Source of the DNA: Actinomycetota bacterium
GTDB taxonomy: Bacteria > Actinomycetota > CADDZG01 > JAHWKV01
Reading direction: 5' to 3'
NCBI GenBank assembly: GCA_030447305.1
Contig: JAUJPC010000004.1
Coordinates: 217,269 to 259,996, forward strand
DNA length: 42,728 nucleotides
Part shown: in pieces, positions 1-42,728 of the stretch
How the letters are laid out: the number at the start of each line of letters is the position of its first letter
How positions within the stretch are numbered: position 1 is the stretch's first letter
Program-made: the position numbers and the translations under genes
Notes under the pieces: model-generated
Seen by the model: only the letters and a program-made list of their open reading frames with translations
The model's database searches: none
Told to the model about the DNA's origin: nothing

Positions 1-194
1 AGGATCCACCACCCTCCGAGGACCGCCAACCTCAAGCCGGCAAAAACGCGGCATGGACTGTCATGGGCCATTTTGAGATCGCGGCTCCTCGGCCATCTGA
101 AGGCCTGGAATTTCAGGTCTTCTCGCTAAATCAGGCTTCCAAGGCGCCACCAACGAATCAGGCCGCTGCGCTTTACAGGAGATCTGAGACTTGA
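1..194 (+). other. Left-edge sequence, possible 3' end of a truncated upstream gene
   Basis: Two plus-strand frames are open from the window edge. One ends with TAA at 127-129, the other with TGA at 192-194, 13 bases before the next gene's start. Either could be the tail of a gene that begins outside the window; the second fits tight operon spacing better. I recognise no domain in either tail and cannot choose between them. Confidence 0.25.
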
Positions 195-207
195 CCGTTT
201 TCCGGCT

Positions 208-1278
208 GTGAGCTGGTTGGAGTTCGATATTCACGGCTATACCGGCATGAGGGTCGCTCGCCGTGCCCCTTCCGCGGCCATTTTTCGGCAAATGTTTCAG
301 CCATTCTTAGCCGAGGGTCTTGAGCATTTCGATCTGACGATCACGGAAACGGGCGCTGAAATGGAAAGCCCCGCTTATGCCGAAGACCGTTACCGCTATA
401 CCTCTAAACAGGTGTTCATGCGGACCGGGCGAACGCAAATTACCCAGGACGAAGCCGGCACCTTCCATCTCAGCGGTAAGGGGGAGCTTCTTACCAGCGC
501 CTTGCCCATAATCGACATCATTTTGGCTCGCCGGGGCGCCGCCATGATTCATGCTGCCTCGTTTGAATACAAGGGTTGCGGAGTCGCACTTCCGGCTTGG
601 GGTGGTACTGGAAAAACAAGCGCGCTGGCGAGCCTGGTCCTAGGCGTCGAGGAAGCAGCGTTTATGGGGGACGATTGGGCTTTTGTAGGGGACGATGGAC
701 GGCTGCTGGGTTTTGCCAGGCCTTTGTTCATCAAGCCTCACCATCGGTCCATCTACCCTGATCTGTTTGAGCGCCGGCGGAAGCCATTGGTTCCTGCCGG
801 CCTGTCAGCCCCCCTCGGGAGGTTGGCCACAGCGGTTCACCCGATCGTCACGCGATTACCCAGGATTGCCGCCTTCAGCCGCCGTTGGTCTCCCGAGTAC
901 ATGACGGTGAGACCGGAACAGGCATTCGGCAAGATTGTCGGCTCAGCTCCTTTGAAGGCAGTCGTGTTCATGGAGAGATTCGGGGGGAATAGCATGATCT
1001 TGGAGCCGCGAGAAGCCGAGTGGATGGCGGCCAGGATGATCGGCAACTTCTACGCCGAGATGTCTCAACCTTCTCGTGAGGTGGTTACCGCCCTCGGTGG
1101 TACTGCTGTTGTTCCTTTGACGGAGCCCTTCGCCGACAAGAACTCAATTTTGACAAAGGCTTTGAACGGGGTGCCTAGTTTCCTGCTGCGCATACCTGTT
1201 TCGCTCCCAACTCAGGAAGCCTCGCGGCAAATCGCTTCTCGAGTAATAGAGGCACTCGCCATGGCAGGCATCCGTTAA
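208..1278 (+). CDS. HPr kinase/PEPCK-like P-loop protein
   Basis: A 356-aa protein with a Walker A motif, AWGGTGKTS, at residues 130-138, followed by an acidic FMGDDW stretch near 152-157. This arrangement is typical of the HprK-like/PEPCK-fold kinases found beside exopolysaccharide and peptide-modification genes rather than of true HPr kinase, which has a longer N-terminal domain. The N-terminal 100 residues show no known domain. The start is GTG at 208. No ATG, GTG or TTG precedes it in frame back to a stop at 127-129. An AGGAGA sits at 177-182, too far upstream to be a normal ribosome site, so the start is only moderately sure. The gene is convergent with the propeller gene that follows. 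The substrate cannot be told from sequence; protein or sugar phosphorylation is inference. Confidence 0.7.
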   Translation: MSWLEFDIHGYTGMRVARRAPSAAIFRQMFQPFLAEGLEHFDLTITETGAEMESPAYAEDRYRYTSKQVFMRTGRTQITQDEAGTFHLSGKGELLTSALPIIDIILARRGAAMIHAASFEYKGCGVALPAWGGTGKTSALASLVLGVEEAAFMGDDWAFVGDDGRLLGFARPLFIKPHHRSIYPDLFERRRKPLVPAGLSAPLGRLATAVHPIVTRLPRIAAFSRRWSPEYMTVRPEQAFGKIVGSAPLKAVVFMERFGGNSMILEPREAEWMAARMIGNFYAEMSQPSREVVTALGGTAVVPLTEPFADKNSILTKALNGVPSFLLRIPVSLPTQEASRQIASRVIEALAMAGIR

Positions 1279-1329
1279 CGACCGGCTCAGTGCTCACGAT
1301 TGGGAATCCAGTGAACGACCCGATCGCAA

Positions 1330-2103
1330 TCAGCCAGCGTAGCTGATTACCTGCACCCCGTAGGGATAATCAAGCTTGGAACCGTCGGTAACTAAAGACC
1401 ACTGTCGCGACAGGTTGCCACCCGTGTCCCGGAGCTCAATACGATCTCCCTCCCCCACGGTGTAGATGTATCCGCCGTAGGGACTGAGGGCTATGCGCCG
1501 ATGCTCATCCGGTGTGGAACGCCTCCAGATCTGACCGCCCAGGCGGTTTATCTTCTGGATGTAATAGCCCTCTGTCGTCAGTACGAGATCGTTCTCCACC
1601 ACGATGGCGTCATGGGTGAACTCTGTGGCAGCACTCCAGGTGACTTGTTTACCGCCGTTCGGCCTGTAAGCGACATCCCTGACAGCCCCCCAACCACCGA
1701 CGAGCAGCGTCGGGTCGTTGCTTTGGTAGCTTTGGGCGGCGGTTCGGTACCTGACGGAATGAGCGTTACTGAGCAGGTGCCTCCACACGACCTTGCCGGT
1801 CGACCGATCGTAGACATCGATCCTTCCTCCCTCGTTGTAACGCATCGCGACGGCTAAGTTGCCGTCGGGCAGTATCTCGGCGTCGTATGGGGACTGGAAC
1901 CAGTCGGAGTTGTAGCCGCTCGTCTTCCAGACCCACGTCTTTGTCGCCACGTCTATGACTCCAACCTCTCCAGTGCCAAAGGTCGCAAGGATCTGATTGT
2001 TCGGCATCCAACGAACGCCCAGGGGACCGGAATCGGGATGGTCACGTCCCGTCGGGTTATCGAACTTCCATACCAGGCGGCCGTCGAGGTCTGTGATCAG
2101 CAC
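1330..2103 (-). CDS. Intact 3' half of a secreted beta-propeller (PQQ/arylsulfotransferase-like) gene
   Basis: A 257-aa open frame with repeated blade-like units: DLDGRLVWKFDNPTG, VIDVATKTWVWKTSG, VYDRSTGKVVWRHLL, INRLGGQIWRRSTPD and LRDTGGNLSRQWSL. Each ends in a W-containing strand as in PQQ-type or arylsulfotransferase-like propellers. The GTG at 2103 is only the first usable start in this frame. Homology-like sequence continues upstream in other frames (2104-2826), so this is probably the C-terminal part of a longer secreted protein and not an independent gene. No catalytic residues are evident, so a binding or structural role is as likely as an enzyme. The gene is convergent with the HprK-like gene. 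Confidence 0.6.
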   Translation of the reverse strand: MLITDLDGRLVWKFDNPTGRDHPDSGPLGVRWMPNNQILATFGTGEVGVIDVATKTWVWKTSGYNSDWFQSPYDAEILPDGNLAVAMRYNEGGRIDVYDRSTGKVVWRHLLSNAHSVRYRTAAQSYQSNDPTLLVGGWGAVRDVAYRPNGGKQVTWSAATEFTHDAIVVENDLVLTTEGYYIQKINRLGGQIWRRSTPDEHRRIALSPYGGYIYTVGEGDRIELRDTGGNLSRQWSLVTDGSKLDYPYGVQVISYAG

Positions 2104-2826
2104 CGGCGGTTTCGAGGTCGGCTATCAGCAGCTTGGGGCGATTGGTGGTCAGACCGCTGGGCGCTGCGATATTGATGTCGTCCAAGGATCCCGAAGGCCT
2201 GAGCTGCCACGTCGTTGCCTATCTGGACTGTGGCGATACAGGAGCCGCCCAGATTGGCCACACCGTCGAATAGATCAATGTGCCGTTAAGGCGGGCCTCG
2301 ACTGTACTGCTTGCTCCGGCGACGATTACATGGAGCTCCAGTCGGGCCCAGTGTGTTCAACGGCAGAACCCCAGGAAGTGGCGTTGTAGGTGCCACTGTG
2401 CTGAACCCACAGCTTGTCGAAATCTTGATTCTGGCGATAAAAGCTGATCAAGCGGTTACCTGCTGCATCAAGGAACCGGAATATCGGGACGTTGCTGCCA
2501 GCCACTCCTTCGAGGTGATCTTGAAATTGCCGGAAGCGGTCAGGTCGGTGTAACCCCGAAGGTTTTTCTCGCGTATGCAACCGAGCCGGCCGTTGTCCCG
2601 GAAGACAGGCGGAGGCGGCATAGAAGCCGGTCTTTACATCGGTTGATTGGACGGCTGCTACACCACCGACGATGAAACTACAGGACTCCAGCCTGTTAGG
2701 TCGCCGGTTTCAAAACCGTCGTTGAAAAGCGACGTCGAAAGTGCTAATGCAGGCAGAGCCGGTAACACCGAGATGATGACGGCGAGCGTCAGAAACGTGA
2801 TAGAGAACCGGCCCTTACCTCACCAT
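2104..2826 (-). pseudogene. Frameshifted 5' half of the secreted LamG-propeller gene
   Basis: Reading the minus strand and changing frame at each break recovers one coherent protein. It has a signal peptide (start ATG at 2826, ending PALPALA), then a LamG/concanavalin-like domain with FNDGFETGDLTGW, VQSTDVKTGFYAAS, SNVPIFRFLDAAGNRLISF, LELHVIVAGASSTVE and TVQIGNDVAAQAFGIL, then TTNRPKLLIADLETAG leading into the propeller. Frame changes are needed near 2818, 2660, 2606, 2554, 2507, 2350, 2270, 2184 and 2104. The first looks like a single inserted base after the third codon. At least nine shifts in about 720 bases, followed by 774 intact bases, means either a decaying gene or a locally poor consensus. 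As written it cannot give a full-length product. Confidence 0.75.
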
Positions 2827-2827
2827 A

Positions 2828-2839
2828 TGTGTATACACA
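2828..2839. promoter_or_regulatory. Perfect palindrome TGTGTATACACA, candidate operator
   Basis: A 12-bp perfect palindrome directly beside the ATG (2826) of the minus-strand secreted-protein gene. On the minus strand a TTGACG and a TAATAG lie upstream, so the palindrome would cover the transcription start of a leaderless or short-leader message. The longer string CATATGTGT-ATACAC recurs at 23067-23083 with two extra central bases. The bound regulator is unknown; GT-N-TA-N-AC symmetry recalls GntR-family sites, which is inference. Confidence 0.45.
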
Positions 2840-2918
2840 CATCTATTAACGCAAAGTGGGTCGGGATCGTCAAGTGTCACCCGTGATCAAAAACAGTGTG
2901 CTACTCTACGCATGGCAT

Positions 2919-2930
2919 GTGTGGCCACAC
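2919..2930. promoter_or_regulatory. Perfect palindrome GTGTGGCCACAC, candidate operator
   Basis: A second 12-bp perfect palindrome, 46 bases before the start of the small secreted gene at 2977 and in the same divergent intergenic region as the site at 2828. The half-site GTGT...ACAC is shared, while the spacer is four bases instead of two. A role in controlling the divergent pair is inference. Confidence 0.4.
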
Positions 2931-2976
2931 GTCATAGCAAGTTATTTCCACTCCTACCTTGAAAAAGGAGAAAACG

Positions 2977-3501
2977 ATGAAAATACTACGTCGCTTTTCG
3001 TTCATCTCGGTCGCGGGCGCAGTGATGTTGCTGGCCGTCTTTGGGCAAGCTCTAGGGTTACCAAAACGGTCTCAACGAGCGTCGGCCCTATACCGCTGCC
3101 ACAGGTTCCCGCAACGGTATGCGTAGATGCTAACTGTCAGAGCACTCCCACCCTCAACAGTGTCTCCCTCAAGGCCCAGGCTACTGCGGACGCCGTTGGG
3201 GACGCTTCCGACTATCAAGGTAGGCAGTTGTCCTACCGGTGAGGTGGGTGCCGTACTGACAATCAAGACCGGAACCACCGGCGCTACCTTGAGCGGTCTT
3301 ATTACCGGAACGCCCCCGGTTGGCGCTCCAGTGAACATTCCGATTGGACCGATTTCCGGTTGCACCAAATGCAACCGTGACCGTCATGCGTGCGCTGCAG
3401 TTTCGTCCGGCGTATCGGGGCTCCCCGTCATGGCGGGACTTCCTCTGGTTCTTTCTGCGGGGCCAGGCTCGCGCCTGGCCCCAGAACAGATCTTCATTTG
3501 A
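2977..3501 (+). pseudogene. Small secreted protein gene with frameshifts
   Basis: The start is clear: ATG at 2977 preceded by AAAGGAG at 2964-2970. The N-terminus MKILRRFSFISVAG followed by AVMLLAVFGQALG is a signal peptide. The frame then stops early at about 3126. A shift near 3055 gives VTKTVSTSVGPIPLPQVPA and VCVDANCQSTPTLNSVSLKAQ. A second near 3195 gives TLPTIKVGSCPTGEVGAVLTIKT and TPPVGAPVNIPIGPI. A third near 3350 may lead to PVAPNATVTV. The reconstructed mature protein is rich in T, V, P and G with a pair of close cysteines, as expected of a small exported surface protein. No family recognised. It may be a decayed gene or a consensus with missing bases. Confidence 0.55.
3459..3482 (+). 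terminator. GC-rich hairpin after the small secreted gene
   Basis: A 10-bp perfect stem, GGGGCCAGGC (3459-3468) with GCCTGGCCCC (3473-3482), and a 4-base loop TCGC. There is no clear T-run after it, so it may act as a weak or factor-assisted terminator. It lies near the end of the secreted-gene remnant. Confidence 0.45.
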
Positions 3502-3526
3502 GCCAGGTGGCCGACTAGCCATAGAA

Positions 3527-3565
3527 CAGAAGGCGTTTCGCAGGTAACCTGCGGAGCGCCTTCTG
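3527..3565. terminator. Interrupted hairpin before the metalloprotease remnant
   Basis: CAGAAGGCG (3527-3535) pairs with CGCCTTCTG (3557-3565), and inside it CGCAGG (3539-3544) pairs with CCTGCG (3548-3553), separated by a 3-by-3 internal loop. It could terminate in either direction. No T-run, so function is uncertain. Confidence 0.35.
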
Positions 3566-3588
3566 TCGCTAGCCGGTCGTGCACCTGA

Positions 3589-4279
3589 TTGATTGGTATT
3601 GATTTCTGCCAGACTCCCTCGGTCCTCATCATCCTGGCCCTGACCATAATCGCAGGTGCCTTCCATGAGCTGGGGCATGCGACTGCCGGCGTTTACGGAG
3701 GCGCCCGCCTTGGCGCAAGAGGGGTGGCTTTCTATCTTCTGTGGCCGCTCTACAACGACCTGACGGATTCTTACCGGTTGGATCGTCGTGGCCGCCTTCA
3801 GGACTGACCTTGGGGGCATTTACTTCATCTGGTCTTGATCCTGATGCTTGCCTTGCTCTTCGCCGCAACCCGCCAATCCGCGCTCTTGCCGGCAATTTTC
3901 CTTCAGCATCTGGTCATCATGCAGCAGTTCCTGCCGTTCGTTCGCCTTGACGGCTACTACGTTGCCTGCGACCTGGCGGGTGCCCGATCTCTTGCCTTCG
4001 TCAAGCCGGCAGTTAGCGGGTTTCTGAGCGGTCCTGGACAATCGAGCATGGCGTCCCTCCGGCCCAAATTCGAGCCTCCTCATCATCCTCTGGATGCTGA
4101 TAACTGTTCCGGTTCTCACATTCGCCGGGGTCTTCGGTGAGCTTGCCCATAAGAGGTCCTGCACAGCAAGCAGGGTTTTCAGGTCAACGGCAGAAGTCGC
4201 CAAGACGCTCATGGTTTGGTCTGGGACTGGCGTTGGCTCTGCAACTTCGCCAAACGTCTGTGCCGACTACTCACCTTAA
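3589..4279 (+). pseudogene. Broken M50-type (putative peptide zinc metalloprotease) gene
   Basis: The first frame gives a membrane segment, LIILALTIIAGAF, running into the zinc motif HELGH and then YGGARLGARGVAFYLLWPL and DSYRLDRRGRL before a stop at about 3807. The protein sense resumes in other frames: LILMLALLFAATRQSALLPA, FLQHLVIMQQFLPFVRLDGY (3835 on) and ILWMLITVPVLTFAGVFGELA (about 4088 on). HExxH plus the VRLDGYY block is characteristic of the large membrane M50 proteases that accompany peptide or surface-protein systems. The N-terminal part expected before HELGH is missing, so the gene is truncated as well as frameshifted. The right boundary is approximate. Confidence 0.65.
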
Positions 4280-4694
4280 GTAAGGTCTTCAGTCGCCTCG
4301 TCCTCCGCGGACGCAGCGTTTGAATCGGAGAGCCGATCTTCTCAACGATCATCCACTGCCAGCGTCGGTTACGACGACCTCCACAGTCAACGACTCATGA
4401 CCCGGTGCAACTATGAACCTCGCTGACGGTCAACGCTCTATGGGTAGATGGATATGCGCGCCATGCAGTCGACGAACACTGGGCGCGATAACACTGAGAC
4501 GCTGATGGGTTTGCATTCAATGTACTCCTTGGCTTGGCCTGGGACCGAGCCTGCAGCGTTGGATCTCGAGTGATTAGATTGCCTCCTGATGCTTATTTGG
4601 AGGCTTCGCCAAGTAAGGGGTGGCAACGACCCGATTGTCTAATAAGGGTACTAAGGGTACCCGCCTCACTCACATTAAAGATGCCGGTTTAACG
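4280..4694. other. Noncoding stretch after the Tad operon
   Basis: I see no gene here. It contains a tandem 9-bp repeat TAAGGGTAC twice (4643-4660) and an imperfect hairpin CTTATTTGG (4592-4600) with CCAAGTAAG (4609-4617). The Tad operon ends at 4695 on the other strand, so its terminator should lie in this stretch, but neither structure has a convincing T-run. Confidence 0.35.
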
Positions 4695-5624
4695 TCAGGA
4701 GCCGCCCAGATTCTCGACGATCGAGATCGCGGCAGGACCGACTATGACGATAAAAAGCGCCGGAAAGATGAACAGGAGCATGGGAATCAGCAACTTCACA
4801 GGCAGTTTGGCCCCGCGTTCCCGGGCATCCTGCCTCCGGATAAGTCGCATCTGATTGGCATTGGACTGCAGCACCTCCGCTACCGGACTCCCTATGATGT
4901 CGGCCTGAATTAGAGCGAGTGCAAAGGCCGAAAGCTCGCTTACCTCCGTGCGGTCACGGAGCCTCTGGAGGGCCTGCCTCCGACTGGCCCCCAGTTGGAT
5001 CTCCTGCAGAAGGCGATAGAGCTCATCCCCCAAAGCACCTGGCAGCTTTTGAGAAACGAGCTCAATCGAAGCTTCCAGTCCCATGCCGGCTTGGACCGCA
5101 ATGGCCATGAGATCAATGGTTTCGGGTAGAGTTCGTTTGATATCGAGCTGTCTGGCGGTCCCCTTTCGGGCCATCAAGAGATCGGGGGTGAAAAAGCCGA
5201 CGGTGCCCCCAACGAGGCCCCAAACGACAAGCATCCCGGAAGAGACGCCCAGGGCGGCTACTCCAAGGGGCAGTAGCGTCGCTCCGGCAGCCGTGGCTGC
5301 TGCCTTCGTTGCCAGGATGCCCTCAACACCCGCTGCTCCGAGGCCGGCAAGCAAGGCGTGCCTGTGCATCCTGGCTATCTGCCATCCTGGAGTCAATGTT
5401 CGGCCGAGGCGCCGAAGCGTTTTCAATGTCGGACCGAGTAAGCGCTCCGACAGCGGTACCTGCAGCTCCTGAGCAACAATATCCTCGTAGTCGTTGCTTT
5501 CGTCGAAAAGGACTTCGGCAAGCGCCTGCCCCCTTCGGGAGGTCATCGCCTGTCCGACTCCTACTACGGTAAGCCCGAGCCCGATAGCCGTGGCCACCAT
5601 GCTGAGGGCCCTCAACATCTCCAT
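4695..5624 (-). CDS. tadC: TadC, type II secretion F-domain pilus platform protein
   Basis: Inner-membrane platform protein of the Flp/Tad pilus, which works with TadB and the ATPase TadA to extrude pilin. The 309-aa product has an N-terminal membrane segment, a paired membrane region near the middle (ATLLPLGVAALGV, MLVVWGLVGGTVGFF), the cytoplasmic T2SSF helices (ETIDLMAIAVQAGMGLEASI) and C-terminal membrane helices (LLIPMLLFIFPALFIVIVG). I chose ATG at 5624 because GGAGG stands six bases upstream and the start follows the tadB stop by one base. A TTG at 5645 would add seven residues and overlap tadB. Last gene of the operon. Confidence 0.88.
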   Translation of the reverse strand: MEMLRALSMVATAIGLGLTVVGVGQAMTSRRGQALAEVLFDESNDYEDIVAQELQVPLSERLLGPTLKTLRRLGRTLTPGWQIARMHRHALLAGLGAAGVEGILATKAAATAAGATLLPLGVAALGVSSGMLVVWGLVGGTVGFFTPDLLMARKGTARQLDIKRTLPETIDLMAIAVQAGMGLEASIELVSQKLPGALGDELYRLLQEIQLGASRRQALQRLRDRTEVSELSAFALALIQADIIGSPVAEVLQSNANQMRLIRRQDARERGAKLPVKLLIPMLLFIFPALFIVIVGPAAISIVENLGGS

Positions 5625-5625
5625 G

Positions 5626-6573
5626 TCAAACCTCCACCTGAGCAAGCTTACGCATGGCGAAGTGTCCCAAGACCACTCCTACAAGAGCCGCTCCTAGCAT
5701 TACTCGGCCGATTCCCGTACTAAAAAGAGGATCGACGTACTGCCGCCGGGTCGCAAAGAGGAATCCCCCGATTGCAACCGGCATGCCGATCAAAATCTTG
5801 CCGGAGATGCGTGCTTCTGCTGAGAGTGCCCGAATCTCACCTCGGACCTCGAGTCGCGTGCGCATGAACTCGGCCAGTACGCGAAGCGTGTCTGCGAGCC
5901 GTCCGCCTGTTTGATGCTGAATCCGGATAGCCTCCACGGTCCAGGAGATATCTCGAGAGCCGACTCGCTCCGCCATCGCCTCTAGAGATTCAAGCAGGGG
6001 CCGTCCCACCCTTGACTCCGCAACGACGCGGCCCAGTTCGACCGAAAGAGGAGGATCCCCCTCCTGTCCTGCAAGCTCCATTGCCAGAAGCAGAGATGAG
6101 CCGGAGTCCAATGAGCCCGCCAGGAGCTGCAGCATTCCCGGCAGCTGAGACTCCAGTTTCACAATCCGCTTCCTGTGCCTGGATTTGAGACGTGACATGG
6201 CAAACACCGGGACCGCCGCGGCCACGACTATCGCCATCAGAACCGAACCGGTAAATGTCATGACCAGGCCTGCCAGCACAATGCTGTACAGAGCCGTCAT
6301 GATTACGAATTCACCAACCTTCAAGCGATATCCTGCCTGGCTGAGCGTGGTGCGAAGCTTTCCTCCGGTCGGTGTCTTACCGAACGTTCGCTCGGCAAAC
6401 GCCCCCGCTCTCTCCATCATGTCTGAAAGAACCTCAGGGGATTTGGACGGCTGTTCCATCTCCAGCTCAAGAAACTCTTTAAGAGCTTGGCGTCGGTCGG
6501 CTCCCTTGAGAATCACCGAGTAGGTCCCCAACATGATGCCGAGGCCCACCAGCAGTGCTGCCATCAATGCCAC
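5626..6573 (-). CDS. tadB: TadB, type II secretion F-domain pilus platform protein
   Basis: Second platform protein of the Tad pilus machine. N-terminal membrane segment (ALLVGLGIMLGTYSVI), two central helices (FVIMTALYSIVLAGLVMTF and VLMAIVVAAAVPVFAM), a T2SSF domain with LESQLPGMLQLLAGSLDSGS, SLLLAMELAGQEGDPPLS and QTGGRLADTLRVLAEFMRTR, and a C-terminal membrane pair. The longest reading starts TTG at 6597, but that would put the strong GGAAGGAGG inside the gene. A GTG at 6573 or ATG at 6564 uses that ribosome site, and GTG leaves four bases after the tadA stop at 6578. TadC begins directly after its stop, so the two are very likely translated together. Confidence 0.87.
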   Translation of the reverse strand: MALMAALLVGLGIMLGTYSVILKGADRRQALKEFLELEMEQPSKSPEVLSDMMERAGAFAERTFGKTPTGGKLRTTLSQAGYRLKVGEFVIMTALYSIVLAGLVMTFTGSVLMAIVVAAAVPVFAMSRLKSRHRKRIVKLESQLPGMLQLLAGSLDSGSSLLLAMELAGQEGDPPLSVELGRVVAESRVGRPLLESLEAMAERVGSRDISWTVEAIRIQHQTGGRLADTLRVLAEFMRTRLEVRGEIRALSAEARISGKILIGMPVAIGGFLFATRRQYVDPLFSTGIGRVMLGAALVGVVLGHFAMRKLAQVEV

Positions 6574-6577
6574 CGGC

Positions 6578-8002
6578 TTATCGCCTCCTTCCGGCAAAGG
6601 AGTCGGTTCGCAGGGTTGGTGAGGAAACGTCCGATGGGGGTCTAAAGAGCTTGGCAGGCACCTCTACCCCCTTGTCCTGAAGCTTTTCGACCACCTTGGG
6701 ACGTAGACCGGTAGGACGGAGACTGCCGGAGGAACGGCTGGATTCCCGCCCTCCTTCCGCGAAGATGTATCTGAAAATGTCCTGAAGCGTGATGATGTCT
6801 CCCTCCATTCCCTGAACCTCCGAGATGTGGGTGATCTTGCGGCTTCCGTCGCCGAATCGGGCTATCTGGATGATCAGGTCCAGTGCCGAAGCCACCTGCT
6901 GACGAATAGCTCTCACTGGAAGGTCGTATCCGGCCATGAGAACCATGGTGTCCAGACGGGTGAGCGCATCACGTGGAGAGTTGGAGTGAATTGTCGTTAG
7001 GGAGCCCTCGTGTCCGGTATTCATGGCCTGCAGCATGTCCAGTGCTTCGGCCCCTCGGACCTCCCCGACCATTATGCGGTCCGGGCGCATACGTAAGGAG
7101 TTGCGCACGAGCTCACGTATTCCTATGTGACCCGCACCTTCGATGTTGGCAGGCCGGGCCTCCATGGTGAGAACGTGCGGCTGAGAAAGCCTCATCTCGG
7201 CAGCATCCTCGATCGTGATGATGCGCTCGTCCTCCGGAACGTAAGCTGCCAGGACGTTCAACATGGTGGTCTTTCCTGTGCCGGTTCCACCGGAGATGAT
7301 CATGTTGAGCTTTCCAAGAACGCAGGCCTTCAGGAAGGCAGCGGCCTCCTCACTCAAAGCGCCGAGCCTGATCAGGTCGGCCATCCCGAACGGTTTCTCA
7401 GGAAACCGGCGAATTGTCAGCATCGGCGCGTGCACGGCGATTGGCGGGATGACGGCGTTGACTCTGGAACCGTCGGGAAGCCTCGCATCGACCATGGGGG
7501 AGGCCTCGTCGATGCGGCGCCCTACCGAAGCAACGATCTTCTCAATTACCTGGCGGAGATGTGAGTCATCGGTGAACTGAACGTCGGTGTGAACAAGCTT
7601 GCCTTTGCGCTCAACGTAGATGTCGTTATAGCTGTTGCACATGATCTCGGTAATGGTCGGATCAGCCAGTAGTTCCTCGAGAGGGCCGTACCCGAGTAGG
7701 TCGGCGGTTACCTCCGCCACGAATCTGGCTCGCTGGGACTGGGACACGGAAACTCCGGCGCTCGTCAGGGCCCCCTGCAGATTCTCGGAGACAACGACCC
7801 TAAGTTCCTCGGGTTTCGTCTTGGTATAGAGCTTGGGCCCGAGTTCTTCCATGAGAGCGTCTCTGACGCGCCGTTTCATCTGGCCCCAGTTCGATGGTCC
7901 TGTTCCCGACGCTGGAGTTGGTTGTTTCTTGAGGCTCTGGGTGCTCCGCCCGGGCGAGCTTTCTACTTCCATGCGAACAACACGATCCGAAAGTGGTGTC
8001 AT
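6578..8002 (-). CDS. tadA: TadA/CpaF pilus assembly ATPase
   Basis: Hexameric secretion ATPase that powers Flp pilus assembly. It carries the full CpaF set: an N-terminal domain with [20 protein letters not shown], Walker [10 protein letters not shown], the Asp box ([13 protein letters not shown]), Walker B with [14 protein letters not shown], and the His box ([18 protein letters not shown]). About 474 aa, normal for the family. ATG at 8002 is preferred over the upstream 8059 start: it has GGAAAGGAA just upstream and overlaps the tadZ stop as ATGA. The tail after the ATPase core (about 60 residues, basic, serine-rich) is variable in this family. Confidence 0.93.
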
Positions 8003-10092
8003 CGGTTTCCTTTCCGTACTCTGGGGAACCGGACCTTGGGCGCTCCACCCACGCCCCAAGGCAGATTCACCCCTTCCACAGGGGGCACCAGCTTCATGAA
8101 CCCCTCGGCCAGCTTGCGGGAGACCGGGGCGGTGGGATCCCCCTGAAGTACAGGAACGCCGACATTGGTTGAGTGAAGGACCTGCTTTGCATACGGAAGC
8201 ACGGCGGTGAAGCGCTGCGGATAGATCGCCTCCACCTCGTCAAGATGGATTCCGGCTGCCGACTCGGCCTTGTTGAGCATGAGAGAGATTTGACCGGCAC
8301 GGCTCTGCAACTGTTCCAGACTCTGCATTAGCACGCGCATGTGCTTGAGCGAAGGAAGGTTCATGCTGGCCAAGAGCACGAGCACCTCGGACTGATCGAA
8401 GGCGGCCAGGCTTGCGTCGTTGATTGTGGAGGCGGTGTCGACCACTATGAAATCGAACTGAGCCCGCGCCGCGTCGAGCAGCGCCGCGATCTGAGCAGCG
8501 CCGATTCCTTCGCCTTCCAGTGGATCGCGTGGGGCACAAAGGACCTTGAAGCCGGAGCGATCCTTTACCAGGTGATCCGCAAGCGCCGAGGCAAGATCGT
8601 CCTCCTGAAGCAGATCGGCAATAGTCCGCTGAGGCCGTAGCTGCAACGAGGCCCCCACCTCCCCGAACTGGAGGTCCAGGTCAACGAGCAGCACTTGCCC
8701 GCCGGTGGCTTTCGCGAGGTAACAGGCCAGATTGGTCGCCAAGAAGGTCTTTCCACTTCCACCAGAAGCGGAGGCAACCGTAAAGACCCTTGCCGGCCCT
8801 ATCCTGCTCCCCGGGGGCGCTGCCGGGTCCGCAGCCGGAGCGGGCATTGTAGAGATAGGAGGATCAACTGGTGGGGGCGGTGGAGCCACCGGAACGTACT
8901 CCGGAGCCGGAGCAGTTGTGGTTGCCGGAGCAGGCGCAGACTCCTCTAAGTAAGCCCACTCCGGGTCCTCGACCGCAACTGGGGCCGCCGGTTTGTGGAT
9001 GGGCACGGGCTCCGGCGGCACCGGGGGCTCGGTGAGCTCTTGTGCTGACTGAATGGCGCGCGCGAGCCTCGATCGAAGCCGCGCCCTGGTCGGGTGGGCC
9101 GGTAGAATTCCACGCACGCCTGAATCTGCGGTCTGAACGGCAGACAGCGGCTTACCGTTGTCGCTCAGCAGAATGACGATTTTCGGATGAGCCTTGTGAA
9201 CTTGAGCTAGGCGTCGAAAGCAGGCCTGTGTGACGTGGGCCGGCGCTACCACAATGACGTGAGGGTTTACCTCGCCGACGACCCCTACGAGGTGCGTCGG
9301 CCGGTTCAGCCGGAGAACTTCCGGCGCCGGATCCATGTCGGCGGCGGCCTTGACCAGTTCGAGAGACAGTTTGCCCTGGCGGTCGACAGTCAGCACCTTG
9401 GCTACCGGCGGGGCATCAGTCTCCGGACCAGCATCGTAGTGATTCGACGGGCCGTGATCGTCATAGTATTCGCTGTTTTCGAACTGATCATTGCCAAATA
9501 CCGCGTCCTGAAATTGGTCATCGGAAGGATGAGGCTCCATCAACAGTTCGTCGTCGGCGAGGGCCCTGTCCAACAGCTCCTCGGCCCGAGGACTGCGCGT
9601 CCAGGCGTCCTCCAATACGCCCTCACCGGGCGCTTGCTCCACTACAGGTGCCCGTTGCCGGTCATATGATCGGGGTTCCGGCAATCGGGTTCGCATTTCG
9701 TAGAGCGGCCTATTACGGCCGTTGGCCGGAGGTTGCTCTAAAGCGTTTCCCGGCGTGTTTGGCCCGCGTGGGACCTTGAGGGCCGACGAACGGTCCTCGT
9801 GGAACTTCATGGGCTTGGGGTACACCTCGTCGACGTTCGTTGGGGCTTCGAACTCCCGCCGGGTGCTCGACTTCACAGGCTTGCCGGCCAGTGGATGGAA
9901 CTTAAAGGTCTCGTCTTGTGTTGTATAGCGCGGCGCCGGCTTGCCGACGTAGGGGGGTTGCTCCACTGCGTGACCCGGGGAGCGGTCTCCATTGGCCCTG
10001 GATCCTCGTTGCCCTCGTATCCGGAGGGCCTCCTGGAATGTCAAAGAACGGCTCGATCCCTTTGCCGATTCGGTGTTGCCTCGATGTTTCAC
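7999..10092 (-). CDS. tadZ: TadZ/CpaE-like pilus-localising ATPase with a long disordered N-terminus
   Basis: A 697-aa MinD/ParA-type protein expected to place the Tad machine in the cell. Residues 1 to about 230 are low-complexity and charged, with an imperfect motif (AVEQPP, ALEQPP, VVEQAP). A receiver-like fold follows (about 250-360, with KIVILLSDNGKPL), then a proline/alanine-rich linker, then the ATPase from about 435. The P-loop is ASGGSGKT with serine where ParA/MinD proteins usually have the signature lysine, as in many TadZ/CpaE proteins; VLLVDLDLQFGEVG and FIVVDTASTIND follow. Typical family members are much shorter, the extra length being N-terminal. Start and stop overlap the neighbours as ATGA. 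Confidence 0.85.
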   Translation of the reverse strand: MKHRGNTESAKGSSRSLTFQEALRIRGQRGSRANGDRSPGHAVEQPPYVGKPAPRYTTQDETFKFHPLAGKPVKSSTRREFEAPTNVDEVYPKPMKFHEDRSSALKVPRGPNTPGNALEQPPANGRNRPLYEMRTRLPEPRSYDRQRAPVVEQAPGEGVLEDAWTRSPRAEELLDRALADDELLMEPHPSDDQFQDAVFGNDQFENSEYYDDHGPSNHYDAGPETDAPPVAKVLTVDRQGKLSLELVKAAADMDPAPEVLRLNRPTHLVGVVGEVNPHVIVVAPAHVTQACFRRLAQVHKAHPKIVILLSDNGKPLSAVQTADSGVRGILPAHPTRARLRSRLARAIQSAQELTEPPVPPEPVPIHKPAAPVAVEDPEWAYLEESAPAPATTTAPAPEYVPVAPPPPPVDPPISTMPAPAADPAAPPGSRIGPARVFTVASASGGSGKTFLATNLACYLAKATGGQVLLVDLDLQFGEVGASLQLRPQRTIADLLQEDDLASALADHLVKDRSGFKVLCAPRDPLEGEGIGAAQIAALLDAARAQFDFIVVDTASTINDASLAAFDQSEVLVLLASMNLPSLKHMRVLMQSLEQLQSRAGQISLMLNKAESAAGIHLDEVEAIYPQRFTAVLPYAKQVLHSTNVGVPVLQGDPTAPVSRKLAEGFMKLVPPVEGVNLPWGVGGAPKVRFPRVRKGNR

Positions 10093-10820
10093 AGAAGCGT
10101 CGTCCTGAAGGTGCGGCCACCGGTTGTTGCCGGAGGATTTCCTGGGTGGGGAAGACCGAGCCAGATTGATCCATTCTCCTTGGCGAAAATAAGCTTTTCC
10201 GCCTGATCCGGAGTGACGGCAAGGGTCAATAAGATCTCCTCCCCCAGCGCGGGCTGATCGGCGCCACCCTCGGAGGAAGCAGGGGTGGAGGCTCGATTCG
10301 CAAGGACCGTGACATTGCTGAGTAGCAGCTCGGTGCGAACGGCCTCCGCAGGATCGATGCCCGCAGGCGCCCCTTTGAAGGACACGTAAATGTTTGCCTT
10401 GGCCCCGGGCCTGATGTAGAGGGCCACTCCCTGAGGCGCGGCAAGGTTGATAGTGACGGCATCATGTCCCTTCGGGGTCGCAAGGCTTCCAGACTTCGAA
10501 GGGTCGAACTGCGTCGTAGTGAGAACTTCCCCCTTGGAGATCGCCCTGACAGATGCCTTCCCTCTGACCTGAGAGGCGTCGGAAACCGCTGAGTCGGGCC
10601 TGAGCTGAGGGGGGACTCCTTGCTTTTTCACAACATCGGCCATGTCCTCCCAGCTTGTGCCGACAGCGACATCAGATGTCGCAACGAAAGCCGTAGCGGT
10701 GGCGGGGAGCGCTTGACCGGCGCCCGCTTTCACTTTGGCCGTGTACACGAACACCAGGATCATCCCGGTTAAGCTGGCGATCGCGCCGGCTGCGGCCAGC
10801 ATTCGTGAGCGTTTCTTCAT
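10089..10820 (-). CDS. cpaB: CpaB/RcpC-type pilus assembly protein with SAF domain
   Basis: A 243-aa protein with an N-terminal membrane anchor (ASLTGMILVFVYTAKV), a SAF domain (FVATSDVAVGTSWEDM through RAISKGEVLTTTQFDP) and the RcpC/CpaB core (DAVTINLAAPQGVALYIRPG, ILLTLAVTPDQAEKLIFAKE). In Gram-negatives this protein works with the outer-membrane secretin. Here no secretin gene is present in the operon, in keeping with a Gram-positive Tad system, where CpaB probably acts in the cell wall. ATG at 10820 has GGGAGAA eight bases upstream. Its stop overlaps the tadZ start. Confidence 0.87.
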   Translation of the reverse strand: MKKRSRMLAAAGAIASLTGMILVFVYTAKVKAGAGQALPATATAFVATSDVAVGTSWEDMADVVKKQGVPPQLRPDSAVSDASQVRGKASVRAISKGEVLTTTQFDPSKSGSLATPKGHDAVTINLAAPQGVALYIRPGAKANIYVSFKGAPAGIDPAEAVRTELLLSNVTVLANRASTPASSEGGADQPALGEEILLTLAVTPDQAEKLIFAKENGSIWLGLPHPGNPPATTGGRTFRTTLL

Positions 10821-10859
10821 ACGCGTTCTCCCGTGATTTGCGGCCCGGAGCCGGAACTG

Positions 10860-12071
10860 TCATTCAACAAGCTCAAAACCTCCGGAAGCGCCTGGAAAGC
10901 TCTCGTTCCTGGTAATCGTCTGAGAAGAACCACTGAGGCTGACCGTTGAACCGACCAGACGTCCATTCAAGCTGGAAACGATGCTGGTTCCCGAGAAATC
11001 GATGGGGGCTCGTGGCGCGAACATGATGCCCGTCCACGAATGGTCATTGCCGTTCGTCCTAATCGCGGCCTGGCCGGCGGAGCAGCTGCTCGGATCCCGG
11101 TACGAGAAGAAGAGGAGTCCATCGGGATCCCAGGGAGTGAAGACGTTACCGGTCCCGCCTATGGAGATCTTGCCGTCACGCGTTACCAGCGTGACGCCCA
11201 ATCCCCTTGTGCCTGTGCCGTTGAAGGTTATATCTCCGGTCGTGTAGTAGAGACCCGGTGCGATGGTGTTGGTGGCCGTGTTGAACAGTCCGTTGTCCTG
11301 GAACCACTTGTCGTTGAGCGGAGCCGAGCCAGCGTCGTAGTACATGCCCTGCGAAGCCGCCAGGGTCGCCCTTTCCCCGCCGGGGGCGTAGTCGTAGATC
11401 TCGAATTCGTCTGGGTATTCGAGAGGAGCATCGAGTTTCAGGGGATTGTTCTCCGTCGTGGTGTAGGTGATGTTATTCAGGGGTGCGGCGCCCGAAAGGT
11501 AGGTCGATTGACCGGTAATCACGGTTCCGGACGAGACGATCTTCTGGTCAGTGTTGGAGTGGACGCCTCCGTCAATGGTTCGGTTCGCCCCGGAGAACGA
11601 GACTGCGGGCGAGCAGGTGGTGGAGCCTGCAAAGACCGCATAGGGGCCGCCACGACCGGGGCTTGCGCACGCTACCGCCCTTGCAGCCACCCTGATTGAC
11701 TTCACGTTCCATACGCCGGCGAAGAAGGTGGCACTGTCCTCCCAAGGCTTCACCTCAGCGCATTTGGCACTTCCGGCCATGGGCCCGGAGGCGGGCGGTA
11801 TATTGACCTCCGCCTTGCTCCCATCAAACTCGTTCTTCGTGACATATTCTCTGGCCACGGATGCGGCAACGTCGGCGGATGAATCCTTGAGGACACCGGC
11901 GGCGGCCAGGGCGGCAAAGTCGGCGCTGTTCTGAGCCTTGACTCGCCTTTGGCGGGCGTTTCCGACGTCGATGGCAAGTGCCGACAGACCCAACAGGACG
12001 ACCGAAAAGATGCTCACGACGACGGCCACTGACCCTCTGTCATCAACGAACCGGTAAATCATGTGCACCAT
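10860..12071 (-). CDS. tadG: TadG-like pseudopilin/pilus-associated protein (Tad_N)
   Basis: A 403-aa protein beginning with the Tad N-terminal segment: DDRGSVAVVVSIFSVVLLG, a hydrophobic stretch, then DVGNARQRRVKAQNSADFAA, which matches the Flp-pilus assembly TadE/G-like family. The large C-terminal region (about 150-403) is rich in G, T, S and N, has regularly spaced beta-strand-like stretches (VSFSGANRTIDGGVHSNTD, LGVTLVTRDGKISIGGTGN) and is probably an exposed beta-rich tip or adhesive domain. Either ATG at 12071 or ATG at 12062 could start it; the latter forms an ATGA overlap with tadE, the pattern seen between the other genes of the operon. Confidence 0.82.
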   Translation of the reverse strand: MVHMIYRFVDDRGSVAVVVSIFSVVLLGLSALAIDVGNARQRRVKAQNSADFAALAAAGVLKDSSADVAASVAREYVTKNEFDGSKAEVNIPPASGPMAGSAKCAEVKPWEDSATFFAGVWNVKSIRVAARAVACASPGRGGPYAVFAGSTTCSPAVSFSGANRTIDGGVHSNTDQKIVSSGTVITGQSTYLSGAAPLNNITYTTTENNPLKLDAPLEYPDEFEIYDYAPGGERATLAASQGMYYDAGSAPLNDKWFQDNGLFNTATNTIAPGLYYTTGDITFNGTGTRGLGVTLVTRDGKISIGGTGNVFTPWDPDGLLFFSYRDPSSCSAGQAAIRTNGNDHSWTGIMFAPRAPIDFSGTSIVSSLNGRLVGSTVSLSGSSQTITRNESFPGASGGFELVE

Positions 12072-12610
12072 GTCCAGTTACCGTCCGGCAGTGCGGTCTC
12101 TTCGGCCGCCGCGAAGGCATGAAGGTCCTGCTCTATTCGCATCTGTACCTTCGACTTGAGCACGCCGTTCAACATCGAATCGAAAAATCCGGTGATGGAC
12201 TCCAGCGGGTACTGAGTGCAGAGCAGCAGGGCTCCCCCCTTCGTCTTTGAGCCGGGGAAGCTGACCTTGACCCTGGTACCGTCGAATCCGATTCGATCCT
12301 TGGTCAGGCAAATCAAGCTCTTGGTCGGAAGTGAGGTGTCGGCGGACAAGCCGGTCAGGGTGCAAGAACTGTTCGTTCCGGGTCTGGCAATCACGCCCTG
12401 GCGGATGCCTTCTCCGATCCCTTGATGGAGGGCCATCAGATTGCTGAAGATCATGCCGAAATCCATGATTCCTACAAGGAAGAGGACAAGCACCGGCATT
12501 ACGAGCGCGAACTCAACTGCGCTGGCTCCCGACTCGTCGAGGAGCGCCGGCTTGTCTGTGCACACTGGCAAACCGCCAATCTCGTCGGGCATTCCTGGAC
12601 TCTCATGCAT
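12059..12610 (-). CDS. tadE: TadE-like pseudopilin
   Basis: Minor pilin-like protein of the Tad system. The TadE signature is clear: DESGASAVEFALVMPVLV, with the Glu at position five after the glycine as in type IVb prepilins, followed by FLVGIMDFGMIFSNLMALHQ. The reading frame extends to an ATG at 12643, but that codon lies in the loop of a strong hairpin and has no ribosome site. ATG at 12610 or 12592 is more likely, though neither has a strong Shine-Dalgarno. The stop overlaps the tadG start. The mature C-terminal half contains two cysteines, CTLTGL and ICLTKD, which may pair outside the cell. Confidence 0.8.
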   Translation of the reverse strand: MHESPGMPDEIGGLPVCTDKPALLDESGASAVEFALVMPVLVLFLVGIMDFGMIFSNLMALHQGIGEGIRQGVIARPGTNSSCTLTGLSADTSLPTKSLICLTKDRIGFDGTRVKVSFPGSKTKGGALLLCTQYPLESITGFFDSMLNGVLKSKVQMRIEQDLHAFAAAEETALPDGNWTWCT

Positions 12611-12625
12611 TCTCGTGCTGCCAAA

Positions 12626-12663
12626 GGGCCCGGCAGCTGACATCGATATCAGCTGCCGGGCCC
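12626..12663 (-). terminator. Strong hairpin between the pilin gene and tadE
   Basis: A 15-bp perfect stem, GGGCCCGGCAGCTGA (12626-12640) and TCAGCTGCCGGGCCC (12649-12663), with an 8-base loop CATCGATA. It lies directly after the flp pilin gene and before tadE in the same direction. No strong T-run follows, so it may be an attenuator or an mRNA 3'-end stabiliser that lets the pilin be made in excess over the assembly proteins. Confidence 0.75.
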
Positions 12664-12696
12664 CCGGGCTCGTCGCATCATGCCTGCGCCGCGCGC

Positions 12697-12906
12697 TTAC
12701 GGGGTCGTCGTGCCGGTACTGCCGCCCAGCTTGGTAGTCACGCTGTCGAAGAGGCCCTTGAGCGTGTCGCCAAGGAACGTGACTGCCAGGATGATGACCA
12801 CAGCGATCAGGCCGACCAGCAGGCCGTACTCAACCGCCGCTGCGCCGTCCTCCCGGTGCCCAAGCATGCTCATGCGGTACTGAAGCCAAAGGAGAGTTCC
12901 AACCAT
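12697..12906 (-). CDS. flp: Flp/Fap type IVb pilin
   Basis: Major pilin subunit, 69 aa. A short basic leader ends in HREDG, cleavage being expected after the glycine, and is followed by AAAVEYGLLVGLIAVVIILA, the Flp motif with Glu at +5 and Tyr at +6. The C-terminal tail LGGSTGTTTP is small and polar. ATG at 12906 is chosen because AGGAAG sits eight bases upstream; a GTG three codons earlier would collide with that site. The prepilin peptidase (TadV) needed to process it is not in this window. It is the first gene of the Tad operon and separated from the rest by a strong hairpin. Confidence 0.92.
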   Translation of the reverse strand: MVGTLLWLQYRMSMLGHREDGAAAVEYGLLVGLIAVVIILAVTFLGDTLKGLFDSVTTKLGGSTGTTTP

Positions 12907-13008
12907 GGTTCTCACTTCCTTTCTTTGCTATCCGGTCCTCAGGCCCTGTTGGGTTCATCGCCGTGTTGCACCCATCCCGGACTCTCGGAGCTCCTTTATC
13001 CATACGAT

Positions 13009-13036
13009 ACGTTACTACGCTCATGGTGTGTGTCAA
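13009..13036 (-). promoter_or_regulatory. flp: Candidate promoter of the Tad pilus operon
   Basis: On the minus strand a perfect TTGACA (plus-strand 13031-13036) is followed after 16 bases by TAACGT (13009-13014); a better -10, TATCGT, lies at a 21-base spacing. It is about 100 bases before the pilin start. The -35 is convincing, the -10 weak. Confidence 0.45.
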
Positions 13037-13055
13037 ACTCTTTCCCGGCTGCTTC

Positions 13056-13071
13056 CACACTTAAACGTGTG
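13056..13071. promoter_or_regulatory. Inverted repeat CACACTTAAACGTGTG upstream of the pilin promoter
   Basis: CACAC and GTGTG flank a 6-bp AT-rich centre, 20 bases upstream of the -35 of the pilin operon, where an activator site would be expected. The 10-mer ACACTTAAAC recurs at 16489-16498 upstream of the XRE regulator gene. A shared regulator is inference. Confidence 0.35.
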
Positions 13072-13270
13072 CGCTCGTTCATAGTGAGTGGTCGGAACTA
13101 GGCCAACGTTTGAAGAATGCGAAGTGCACGACGAGAGACCCGGAACGGAATCGGTCGGAAACCTTTACGAGCCGCTACGGACGAAACGTGGTTGACGGGA
13201 TCCCCTGAAAGTGGTCCAACGCGTGTGAGAGTCCAATCGCCCAGAATGGTGGGCAGAGAGGACGGACCAC

Positions 13271-13538
13271 GTGAAACGACACCGCCACACCCCCGAGCAG
13301 GTGATCAGAAAGCTGCGAGAGGGCGAGAAGATCCTCAACGAAAGCAAGGACCTCACCCAGGTGCTGCGCCATCTCGAGATCTCCGAGGCGACCTGGAACC
13401 GCTGGCGCAATCAGTACGGCGGGATGAAGGCCGAGGAGGTCAAGCGGCTCAAGGAGCTGGAGAAGGAGAACTCCCGGCTGAAAAAGATCGTGGCCGACCA
13501 AGCTCTGGACATCGACATGCTCAAGGAGCTGGCGGAGG
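13271..13538 (+). pseudogene. IS3-family transposase OrfA, split by the IS110 insertion
   Basis: The N-terminal 89 residues are a clear IS3 OrfA: RHTPEQVIRKLREGEKIL and a helix-turn-helix around ISEATWNRWRNQYGGM, then the leucine-zipper-like LKELEKENSRLKKIVADQAL, DIDMLKELAE. The GTG start at 13271 follows GAGAGGAC. After LKELAE the frame runs into the IS110 element; the expected last residues GNF and stop are found on the other side at about 14987-14996. Confidence 0.87.
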
Positions 13539-13554
13539 ATGCTCCTATTGATTG

Positions 13555-14613
13555 TCAAGCCATGGCCAGGGCTTTCATGTCCTCCTCGAGCGTCTTGAAG
13601 ACCTCCCTTGCGATGTAGCGCTTAAGGCAACGAATGATGTCTTTCTTGGAGAGCCCATCACCGGTCCGCTTGGCCACGTAGGCCTGGGTGCGGGCGCAGT
13701 AGCGCATGCGAACCAGCGCCACGACGTACAAGGCTTGGTTGGCAGATCTGTCGCCTCCGCGATGAAGCCGATGCCGGCGGATATTCCCACTTGAGGCCGG
13801 GATGGGCGCTACCCCGCACAGGTGAGCAAACGATGGCTCCGATCCCAGGCGCTCCGGATTCGATCCGGCGGTGACCAGCAGCTGGCCGGCTGTCTCGGTG
13901 CCGACGCCGAAGATGGCTAGGGTTCGAGGAGCCGCCTTGGCGACCAAAAGGGCAAGGCTCCGATCAGCTTCGGCGATCTCTTCGCGCAGCGCCAGAATTC
14001 GTTTGGCCAGGCAGCGCAAAGCAAGCTTCGTTCCCTGAAGCGGGTCGCCGAGCTGATCCGCGTGCGGCCGGAACTGAGCGCAGGTTCTGATCAGCTTGGT
14101 CTTCGGCAGAGGCTGTAAGACGACCCTCAGCTCCTCCGGCGCGGTGACTATCATGCTCCGTACGGTGTTGATCGCAGCCGTCTCGGCTTTTAGCGCACCG
14201 GAACGGGCGGCGCGTAAAGCCCTGATCGACTCCACCAGACCGCTGCGGTCCTTGGGCACGGCACTGGCGGTGCCTGCGAGGACCGAACGAGCGGCCGCCT
14301 CAGCATCGATGGGGTCCGATTTGCCGGATTGACGGCGGGTCCGGCGGTCGGGGCGATCGACTTCGACCACATCCACTCCGGTGCTCATCAGGTAGCTGCA
14401 CAGTCCGGCCCCGTAGCTGCCGGTTCCCTCAACTCCAACCTTGTCGAGGCGTCCAAACCGGCTCATCCATGCAAACAGCTGCCGGTAGCCCTTGAGGCTG
14501 GCCTCGAACTCGGCGCTCCCGACTACCCGACCGACCTCATCGACCACCGCCGCATGGTGGGCATGGCCGTGTGTGTCCACTCCACCGATCACAACCCTCG
14601 TGCTTTCTGCCAT
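13555..14613 (-). CDS. IS110-family transposase (DEDD plus Transposase_20)
   Basis: A 352-aa recombinase. The N-terminal DEDD RuvC-like domain shows GGVDTHGHAHHAAVVD (first Asp), VGVEGTGSYGAGLC (Glu) and DPIDAEAAARSVL (last Asp pair). The C-terminal Transposase_20 domain shows AIFGVGTETAGQLLVTAG and CGVAPIPASSGNIRRHRLHR, which includes the expected catalytic serine. It appears full-length and unbroken, so the element may still be active or recently arrived. ATG at 14613 is chosen because GGAAGGTGG stands just upstream; an in-frame start at 14691 would add 26 residues reading through the noncoding RNA region. Known members of this family are guided by a bridge RNA. Confidence 0.93.
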   Translation of the reverse strand: MAESTRVVIGGVDTHGHAHHAAVVDEVGRVVGSAEFEASLKGYRQLFAWMSRFGRLDKVGVEGTGSYGAGLCSYLMSTGVDVVEVDRPDRRTRRQSGKSDPIDAEAAARSVLAGTASAVPKDRSGLVESIRALRAARSGALKAETAAINTVRSMIVTAPEELRVVLQPLPKTKLIRTCAQFRPHADQLGDPLQGTKLALRCLAKRILALREEIAEADRSLALLVAKAAPRTLAIFGVGTETAGQLLVTAGSNPERLGSEPSFAHLCGVAPIPASSGNIRRHRLHRGGDRSANQALYVVALVRMRYCARTQAYVAKRTGDGLSKKDIIRCLKRYIAREVFKTLEEDMKALAMA

Positions 14614-14639
14614 GATGCTGACCACCTTCCCTGAGAGGG

Positions 14640-14985
14640 CACGCACCGGCCGGGAGGGCGGACACACCAGTAACGGGACTTGATAGCGCAAGCTCCTATG
14701 AAGTCACAGCCGCCCGTCCGGTCGCAACGTTGGATTTCCTGCTCCGGCCGCACCGGTCGACAGATCCTGAGCATGACACCGCAGAGGTCAGGAAATTGGC
14801 GAGTCAGGCCAGCTGGGCGGAGTGGCGGGCACTTCGAAACTGAAGGCTGCCGCAACACCTTCCTAGTTGGGCCGACACATCCTCAGACCGACACATCGGG
14901 TCAGGAAACTTCCGAGTCAGACCGCTTCGACAGGAGCTGCGCACCATCCTCTGCTCGAAGGAACGTCCACATCCGGATCATCACT
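14640..14985 (-). ncRNA. Candidate IS110 bridge RNA with readable target and donor guides
   Basis: The noncoding end upstream of the transposase. In transcript order on the minus strand: GAAGTTTCC (14912-14904) equals the left side of the actual insertion site including the core CC (14994-14986); GAGG (14884-14881) can pair with core-plus-right side CCTC of that site; ATAGGAGC (14699-14692) equals the element's own end (13548-13541); ACTGG (14671-14667) can pair with CCAGT at the other end (14987-14983). Left and right guides are 19 and 20 bases apart in the two loops. The order target-left, target-right, donor-left, donor-right is that known for IS621-type bridge RNAs. The transcript ends are not known. 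Confidence 0.7.
14755..14925 (-). repeat. Duplicated target-loop-like module in the bridge RNA region
   Basis: Two related copies, about 14869-14925 and 14755-14811, offset by about 113 bases. On the minus strand both read TGACTCG, four variable bases (GAAG or CCAA), then TTTCCTGACC, and later a block of the form AGGATnTGTCG. The first copy contains the guides matching the present insertion site; the second would specify CCAATTTCC with CAGG as its right guide. Confidence 0.6.
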
Positions 14986-14990
14986 GGAAA

Positions 14991-15849
14991 CTTCTAACCC
15001 CGCAGCGCCGCCGACGGGCCGTGGTGGCTTTGAGGACGCGCTTCCGGGGTCTCCGAAAGAAGGGCTTGCAGAGTTGCCGGCCAGCACCGCTCCACCCAGC
15101 GCCTGGCCTGTCGGCCGCCGGCCGAGGACGACACCAAGCTTAGAGGCAAGCTGCGCCAGATCGCCAAGGCGCATCCCCGCTACGGCTGGAAGATGGCGCA
15201 TCGACTGCTGCTACGCGAGGGCTGGGTGATCAACCGCAAGCGGGTGCAGCGGGTGTGGCGTGAGGAGGGCCTGAAGCGCCCGGTGAACACCCGTAAGCGC
15301 CGGCGGCAGAGCCCGGACAACCCGGAGCGACCGATCGCCACCGAGCCCAACCAAGTCTGGGCCCTGGACTTTCAGTTCGATGAGACCACCGACGGGCGAA
15401 GGATCAAGTTGCTGAACATCGTCGACGAGTGCAGCCGGGAGGCGCTGGCGATGCGGGTGGCCCGCCGCTGCGACGCCGACGACGTGGTGACCCAGATCGA
15501 GCGGCTGGTCGAGCAGCGGGGTGCCCCCAAGTTCCTGAGGATGGATAACGGCCCGGAGCTGATTGCTTGGGCGCTGCGGGAATGGTGCCGCCTGTCGGGC
15601 ACCGGCACCTGCTACATCGACCCGGGATCGCCCTGGCAGAACCCGTACGTTGAATCGTTCAACGGACGGAGCCGGGACGAATTGCTCAACAGCGAGGAGT
15701 TCGGCACCCTCATCGAGGCGCAGGTCGTTGTGGAGGCGTGGAGAAAGGAGTACAACACCTTCCGACCCCACTCGGCTCTGGGCGGCCTTACCCCCTCAGA
15801 GTTCGACGCCAAGTGGATCACCGAACACCAACTGGCACTCTCACACTGA
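14991..15849 (+). pseudogene. IS3-family transposase OrfB (rve integrase), frameshifted
   Basis: The catalytic domain is intact from 15193: ATEPNQVWALDFQFDETTDG (first Asp), FLRMDNGPELIAWALREW (second Asp), and SPWQNPYVESFNGRSRDELL (Glu of the DDE triad), ending with the typical TFRPHSALGGLTPSEF. Upstream the protein reads LLTPQRRRRAVVALRTRF and then, one frame over, GVSERRACRVAGQHRSTQR. One extra base near 15045 explains it, so the N-terminal part is out of frame. With orfA also split, the IS3 element cannot move by itself. Confidence 0.85.
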
Positions 15850-16072
15850 GTGGACCACAAAGTGGGGCCCCGTCATGGTCACACCGGCGGCGGGGGTCAA
15901 AGCCTAATGCAGGTGCGGCTAGACACGTCCCCATGTGAATGGCGCGATCTTGCGGTCGCTTACTTCTACGGAGATAGTTGGCTCAAAGCAACAGTGTGCC
16001 GAGCAAGCCCTTCTGCCGTTCGTCTGCTCGAGGATGGGGCCTGCTCCGGACGGAATTGGCTGGCGTCCGGTA

Positions 16073-16426
16073 TCAACTGGAGTTTGCAGAAGTCAAACGC
16101 GTGCGCATCTCTGCCAAAGCTCGCTCTAATACCACGAGCAGTTCCTCTTCCGAGAATTCCTTGATCCGGTCGTAAAACAGATTCAACAGGTGCCAGCGGG
16201 GCCAGTCCGCAGTGTTGGGTAGGTAACCGCCATACGACAGCATTCGGTCCATATTGAGATTGAGCGCTATGGCGAGTTTGCCCAGTCGTTTGGGAGGAGG
16301 GATGACTTCACCGTTCTCCCAACGTGAGATCGTCTGCTGAGTTACGCCGACGCGCTCCGCCAGCTCTGCTTGCCCAAGTCGCAATTCCTCCCGGCGGGCC
16401 CTGATCGTGCGGTCTAAGAGTCCCAC
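16073..16426 (-). CDS. XRE-family helix-turn-helix regulator
   Basis: A 117-aa protein. Residues 5-62 are an HTH_3 domain (IRARREELRLGQAELAERVG, TQQTISRWENGEVIPPPKRL). The C-terminal 50 residues form predicted helices (LLNLFYDRIKEFSEEELLVV) and may dimerise. ATG at 16426 has no strong ribosome site in the preceding bases. It stands alone, downstream of the CPBP gene in the same direction, with 178 bases between. The inverted repeat CATGG-N9-CCATG at 16484-16502, with ACACTTAAA as spacer, is a candidate autoregulatory site. Targets cannot be read from sequence; the pilin promoter shares part of that motif. Confidence 0.85.
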   Translation of the reverse strand: MGLLDRTIRARREELRLGQAELAERVGVTQQTISRWENGEVIPPPKRLGKLAIALNLNMDRMLSYGGYLPNTADWPRWHLLNLFYDRIKEFSEEELLVVLERALAEMRTRLTSANSS

Positions 16427-16604
16427 TTACTAAATCCCTTCTGCGCAAGTACCGAATACAGCTACGTTCTTATCGGCAAAAACCATGGACACTTAAACCA
16501 TGAGTCTCAATTCAGCGCAATTGTGTGGAAGTTTCGGCTCGCACCACGAACCCCGGACTTTCTTGGAGCTACCGCTGATCTCCAAAGAGGCCAGTTGCCT
16601 TCTA

Positions 16605-17471
16605 CTATCTCCACAGTGATTGAATCACGAACAATCCCAAATTCATCACCGCATGTGCAAACGATATACCCAGTACGCATTGGGTCTTCCATGCACAGAG
16701 TCCGAAGTAAAGCCCGACCAGAGTGATAAACGGGAGTCTACTCACCGGTACTGCACTCACGTAAGCACCAATAAACAATAATGTGCTCAAAGGAATCGAA
16801 ACTCTTCCAACCGCTCGGTCCAGAGCACCTTGAATGAGTCCCCGGAAAACAATCTCCTCTAGGAACGCTCCAAAAATAATTAGTGTTAAAGAAGCCAGAA
16901 TGAGCTTTCGCCAACCGCCCTCCACAAACGGGGGTAGTGGTCCCCAGAACGAGCCGATCGCTCCCAATCCGACTCCGCTCACACCTATAGCTGCCTGCAT
17001 TGGCCAGGATTTCACCCTGAAAACCATGCTCGACAGGGCAAGACCTGAGACCTTGGCTGAGAGGAATGCCGCGAGCCACAGGGGCGCTCCGGCAAGAGCC
17101 GACCAGAAGATCGGATCGATCTCCCTAACCGGCATGGTTGCACCCAGGATCCTCAGGAGCGGAATCAGGGCCATCACGGGGAGGCATGCAAGGACTGCAT
17201 CACCCTTACCGCCAGGCACGCCGTGGCCCGACAAACAATAGTGCGTGAGCAAGGCAAATAAGAGCAGTGAGTGGACGATCAGCCCTTGCCTCACGCCGAC
17301 CAGACCGAACGTTGCCTCTGCAGCAACCGTGCACAACACATACGCAGAGAGCTTTCCCTTGCCGCTTCTGCTTGTTGAGAGTTCCACAATCCCGGGTTGC
17401 TCAAAGAGGGCGAGGGTTGCGCTGTTCGCGACGGCGACCGACTCGTCCCCGGTGGCAACGGCCTTGGTCAA
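16605..17471 (-). CDS. CPBP-family (CAAX-like) intramembrane protease homologue
   Basis: A 288-aa polytopic protein with about seven membrane segments. The family's motif 1 is present as EEIVFRG (residues 205-211) and motif 3 as HAVMN (273-277). The position of motif 2, usually FxxxH, reads FIGAY (233-237), so a metal ligand appears replaced by Tyr; activity is therefore uncertain. These proteins cut prenylated or membrane peptides, or serve as bacteriocin-immunity or maturation factors. Its place at the end of a run of membrane and secreted genes suggests it processes one of them, which is inference. The N-terminal 40 residues are cytoplasmic and not conserved. Confidence 0.78.
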   Translation of the reverse strand: MTKAVATGDESVAVANSATLALFEQPGIVELSTSRSGKGKLSAYVLCTVAAEATFGLVGVRQGLIVHSLLLFALLTHYCLSGHGVPGGKGDAVLACLPVMALIPLLRILGATMPVREIDPIFWSALAGAPLWLAAFLSAKVSGLALSSMVFRVKSWPMQAAIGVSGVGLGAIGSFWGPLPPFVEGGWRKLILASLTLIIFGAFLEEIVFRGLIQGALDRAVGRVSIPLSTLLFIGAYVSAVPVSRLPFITLVGLYFGLCAWKTQCVLGISFAHAVMNLGLFVIQSLWR

Positions 17472-17480
17472 TTTTGAATC

Positions 17481-17732
17481 CTAAGTCAGGAGTTCGAGGA
17501 ACCGAAGGACCAGGGTAACCGCGAAGATACACAGGAGGGGCAAGACCGCTACATTCAGGCACCGAACAGCCCGCAACCTTCGGGGATGGGGGAAAAAGGC
17601 GTTGAGCATCTCCCTCTCGATCAACAGGGCCATGAGAAGGATGATTGCGATTATTCCGGTCATTACGGAGAAGGTTGAGTAGTCGTTGTCTGCAACAAAC
17701 CGGGCCACCTGGCGAGAATAGGTTGCGGTCAA
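17481..17732 (-). CDS. Small membrane protein, two transmembrane segments
   Basis: An 83-aa protein with membrane segments SVMTGIIAIILLMALLIERE and VAVLPLLCIFAVTLVLRFLE and a basic loop (PHPRRLRAVR) between. No family recognised. Its start overlaps the stop of the kelch gene by four bases (ATGA type) and its stop is nine bases before the CPBP gene, so it is translated as part of this operon and probably works with the membrane domain of the kelch protein. Confidence 0.65.
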   Translation of the reverse strand: MTATYSRQVARFVADNDYSTFSVMTGIIAIILLMALLIEREMLNAFFPHPRRLRAVRCLNVAVLPLLCIFAVTLVLRFLELLT

Positions 17733-19945
17733 GCTCGCACCTGTCTTAATCGCCTTACACTCAAACCTCCGGGGCTTCCGAAGGCCGCTCTGAAGAGTTG
17801 CGCAGTGGCCCCGGCAAGGCTCACTGAAAGCAATACGACAAGACTCGCCTCAGCCGACCAGTTACCGAGATAGAGCATCCCGATGGTCAAGAACGTTTCC
17901 AGGCCAATACTGAGTCCTATTGCCAGGGCCAGCTCACTTGCCCATCCGCTCGGACGAAACAGCCCCACAAGCGCCATCCCCGGCGCAAAAAGGAGGAAAA
18001 GGAAAGCGGCTGCAGCCTGGAGAAACGGCAGTTCCTGTACCATTGCGAGGGCCAACAACCCTGAAGAAGCGATTACCAACGCGGGTCGGCCCCAGCTATA
18101 CCGGTGTTCGACCAGGGAGGCAAGGGGCGGGTCCTGCAAGGCCGATGCCACGGTCCGGGTGGTGGACCCGAGGTCTTGGGATGTCAACGGGTCGGCTTCG
18201 TCCTGCACGAGCGTCAGCCGATTTCGAGTTTCGTCGTCCCTTGCGGTCTCCGCAACGGGAGACTCAACGAAGCTCGTAATCGGTGAGGCGTCTTCTTTTT
18301 CGTCATCCCGAGAAAAACGAGGCAAGTTGTCATCCTGTTCGGGTCTATCGAGTGTCACGGCGGTTCGAAACTTATGATTTTCAGCCGGCCGCTCAACAGG
18401 ATCACCCGTGATATCAGGCTCTGGGAAACTGTGCTTGCCTCGTGATGGCGCCGTCCCGTTCAGGGTTACCTCTCCCAGGCCGGACGGCCTGGATCGAGGT
18501 GGATATGTCAAACGAACCCACTTGCCCGGTGACGGAATCCCCTTGTGGTTGACCAGAAATAGCATGTACCAGCCCGGGGGTGCGATGTTGGGACTATTCG
18601 GTACCAAAGCCTCGAGGAGTCCGCCGGCTCGTGACTCAAAAGGCACATCTACGACTCGCTGCCCGGAGTCGAAGCCGTGAGATACCGCCGCCGGCCTCAC
18701 CAGGTTGAGCCAGCGAATATCGGAGTCGGTCGTTCTAACCCTAAACGGCATACCGGGGACAATCTCCGGTGAAATCTCGGCAATCGTGGGGCGCTTTCCC
18801 CGGAACAGATAGGGCGGACTGAAGACCTCAATTCGGAGCTCAGAGTAGCCCAGCACATTAGTGGACCCCGCAGTTATAACCCTCCCGTCGTCCAACAGAA
18901 GCGCGCTTGAATGGGCCATCCGCGGGACCTGTGCCGGAGCGGTGGTGGTCCACACTCCAGTCGACGGATCGTAGATCTCTCCATCTGTTGCAGCTGTTTG
19001 CCCTCCCTCGTGTGACGAACTTCCACCACATATGAGGATCGTCCGGTCGGGAAGTAGGACGGCATTGAAGTTCGCCCTGCCCCGCTTCAGCGGCAAGGCG
19101 GGACGAACACTGGGACCAAACTGGCTAAGGTCCAAGATTTGTGCTTCCGACCGGGGTGGGGCGCCTCCACCAAATACCATGACTTGCTGATCCTGAGCGG
19201 GCGGAAGGAGAACCGTCGCTCCTTGTTCCCGTAACCCAAGCGCAACATCGGACGATCCGGCTACTTCAGGCAGCTCTGTAAAGTAGCCATCGGGATTGAG
19301 GAGTCCCCTGCTGAGTCCCGCCCCTCCACCGAAATGCTGCCCGGAATAAAGGGCCGAGCCGCCCCCGAGGAGCGTCAACTGAGGATACAGCGGCCAATTC
19401 AAGGCCGGTGAAGGGACAGTGGACCAACCATTGGACTTTTCGTAGACGTGGACGGGGTTCCTGCCCGCCCCACCGACAGCAAGAACCCGTCCATCTCCGA
19501 GCTCCACAAGGGTGGGACAAGGCCCTCGCTCCGGCAGGTCGTTTACCCGTAACCACTCTTCGGCAGAAGGATCGAACAGGTAGCTCTGCTTTATTCGAAT
19601 GGCGCTCGCTTCCTTGCTCCCGCCCGTCAGGAGTACACGCCCGTCGGGAAGCATGCGTTGCGAACCCAAAGAGAAGTCAACGGGAAGGTCCCAGGTCTTG
19701 CAATTTCCGTGGTCGGGATCCCAGAGGTACGCGCTGCCGGCGTGTCTTGCGCCATTTTGTTTTGGCCCTCCCGGCAAGAACAACACTTTCCCGGTCGGAA
19801 GGAGGACGGCGTGAGCGCCTGGAAAAGGCAGGCGGTGATCGAGAACTTCCCAAAGACCCTTGTCGGCCGGATCGGGAGGCATAGTTGCCGCGCGAGCTTG
19901 CACGCCAAGCGTTACCGCCACTGAAGCTGCCACCACAACCTAATT
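17729..19945 (-). CDS. Kelch/galactose-oxidase-like secreted protein with membrane C-terminus
   Basis: About 735 aa. A signal peptide ends near QARA. Then come kelch blades (HAVLLPTGKVLFLPGG, MLPDGRVLLTGGSKEA, LVELGDGRVLAVGGAG, VLLPDRTILICGGSSS, ALLLDDGRVITAGSTN), the galactose-oxidase E-set domain (about 390-500, with SPPYLFRGKRPTIAEISP and AAVSHGFDSGQRVVDVPF), a charged linker, and three or four membrane helices (AAFLFLLFAPGMALVGLF, ELALAIGLSIGLETFLTIGM) resembling DUF1616. In galactose oxidase the copper ligand pair is Tyr-His; here the matching site reads RMAHSS, so the Tyr is absent and the crosslinked Tyr also seems replaced. A non-catalytic binding role is likely. The clean frame begins at 19936; adding one base near 19940 would give the better start MNTIRLVVAAS. 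Confidence 0.72.
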
Positions 19946-19983
19946 GTGTTCATCCATAGAGATAGTATCTCAAAGAGCACGCC

Positions 19984-21867
19984 TTACTGCCCGCTCGCCA
20001 GGGTGAAGATGGTGCTGTCGTCCGTCGTTAAGATCTGATCAAACTTGGGAGAGTCCTTCAACGTTGCCTCCACGTAAGTCAGCCAATCTCCTCCGCCGAA
20101 GCGCGCCTCAGGGGATTTGTCGGCGGGTGCCGGCACTCCCAGGAGATTCACAGCCTCTTTTTGCCCTCTGGTGATAATCAAGAAGGCCTCTCTGTTACCT
20201 TCGCCCTGCATCAATTTCTCTATACCACTCACCATGCTGTCCGGGTCGGCAAAGTCCAAGCGGTAGTCGGCAAGCGTTTTGTACTCGTATCGCTCGTAGC
20301 CGCGGTACTTCCAAGGAAGATTGTTATCACCCGCAATAAGAACTGACCCGGTAGGGGCAATGCGATACAGCGTGGCAACGGCGTCTACTTCGCCGGGGGT
20401 GAAACGGTCGATGGTTTGGTTGCCGTACCGAATCAGCAGAAATCCACCCAGCAAGACAACTCCTAGCGCGGTGCAGACGAAAACGCTTCGAACGGAACGT
20501 TGAGCGTCGAATCCCCGGATGGAGAGCAAGCCGGCGGTGAAGAGTGCACAGAAAGGCAGGGAGAAGAGGTAAACGCGCAGAAGCATCTCACCGCCGTAGG
20601 CCTGCAAGAGCAACAGCGGGAATGGAGCCGCGGCCAGTATCATACAGGCAAAAGTCCGGTTGGATCTTTGCCTTATTCTTACGGCGCCCACTGCAGCGAG
20701 CAGCCATACCAACGATGTCATGAGGATCCGTCCGTAGACAACGATCATGTGCTGGCGACTTCCCTGCACTCGCCCCTGAACGTTGGCTTCAGCCGATTCC
20801 GCGAGACTGAGAGGGCTGAGGACCATGTCCAGATGACCGGCAAGGAAGGTGACCGTCATATAGCTGATCCATGTCGCAAGCGCGACTCCCATAAGCAGGG
20901 GTAACCCGCGCAAGGTAATTTGGTTACCGACCACCAGCAAGGTGACGCCCATCAAGATCGCGAACGGAGTTAGCTGATGACTAGGCACATCGGCCGTAAA
21001 GGCAACGATCAGGACGGCCGCGGCCAGCAGTCGTTGCAGCCTCTGGCTTGCTCCCGTGGCCTCTGAGATTTCATCCCCTGCGGATTCCCCGAGTTCCAAA
21101 CCGGCGCGTCGGAGCCTTTTGACCTTGAATAGAAACCGCTCCATCCAGGGCCGCCGTGCCTGCGCTGAGGTGAACCACTTGAGCAGGATTCCGAGGACCA
21201 GGAGATAACTAAAGTACGCGAGAGCCTGAGGCGCAAAATAATCCTGACCGATCCAGTTGGTTGTATAGAACAGCCACAAAGCGAGACATACGGCCCTTTG
21301 GTCGAGAAGAGTGGATTTGAAGATCAGAACGAGCGGGGTTAGATAAAGGAAATTAAAGAAGACAGGCGCCCATCTGATGAGGGCGACCGGGCTGGTCAAG
21401 TCAGCTATTTCGGTGAGGAGCGCGCTCAACCCGAAGAAGCCCGGCCAGCTGAAGTAGGCGTCGATACCCGCGTCGAGACCTCGGTTGCGAATGATGTACT
21501 CGGTTATTCCGGCATGGCGCCAGGCAACCGGGAAAACTGGTTCGGACGCCACCAGGCTATTGACGCCATGGAGCATCACTATCCACATTCCGAGCTGGAG
21601 AGTCGCCAGCGGCAACGAAATCCGCGGTCGGTGGACTGTAAGCATGAAGCTCCAGGTAAACAAGGCCATCGCCACGAACATTTGGGGGGGAAGAGCAGAG
21701 ATTAGCCCCACACCGGTCACGCGCTCAAGGTCAATGCCCTGCAGCGACGCTGCCCAGAGGCCAGCCCCTACGACCGCCATCGAAAAGGGAACGGTCTTAC
21801 CTAAGGTGAGCTTCAGAGAATGTTCGAGAGCATGGCGGGGCCGGGCCCGAGAAGCTGCTACAGTCAT
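19984..21867 (-). CDS. Large polytopic membrane protein, possible GT-C glycosyltransferase
   Basis: A 627-aa protein with roughly 12 membrane segments over residues 30-490, followed by a 130-residue soluble C-terminus. After the third or fourth segment the outside loop reads RNRGLDAGIDAYFSWPGFFG, like the first large loop of membrane GT-C enzymes that use lipid-linked sugars, but no canonical DxD or ExD is certain. The C-terminal region has alternating strands and helices (TGSVLIAGDNNLPWKYRGYE). ATG at 21867 has AGGAG seven bases upstream. It precedes the kelch gene in the same direction with a 47-base gap. An oligosaccharide transfer role is inference from topology and locus. Confidence 0.6.
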   Translation of the reverse strand: MTVAASRARPRHALEHSLKLTLGKTVPFSMAVVGAGLWAASLQGIDLERVTGVGLISALPPQMFVAMALFTWSFMLTVHRPRISLPLATLQLGMWIVMLHGVNSLVASEPVFPVAWRHAGITEYIIRNRGLDAGIDAYFSWPGFFGLSALLTEIADLTSPVALIRWAPVFFNFLYLTPLVLIFKSTLLDQRAVCLALWLFYTTNWIGQDYFAPQALAYFSYLLVLGILLKWFTSAQARRPWMERFLFKVKRLRRAGLELGESAGDEISEATGASQRLQRLLAAAVLIVAFTADVPSHQLTPFAILMGVTLLVVGNQITLRGLPLLMGVALATWISYMTVTFLAGHLDMVLSPLSLAESAEANVQGRVQGSRQHMIVVYGRILMTSLVWLLAAVGAVRIRQRSNRTFACMILAAAPFPLLLLQAYGGEMLLRVYLFSLPFCALFTAGLLSIRGFDAQRSVRSVFVCTALGVVLLGGFLLIRYGNQTIDRFTPGEVDAVATLYRIAPTGSVLIAGDNNLPWKYRGYERYEYKTLADYRLDFADPDSMVSGIEKLMQGEGNREAFLIITRGQKEAVNLLGVPAPADKSPEARFGGGDWLTYVEATLKDSPKFDQILTTDDSTIFTLASGQ

Positions 21868-21963
21868 TACCGAACTCCTGGGCTGTTCCTAAGAACCCTT
21901 GCGACGTACTGAGTGATCCTGTACAAAGCGCCTGTGTTACGGCTGTAGCCTTGCGGAGTCGCC

Positions 21964-22608
21964 TCAGGGGCTGGAGTCCTCAAGGTGAAGTGATCCTGCT
22001 CCGGACAGAGGCAGCTCAGGATTCCCAACCGCAATGAGGCTCTCGATGAAGGCCATGTCCCGCTTGCGGATTCTGTGCTCTAGCTGCTCAAAGCGGTCGG
22101 CCGTGTCCCGGTGGTGACCCTTGAGCCGCAGATCAATCTCGCGCTGCAGGTTGCTCAACATGTCGCTGAGACGTAGCGCAAACGCCGAGAATCCTTCTTT
22201 GCCCTCTGCAGATTCGGCCTGTAGGCCAACATCCCAGTAGGGGAAGGCGTTGCCGGGTCCGCTTTCGGACGGCAGGACGGCAACCCTTTGGTCACAGCGA
22301 CTGCCGGCGAATGCATCCTGCAACTTGAGCATTTGTACTTCGAGACTCTCGAGCGCGGCGAGGATTCTCGCTTCAGATTCAGCGCATCTTCTTTGCTGAT
22401 CTAAGTCCATGGCCCTCAGCTGTGCCGCGACGGCGTCCAATGGCCCACTTTCGGCCGGCAGCCGAGACGCTGCCGGCTCGGTCGGCGGAAGATCCCCAGG
22501 TTGTTCATTACGATCGCCACTCTTTAATGCGGAAGGTTGCGGAGCAGGCTCCCTCCAGACACGCTCGTAGAGGCGGGAGGATGCCGTTACATTCCCGGAG
22601 GAACTCAC
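21964..22608 (-). CDS. Coiled-coil protein of unknown function
   Basis: A 214-aa protein with no membrane segment or signal peptide. The N-terminal 60 residues are proline- and acid-rich and probably disordered. Two helical coiled-coil regions follow: DAVAAQLRAMDLDQQRRCAE running on to about residue 100, and LRLSDMLSNLQREIDLRLKG to IRKRDMAFIESL. A GTG start at 22608 has AAGGGA upstream. It could be a cytoplasmic scaffold for the membrane proteins encoded after it; I do not recognise a family. Confidence 0.6.
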   Translation of the reverse strand: MSSSGNVTASSRLYERVWREPAPQPSALKSGDRNEQPGDLPPTEPAASRLPAESGPLDAVAAQLRAMDLDQQRRCAESEARILAALESLEVQMLKLQDAFAGSRCDQRVAVLPSESGPGNAFPYWDVGLQAESAEGKEGFSAFALRLSDMLSNLQREIDLRLKGHHRDTADRFEQLEHRIRKRDMAFIESLIAVGNPELPLSGAGSLHLEDSSP

Positions 22609-22695
22609 GTTGGCGTCCCTTCTGCACCTGGTTCGTTGGACTGTGACTGCGCAAGAATGGAAATCGTCTTGACGGTTGCCTCAGGTGCCCTCACT

Positions 22696-23028
22696 CTAGG
22701 AAAACCGTGCCGAAAGCCGGATTTGAATGGCTACCAGCGTCGCAATCAGCGAGTCGAATACCCGTGCCAGGAAGGGAAAACGAGCCTTCAACGTGGTCAG
22801 AAGACTTATGACGGCGTTGAATCGTGCACAGATGCCTCCGGTGCAGTAGGGCGGCGCCTCCAAGGTCAGTTGACCGATCTTTGGCTCAAATTGGCTTGTT
22901 TCCGTTCCCGCTGGTGAAGCGGTTATGTCTCGAGTTTGCACTACCGCCAGAGATGCCAGAATGGCAACCAAAACGCCCAACAGGATCATGGAATAGGGTC
23001 CGATCCTTCCAGCTCTCGTAACTGTCAT
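22696..23028 (-). CDS. Small secreted or membrane-anchored protein
   Basis: A 110-aa protein starting at ATG 23028, which has AAGGAGG seven bases upstream; an earlier frame start at 23055 lacks such a site. The N-terminus has a signal/anchor segment (YSMILLGVLVAILASLAVVQ), then a short acidic part with a close Cys pair (PPYCTGGICARF), then a hydrophobic amphipathic stretch (AVISLLTTLKARFPFLARVF). No family recognised. It is the first gene of a minus-strand run that goes on to the CPBP gene. Confidence 0.65.
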   Translation of the reverse strand: MTVTRAGRIGPYSMILLGVLVAILASLAVVQTRDITASPAGTETSQFEPKIGQLTLEAPPYCTGGICARFNAVISLLTTLKARFPFLARVFDSLIATLVAIQIRLSARFS

Positions 23029-23055
23029 GCTTATCCTCCTTACTCCTGACCGCAT

Positions 23056-23083
23056 TTGTACACTTTCATATGTGTCTATACAC
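23056..23083. promoter_or_regulatory. Candidate promoter/operator between divergent secreted-protein genes
   Basis: CATATGTGTCTATACAC (23067-23083) is the 2828 site with CT inserted at its centre; GTGT and ACAC half-sites are kept. On the plus strand TTTGTA (23055-23060) and TATACA (23077-23082) are 16 bases apart, so the palindrome would overlap the -10 of the lipoprotein promoter. Confidence 0.45.
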
Positions 23084-23110
23084 TCTTCTATGGTGCCACC
23101 ATAACGGCAT

Positions 23111-23131
23111 ACCGGTTGCTCGTCAACCGGT
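23111..23131 (+). promoter_or_regulatory. Hairpin in the leader of the lipoprotein gene
   Basis: An 8-bp perfect stem, ACCGGTTG (23111-23118) with CAACCGGT (23124-23131), and loop CTCGT. It lies between the candidate promoter and the ribosome site of the lipoprotein gene and could affect mRNA stability or translation. It could equally be a protein-binding palindrome. Confidence 0.4.
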
Positions 23132-23167
23132 CGGCTCTAGAGAAACTGACGCGGAAGGTGGATTCGA

Positions 23168-23743
23168 ATGGGCAAAGCAAACCTGCTCAAACTTAGTAGT
23201 CCAATCTCAAAGGTTCTGACCATTGGTCTAGCGGTTTTTCTTGTGGGGATATTGAGTTCGTGCTCGTCGGCCCCTAAACGCGCACCAGGAGCGAGCCGAG
23301 ACACGGAGGCGGCCGCGGAGTCGACAGACAACCAAAAACAGCAAGTCAGCCCGGCAGCGGATGCCGTCGACCTCATCGATCAAAACCTCAAGCGGGGGAC
23401 TGAGCTTCCCGCCGGTTGGCCCGTGGACCTGATCCCGCTTCCCGAAGGAGCCTCCCCCATCGCATCATTGGCTCAAACCACTATTCCCGGGAGCACAGCA
23501 CCGGCTACGGCCGTTTTCTATTCCGCCTCTCTGCCTTCCCAAGAGATTCAGGAATTGTTTGCACGGGAGTTACCCAAGAAGGGTTGGAACCTGCTCGAAT
23601 CTTCACCGCCGGGTGACTCGATGTTCACGGTCGTGGAGGGTAACGGTTATGTGGGCGTCTTTGGAACCGGAAAGGGGCTCGCGGAGTCTGAAGCAAAGGC
23701 GGATCAGCCCATGACCATTCAGGTGGTCCTGGCAAAGGCGTAG
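23168..23743 (+). CDS. Lipoprotein of unknown function
   Basis: A 191-aa protein. The signal peptide has a basic start, a hydrophobic core (LTIGLAVFLVGILSSC) and a lipobox LSSC, so the mature protein should be lipid-anchored at Cys32 on the outer face of the membrane. A low-complexity linker follows, then a compact domain with LPAGWPVDLIPLPEGASPIA, SASLPSQEIQELFARELPKK and GWNLLESSPPGDSMFTVVEG, and it ends in a beta strand (PMTIQVVLAKA). The pattern resembles small extracellular alpha/beta domains but I cannot name it. Ribosome site GGAAGGTG. Its stop is three bases from the stop of the converging gene at 23747. Confidence 0.75.
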   Translation: MGKANLLKLSSPISKVLTIGLAVFLVGILSSCSSAPKRAPGASRDTEAAAESTDNQKQQVSPAADAVDLIDQNLKRGTELPAGWPVDLIPLPEGASPIASLAQTTIPGSTAPATAVFYSASLPSQEIQELFARELPKKGWNLLESSPPGDSMFTVVEGNGYVGVFGTGKGLAESEAKADQPMTIQVVLAKA

Positions 23744-23746
23744 TCC

Positions 23747-24283
23747 TTACAGCTTCTTCGATCCTCCAGCACTTCTCTTCCTCCGTGGTGATCCCGGGCG
23801 GCCCTTCCTGAAGTTCCTGGGACGGCGAAGTAGGTCCACGGCGACGCCTGCCACGACTAGAGAGGTGGCCAGGCCAAATGCAACATTGGTCCACGTAATC
23901 CCCCAACTAGGGGGCTTGATCAGAATGACGGCCTCTTGAACCTGCTCCCCATTCTCGGACCTCTGGCATACGGCTTGCAGGCGGGCGCGGCCCACCCCCG
24001 CGGTGGAAGGAAGACGGATCAGTTGCTCAAAAGAGCCGTCTGCGTCAGCTACGGCAGCCGTTGAGGAGCTAAGGGCCGGATCATAGAGATCGAACCGAAC
24101 CTTGTTGCCGCCGGCGCACCCGGAGCCGGCGACCATCGTGCTGCCACCAGCCCTCAGTTCCCCTGGAACAGCGGATAAGGTCTCCACGTCCAAGTCCCGG
24201 AACGGCGGCTTTGGCTCCTTTGCCTCATTACTTAAGGGTAGGAGTATTAAGGCCAGGGCTGCGACTGGAAAGGGAAGGCGCAT
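23747..24283 (-). CDS. Membrane-anchored Ig-like domain protein
   Basis: A 178-aa protein: signal peptide (FPVAALALILLPLSNEA), an outer beta-sandwich-like domain of about 100 residues (VETLSAVPGELRAGGSTMVA, GCAGGNKVRFDLYDPA, FEQLIRLPSTAGVGRARLQ) with Cys residues likely forming a disulphide, one membrane helix (NVAFGLATSLVVAGVAVDLL), and a very basic cytoplasmic tail (RRPRNFRKGRPGSPRRKR). The ATG at 24283 overlaps the stop of the 51-aa gene (TGATG). It is the last gene after the sugar-transferase/DUF4012 fusion, so a role in polysaccharide export or attachment is inferred. Confidence 0.65.
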   Translation of the reverse strand: MRLPFPVAALALILLPLSNEAKEPKPPFRDLDVETLSAVPGELRAGGSTMVAGSGCAGGNKVRFDLYDPALSSSTAAVADADGSFEQLIRLPSTAGVGRARLQAVCQRSENGEQVQEAVILIKPPSWGITWTNVAFGLATSLVVAGVAVDLLRRPRNFRKGRPGSPRRKRSAGGSKKL

Positions 24284-24438
24284 CAGCGGATGCCCATGTA
24301 CGCTGTAATGAGGGTCACTGCGACGCCGGCCACGACGGCTCCTGCTGCAATTAGAGCTGCTCTACCATAGCCGGTCACCAAAGCCTTGGGTGTCAACCAC
24401 CAGGTGTGAGACGGATCTCGGCGCCGACGAGATGTCAT
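24283..24438 (-). CDS. 51-aa single-pass membrane peptide
   Basis: A small gene fitted exactly between its neighbours. ATG at 24438 comes three bases after the TAA of the sugar transferase fusion, and its TGA shares bases with the ATG of the next gene. The peptide starts MTSRRRRDPSHTWWLTPKA, strongly basic, and goes on to one membrane helix (AALIAAGAVVAGVAVTLITA) ending YMGIR. Basic-in orientation is expected. The tight coupling on both sides makes it very likely real. No family recognised; a small partner of the large fusion protein is a fair guess. Confidence 0.7.
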   Translation of the reverse strand: MTSRRRRDPSHTWWLTPKALVTGYGRAALIAAGAVVAGVAVTLITAYMGIR

Positions 24439-24441
24439 CGC

Positions 24442-27132
24442 TTAATCGACACGGGTCAAACCGGGAACCGGTCGATGCATAAGCGAGGCCAGTTTCGACC
24501 GGACGCTGGCCAGCAATGGAGAGGCCAATTCCGCAGAAAGAATCCGGGAGCTCGAACTAATCTCGCCCTTCCATACGAGGCTGCCTCCAGGCTTGAAGCC
24601 GGATCCGCTCTGGACTGCCATTCCTTGCGGCAGCTCTATTTGAACCGCAAGGACGTCGGGGTTAACGGTGGCCTGGTTCTGAACCAGTAACCTGTAAGCG
24701 CCACGCGCTACCGCTGCCGGAAGGTGATACTGAAAGACAAGAGTCTGGCTTTCGCCTGAACCGGTCTCCACATACGTGCCAAGACGCCGCTTGCCGAGCT
24801 CCAGGGAAGTTTCAAAATCCGACGTTGGCATGCCGTTGCGCATTACGTGCCGGACCTGTGCCCGTGCCGGTACAAACAGTGAAAGGAAATCTCGTGATCG
24901 TCCGGCGCCGAGGTTGATCCGAGGTCTGGCCCCCCCCACGTAGCTAGGCCATTGGGTGTTGGGTGGCGCTGTGTTCCGAACCGTCACCTTGATCTGCCCA
25001 TCCAATGTCCCATCGAGATTGAGTCTGCCGGTATAGGAGATGTTTCTGGACTTGTAGTAGTCCATCTTGTTCTCGCCGGTGTTCTGGGTTACCAGTAGCA
25101 GGTAGTCACTGCCGGTGTCCTCAACTCGACCACTGACCCCAAAGTCCTGAAGAAGAGCCTGCTCCTCGGGCCGGGAAGAGTAGACAACGAGATGCCTCTC
25201 GGAGATCGCTCGACCAAGGGCTTCGATCACCGCCCTTGAATCGAGGTTTTCGCTGGCTAGGAGCTTGTTCCAGATGGCGGAGCTCATTTGGCCGAGGATT
25301 TCTCGACGTTCGTGGTTATCGTCCCTATAGAGAAAATAGATGCGGTTCAAGGACCAATCGACGATGTTGCCACTCGTGAGCGGCTCGGGGATCCCATCAA
25401 CTTGTACCGGACCGGTCACCCGCAAGAGGTACGAAAGAGCGATGGGATCGACTGCAACGAGGCCGTCTGCGCGTATGCCGGCTTTCTCGTCCAGGTAGGA
25501 CAGGAACATCGGCGCGCCTACCGAAAAATCGGGGCTCATCAAGACGTTTTGCCAGCTGGCGAGACCGCCCAGGGCAAAGTACTGGCGCTGGAACTCAAAG
25601 TCAGCCCGAATGTTATCTATGGAACCATCCGAAATAGGGGGAAGGTCTGGCACTGCCCGAAACTCCCCCAGCTCCAGTCGACCGTTCGTCGCCGAAAGAA
25701 CACCGAATGAAGCCAGATACCCGCCCCTGCCCCGCAGTTCGGCGTTGTTTTCTGCGCCTATGATCCAGGTCCGCGGCCCTTCCGCTCCAAATAGACGGGG
25801 GATGAGAAGAGCTCCGCTGGCTGCGACGCCGGCCTGGCTCCTGGCCTCCGCAACAAGTCTTTCAACATCTTTCCTGCCGCGGGCGACAGTCGGCATCAGG
25901 AAACGATCAGGAGACCGGGCTAGTTCACGCTGCGCCCGTGACAGACGTTCTTGGAGGCGGCCGGCTGGCGACGCTATCCTTTTAAAGGCCTCGATATCTA
26001 CCGAGCCTTGCCGAAGGGGGGCTGTTAAACCTCCCCGGTTACTCAGCGAGTCAAGTACCTGGAGACCGTCCCGTCCCGCGGCAACCAGCTCCTTTCCGGC
26101 TTGGGAAAGGGATGCCGCAACCTCAATGTTTTGTCCCAGTCCGGGAATGGACCTGATTACACGGGTAGGCCACCATGAAAGCCTTCGGCTCGCCCTTGTG
26201 AATGACCAGTCGGCCGCTGTTAGGGCCCGCTCGGCACTTCTTTGCTCCATACGGCCCATGGACTTTCTGGCATCCAGCATGTGCGACCGAGCTTGGACGA
26301 GGTCTGTCCCGGCTAGCGACGCTAGGACGATCCCGGGCGATGCGGCCACTATGATCGACGTGAACCCTACTGTCATCCAAAGCTTGGATCTAAGGAGACC
26401 CTGCCGATGGGGGATCGCTCTGGCTCGGTCCGGAACGAGTTGGCGCCAGGAAGGGTTACGCTCCCACAAGCTCACCGCCAGCCGAATCTTGGTCTCGCGG
26501 TGAGTGAGCAGGAGGAGGACCGTGCGCCAGATCAACCACAAGTCGAAGGTCAATGATCTGTTCGCAACATAGAAGAGGTCATACTCGGGATTTTTGTCAA
26601 AGGGCTCTTCACGGACCCTGCTGAGCTGCCATAGGCCGGTCAAACCTGGACGCACGTTCAAACGCTGGCGGTGTGACCTATCCGAGTACTCCCCAGGGAT
26701 GATAGGTCGCGGGCCCACCAGAGACATGTCCCCCATAACCACATTCCAAAGTTGGGGGAGCTCGTCCAGCTTGAACCGTCTCATAAGGCGGCCCATCGGT
26801 GTTGCCAAGTGTTCGGCGTGACGTCTGTTCACTTCCGACGGGGCGTTGGGTCGTAGCGTTCTGAACTTGTTGACTATGAAGTGTCGGCCATTCTTGCCGA
26901 CCCGAACCTGGCGAAACAATGCAGAGGAACCTGTAGAGAGGCGAGCGGTCCAGGCCAGGATCAGCAGGATCGGCGACATAGCAATAAGCGCGACAAGCGC
27001 TAGCGTGAAGTCGACTGTCCTGGTAACGACTCGATGGCCGCGGCCGGATCTTAAACCCATTCCCGCAGCGGTGGCGATCAGGTTGGAGGGAAGCCGGCGG
27101 CCGCCAGCGTTGTAAGCCATTAGGCGATGCAC
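24442..27132 (-). CDS. Polyprenyl-phosphate sugar transferase fused to DUF4012
   Basis: An 896-aa fusion. Residues about 35-225 are a bacterial sugar transferase (PF02397 type): membrane helix TLALVALIAMSPILLILAW, then VRVGKNGRHFIVNKFRTLRP, RRFKLDELPQLWNVVMGDMS, LVGPRPIIPGEYSDRS and RPGLTGLWQLSRV. It would move a sugar-1-phosphate to undecaprenyl phosphate, the first step of the polysaccharide. After a second membrane helix (about 250-275) comes an outer DUF4012 region, recognised by RTWIIGAENNAELRGRGGYL, IADGLVAVDPIALSYLLRVTG-like sequence and YLLLVTQNTGENKMDYY. DUF4012 proteins are usually separate and common in actinomycete polysaccharide loci; their function is unknown. GTG at 27132 has AGGAGA six bases upstream. 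Transcribed away from the exopolysaccharide operon. Confidence 0.85.
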   Translation of the reverse strand: MHRLMAYNAGGRRLPSNLIATAAGMGLRSGRGHRVVTRTVDFTLALVALIAMSPILLILAWTARLSTGSSALFRQVRVGKNGRHFIVNKFRTLRPNAPSEVNRRHAEHLATPMGRLMRRFKLDELPQLWNVVMGDMSLVGPRPIIPGEYSDRSHRQRLNVRPGLTGLWQLSRVREEPFDKNPEYDLFYVANRSLTFDLWLIWRTVLLLLTHRETKIRLAVSLWERNPSWRQLVPDRARAIPHRQGLLRSKLWMTVGFTSIIVAASPGIVLASLAGTDLVQARSHMLDARKSMGRMEQRSAERALTAADWSFTRASRRLSWWPTRVIRSIPGLGQNIEVAASLSQAGKELVAAGRDGLQVLDSLSNRGGLTAPLRQGSVDIEAFKRIASPAGRLQERLSRAQRELARSPDRFLMPTVARGRKDVERLVAEARSQAGVAASGALLIPRLFGAEGPRTWIIGAENNAELRGRGGYLASFGVLSATNGRLELGEFRAVPDLPPISDGSIDNIRADFEFQRQYFALGGLASWQNVLMSPDFSVGAPMFLSYLDEKAGIRADGLVAVDPIALSYLLRVTGPVQVDGIPEPLTSGNIVDWSLNRIYFLYRDDNHERREILGQMSSAIWNKLLASENLDSRAVIEALGRAISERHLVVYSSRPEEQALLQDFGVSGRVEDTGSDYLLLVTQNTGENKMDYYKSRNISYTGRLNLDGTLDGQIKVTVRNTAPPNTQWPSYVGGARPRINLGAGRSRDFLSLFVPARAQVRHVMRNGMPTSDFETSLELGKRRLGTYVETGSGESQTLVFQYHLPAAVARGAYRLLVQNQATVNPDVLAVQIELPQGMAVQSGSGFKPGGSLVWKGEISSSSRILSAELASPLLASVRSKLASLMHRPVPGLTRVD

Positions 27133-27167
27133 GATTGGTCTCCTGTTAGTGTGACTTTCTATTCGTC

Positions 27168-27196
27168 ACTTTAGTCGACGTGTACCCTTGTGAAAA
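27168..27196 (-). promoter_or_regulatory. Candidate promoter of the sugar transferase-DUF4012 gene
   Basis: On the minus strand TTTTCA (plus 27191-27196) and TAAAGT (27168-27173) are 17 bases apart, each matching four of six consensus bases, about 35 bases before the GTG start. Plausible but unproven. Confidence 0.4.
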
Positions 27197-27211
27197 GTGG
27201 CAACTACTGAC

Positions 27212-27240
27212 TTGTGTAACTCCTTCGCTGGAAGTATAGT
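27212..27240 (+). promoter_or_regulatory. Candidate promoter of the exopolysaccharide operon
   Basis: TTGTGT (27212-27217) and TATAGT (27235-27240) with 17 bases between, about 138 bases before the first gene. It lies back to back with the promoter for the sugar transferase, so one intergenic region would drive both halves of the locus. Confidence 0.5.
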
Positions 27241-27377
27241 TTCTGGCGAGGACGTCCGGGGTCTTGGAGTGCGGACAATTGTCGGCTGAGCGACGCGTCT
27301 AGGAGTCAGTACACCGCGGGAAGCTAACGACGGTCGTTAGATAATGCGTGACTACACACATCGAAGGTGAATCGCGA

Positions 27378-28412
27378 ATGCTTAAAGCTGCCAGTGCGTT
27401 TCCCAATCAACTCATCGATAAGTACGACCGAGACGGTTTTCTTGATGTGCTCACACAGTTCCCCAGCCAACTGCGACGAGCACTGCTGCTGAAGGCTGAG
27501 CCTTCCAGGGAACCCAAGTCAGTGGTTGTGGCCGGGATGGGCGGGTCTGCGCTTGGAGGACAACTACTAGCGGATCTTGTCCGAGAGCAGCTCGGAGTAC
27601 CGCTGATCATTCATCGGGATTACTTCCTTCCGGAGTTCGTCGACGAAACAAGTCTTGTGGTAGCCGTCAGCTACTCGGGCGACACGGCGGAAACCATCTC
27701 AGCCCTTGAGTCGGCCATCATAAGAGGCTCCGACATTGTCACCATTTCCTCAGGGGGGAAGCTCAAGGTGATGGCCGACAGTTACGGCTTCCCGCACATC
27801 TGTATCCCCCGAGGACTTCAGCCGCGGATGGCGTGGGCCTATGTGGCTTTGTCCCTGGTCAACGTTCTTCAGGCGGCGGAGCTTTTTGAGCTGCAGGCTG
27901 AGGGACTAACGGAGCTCATCGACGGGTTGGCTCATGAGTACCATCCCGCACATCAGAATGGAACGATGGAGATGGCTTGCGCCCTGCACGGCTTGATCCC
28001 GGTGTTCATCAGCGCCTCCTCGACGAGCATTCTTCCGTATAAATGGAAGATCAACATCAATGAGAACGCGAAGCAGCTCGCCTTCGCGAACTGCTTGCCC
28101 GAGTTCAATCACAACGAGATGACCGGCTGGCGTTATCCCGAGGAATCCATCAAGAGGTTAGCCCTTGTCTTCATTAGGACCGACTACGAGGGCGACAGCA
28201 TCACCAGGCGAATAGAGATCACCAAGGAAATTCTCCGAGGACAACCCGGGGACGTGCTCGAATTCAAGGCTCCCGGCCGGACAAAGATTGACCAACTCTT
28301 CGGATCCATCTACGCCGGGGATTTCATGAGCTACTACCTCGCCCTTTTGAACCGTGAGAACCCAGCACCGGTTGATGCTGTCGAGCACCTTAAGGTGCGA
28401 CTTGCCGGTTAG
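27378..28412 (+). CDS. Bifunctional phosphoglucose/phosphomannose isomerase
   Basis: A SIS-fold sugar-phosphate isomerase that interconverts fructose-6-P with glucose-6-P or mannose-6-P, supplying nucleotide-sugar precursors. SIS motifs: VVAGMGGSALGGQLLADLV, VVAVSYSGDTAETISALESA, ISSGGKLKVMADSYG, then the bacterial PGI C-terminal domain with INENAKQLAFANCLPEFNHN and EHLKVRLAG. ATG at 27378 is chosen for GAAGGTGA upstream; a GTG at 27348 would add ten residues. Length about 344 aa, normal for the family. First gene of the exopolysaccharide operon. Confidence 0.85.
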   Translation: MLKAASAFPNQLIDKYDRDGFLDVLTQFPSQLRRALLLKAEPSREPKSVVVAGMGGSALGGQLLADLVREQLGVPLIIHRDYFLPEFVDETSLVVAVSYSGDTAETISALESAIIRGSDIVTISSGGKLKVMADSYGFPHICIPRGLQPRMAWAYVALSLVNVLQAAELFELQAEGLTELIDGLAHEYHPAHQNGTMEMACALHGLIPVFISASSTSILPYKWKININENAKQLAFANCLPEFNHNEMTGWRYPEESIKRLALVFIRTDYEGDSITRRIEITKEILRGQPGDVLEFKAPGRTKIDQLFGSIYAGDFMSYYLALLNRENPAPVDAVEHLKVRLAG

Positions 28413-29073
28413 TCATGCGGGAGCCTCGTCGGAACGGCTGGACGACCGTCCTCCCCTGAAACGCCTTGAGGTCGAGCGGATCCTATTTGTGTGCAGCGCC
28501 AACATCTGCCGGTCCCCAATGGCTGTGAAGTTCCTGCAGTCAAGGCTCGAGACAGCCCCTCATGTGGAAGTCAAGAGTGCCGGCTTCCTTCAGAGCGGGA
28601 GGCCCGTGGCCAGAGAAGTCCTCGGGACAATGCGGCGGTGGGGGCTGGACTTGAGCAGCCACCTCTCATCTTCCGTCGATGCAGCGATCGAGACGTCTCC
28701 CGACCTCATCCTAGTGATGACCAGACAGCATCTCCGATCGCTAGTAGATCTGGATGGCCGGCTGTTTCCCCGCACTTTTACCCTGAAGGAATTCGTTCGG
28801 CTGGCCGAGGTCGAGGGTCACCGCGCCGGGCAGGAAGACATCGAAACCTACGTCCGGCGGGTTAGCGCAGGGCGAACTTTCTCAGCGCTGCTTTCCCCGG
28901 ATGACAGCGATATCGCCGACCCGATAGGGCGCCGGAAGAAGGCCTATGACAGGTGTGCCGAAGAGATTGAAACGCACACTTCTAGTATCGCCACGCTGCT
29001 TTATCCCGAGCACAGTAGGGAGCCGACAAACCCGCCGGCCGGCGGACCGGCCTCCTCAGAATGGATTAATTGA
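28402..29073 (+). CDS. Low-molecular-weight protein tyrosine phosphatase
   Basis: The CX5R loop is clear (FVCSANICRSPMAVKFL) and the general acid is in SDIADPIGRRKKAYDRC. Beside a Wzc-type kinase it would remove phosphate from the kinase's tyrosine tail and so control polysaccharide chain length or export (established for Wzb/Wzc pairs). The start is uncertain: the frame opens at GTG 28354 and has ATG 28375 inside the isomerase gene; TTG 28402 has AAGGTG before it and the least overlap. The insertion KEFVRLAEVEGHRAGQEDIE and the C-terminal tail make it longer than the usual 150 residues. The stop overlaps the kinase start as ATGA. Confidence 0.87.
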   Translation: MPVSHAGASSERLDDRPPLKRLEVERILFVCSANICRSPMAVKFLQSRLETAPHVEVKSAGFLQSGRPVAREVLGTMRRWGLDLSSHLSSSVDAAIETSPDLILVMTRQHLRSLVDLDGRLFPRTFTLKEFVRLAEVEGHRAGQEDIETYVRRVSAGRTFSALLSPDDSDIADPIGRRKKAYDRCAEEIETHTSSIATLLYPEHSREPTNPPAGGPASSEWIN

Positions 29074-30848
29074 TGGATACAGAACAGTCCGGAGTGGACG
29101 TGCGCTCCTATCTCAAGATCCTCTCCCGGCGGCGATGGTTGATGTTGGCGACAGTCTTGGCCGTCGTCGCCTCCACCGCCCTGGTCAGTTGGCGCCTTAG
29201 GCCTATTTACGAAGGTGTTGCCAGGGTAGAGGTCCAGCCGACCTCATCTTCTTCGGGTGAGGCGAGCAGGGTTCTTGAGAGCCTGGTAGATCCAACCCGC
29301 GGCTTGCAAACGCAGGTAGAGCTCGTGCGGAGCCAGGCGGTTCTCAGGCTTGCGGCCAAGGAACTTGGCCTTCCCTCAACCGATGATCTACAGAAAAGCC
29401 TTGCCGCCACGCTTCTACAGGACACACAGATCGTGGAAATCCGCGTAGAGCATGAACGGCCGGAAGAAGCCAGTGATTGGGCGAACGCAGTTGCAAACGC
29501 TTACATAACGTTCCGACGGGAACGAGCCCTGGAGACCAGCCTCTCGGCCAGCGAAGCCATTGCCCGCGATATCGAGAGCGTTAAGAGCCGCATCACCGAA
29601 ATGGATCTCAAGGCACAGCAGGATCCGCAGGCGGCAGCACTCCTTAAGTCTGAGCGGGATCGTTCGGTAGCTCAACTAAACGCCTTGGAGGCGCAGCTTC
29701 AGGTCCTGCCCGATGCGGAGGCAGTGCAGCGGGGAGGGGGAACCATCATCTCTGCGGCAGAAACACCAACCGTCCCGGTCCGCCCAAGGAAAATGCTCAA
29801 CCTTGCCATCGCAATGGTGGTGGGCGTACTGCTGGCGCTCGGCATGGCATTCCTGGCGGAAAACCTTGACGATCGCATGAAGAATCCGGAAGAGGTGGAA
29901 GCGCATGTTGGCGCCCCAATACTGGGATATATCCCACTGGTCAAGGAATGGGAAGGCGCTAATCATTCCAGGTTGGCAATTCAAAGTGAGACCGCCTCGG
30001 GTGCAGCTGAGGCTTATCGAACACTCAGGACCAATTTGCGCTTCGTCTCCCTGGAGCGTCCTCTGAAGACCCTGCTCGTGACGAGTGCCGTCGCCGAAGC
30101 TGGAAAAACTACCTCCGCGGCGAACCTTGCGGCAACGCTTGCGGAAGGAGGTGCCAAGGTGGTGTTGGTTTCCGCGGATCTAAGAAGACCGACCCTCCAC
30201 AAACTCTTCGGACTAACAAATTCGCGAGGCTTGGTGGACGCCCTCAACCCCGATTTTCCTCTGGAGCTCGCGCTGCAAAACGGGGTACCCAACCTACGGG
30301 TCCTGTCGGCCGGAGGGCTTCCTCCAAACCCCACCGAGATCCTGGGATCTGCCCGGTTTGACCAGCTCCTCTCGGAACTTCAAAGCTTCACCGATCTTGT
30401 GGTTATCGATGCTCCACCGGTGCTCGGACTTGGGGATTCGAGCGCGCTAGCTTCAAAGGTGGACGGGATTCTTTTCGTAGTGCGGACGGCCGGAGTGAGC
30501 AAGCGGGAGGTTTCTCACGCCAGTGACCAACTCCGTAAAGCTGGCGGTAAAGTCATAGGCTGCTTGCTTAATGCAGTGGAGACCGAACAAGACTACGGCT
30601 ATTACTACCATTACTACTACTCGCGGTATCAGGAAGATGGTTCGGAGACGTCTTCACCTTCAGGCGTCGCCGCCTCGGAGGGTGTCAGCAAAACCTCGGT
30701 GACCCTACAGGGTCAAAATTTTGAGTGGAACCCACTCTCTAAAGAGACTGTCTCCCTTGCTTCCAATCCATCCCCTTCGGACAACGGCACCAGCCAGCGG
30801 CGTTCCAGGGGTTTGGGTAGACGGAGTGGGAAGTCTGAGGACATCTAA
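29073..30848 (+). CDS. Wzc-like chain-length/tyrosine autokinase
   Basis: A 591-aa BY-kinase with both domains on one chain. Wzz part: membrane helix at about 23-41, long helical periplasm-type region with coiled coil, second helix at 245-265 (LNLAIAMVVGVLLALGMAFL) after the PxxP region VPVRPRK. Kinase part: P-loop TSAVAEAGKTTSAANLA (first glycine of the usual GEGKT replaced by Ala), Walker A' VVLVSADLRRPTL, Walker B LVVIDAPPVLG. The tyrosine cluster YGYYYHYYYSRY at about 509-520 is the autophosphorylation region; about 70 further residues rich in S, T and P follow it, an unusual tail. ATG at 29073 is preferred over TTG 29070. Confidence 0.88.
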   Translation: MDTEQSGVDVRSYLKILSRRRWLMLATVLAVVASTALVSWRLRPIYEGVARVEVQPTSSSSGEASRVLESLVDPTRGLQTQVELVRSQAVLRLAAKELGLPSTDDLQKSLAATLLQDTQIVEIRVEHERPEEASDWANAVANAYITFRRERALETSLSASEAIARDIESVKSRITEMDLKAQQDPQAAALLKSERDRSVAQLNALEAQLQVLPDAEAVQRGGGTIISAAETPTVPVRPRKMLNLAIAMVVGVLLALGMAFLAENLDDRMKNPEEVEAHVGAPILGYIPLVKEWEGANHSRLAIQSETASGAAEAYRTLRTNLRFVSLERPLKTLLVTSAVAEAGKTTSAANLAATLAEGGAKVVLVSADLRRPTLHKLFGLTNSRGLVDALNPDFPLELALQNGVPNLRVLSAGGLPPNPTEILGSARFDQLLSELQSFTDLVVIDAPPVLGLGDSSALASKVDGILFVVRTAGVSKREVSHASDQLRKAGGKVIGCLLNAVETEQDYGYYYHYYYSRYQEDGSETSSPSGVAASEGVSKTSVTLQGQNFEWNPLSKETVSLASNPSPSDNGTSQRRSRGLGRRSGKSEDI

Positions 30849-31085
30849 GGCCAGTCCTCGGTTCGCCGTCTCCGAAGATTTCTCTTGGTATGCCTGCCCC
30901 GTTGGAGAAGAAGGGCATTTACACAACTTTGATTGTGTCCACGCATACTTAGTTGTAGACTTCTTTCTGCTGTGGGGCGGGTCGGCGATCGGCTCCGGAA
31001 ACGCGTAAATCGACGAAGACAGCATTGTCTTGTTGGTGCGGGCGTTTCTTGTGACGAAGGCCCTTTGAGCAAACTGGGAGATGAC

Positions 31086-31778
31086 ATGTCGCACCGCTAC
31101 GAGGGGCCCGCGGGAACTGCCTACTGGGAGTATCAGCGTCCGATCGGTGAATTAAGCGCCGATCTTGATTGCTTCAAATTTGAACCCTACATATCCGGCA
31201 ACGACAATGTGGTGGATTTTGGCTGCGGTGGAGCCTTCATGTTGGAGAGGCTCACGGCGGCAGGCAAGATTGGAATTGAAATTAACGACCTGGCTCGTGA
31301 AGAGGGGATTCGTCGTGGCTTGGATATTAGGTCAAGTCTTGATGAGGTAGATCCGCAATGGGCTGATGTAGTCATTTCGAATCATGCCTTGGAGCACGTC
31401 CATGAACCCTATGGGACGCTAAAAGCCGTAGGCGCGGTTCTTCGTCCGGGCGGAACCCTTGTCTTGTGGCTTCCGATTGATGATTGGCGTTTGCACGTCA
31501 AACCTCACCCTGATGACGTGAATGGTCATCTGTACACCTGGACGCCGCAGCTCCTTTGGAACCTACTAACCGAACTGGGTTTCGAAGTTGAAACGGTGCG
31601 GGTGGTTTCCCGTGCTCACCTGCCGGCCGGTAACCGGTCCTTAAACCGATACAACAAGCTATTCGCCATTCTCTCGTCATTTTGGAGCCGCCTCAGAAAA
31701 AGGCGCCAACTGTGCGCGGTTGCCCGTAGGCCCCTTAGTGCTTTGGGGGGGTGTGAGCTGTCAGAGAACCGAGCGTAA
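31086..31778 (+). CDS. Class I SAM-dependent methyltransferase
   Basis: A 230-aa protein with motif I NVVDFGCGGAFMLERL, the acidic end of strand two at GIEIND, motif with DVVISNHALEHVHEPYGTL and post-motif VLRPGGTLVLWLPIDD, as in Methyltransf_11/23 enzymes of polysaccharide loci. ATG at 31086 follows GGGAG; an earlier in-frame start at 30933 would add 51 residues with no sign of conservation. A 237-base gap separates it from the kinase gene and may hold a processing or promoter site, though I see nothing definite. It probably methylates a sugar precursor or chain end. Confidence 0.8.
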   Translation: MSHRYEGPAGTAYWEYQRPIGELSADLDCFKFEPYISGNDNVVDFGCGGAFMLERLTAAGKIGIEINDLAREEGIRRGLDIRSSLDEVDPQWADVVISNHALEHVHEPYGTLKAVGAVLRPGGTLVLWLPIDDWRLHVKPHPDDVNGHLYTWTPQLLWNLLTELGFEVETVRVVSRAHLPAGNRSLNRYNKLFAILSSFWSRLRKRRQLCAVARRPLSALGGCELSENRA

Positions 31779-31813
31779 CAGTTTCTGAAACCCCTCCCCC
31801 GCCCTTTGACCGC

Positions 31814-31847
31814 GCCGACGACAGACACGCAGATCGTCGCCGTCGGC
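31814..31847. promoter_or_regulatory. Inverted repeat before the polymerase gene
   Basis: GCCGACG (31814-31820) and CGTCGGC (31841-31847) form a 7-bp stem, with GACGA/TCGTC inside as an alternative pairing. It lies in the 95-base gap between the methyltransferase and the Wzy-like gene. A leader structure or weak terminator is possible. Confidence 0.3.
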
Positions 31848-31873
31848 GGCTACACCGCTGCCATAGTCATCAC

Positions 31874-33361
31874 TTGGGGAGCGTCCGCACTCTCACTTCC
31901 TCACGACGACTACTTTGTTTTTTGCGCGCACCCAACTGGGACTTACGTCTCGGGATGTTTTTGGTGGCATTCATGTTGGTCGTAACGGCGGCTTCCATAC
32001 GAAATCCAACCTACGGCGTGATAGCAGTTCTTCCGCTAATCGCGTTAGTCATGTTCCTCATTCTTCCTCGAGTGAGCTGGCCCATCCTTCTGGTCGGAAT
32101 CGTGGCATTCATCCCATCTTCAACTTACGGACTGACGGATGGTCAAGCCAGGCGCACGCTTTACAACCTGGGTACCGGTCAGTTGCCGATTAGTCCTTTC
32201 GAACTAGGAATAGAGGCCCTTGCGGCGCTCCTACTGTTCACCGCTCCAAAAACCTTGGTTCGAAGAGTCGGGCCAGGACTTGAGTTTTCATTCCTTGCCG
32301 CGATCTACCTGGTGCATGTCCTCGTGGCGGTTGCGTCAGGTTCTCCGATGTTCGATGCACTTACCGGCAATGGCGGCCGTCTGATCGTTCTGGCTGCTGC
32401 TTCATACACTGTGGTCTCCACCACACTGACGAACTGGTCACAACTGCGGACGTTCTTCTCTTCAGTTGCTTGGATGGGGATTCCGCTGGCCATCTTCGGT
32501 CTGTCTCGCTTCTTCCTGGGTCAGGGGGATCCGGCCAACCCTTACCAGAACTACTCGGGTATCGCGTTAAGGCTGACCTACTTTGAGGCCGCGTATGCGG
32601 TGGTGCTGGCGTTCTCCTTCTACTGGTTCGCCTCCAAAGCGGTGGAAAAGGGTGCCGGTTCGCTTCATTCGAGGCTCCAGAACGCAGCATGCTCGGGACT
32701 TTGTTTCTTGACCATTCTTCTCAGCTTCCGCAGAACGAACTGGCTAAGCCTGATCGTGGGGATGATGCTGATCTATCTCCTTGTGCGCGACCGCCGAAGT
32801 CGGTTTTTGGGGGCGATCAGTGTTGCTGTGGCCATTGTGGCGGTCATCTCGTTATCAGCCCAGCGCCAATTGGGGCCGGTCCAAGACCGGATTTCGTTCT
32901 CAGTAGCGGCTGAACGAGACCAACGAACACGGGAAGTACAGCTCGCACTGCGAGAAATACGTAAGCATCCTCTTGGTCTAGGTCCACTGGGCTACTACAG
33001 CGGTAGTCCCGGGTTGGGGTGGCCCGCACCACCCTCCATAGTTCATAACGCTCCAGTCTGGCTCGGTCTTAAGACCGGTGTACCGGGCATGGCTCTCCTG
33101 GTCTTGATACCTGCTCACTGCATGTGGTTGGTAAGGGACGCTTCCCGGCGACAGAAGCGCTTCACGCCGCAGCCGTATGGAGCCGTCTTGGCCGGGCTAT
33201 CCGGCTTTTGGATTACGAACATGCTTTATGGAACTCCTCTGCTTGAGGCGAGGCTTGCCGTCCTTTTTGGCGTATGGGCGGCTGCTTGCTTCCGGTTCCC
33301 TTTACTCGCCTGTCGGGGAGCAATCGGGCAATCTGAAAGTCAGCAGGAGATCCATGGCTGA
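31874..33361 (+). CDS. O-antigen ligase/Wzy-like polysaccharide polymerase
   Basis: A 495-aa protein with about 12 membrane segments. The Wzy_C/O-antigen ligase region is seen at ILLSFRRTNWLSLIVGMMLI, the large outer loop (LREIRKHPLGLGPLGYYSG) and SIVHNAPVWLGLKTGVPGMA with the conserved VHN. It joins repeat units on the outer face of the membrane or ligates the finished chain. The frame starts with TTG at 31874; the next ATG, 31955, falls just before the first hydrophobic segment, so the first 27 residues may not be translated. The end overlaps the flippase start by 8 bases. Confidence 0.8.
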   Translation: MGSVRTLTSSRRLLCFLRAPNWDLRLGMFLVAFMLVVTAASIRNPTYGVIAVLPLIALVMFLILPRVSWPILLVGIVAFIPSSTYGLTDGQARRTLYNLGTGQLPISPFELGIEALAALLLFTAPKTLVRRVGPGLEFSFLAAIYLVHVLVAVASGSPMFDALTGNGGRLIVLAAASYTVVSTTLTNWSQLRTFFSSVAWMGIPLAIFGLSRFFLGQGDPANPYQNYSGIALRLTYFEAAYAVVLAFSFYWFASKAVEKGAGSLHSRLQNAACSGLCFLTILLSFRRTNWLSLIVGMMLIYLLVRDRRSRFLGAISVAVAIVAVISLSAQRQLGPVQDRISFSVAAERDQRTREVQLALREIRKHPLGLGPLGYYSGSPGLGWPAPPSIVHNAPVWLGLKTGVPGMALLVLIPAHCMWLVRDASRRQKRFTPQPYGAVLAGLSGFWITNMLYGTPLLEARLAVLFGVWAAACFRFPLLACRGAIGQSESQQEIHG

Positions 33362-34904
33362 GTCCTTCTCCGAGCGAATGACAGCCAAGGCGATGTGGAC
33401 CCTTGTCATGTCGTTATTCCCCATGATTGCCGCTATCTCGCTCGTCCCCGTAGTCCTTAGGCATGTTGGAAACGTCCAGTACGGCATTCTGCAGGTTGCT
33501 CTGGGCGTCTCCGGGCTGCTCGCAATGGCGGACATGAATTTGGGGCTGGCCCTGACCCGGGCTATTGCAGGTGCGGCCAGCCTAGAGCGCAACGAGGAAT
33601 TCCTTTCGTTGGCCAGAGTTGGCATGGCCATATTTCTGACAATTGGGCTGGTCTTAACGTGCTGCATTCTGTTCGCTGCTCCCTGGCTTGCCCGACATGT
33701 GGTCAACGCTAAGGGAGTGGATGCGGGCTTGGCCGTGGACACCCTACGGCTTGCCGGCTTCGCGTTGTTTCCTCTGTTCCTGAATACATACGCCATCGGC
33801 ATCGCCAACGGATTACACCGGTACATCGTCCCTACAGCCATCAATTCAGCCAACTTGGTGACCACCACCGTAGGTAATGCTCTTCTGGCGATCAATGGGT
33901 CCTCCGTCGTTCAGCTGATGCTCTGGAATGCCGTAGTGTCCTATGTCGCAATTGCGGTCTTACTGTCATATGTTGGCCGGCTTTCGCCGGCGGGTTCGCT
34001 TAGGCCCGGGTACTCAAGAGAACAAGCTCGAGGGCTTCTCACGTTTGCCTCGTTTTCATGGTTGGGGCGATTGTCAGGATTGGTTGCCTCGGTCGGAGAT
34101 CGTCTCGTGGTCTCTTCGACGCTGGGAGCCGCCGCTGTGCCTGCCTACGCGATCCCAATGGGAACGCTTAGATATTTTGCCTCCGCGGCGGGAACTCTTG
34201 GCTCTTCGCTCCTCCCGGTTGTTGCTCACGCGGATGCACGCGCAGACAGCAAATCCCTTAGGGCGTTGTACATTCGTTCGGCTCGAATCTTTGCAACAAT
34301 TGCCGTCGGCCTTCCGTTATTTGCCGTAAGCGGCTCTCACATCCTCATTACGGCCTGGCTGGGCCCCTCCTTCAGTCGAGCGGCTCCAGTAATGATCCTC
34401 GGGGGCCTTTCCGTTTGTCTGACCATACTCACCATGGTCCCCAGTTACCTGGTTGATGGGCTGGGAAAGCCGCAGCTCACCAGCATTTTGCGCTTGGCGC
34501 AGGTGGCTGCCGGTTTTGTGCTGGCAGTTCCGCTCCTAAATGCGTGGGGAGCGGCTGGGGCCGCCGCCGCATTCCTGATACCGGCCCTTGCAACGGTGCC
34601 CCTATTCCTTCGTTTGGTTGAGGCACGCTTTCTCGGGATGGGCGCTGGAGAGGCAGTGCAAGAAATTTACCTGCGCCCTGCACTGGTTGGGTCGTGCGTA
34701 GTGTTGACGGGCTTAGCTCTGGAGCGTCACGCATCCTTTGGATCACTCTCCGGCGCTATGGTCTTCCTGGCCATATTGACGATGGCCTACGGTATCCTCG
34801 TGGTTCTATTCCGGCCGGTGCCGCTTAAGGAGCTGCGCGTCCTGTCCCGGTCCTTCAAGCATCTGAGACGACCGGCTTCCCTCGACCGGTCGGTTCCTAA
34901 CTGA
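33354..34904 (+). CDS. Wzx-like polysaccharide flippase (MOP/PST family)
   Basis: A 516-aa protein with about 14 membrane helices. N-terminal MTAKAMWTLVMSLFPMIAAI and RHVGNVQYGILQVALGVSG, internal LSYVGRLSPAGSLRPGYSRE then LLTFASFSWLGRLSGLVASV with DRLVVSSTLGAAAVPAYAI, are typical of PST flippases that turn lipid-linked repeat units across the membrane. ATG at 33354 with AGGAGA just upstream is chosen; the frame is open back to 33177, but that part overlaps the polymerase gene in another frame. One base lies between its stop and the next gene's GTG. Confidence 0.85.
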   Translation: MAESFSERMTAKAMWTLVMSLFPMIAAISLVPVVLRHVGNVQYGILQVALGVSGLLAMADMNLGLALTRAIAGAASLERNEEFLSLARVGMAIFLTIGLVLTCCILFAAPWLARHVVNAKGVDAGLAVDTLRLAGFALFPLFLNTYAIGIANGLHRYIVPTAINSANLVTTTVGNALLAINGSSVVQLMLWNAVVSYVAIAVLLSYVGRLSPAGSLRPGYSREQARGLLTFASFSWLGRLSGLVASVGDRLVVSSTLGAAAVPAYAIPMGTLRYFASAAGTLGSSLLPVVAHADARADSKSLRALYIRSARIFATIAVGLPLFAVSGSHILITAWLGPSFSRAAPVMILGGLSVCLTILTMVPSYLVDGLGKPQLTSILRLAQVAAGFVLAVPLLNAWGAAGAAAAFLIPALATVPLFLRLVEARFLGMGAGEAVQEIYLRPALVGSCVVLTGLALERHASFGSLSGAMVFLAILTMAYGILVVLFRPVPLKELRVLSRSFKHLRRPASLDRSVPN

Positions 34905-34905
34905 C

Positions 34906-36135
34906 GTGAAAGTCGCGTTGGTTTCCGAGCTAGTCCCGAACCAAGCTGGGGGGCTACTCAATCATGTCTTTGGCCTATCGGAGGAACTGGCTCGCCAAGG
35001 CCATCACGTTGAATTAGTAGGGCGAGCCGGTTCCTCAATTTCCGAAGACCAGCGCTTTCTCCATTATTCAGGTCTTCTTCAAAGCAGGGCCAGGGGTTGG
35101 AAGGAAAGCCACCTAAAGGTGATTCTGATGGATCGCCGTCGATACGAAGGACTCGCCGTGAGGCAGGTGATCCGAAGTTTACTCAGGAACAACGACGTCG
35201 TTCACTACCATGGGCAGTACGTAACCTGTTTAATGGGATTGCCGCCAAGAGCCATCCCGACGTTCCACGACTACGCTGGCGTGTGCCCGGTCAAGACGCT
35301 CTTCCGGGGCGAGAATCAGTGTGACACCACGAATTCCCGTGATTGCGGGCCTTGCTATTTCGCAAACAACATCGGTCCGTTAAGAGAAAGCGTCAGCGCC
35401 CGACAGGTTGATAGATGGCGATCGGAAGTACTCAAATCGATCGAAGGTCGCGTCAACATCTTCGTTTCGAATGCCCAGCTTGCCCTTTGGGAGCGTTACC
35501 TTGATGCGCCGATTCACGCTGAGGTCATCGAGAACTTCATCGACTATCGCTCAATCAAGGACATCCAAGGAATCTCCAAGCTTGAGGCGCGGCGACGCCT
35601 CGAGTTGCCGCCGGGAAGGCCTATCGTGTTTCTAGCATCGGCTCCTGCGGCTTACAAGGGAACCACGCAGTTCCTTCGGGAGTGGATCAAGTCACCTTCA
35701 GAGGCCCTCACGCTCGTCGGGGGGTGGGAAGCATTGGAGCCTTCCGTCTCAACCTCTGAGTCAAACGAGGTAAGGCCGTTGGGCTGGCTCCCTCGCGAAA
35801 GCGTCCTTCGATACATGAAAGCCTGCGACGTTTTTGTGATGCCCAGTCTCTGCCCCGAGCCAAGCCCCACGGCAGTCCTTGAAGCCAGCGCCCTCGGCAT
35901 ACCGGTAGTTGCGATGGATCGAGGAGGGATTCCCGGGATGGCCGGGAACGCTCATGGTCTGGTTCGCGTGGCAGATTCTCTTGTGGGAGTTTGCGGGGAG
36001 ATACGAAGAATTCTGACCGAGCCGGACCTTTCGAGTTTGGCAAGCCCTTCTGTACCGATGTCCGCTGAGGCGGCGGTCAAGCGGTTGGTGGGCGTCTATT
36101 CAGATGCGCTTCAGAAAAAGGAAGAGAACTCGTGA
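34906..36135 (+). CDS. GT4 glycosyltransferase with a cysteine-rich loop
   Basis: A 409-aa GT-B enzyme. The N-terminal half begins MKVALVSELVPNQAGGLLNH and contains TFHDYAGVCPVKTLFRGE with a later NSRDCGPCYF, a cysteine cluster seen in a subset of GT4 enzymes. The nucleotide-sugar half shows LASAPAAYKGTTQFLRE, RPLGWLPRESVLRYM and PEPSPTAVLEASALGIPVVA with the Ex7E glutamates, the first in PEPSP and the second in VLEAS. GTG start. The sugar transferred cannot be told. Its stop overlaps the following methyltransferase start. Confidence 0.83.
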   Translation: MKVALVSELVPNQAGGLLNHVFGLSEELARQGHHVELVGRAGSSISEDQRFLHYSGLLQSRARGWKESHLKVILMDRRRYEGLAVRQVIRSLLRNNDVVHYHGQYVTCLMGLPPRAIPTFHDYAGVCPVKTLFRGENQCDTTNSRDCGPCYFANNIGPLRESVSARQVDRWRSEVLKSIEGRVNIFVSNAQLALWERYLDAPIHAEVIENFIDYRSIKDIQGISKLEARRRLELPPGRPIVFLASAPAAYKGTTQFLREWIKSPSEALTLVGGWEALEPSVSTSESNEVRPLGWLPRESVLRYMKACDVFVMPSLCPEPSPTAVLEASALGIPVVAMDRGGIPGMAGNAHGLVRVADSLVGVCGEIRRILTEPDLSSLASPSVPMSAEAAVKRLVGVYSDALQKKEENS

Positions 36136-36851
36136 GTCACTCGGAATCAGTTCGGATACTGCCGCAGTCACAAGTCGTGGACAGGATCTCCTTCTTGAGG
36201 GATTCAGCCAGGGGCAGGAGCGTGATTCATCTGGGATTTTTCGACGTCGGCTGGCGCGAAATGCAGACCCAGTATGGTGCCTGGTTGCACGCAGAGCTCG
36301 CCAAGGTGGCCAGTTCGCTGATTGGCATCGACTACGACGCCGAGGCCGTCCGTGCGGCAAATTCCGAAGGATACACAGCATATGCAGCCGACTGTCGGGA
36401 TCCGGAGGCCATCGAGGCTCTAGGGATAGAGCCGGCCGACGTCGTCATAGCGGGAGAGTTGATCGAACACCTGGACTCCCCTGGACCTTTCCTGGACGGA
36501 GCCCACTCCCTCGTCAAGCCGGGAGGAAGCTTACTCATCACCACCCCCAACGGTGTTTCTCCAACGGGCGTGATTGCGGCGGGGAGGGGATACGAGGCCG
36601 TCAACTCGGATCACGTCGCTCTCTATTCGTGGTTTACGCTCCAAAACCTCTTGGAGCGCCACGGTTGGGAGGTGAGTGAGTGCCTGACCTACCTGCTTCC
36701 CCAAAGGGCCACGGGCCGTCCGCTGACCTCACTGTCGGTTGGGGACCTCATCGCCAGAGGATTGATCTACTCACAGCGCCGGCTGGCACGGTGGCGGTCA
36801 CCGTTCCTGGCCGATGGGCTGATCATGGTATGTCGGGAGCTGAACGCATAA
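36132..36851 (+). CDS. Class I SAM-dependent methyltransferase
   Basis: A 239-aa protein. Motif I is modified: RSVIHLGFFDVGWREM in place of a DxGxGxG, while the strand-two acid (LIGIDYDAEAVRAAN), the D in AADCRDPEAIEAL, VVIAGELIEHLDSPGPFLDG and LVKPGGSLLITTPNGVSP are conserved as in Methyltransf_23 enzymes. The GTG start overlaps the stop of the glycosyltransferase before it (GTGA), so the two are coupled; it may methylate the sugar added by that enzyme. This is inference. Confidence 0.78.
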   Translation: MSHSESVRILPQSQVVDRISFLRDSARGRSVIHLGFFDVGWREMQTQYGAWLHAELAKVASSLIGIDYDAEAVRAANSEGYTAYAADCRDPEAIEALGIEPADVVIAGELIEHLDSPGPFLDGAHSLVKPGGSLLITTPNGVSPTGVIAAGRGYEAVNSDHVALYSWFTLQNLLERHGWEVSECLTYLLPQRATGRPLTSLSVGDLIARGLIYSQRRLARWRSPFLADGLIMVCRELNA

Positions 36852-38069
36852 GTGGGCATCCCTTACGGAAGTCAGGCCTCAGGGGTGACGGAGCCCGAAT
36901 CGTCCATTACGCCGACGAGCCGAGAGGTTACGGGAGTGGGCTTGATGCCCCCTGGGGCGAGGGTGCAAAAGCCAAGGCTCGCCGTGCTCGTCAACATGAT
37001 TGCGCCCTATCGCCAGCCTCTGTTTGAGGCCCTGTCCGACCGGTTCGAGGTCACCGTCATCGAAGGGGGGATTGAACCAAACCGTAAGGAATGGAAAGAG
37101 CGGCATGAAACAGCATCGATATCAATCAGAACTCTCAGACCGGTCAAAGTGCGCAAGGTCAAAAAGTCTCAGGGGGGAGTCTTCGATTATCGATTTATCG
37201 ACCTGAACCCCGGCTACATGCTGGCCCTATGGAGGATGCGTCCGGCCGCAATCTTCAGTTCCGAGATGGGGTTCAGAACGCTGTGCGCCTTGATCTACGG
37301 GACTTTGACGGGGTGCCCCGTATCGATATGGTCGGGTGGTACTCGCTATACCGAGGCGGTTATCTCCCTGCCCCAACGGCTGGTCAGGGGGATAGTGAAA
37401 CGCTGGGCCCGTTCGTGGATCACAGTGGGATCTGAATCGACCAATTACCTTCTCTCTCAAGGTGTCCGACGGGACCGCATTCTTCAGGTCCAGAACTGCG
37501 TTGACGAGAGTCTCTACTCGCCATCCGTTGAGCCAAGCCTGGACCTTGCACCACGGCCGGTTCTCCTCTATGTCGGTCAGTTGATTGGCCGCAAGGGGGT
37601 GGACAAGCTGCTGGAGGTTTGCTCCGACATTCAGCGTTCGGGGCTGAGTTTCACAACCCTGTTGGTCGGCCAGGGTCCGGAGGCTCCCCGGCTCAAGCAG
37701 CTGGTTGAGGAACTTGGAATGCGCAATGTTGAGTTTCAGCCTCCTCAGAGACCGGAGGCCATGCCGGCGATTTACCGAAGTGCCGACTTCCTGGTTCTTC
37801 CGACCCTTGTCGATATGTGGGGGCTGGTTGTAAACGAAGCTCTGCTGTCCGGACTTCCCGTCATCTGCTCAAAATACGCGGGCTGCTCAGCCGACCTCTT
37901 GGATCCCATCAACGTCTTTGATCCTCACGACAAGGAGGACTTCGCCAAAGCGGTCCGGCGAGCTCTTGCGGGCGAGATAGCGCCTGCCACAGCTTCACAA
38001 ATGAAGTCTATTCGGGAGGTTGCCGACGAAATTGGGTCAATGCTGGCGGCAAGGCTTGGGTCATGCTGA
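36852..38069 (+). CDS. GT4 glycosyltransferase
   Basis: A 405-aa GT-B enzyme. The core starts at about residue 40 (PRLAVLVNMIAPYRQPLFEA); the first 40 residues are polar and unlikely to be folded, so a later start is possible, though GTG 36852 directly after the previous stop is kept. C-terminal half: VLLYVGQLIGRKGVDKLLEV, LLVGQGPEAPRLKQLVEELG, VLPTLVDMWGLVVNEALLSG, with Glu in NEALLSG and glycine-rich LPVICSKYAGC. It would add a hexose or related sugar to the lipid-linked chain. Overlaps the next gene by seven bases. Confidence 0.83.
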   Translation: MGIPYGSQASGVTEPESSITPTSREVTGVGLMPPGARVQKPRLAVLVNMIAPYRQPLFEALSDRFEVTVIEGGIEPNRKEWKERHETASISIRTLRPVKVRKVKKSQGGVFDYRFIDLNPGYMLALWRMRPAAIFSSEMGFRTLCALIYGTLTGCPVSIWSGGTRYTEAVISLPQRLVRGIVKRWARSWITVGSESTNYLLSQGVRRDRILQVQNCVDESLYSPSVEPSLDLAPRPVLLYVGQLIGRKGVDKLLEVCSDIQRSGLSFTTLLVGQGPEAPRLKQLVEELGMRNVEFQPPQRPEAMPAIYRSADFLVLPTLVDMWGLVVNEALLSGLPVICSKYAGCSADLLDPINVFDPHDKEDFAKAVRRALAGEIAPATASQMKSIREVADEIGSMLAARLGSC

Positions 38070-39235
38070 AGGTCTTGGCCGTCCACAATTACTACCATCA
38101 ACGCGGCGGTGAAGACAGGGTCTTCGAGGACGAGGTCAACCTTCTAAAGTCCCGAGGTCACCGGGTAAGTCAATTTATTCGGCGGAATTCGTCTCCAGGA
38201 CAACTACGCAACCCGCGAGCGGCTGCCGGATCCGTCTGGAGCCGCAGTTCTTTTAATGAGCTGCGTGCCTTACTCAGGTCGGAGCAGCCCGACGTCATGC
38301 ATCTTCACAACACGCTGCCGCTGATCTCTCCTTCCGCCGTTCACGCGGCCAGAGCGGAGCGTATTGCGACGGTCCAAACGCTTCACAATTACCGCATCTT
38401 TTGTCCCAATGGCATGTTTTTTCGTCAGGGGCGCCCCTGTGAGGACTGTTTAGGCAAATTCCTTCCATGGCCCGGGATACTCCATTCCTGTTATCGACAG
38501 AGCCGAACTGCGACAACCGCGGTCGCATCGATGCTGGCGACACACCGTGCGATCGGAACCTGGTCTTCGGGCGTAAGCCGCTACATAGCGCTTTCGGAGT
38601 TTTCGAGATCGAAGCACATCGAGGGAGGTCTCCCGGCAAGCAAGATCGCGATCAAACCGAATTTCGTCCTCGCTGATCCGGGCGAAGGACGGGGGGAGGG
38701 CGGATTCGCTCTCTATGTGGGGAGATTGTCGCCTGAGAAGGGGCTCCGCACCCTGATGAGGACTTGGGAGCAAGTAGGGTCTCGCCTGCCTCTCTACCTG
38801 GTTGGAGATGGACCACTTAGGGCGGAGGTGAGCGCCTTCGCAGCCGGTATTCCATCCTGTCGGCTTCTTGGACCGATGAGCGGAGATCAAACTCTGGAGC
38901 TGATCGGCGCAGCGGCGGCTCTAATCGTACCGTCCGAATGTTACGAGGGATTCCCACGAGTAATCGTAGAGGCGCTCGCCAAAGGTACGCCGATCGTGGC
39001 TTCCGAGATAGGCGGGCTGGGCGAACTGGTTACCACCGGACATACGGGCATCATGTTCCGTCCGGGGGACGCGACCGATCTACTCGAGAAGGTGGAATGG
39101 CTGATTGGCCACCCAGGTACACATGACCAAATGCGCTCAAACAGCCGCACAGAGTACGAATTGAAGTATTCGGCGGAGGAGAATTACAGGACGCTGCTGA
39201 GCATCTACGACGAGGCGATCGAATGTACTCGGTGA
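38063..39235 (+). CDS. GT4 glycosyltransferase with a cysteine-rich loop
   Basis: A 390-aa GT-B enzyme. N-terminal half: LAVHNYYHQRGGEDRVFEDE (the GGEDRV block is typical of one GT4 subgroup), DVMHLHNTLPLISPSAVHAA, HNYRIFCPNGMFFRQGRPCE followed by DCLGKF and HSCYR, giving four conserved-looking cysteines. C-terminal half: FALYVGRLSPEKGLRTLMRT, LYLVGDGPLRAEV, and VPSECYEGFPRVIVEALAKG with both glutamates of the Ex7E motif. The cysteines recall the cluster in the enzyme at 34906. ATG start, overlapping the gene before. Confidence 0.86.
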   Translation: MLKVLAVHNYYHQRGGEDRVFEDEVNLLKSRGHRVSQFIRRNSSPGQLRNPRAAAGSVWSRSSFNELRALLRSEQPDVMHLHNTLPLISPSAVHAARAERIATVQTLHNYRIFCPNGMFFRQGRPCEDCLGKFLPWPGILHSCYRQSRTATTAVASMLATHRAIGTWSSGVSRYIALSEFSRSKHIEGGLPASKIAIKPNFVLADPGEGRGEGGFALYVGRLSPEKGLRTLMRTWEQVGSRLPLYLVGDGPLRAEVSAFAAGIPSCRLLGPMSGDQTLELIGAAAALIVPSECYEGFPRVIVEALAKGTPIVASEIGGLGELVTTGHTGIMFRPGDATDLLEKVEWLIGHPGTHDQMRSNSRTEYELKYSAEENYRTLLSIYDEAIECTR

Positions 39236-40053
39236 CGCACGATTCTACGGTCGTCTTGCCCACTCCAGCAGATGTACGGCATGAGGTCCTTGGGACGCTC
39301 GTAAGCTGCGTCAACATCGACGAAGCGATATCGACGATCGATGCATGGATTCAAGATGGTCAGCGGCAATACGTCTGTGTCGCCAACGTCCACCTGGTGG
39401 TAGAGGGCTGCAGGGATCCGAAATTGAGAGGGATTCTGAGCGACAGCGGCATGACCGTACCGGACGGAGCCCCTCTAGCGTGGATCCTGAAATGGTCGGG
39501 GCGTCGTGAGACTGGAAGGGTGCGTGGGCCGGATCTGCTTCCCCGTGTTTGTGCACACTCAGTTCCCCGGGGCTACAGCCACTACTTCTACGGGGGAACC
39601 GAAACCGTGGTGGAGGACCTCATAAGGCGTTTGCGCTGTGTCTCTCCAGGACTCAAGGTGGCCGGAGCTTGCACACCGCCGTTTAGGGACTTATCGCCGG
39701 AGGAGGACGCGGCCGCCGTTCGGGAGATAAATGACGCCAATCCGGACATAGTGTGGGTCGCCCTGGGGGCTCCGAAGCAGGAACGCTGGATGGCAACCCA
39801 TCGTGCGGCGCTCAGCGCCCCCGTCCTGGTCGGGGTAGGTGCAGCCTTTGATTTCCTTTCCGGTCACAAACGGGAGGCCCCTTTATGGATGCAGCAAATA
39901 GGTATGGAATGGCTCTTCCGGCTCTGTTCAGAACCCTCTCGCTTATGGCGTCGCTACCTGGTTACCAATCTGGTCTTCCTCGCGGCGGTTTCGTGGAGAC
40001 TAATGCGTTCATTTCCACCGACGCTTTACCGGATGCTCCAGAAGAGTGCTTAG
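39223..40053 (+). CDS. WecG/TagA/CpsF-family glycosyltransferase
   Basis: A 276-aa enzyme of the GT26 family. Conserved blocks: TLVSCVNIDEAISTIDAWI, VCVANVHLVVEGCRDP, MTVPDGAPLAWILKWSG, RVRGPDLLPRVCA, HYFYGGTETVVEDLIRRL, and DIVWVALGAPKQERWMATHR, VGVGAAFDFLSGHKREAPLW. Members move N-acetylmannosamine-type or other sugars onto the lipid-linked primer; the exact donor is not visible. Its ATG overlaps the end of the GT4 gene by 13 bases. The C-terminal helix LVTNLVFLAAVSWRLM suggests membrane association. Confidence 0.88.
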   Translation: MYSVTHDSTVVLPTPADVRHEVLGTLVSCVNIDEAISTIDAWIQDGQRQYVCVANVHLVVEGCRDPKLRGILSDSGMTVPDGAPLAWILKWSGRRETGRVRGPDLLPRVCAHSVPRGYSHYFYGGTETVVEDLIRRLRCVSPGLKVAGACTPPFRDLSPEEDAAAVREINDANPDIVWVALGAPKQERWMATHRAALSAPVLVGVGAAFDFLSGHKREAPLWMQQIGMEWLFRLCSEPSRLWRRYLVTNLVFLAAVSWRLMRSFPPTLYRMLQKSA

Positions 40054-40815
40054 GTGAGCTTAGGAGACGGGCAGCCCCTCACATTCTCGGTAATCACTTG
40101 CACTTGGAATAGTGAGCCGTACCTCGAGGATTCAATCCAGTCCGTTCTTGGACAGGATTACCCGTACGTCGAACTGGTTTTCGTCGACGGCGGCTCAACC
40201 GACGGGACGCTGAAGCGAATCAGGGGGCTTGACCACCCGCATCGTCTTCTGGAGAACGTGAGCGGAGGAATCAGTCGCGCAATGAATACAGGAATCGCTG
40301 TGGCGAACGGGGAAGTGATTGCTCATCTGCACTCGGATGATTACTACCTGCGATCCGACACTCTTTCCACGGTGGCAAGGCACTTTCAGTCAAGTGAGCG
40401 CAGATGGCTGTTCGGTCGGATAGTCAGAGACGTGGAAGGCACACTGCACGGGGAAGGATTTGAATGCCCCGCTTACACCTACGCACGATTACTTCGCAGA
40501 AACTTTATTCCTCACCCTGCGACATTCGTTAAGCGCGACCTTCTCGCAAGTGTCGGGGGGTTCGACACGAGCCTGAAGTATGCAATGGATTACGACCTGT
40601 GGCTCAGGCTGGGGAAGGTTGATGAACCGATTCAGATGGAGGAGGAGCTCGCCGTCTTTCGCGAACACAGTCGCAGCCTGTCCAGCACTAACCGGCTTCC
40701 AGCACTAAGGGAAGACCTGCTGGTGAGGCTTGGGTATGTTGGCGGCAATCCTCTGACGCGAACGGTTCATCGGTCACGCTATGTGGTGAGGCGTCATAGG
40801 CTCAAGCGAGTGTGA
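40054..40815 (+). CDS. GT2 glycosyltransferase
   Basis: A 253-aa GT-A enzyme. LTFSVITCTWNSEPYLEDSI, QDYPYVELVFVDGGSTDGTL and VIAHLHSDDYYLRSDTLSTV carry the GT2 nucleotide-binding residues and the DDx motif. RNFIPHPATFVKRDLLASVG and DTSLKYAMDYDLWLRLGKVD are the WcaA/colanic-acid-type acceptor region. GTG start directly abuts the TAG of the WecG-type gene. It would add one residue of the repeat unit inside the cell. Confidence 0.86.
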   Translation: MSLGDGQPLTFSVITCTWNSEPYLEDSIQSVLGQDYPYVELVFVDGGSTDGTLKRIRGLDHPHRLLENVSGGISRAMNTGIAVANGEVIAHLHSDDYYLRSDTLSTVARHFQSSERRWLFGRIVRDVEGTLHGEGFECPAYTYARLLRRNFIPHPATFVKRDLLASVGGFDTSLKYAMDYDLWLRLGKVDEPIQMEEELAVFREHSRSLSSTNRLPALREDLLVRLGYVGGNPLTRTVHRSRYVVRRHRLKRV

Positions 40816-40824
40816 CACGGCAAT

Positions 40825-41703
40825 TTGACCGACCCTTTCATATCCCTTGTCTTGGCGACCGTTGGCAGGTGTGACCAGCTGGGCCGTCTGGTGGATTCCT
40901 TAGCGCTTCAGTCGTTCAACGACTTTGAGCTGGTGGTGGTCGACCAAAACCTCGACCAGCGCATTGAGTCTCAGGTGCAGCGCGCGGAGTCGTTAGGTTT
41001 GCGGGTCAGGTACCAGAAGCTCTTCCCCCCAAATCTCGCCACCGCGCGAAACAGAGGAATTGAGACCTCTACGGGCGAATGGATAGGGTTTCCTGATGAT
41101 GACTGCTGGTACGATCCGAGTCTCCTGCAAACTGTTGTATCTCGGATATCGGGCATTGATAAACCAGGCGGCTTAGTCGGGCGTTGGGCGGAGTTGCAAG
41201 CTCAGCCGACGCCCTCAAGAAAGCTCGAGCTGAGGCTGATTCGGGAGTTTCGGGAAACCGAAGTATCTTCAATCACTCTTTTTTTTCACAGTACTTTGCT
41301 TCGCCGGATCGGCGGCTTTGACTCTCGCTTCGGATTGGGGCAATGGTTCGGCGCCGGAGAAGAAACTGATCTGGTATTTCGCGCACTCGAGGCCGGCGCC
41401 TCGATCGTGTACGAGCCTTCGGCTGAAGTTCATCACGACCTACCCGGCGCCCGTAACAGGGCGCTGCAGAACGTAAGAAGCCGTTCCCGCGGGACGGGAG
41501 GCCTTTACGCCAAACATCACATCTCGGCGTGGGTAGTTCTACGTGGCCTGCTTTCACCCCTGTTGGTCCCCCTATTTAGGGGCAGATTCCAGCCAGAGGA
41601 GTTGCTCAGAGGGATGGTTACCATTCGTGGAAGAGCGGAGGGGCTACTCCGCTGGCGTTGGTCGAATCGTCAACCGGCTTCTGTCCATAGGAGCCGGCAT
41701 TGA
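40825..41703 (+). CDS. GT2 glycosyltransferase
   Basis: A 292-aa GT-A enzyme with ISLVLATVGRCDQLGRLVDS, NDFELVVVDQNLDQRI, LATARNRGIETSTGEWIGFP and the metal site PDDDCWYDPSL. The second half (IGGFDSRFGLGQWFGAGEET, YEPSAEVHHDLPG) fits GT2 enzymes with an acceptor ED/EET motif. TTG start at 40825, nine bases after the previous stop; there is no good ribosome site, so translational coupling is likely. Last gene of the exopolysaccharide operon in the window. Confidence 0.82.
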   Translation: MTDPFISLVLATVGRCDQLGRLVDSLALQSFNDFELVVVDQNLDQRIESQVQRAESLGLRVRYQKLFPPNLATARNRGIETSTGEWIGFPDDDCWYDPSLLQTVVSRISGIDKPGGLVGRWAELQAQPTPSRKLELRLIREFRETEVSSITLFFHSTLLRRIGGFDSRFGLGQWFGAGEETDLVFRALEAGASIVYEPSAEVHHDLPGARNRALQNVRSRSRGTGGLYAKHHISAWVVLRGLLSPLLVPLFRGRFQPEELLRGMVTIRGRAEGLLRWRWSNRQPASVHRSRH

Positions 41704-42015
41704 ACTCGACTGCGACAGAGTTCCGCCAGCTACGCATCTGAAGGCCCTCTTAAAGATAGTCGGTTACTAACTTTGCGTGTGCACACATGCACAATGTTAT
41801 TCTAGAAGAGTCGCCTTGGCGCCTGAACGGCGGCTCAAATAGTTCCTGATGGAATCCGTTGGCGGATCATGATGCTTGCTAATCAATTTTTCCATGGGTA
41901 GAGGAGGCTGAAACTGGGGTGGTTCAGAGTTCTGGCTCTTCAGGGTTGGGCAAAAAAAGTCTGGCATCGAGGCGGTCAGTGCCATCGCTGTGAGGGTCCG
42001 AAGCCGCTCAAAAGG
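41704..42015. other. Intergenic region before the repeat protein, with palindrome and -10-like box
   Basis: I see no gene here; a minus-strand frame at 41797-41985 has no ribosome site or recognisable sequence. GTGTGCACAC (41777-41786) is a perfect palindrome of the same half-site type as those at 2829 and 23072, set in the wider, nearly symmetric TGC...GCA. TATTCT (41798-41803) may be the -10 of the following gene, putting the palindrome over its -35 region. Confidence 0.4.
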
Positions 42016-42728
42016 ATGCCAGCCTTCGGACGGCGCCCCGTCATCAACTCTGTAACTGCACTAATCAATTTGGCAGTAGTGTTAACAATGGTCGCTTTGG
42101 CGGCCTCACAAGCCGTGCCGATCAGTCCCGCTCTGGCCCATACAGCCCCACAAGTTTCCCAAGCACCTCAGGGTGATTGGGTCGGCAGTTACGGCTCAGC
42201 GGGTTATGCGTTAGCTGCGTGGGAAGGCACTAGCGACCTGTCTTATCTCCCTCAGGCCACCCTGGTGCTCGAGCAAGGAGCCCGGCATCGCTGGACCACC
42301 TCTCCACCGAGCTCGGAGGTGCGCGCCCTTCAGGATCCCAGCAAAACCACCCGACGGGCCGCTACCTTCTACCACGCCAGTGCATTGAAGGTTCGCCTAA
42401 ACTTCAGCCAGGCCTACAGCGGCAACCTTCATCTGTACGCCCTCGACTGGGACGGCACAGCCAGACGCCAGTCCGTCACGGTCGATGACGGATCTGGACC
42501 ACGCACTCAGGATCTCTCCACCAGCTTCAACCAAGGAGCCTGGATCCATCTGCCCATAACGGTGGCGGCGCAGGGATCGGTCACCATTACGGCTACCCGC
42601 ACCGCCGGCGGCAATGCGGTGCTCGCGGGGGTCTTCCTGGGAGATACCGGCCCTCCGGCTTCAGCCCCGGTGACCCAAGCACCTCAGGGTGATTGGGTCG
42701 GCAGTTACGGCTCAGCGGGTTATGCGTT
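42016..42728 (+). CDS. Start of a large secreted repeat protein (partial, runs off the window)
   Basis: The frame is open from ATG 42016 to the end. N-terminus: MPAFGRRPVINSVTALINLA and a hydrophobic core ending SPALA, a signal peptide cut before HTAPQ. The first repeat runs from QAPQGDWVGSYGSAGYALAA through ATLVLEQGARHRWTTSPPSS, AATFYHASALKVRLNFSQAY, LHLYALDWDGTARRQSVTVD, AWIHLPITVAAQGSVTITAT to NAVLAGVFLGD, a beta-rich extracellular domain; the second repeat begins at 42674. No gene was broken in this part. AAAGG lies immediately before the ATG, which is poor spacing; AGGAGG at 41902-41907 is upstream in another frame, so the true start is unsure. Probably a wall-associated adhesin or matrix protein. 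Confidence 0.75.
   Translation, partial: MPAFGRRPVINSVTALINLAVVLTMVALAASQAVPISPALAHTAPQVSQAPQGDWVGSYGSAGYALAAWEGTSDLSYLPQATLVLEQGARHRWTTSPPSSEVRALQDPSKTTRRAATFYHASALKVRLNFSQAYSGNLHLYALDWDGTARRQSVTVDDGSGPRTQDLSTSFNQGAWIHLPITVAAQGSVTITATRTAGGNAVLAGVFLGDTGPPASAPVTQAPQGDWVGSYGSAGYA
42158..42728 (+). repeat. Tandem repeat of 516 bp in the secreted protein gene
   Basis: The 55 bases from 42158 to 42212 recur without a mismatch at 42674-42728, where the window ends. The period is 516 bases (172 codons), so the reading frame is kept. Exact identity at the DNA level points to recent duplication or ongoing conversion of the repeats. Confidence 0.85.

Follow-up and report, generated by a model that had tools for sequence, protein, structure and literature searches.

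Within the window, i.e., the whole 42,728-nucleotide stretch of DNA analysed, an open reading frame of 896 codons runs on the minus strand from a GTG at 27132 to a stop at 24442 (Table 1). A sequence-only reading of this DNA had these coordinates right but did not give the strand. As in the monotopic phosphoglycosyl transferases (monoPGTs; Bac_transf, PF02397), such as PglC, WbaP, and WcaJ, the N-terminal portion of the encoded protein possesses the full domain along with LDELPQ and PRP motifs. The Pfam match covers residues 38-209 (E 8.8e-53, 178.9 bits, model positions 2-178 of 179), and a hydrophobic segment seen by hydropathy within it, at about residues 42-60, corresponds to the re-entrant helix site of this monotopic enzyme class. 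DUF4012 (PF13196) then is matched at residues 451-599, over the full model (E 7.2e-29, 101.6 bits), with both scores far above Pfam's curated cut-offs. Bac_transf would thus lie inside and DUF4012 outside, the single helix at residues 253-271 carrying the chain across.

Table 1. Features of the fusion gene and of the adjoining cluster (window positions; LCP, LytR-CpsA-Psr)
Feature	Position	Strand	Basis or remark
Whole gene: Bac_transf - transmembrane helix - helical stalk - predicted LCP-like domain (DUF4012) - C-terminal beta module	24442..27132	-	896 aa
Shine-Dalgarno site, AGGAGA	27139..27144	-	6 bases upstream of GTG
Monotopic phosphoglycosyl transferase domain (Bac_transf, residues 38-209), motif LDELPQ	26506..27021	-	Pfam
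Single transmembrane helix, residues 253-271	26320..26376	-	Hydropathy; helix present in AlphaFold2 model
Helical stalk, membrane to predicted LCP-like domain, residues 272-445	25798..26319	-	AlphaFold2 model
Predicted LCP-fold domain, residues 446-692, includes Pfam DUF4012 (451-599)	25057..25797	-	Pfam plus AlphaFold2/Foldseek
C-terminal beta module, about residues 690-871	24520..25064	-	AlphaFold2 model plus Foldseek
Divergent polysaccharide cluster	27348..41703	+	

That a priming enzyme and DUF4012 are found on one chain, as had been claimed, is borne out by the intact 896-codon frame, by the Pfam matches, and by the start signal. The fusion is genuine, that is, rather than an artefact of assembly, as the same Bac_transf-DUF4012 fusion is seen in another genus of the same family (L116; 46% identity over its length) and as the GTG is preceded by a proper start signal. 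A stop and start near residue 230 in relatives had been named as the mark of such an artefact; L116 reads through this region in one unbroken frame. Internal start codons that might be used lie at residues 253-295, none of them with a Shine-Dalgarno site upstream, and G+C by codon position is steady along the gene, junction included.

The divergent cluster encodes a PGI-like protein, a LMW tyrosine phosphatase, a Wzz/BY-kinase, methyltransferases, a Wzy/ligase-type polymerase, a flippase-like protein (so called from a weak MatE match below cut-off), three GT4 and two GT2 proteins, and a WecG/TagA/CpsF enzyme, with no other Bac_transf found within it. The genome as a whole has two Bac_transf domains, the second of which adjoins another DUF4012 fusion gene (below), as well as two ordinary LCP genes.

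In B. longum 105-A, DUF4012 is present as a stand-alone protein (BL105A_0406) in a capsule/EPS locus, where the priming gene cpsD is directly followed by the DUF4012 gene and wzz, i.e., the same domain but with enzyme and DUF4012 as two separate genes (PMC5412050). Adjacent priming and DUF4012 genes, in that order, are seen also in L062, L080, and L098, and in L302, L311, and L321 of a second phylum (probably Chloroflexota), in which Bac_transf lies directly upstream on the same strand. Among 100 loci with DUF4012, each spanning up to 15-19 kb, a separate Bac_transf is found within about 15 kb in 26, versus about 1 expected by chance given that 40 of the same genomes, with about 143 Mb between them, have 102 Bac_transf matches, that is, about 24 times more commonly than expected. 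A Wzz/BY-kinase homologue is present in 37 of these loci.

Fused priming domains and their catalytic state

MonoPGT fusions reportedly have been catalogued in a survey, O'Toole 2021. The fusing of further domains to monoPGTs, giving 'bifunctional monoPGTs', is a known theme (PMC10942596). The partner here is an extracytoplasmic, DUF4012/predicted LCP-like domain that is located behind a separate transmembrane helix, and such a partner was not found in the open literature searched.

DUF4012 itself is widespread, being present in 111 of 396 sampled genomes of the window's own phylum and in 85 of 251 of the second, and it is listed as well among CPR families (PMC6744442). The majority of DUF4012 proteins carry no fused enzyme, in keeping with the earlier description of the domain as usually separate. 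The survey of DUF4012 neighbours that had been proposed nevertheless uncovered, besides L116, fusions within the taxonomic order in which the N-terminal partner is instead a PNPT (Glycos_transf_4, WecA/MraY fold). One of these is the second DUF4012 gene of the window's own genome (G000:C3, L113:6588-9482, minus strand), from which an intact Bac_transf gene is about 1.2 kb distant and divergent; about 13 kb from it a further PNPT gene lies in two frames and perhaps is broken (G000:C3:304143-304588; L268, L269). Others come from two genomes of the window's genus (L114, L115), from another family of the same order (L117), and, as a partial copy truncated where its contig stops, from L086. Like the window's protein, these have a priming-type membrane domain N-terminal to DUF4012, but that domain is of an unrelated, polytopic fold.

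In a phylogeny of 99 DUF4012 proteins, the window's protein, L116 (also Bac_transf), and L117 (PNPT) group in one clade (SH-aLRT support 100%), and the remaining PNPT-DUF4012 fusions group in a separate one. As both enzyme types thus occur within a single clade, unrelated N-terminal enzymes have replaced one another on outer domains that are close relatives. No Bac_transf or PNPT fusion was seen among the loci examined in the second phylum (251 genomes). One chain there does combine a GT2 glycosyltransferase, with transmembrane helices, N-terminally with DUF4012 (L307:4227-7865, minus strand), and another, of 967 aa, continues from DUF4012 into a series of TPR repeats (L318:4720-7620, plus strand). 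Long open reading frames in further members of the class and phylum were set aside as candidate fusions, as most of their N-terminal parts are without a Pfam domain and may be read-through. Viral contigs yielded no relative, nor did a scan of named genomes yield a close one, its matches being dominated by ordinary Bac_transf genes found via the motif WNVxxGDM.

The fused priming domains differ in what they have kept. The window's Bac_transf resembles solved WbaP and PglC, and retains both the Asp-Glu dyad (LDELPQ) and the PRP motif (VGPRP), with some flanking motifs (DPR, SGR) altered; among the Bac_transf domains compared that are no shorter than 120 aa, the dyad motif is kept in 27 of 27, the window's included. 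The dyad-containing stretch is missing from L116, a single sequence whose source genome is 64% complete. Catalytic residues are absent as well from all four complete PNPT-DUF4012 fusions, the losses being of the aspartate pair and GD motif in L113-L115, and of the GD motif plus one asparagine in L117. Unfused PNPTs of complete sequence, by contrast, retain aspartate pair, GD motif, and asparagine. A D-to-N change in the 'DNMNG' of fused PNPTs was dropped as a sign of catalytic loss, as the unfused L082 and L142 display the same change. The remainder of the decayed domains still is conserved across genera, and an intact Bac_transf gene is found close to L117 just as it is to L113.

With the dyad kept here and catalytic residues lost there, the window's fused Bac_transf probably primes, i.e., transfers sugar-1-phosphate onto undecaprenyl phosphate, and the fused domains of its relatives probably merely recognise or anchor. 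Linked catalysis therefore cannot be the general reason for fusion, given what L116 and the complete PNPT fusions have lost. As the relatives have lost priming residues while keeping the outer domain, what selection preserves may instead be carrier recognition or tethering. Of the earlier suggestion that fusion ties DUF4012 to the priming step or to the lipid carrier, it is thus the carrier side that has gained, through two unrelated priming folds, one GT2 fusion, and the roughly 24-fold excess of Bac_transf neighbours, and the stress on the priming reaction that has been weakened.

These same observations bear on whether neighbouring genes might simply have been joined by chance, to no function, the N-terminal domain being a decaying membrane anchor. 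The frequent adjacency of priming and DUF4012 genes would be in line with this, as would the five relatives from which catalytic residues have been lost. Such an origin is very improbable, however, considering that unrelated priming folds have been used, that the catalytic motif is intact in the window's protein and its cluster has no other Bac_transf, and that the rest of the decayed domains has been conserved. Improbable too, if somewhat less so, is that the outer domain serves in regulation, that is, by sensing chain state or wall precursors and controlling priming through the single helix (chain-length or start control). A cytosolic enzyme joined to an outer domain by a single-pass link is what such regulation would look like, and Wzz/BY-kinase neighbours are frequent, but control of priming would be pointless in L116, L113-L115, and L117, whose fused domains are without catalytic residues, nor would it apply to the majority of DUF4012 proteins, which are not fused to an enzyme.

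Predicted fold of DUF4012

AlphaFold2 models, built with an alignment of 99 sequences, reach a pLDDT of 93.6 for the ectodomain and of 94.1 for residues 446-692 alone. Among solved structures, the best 30 Foldseek matches of this DUF4012 domain model are all LCP glycopolymer transferases, including TagV, TagU, TagT, Cps2A with octaprenyl pyrophosphate, S. aureus LcpA, and A. oris LcpA. The top match, 3pe5, has an E of 8.9e-7, with TM-scores to LCPs moderate at about 0.45-0.54 (the best, 0.54, being of the query), and there then is a sharp drop to the next match, an Hsp70 with a probability of 0.21. The model of the whole ectodomain likewise matches LCPs, and further matches oligosaccharyltransferase (OST) ribophorin I and the M1 aminopeptidase N-domain, similarities which, by exclusion, likely stem from the C-terminal beta module (24520-25064, minus strand). 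No match with E up to 0.001 was found in a viral structure library.

DUF4012 thus is computed to have an LCP-like fold, one that is invisible to sequence searches and which would appear to be new here: the open literature mentioning DUF4012 gives neither fold nor function for it, and searches of it returned nothing on PF13196 or on LCP-priming fusions. The domain search and structure prediction that had been proposed for the 896-aa protein accordingly supplied Bac_transf, DUF4012, and this LCP-like fold, and, as a correction to the earlier reading, DUF4012 is not featureless, given that a fold can be assigned to it.

The sequence route from DUF4012 to LCP failed. Pfam's LCP family (PF03816) is not matched by the 896-aa protein, and comparison of DUF4012 with LCP profiles by hhalign is not significant (probability about 2%), the sole match consisting of 38 columns around a 'VDGVI.VDP.AL..LL..TGPV' stretch. 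Searching PDB sequences with the DUF4012 alignment returned coiled-coil noise and nothing else. With the LCPs (PF03816; TagTUV, Cps2A, LcpA), the fusion protein shares predicted fold, N-terminal membrane anchor, outer domain, and a Gram-positive-type polysaccharide context; unlike LCPs, it lacks a profile match, has not clearly kept the arginine set, has other invariant residues, and possesses an extra C-terminal beta module.

As for those residues, E465, R467, G470, G471, D556, D562, Y599, K689, and D691 are near-invariant, with E465, R467, D556, D562, Y599, K689, and D691 kept in more than 90% of alignment rows. By hand mapping, E465 (94%) and R467 (96%) sit in the loop that follows strand one, and the E/D..R pattern is present also in those DUF4012 sequences of the other phylum that were viewed. 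The conserved arginines upon which LCPs depend are R149 and R266 in A. oris LcpA (PMC6381275), and R267, R362, and R374 in Cps2A (PMC7831098). Following the third strand of DUF4012 there is no conserved arginine, the best position, R492, being R in 14% (mapped by hand). As there is no sequence-level match and the LCP arginine set is not clearly kept, DUF4012 is described here as LCP-like, and may work like an LCP, but it is not filed as a member of that family.

Possible roles at the lipid carrier

For the protein as a whole, the most likely reading, at about even odds, is of an LCP-like outer domain held on the same chain as a priming phosphoglycosyl transferase, with both ends acting upon the same undecaprenyl-pyrophosphate-sugar bond. 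Inside, going by its intact catalytic motif, Bac_transf would load a first sugar-1-phosphate onto undecaprenyl phosphate. The divergent, Wzx/Wzy-type cluster, going by its gene content, would then build, flip, and polymerise the chain. Outside, DUF4012, with its predicted LCP fold, would bind the undecaprenyl-pyrophosphate-linked glycan, and most likely would release that glycan or instead pass it to a surface acceptor, in so doing acting upon the very bond made by its own N-terminal half. LCP enzymes, that is, cut the linkage made by the NDP-sugar::lipid phosphate transferase (PMC7831098), such that one half would make a bond and the other would afterwards break or transfer that same bond. 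Fusion would thereby ensure that the two steps serve a single glycan, out of the several that share the carrier. That DUF4012 handles the growing or finished chain had been suggested already, and it is the 'finished chain' which the predicted glycopolymer transferase fold fits. Against this mechanism are the 2% hhalign link, the arginine set that is not clearly kept, the moderate TM-scores, the catalytic residues missing from the fused priming domains of relatives, and the two ordinary LCP genes.

Some of the same points would be expected were DUF4012 instead a non-catalytic binder of carrier-linked glycan, i.e., a receptor or scaffold holding the chain near a polymerase, co-polymerase, or true LCP. 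An LCP fold without a clear LCP arginine signature, ordinary LCPs in the same genome, and relatives whose fused priming domains have themselves turned non-catalytic all are consistent with such a binder. The charged residues E465, R467, D556, D562, K689, and D691, however, are near-invariant across very diverse sequences in a manner that is active-site-like, with E/D..R extending to the other phylum, leaving a purely binding role unlikely, if far from negligible.

A catalytic role may be extended, more tentatively than is the tethering mechanism itself, to the family as a whole. DUF4012 possibly represents, alongside the LCPs and in distant kinship with them, another family of glycan ligases acting outside the cytoplasm, one with an LCP fold but its own active site (of E465/R467 plus K689/D691 type) and widespread in at least two phyla. 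Fusion then would join the first and last lipid-linked steps of one polysaccharide on one chain, and inactive priming folds would have been reused as carrier-recognition modules. The step of polysaccharide attachment or release lacks an assigned enzyme in many such clusters, and a fold apparently shared with LCPs, together with fusions to priming enzymes, makes DUF4012 a candidate for this step in surface polysaccharides, and one that can be tested.

Elsewhere in the window, remnants of IS110-type and IS3-type transposases, recognised by eye from translations (13555-15849), sit between a Tad-like pilus cluster (4695-12643) and surface genes. These remnants suggest a mobile or accessory island, and the congeners G002 and G003 are without the window's DUF4012 gene. 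Adjoining the surface-protein genes is a Rce1-like (CAAX-type) intramembrane protease (16605-17471, minus strand), and a Kelch/galactose-oxidase-like protein (17729-19936, minus strand) has an unusual layout, with an early-set domain and a hydrophobic C-terminal part.
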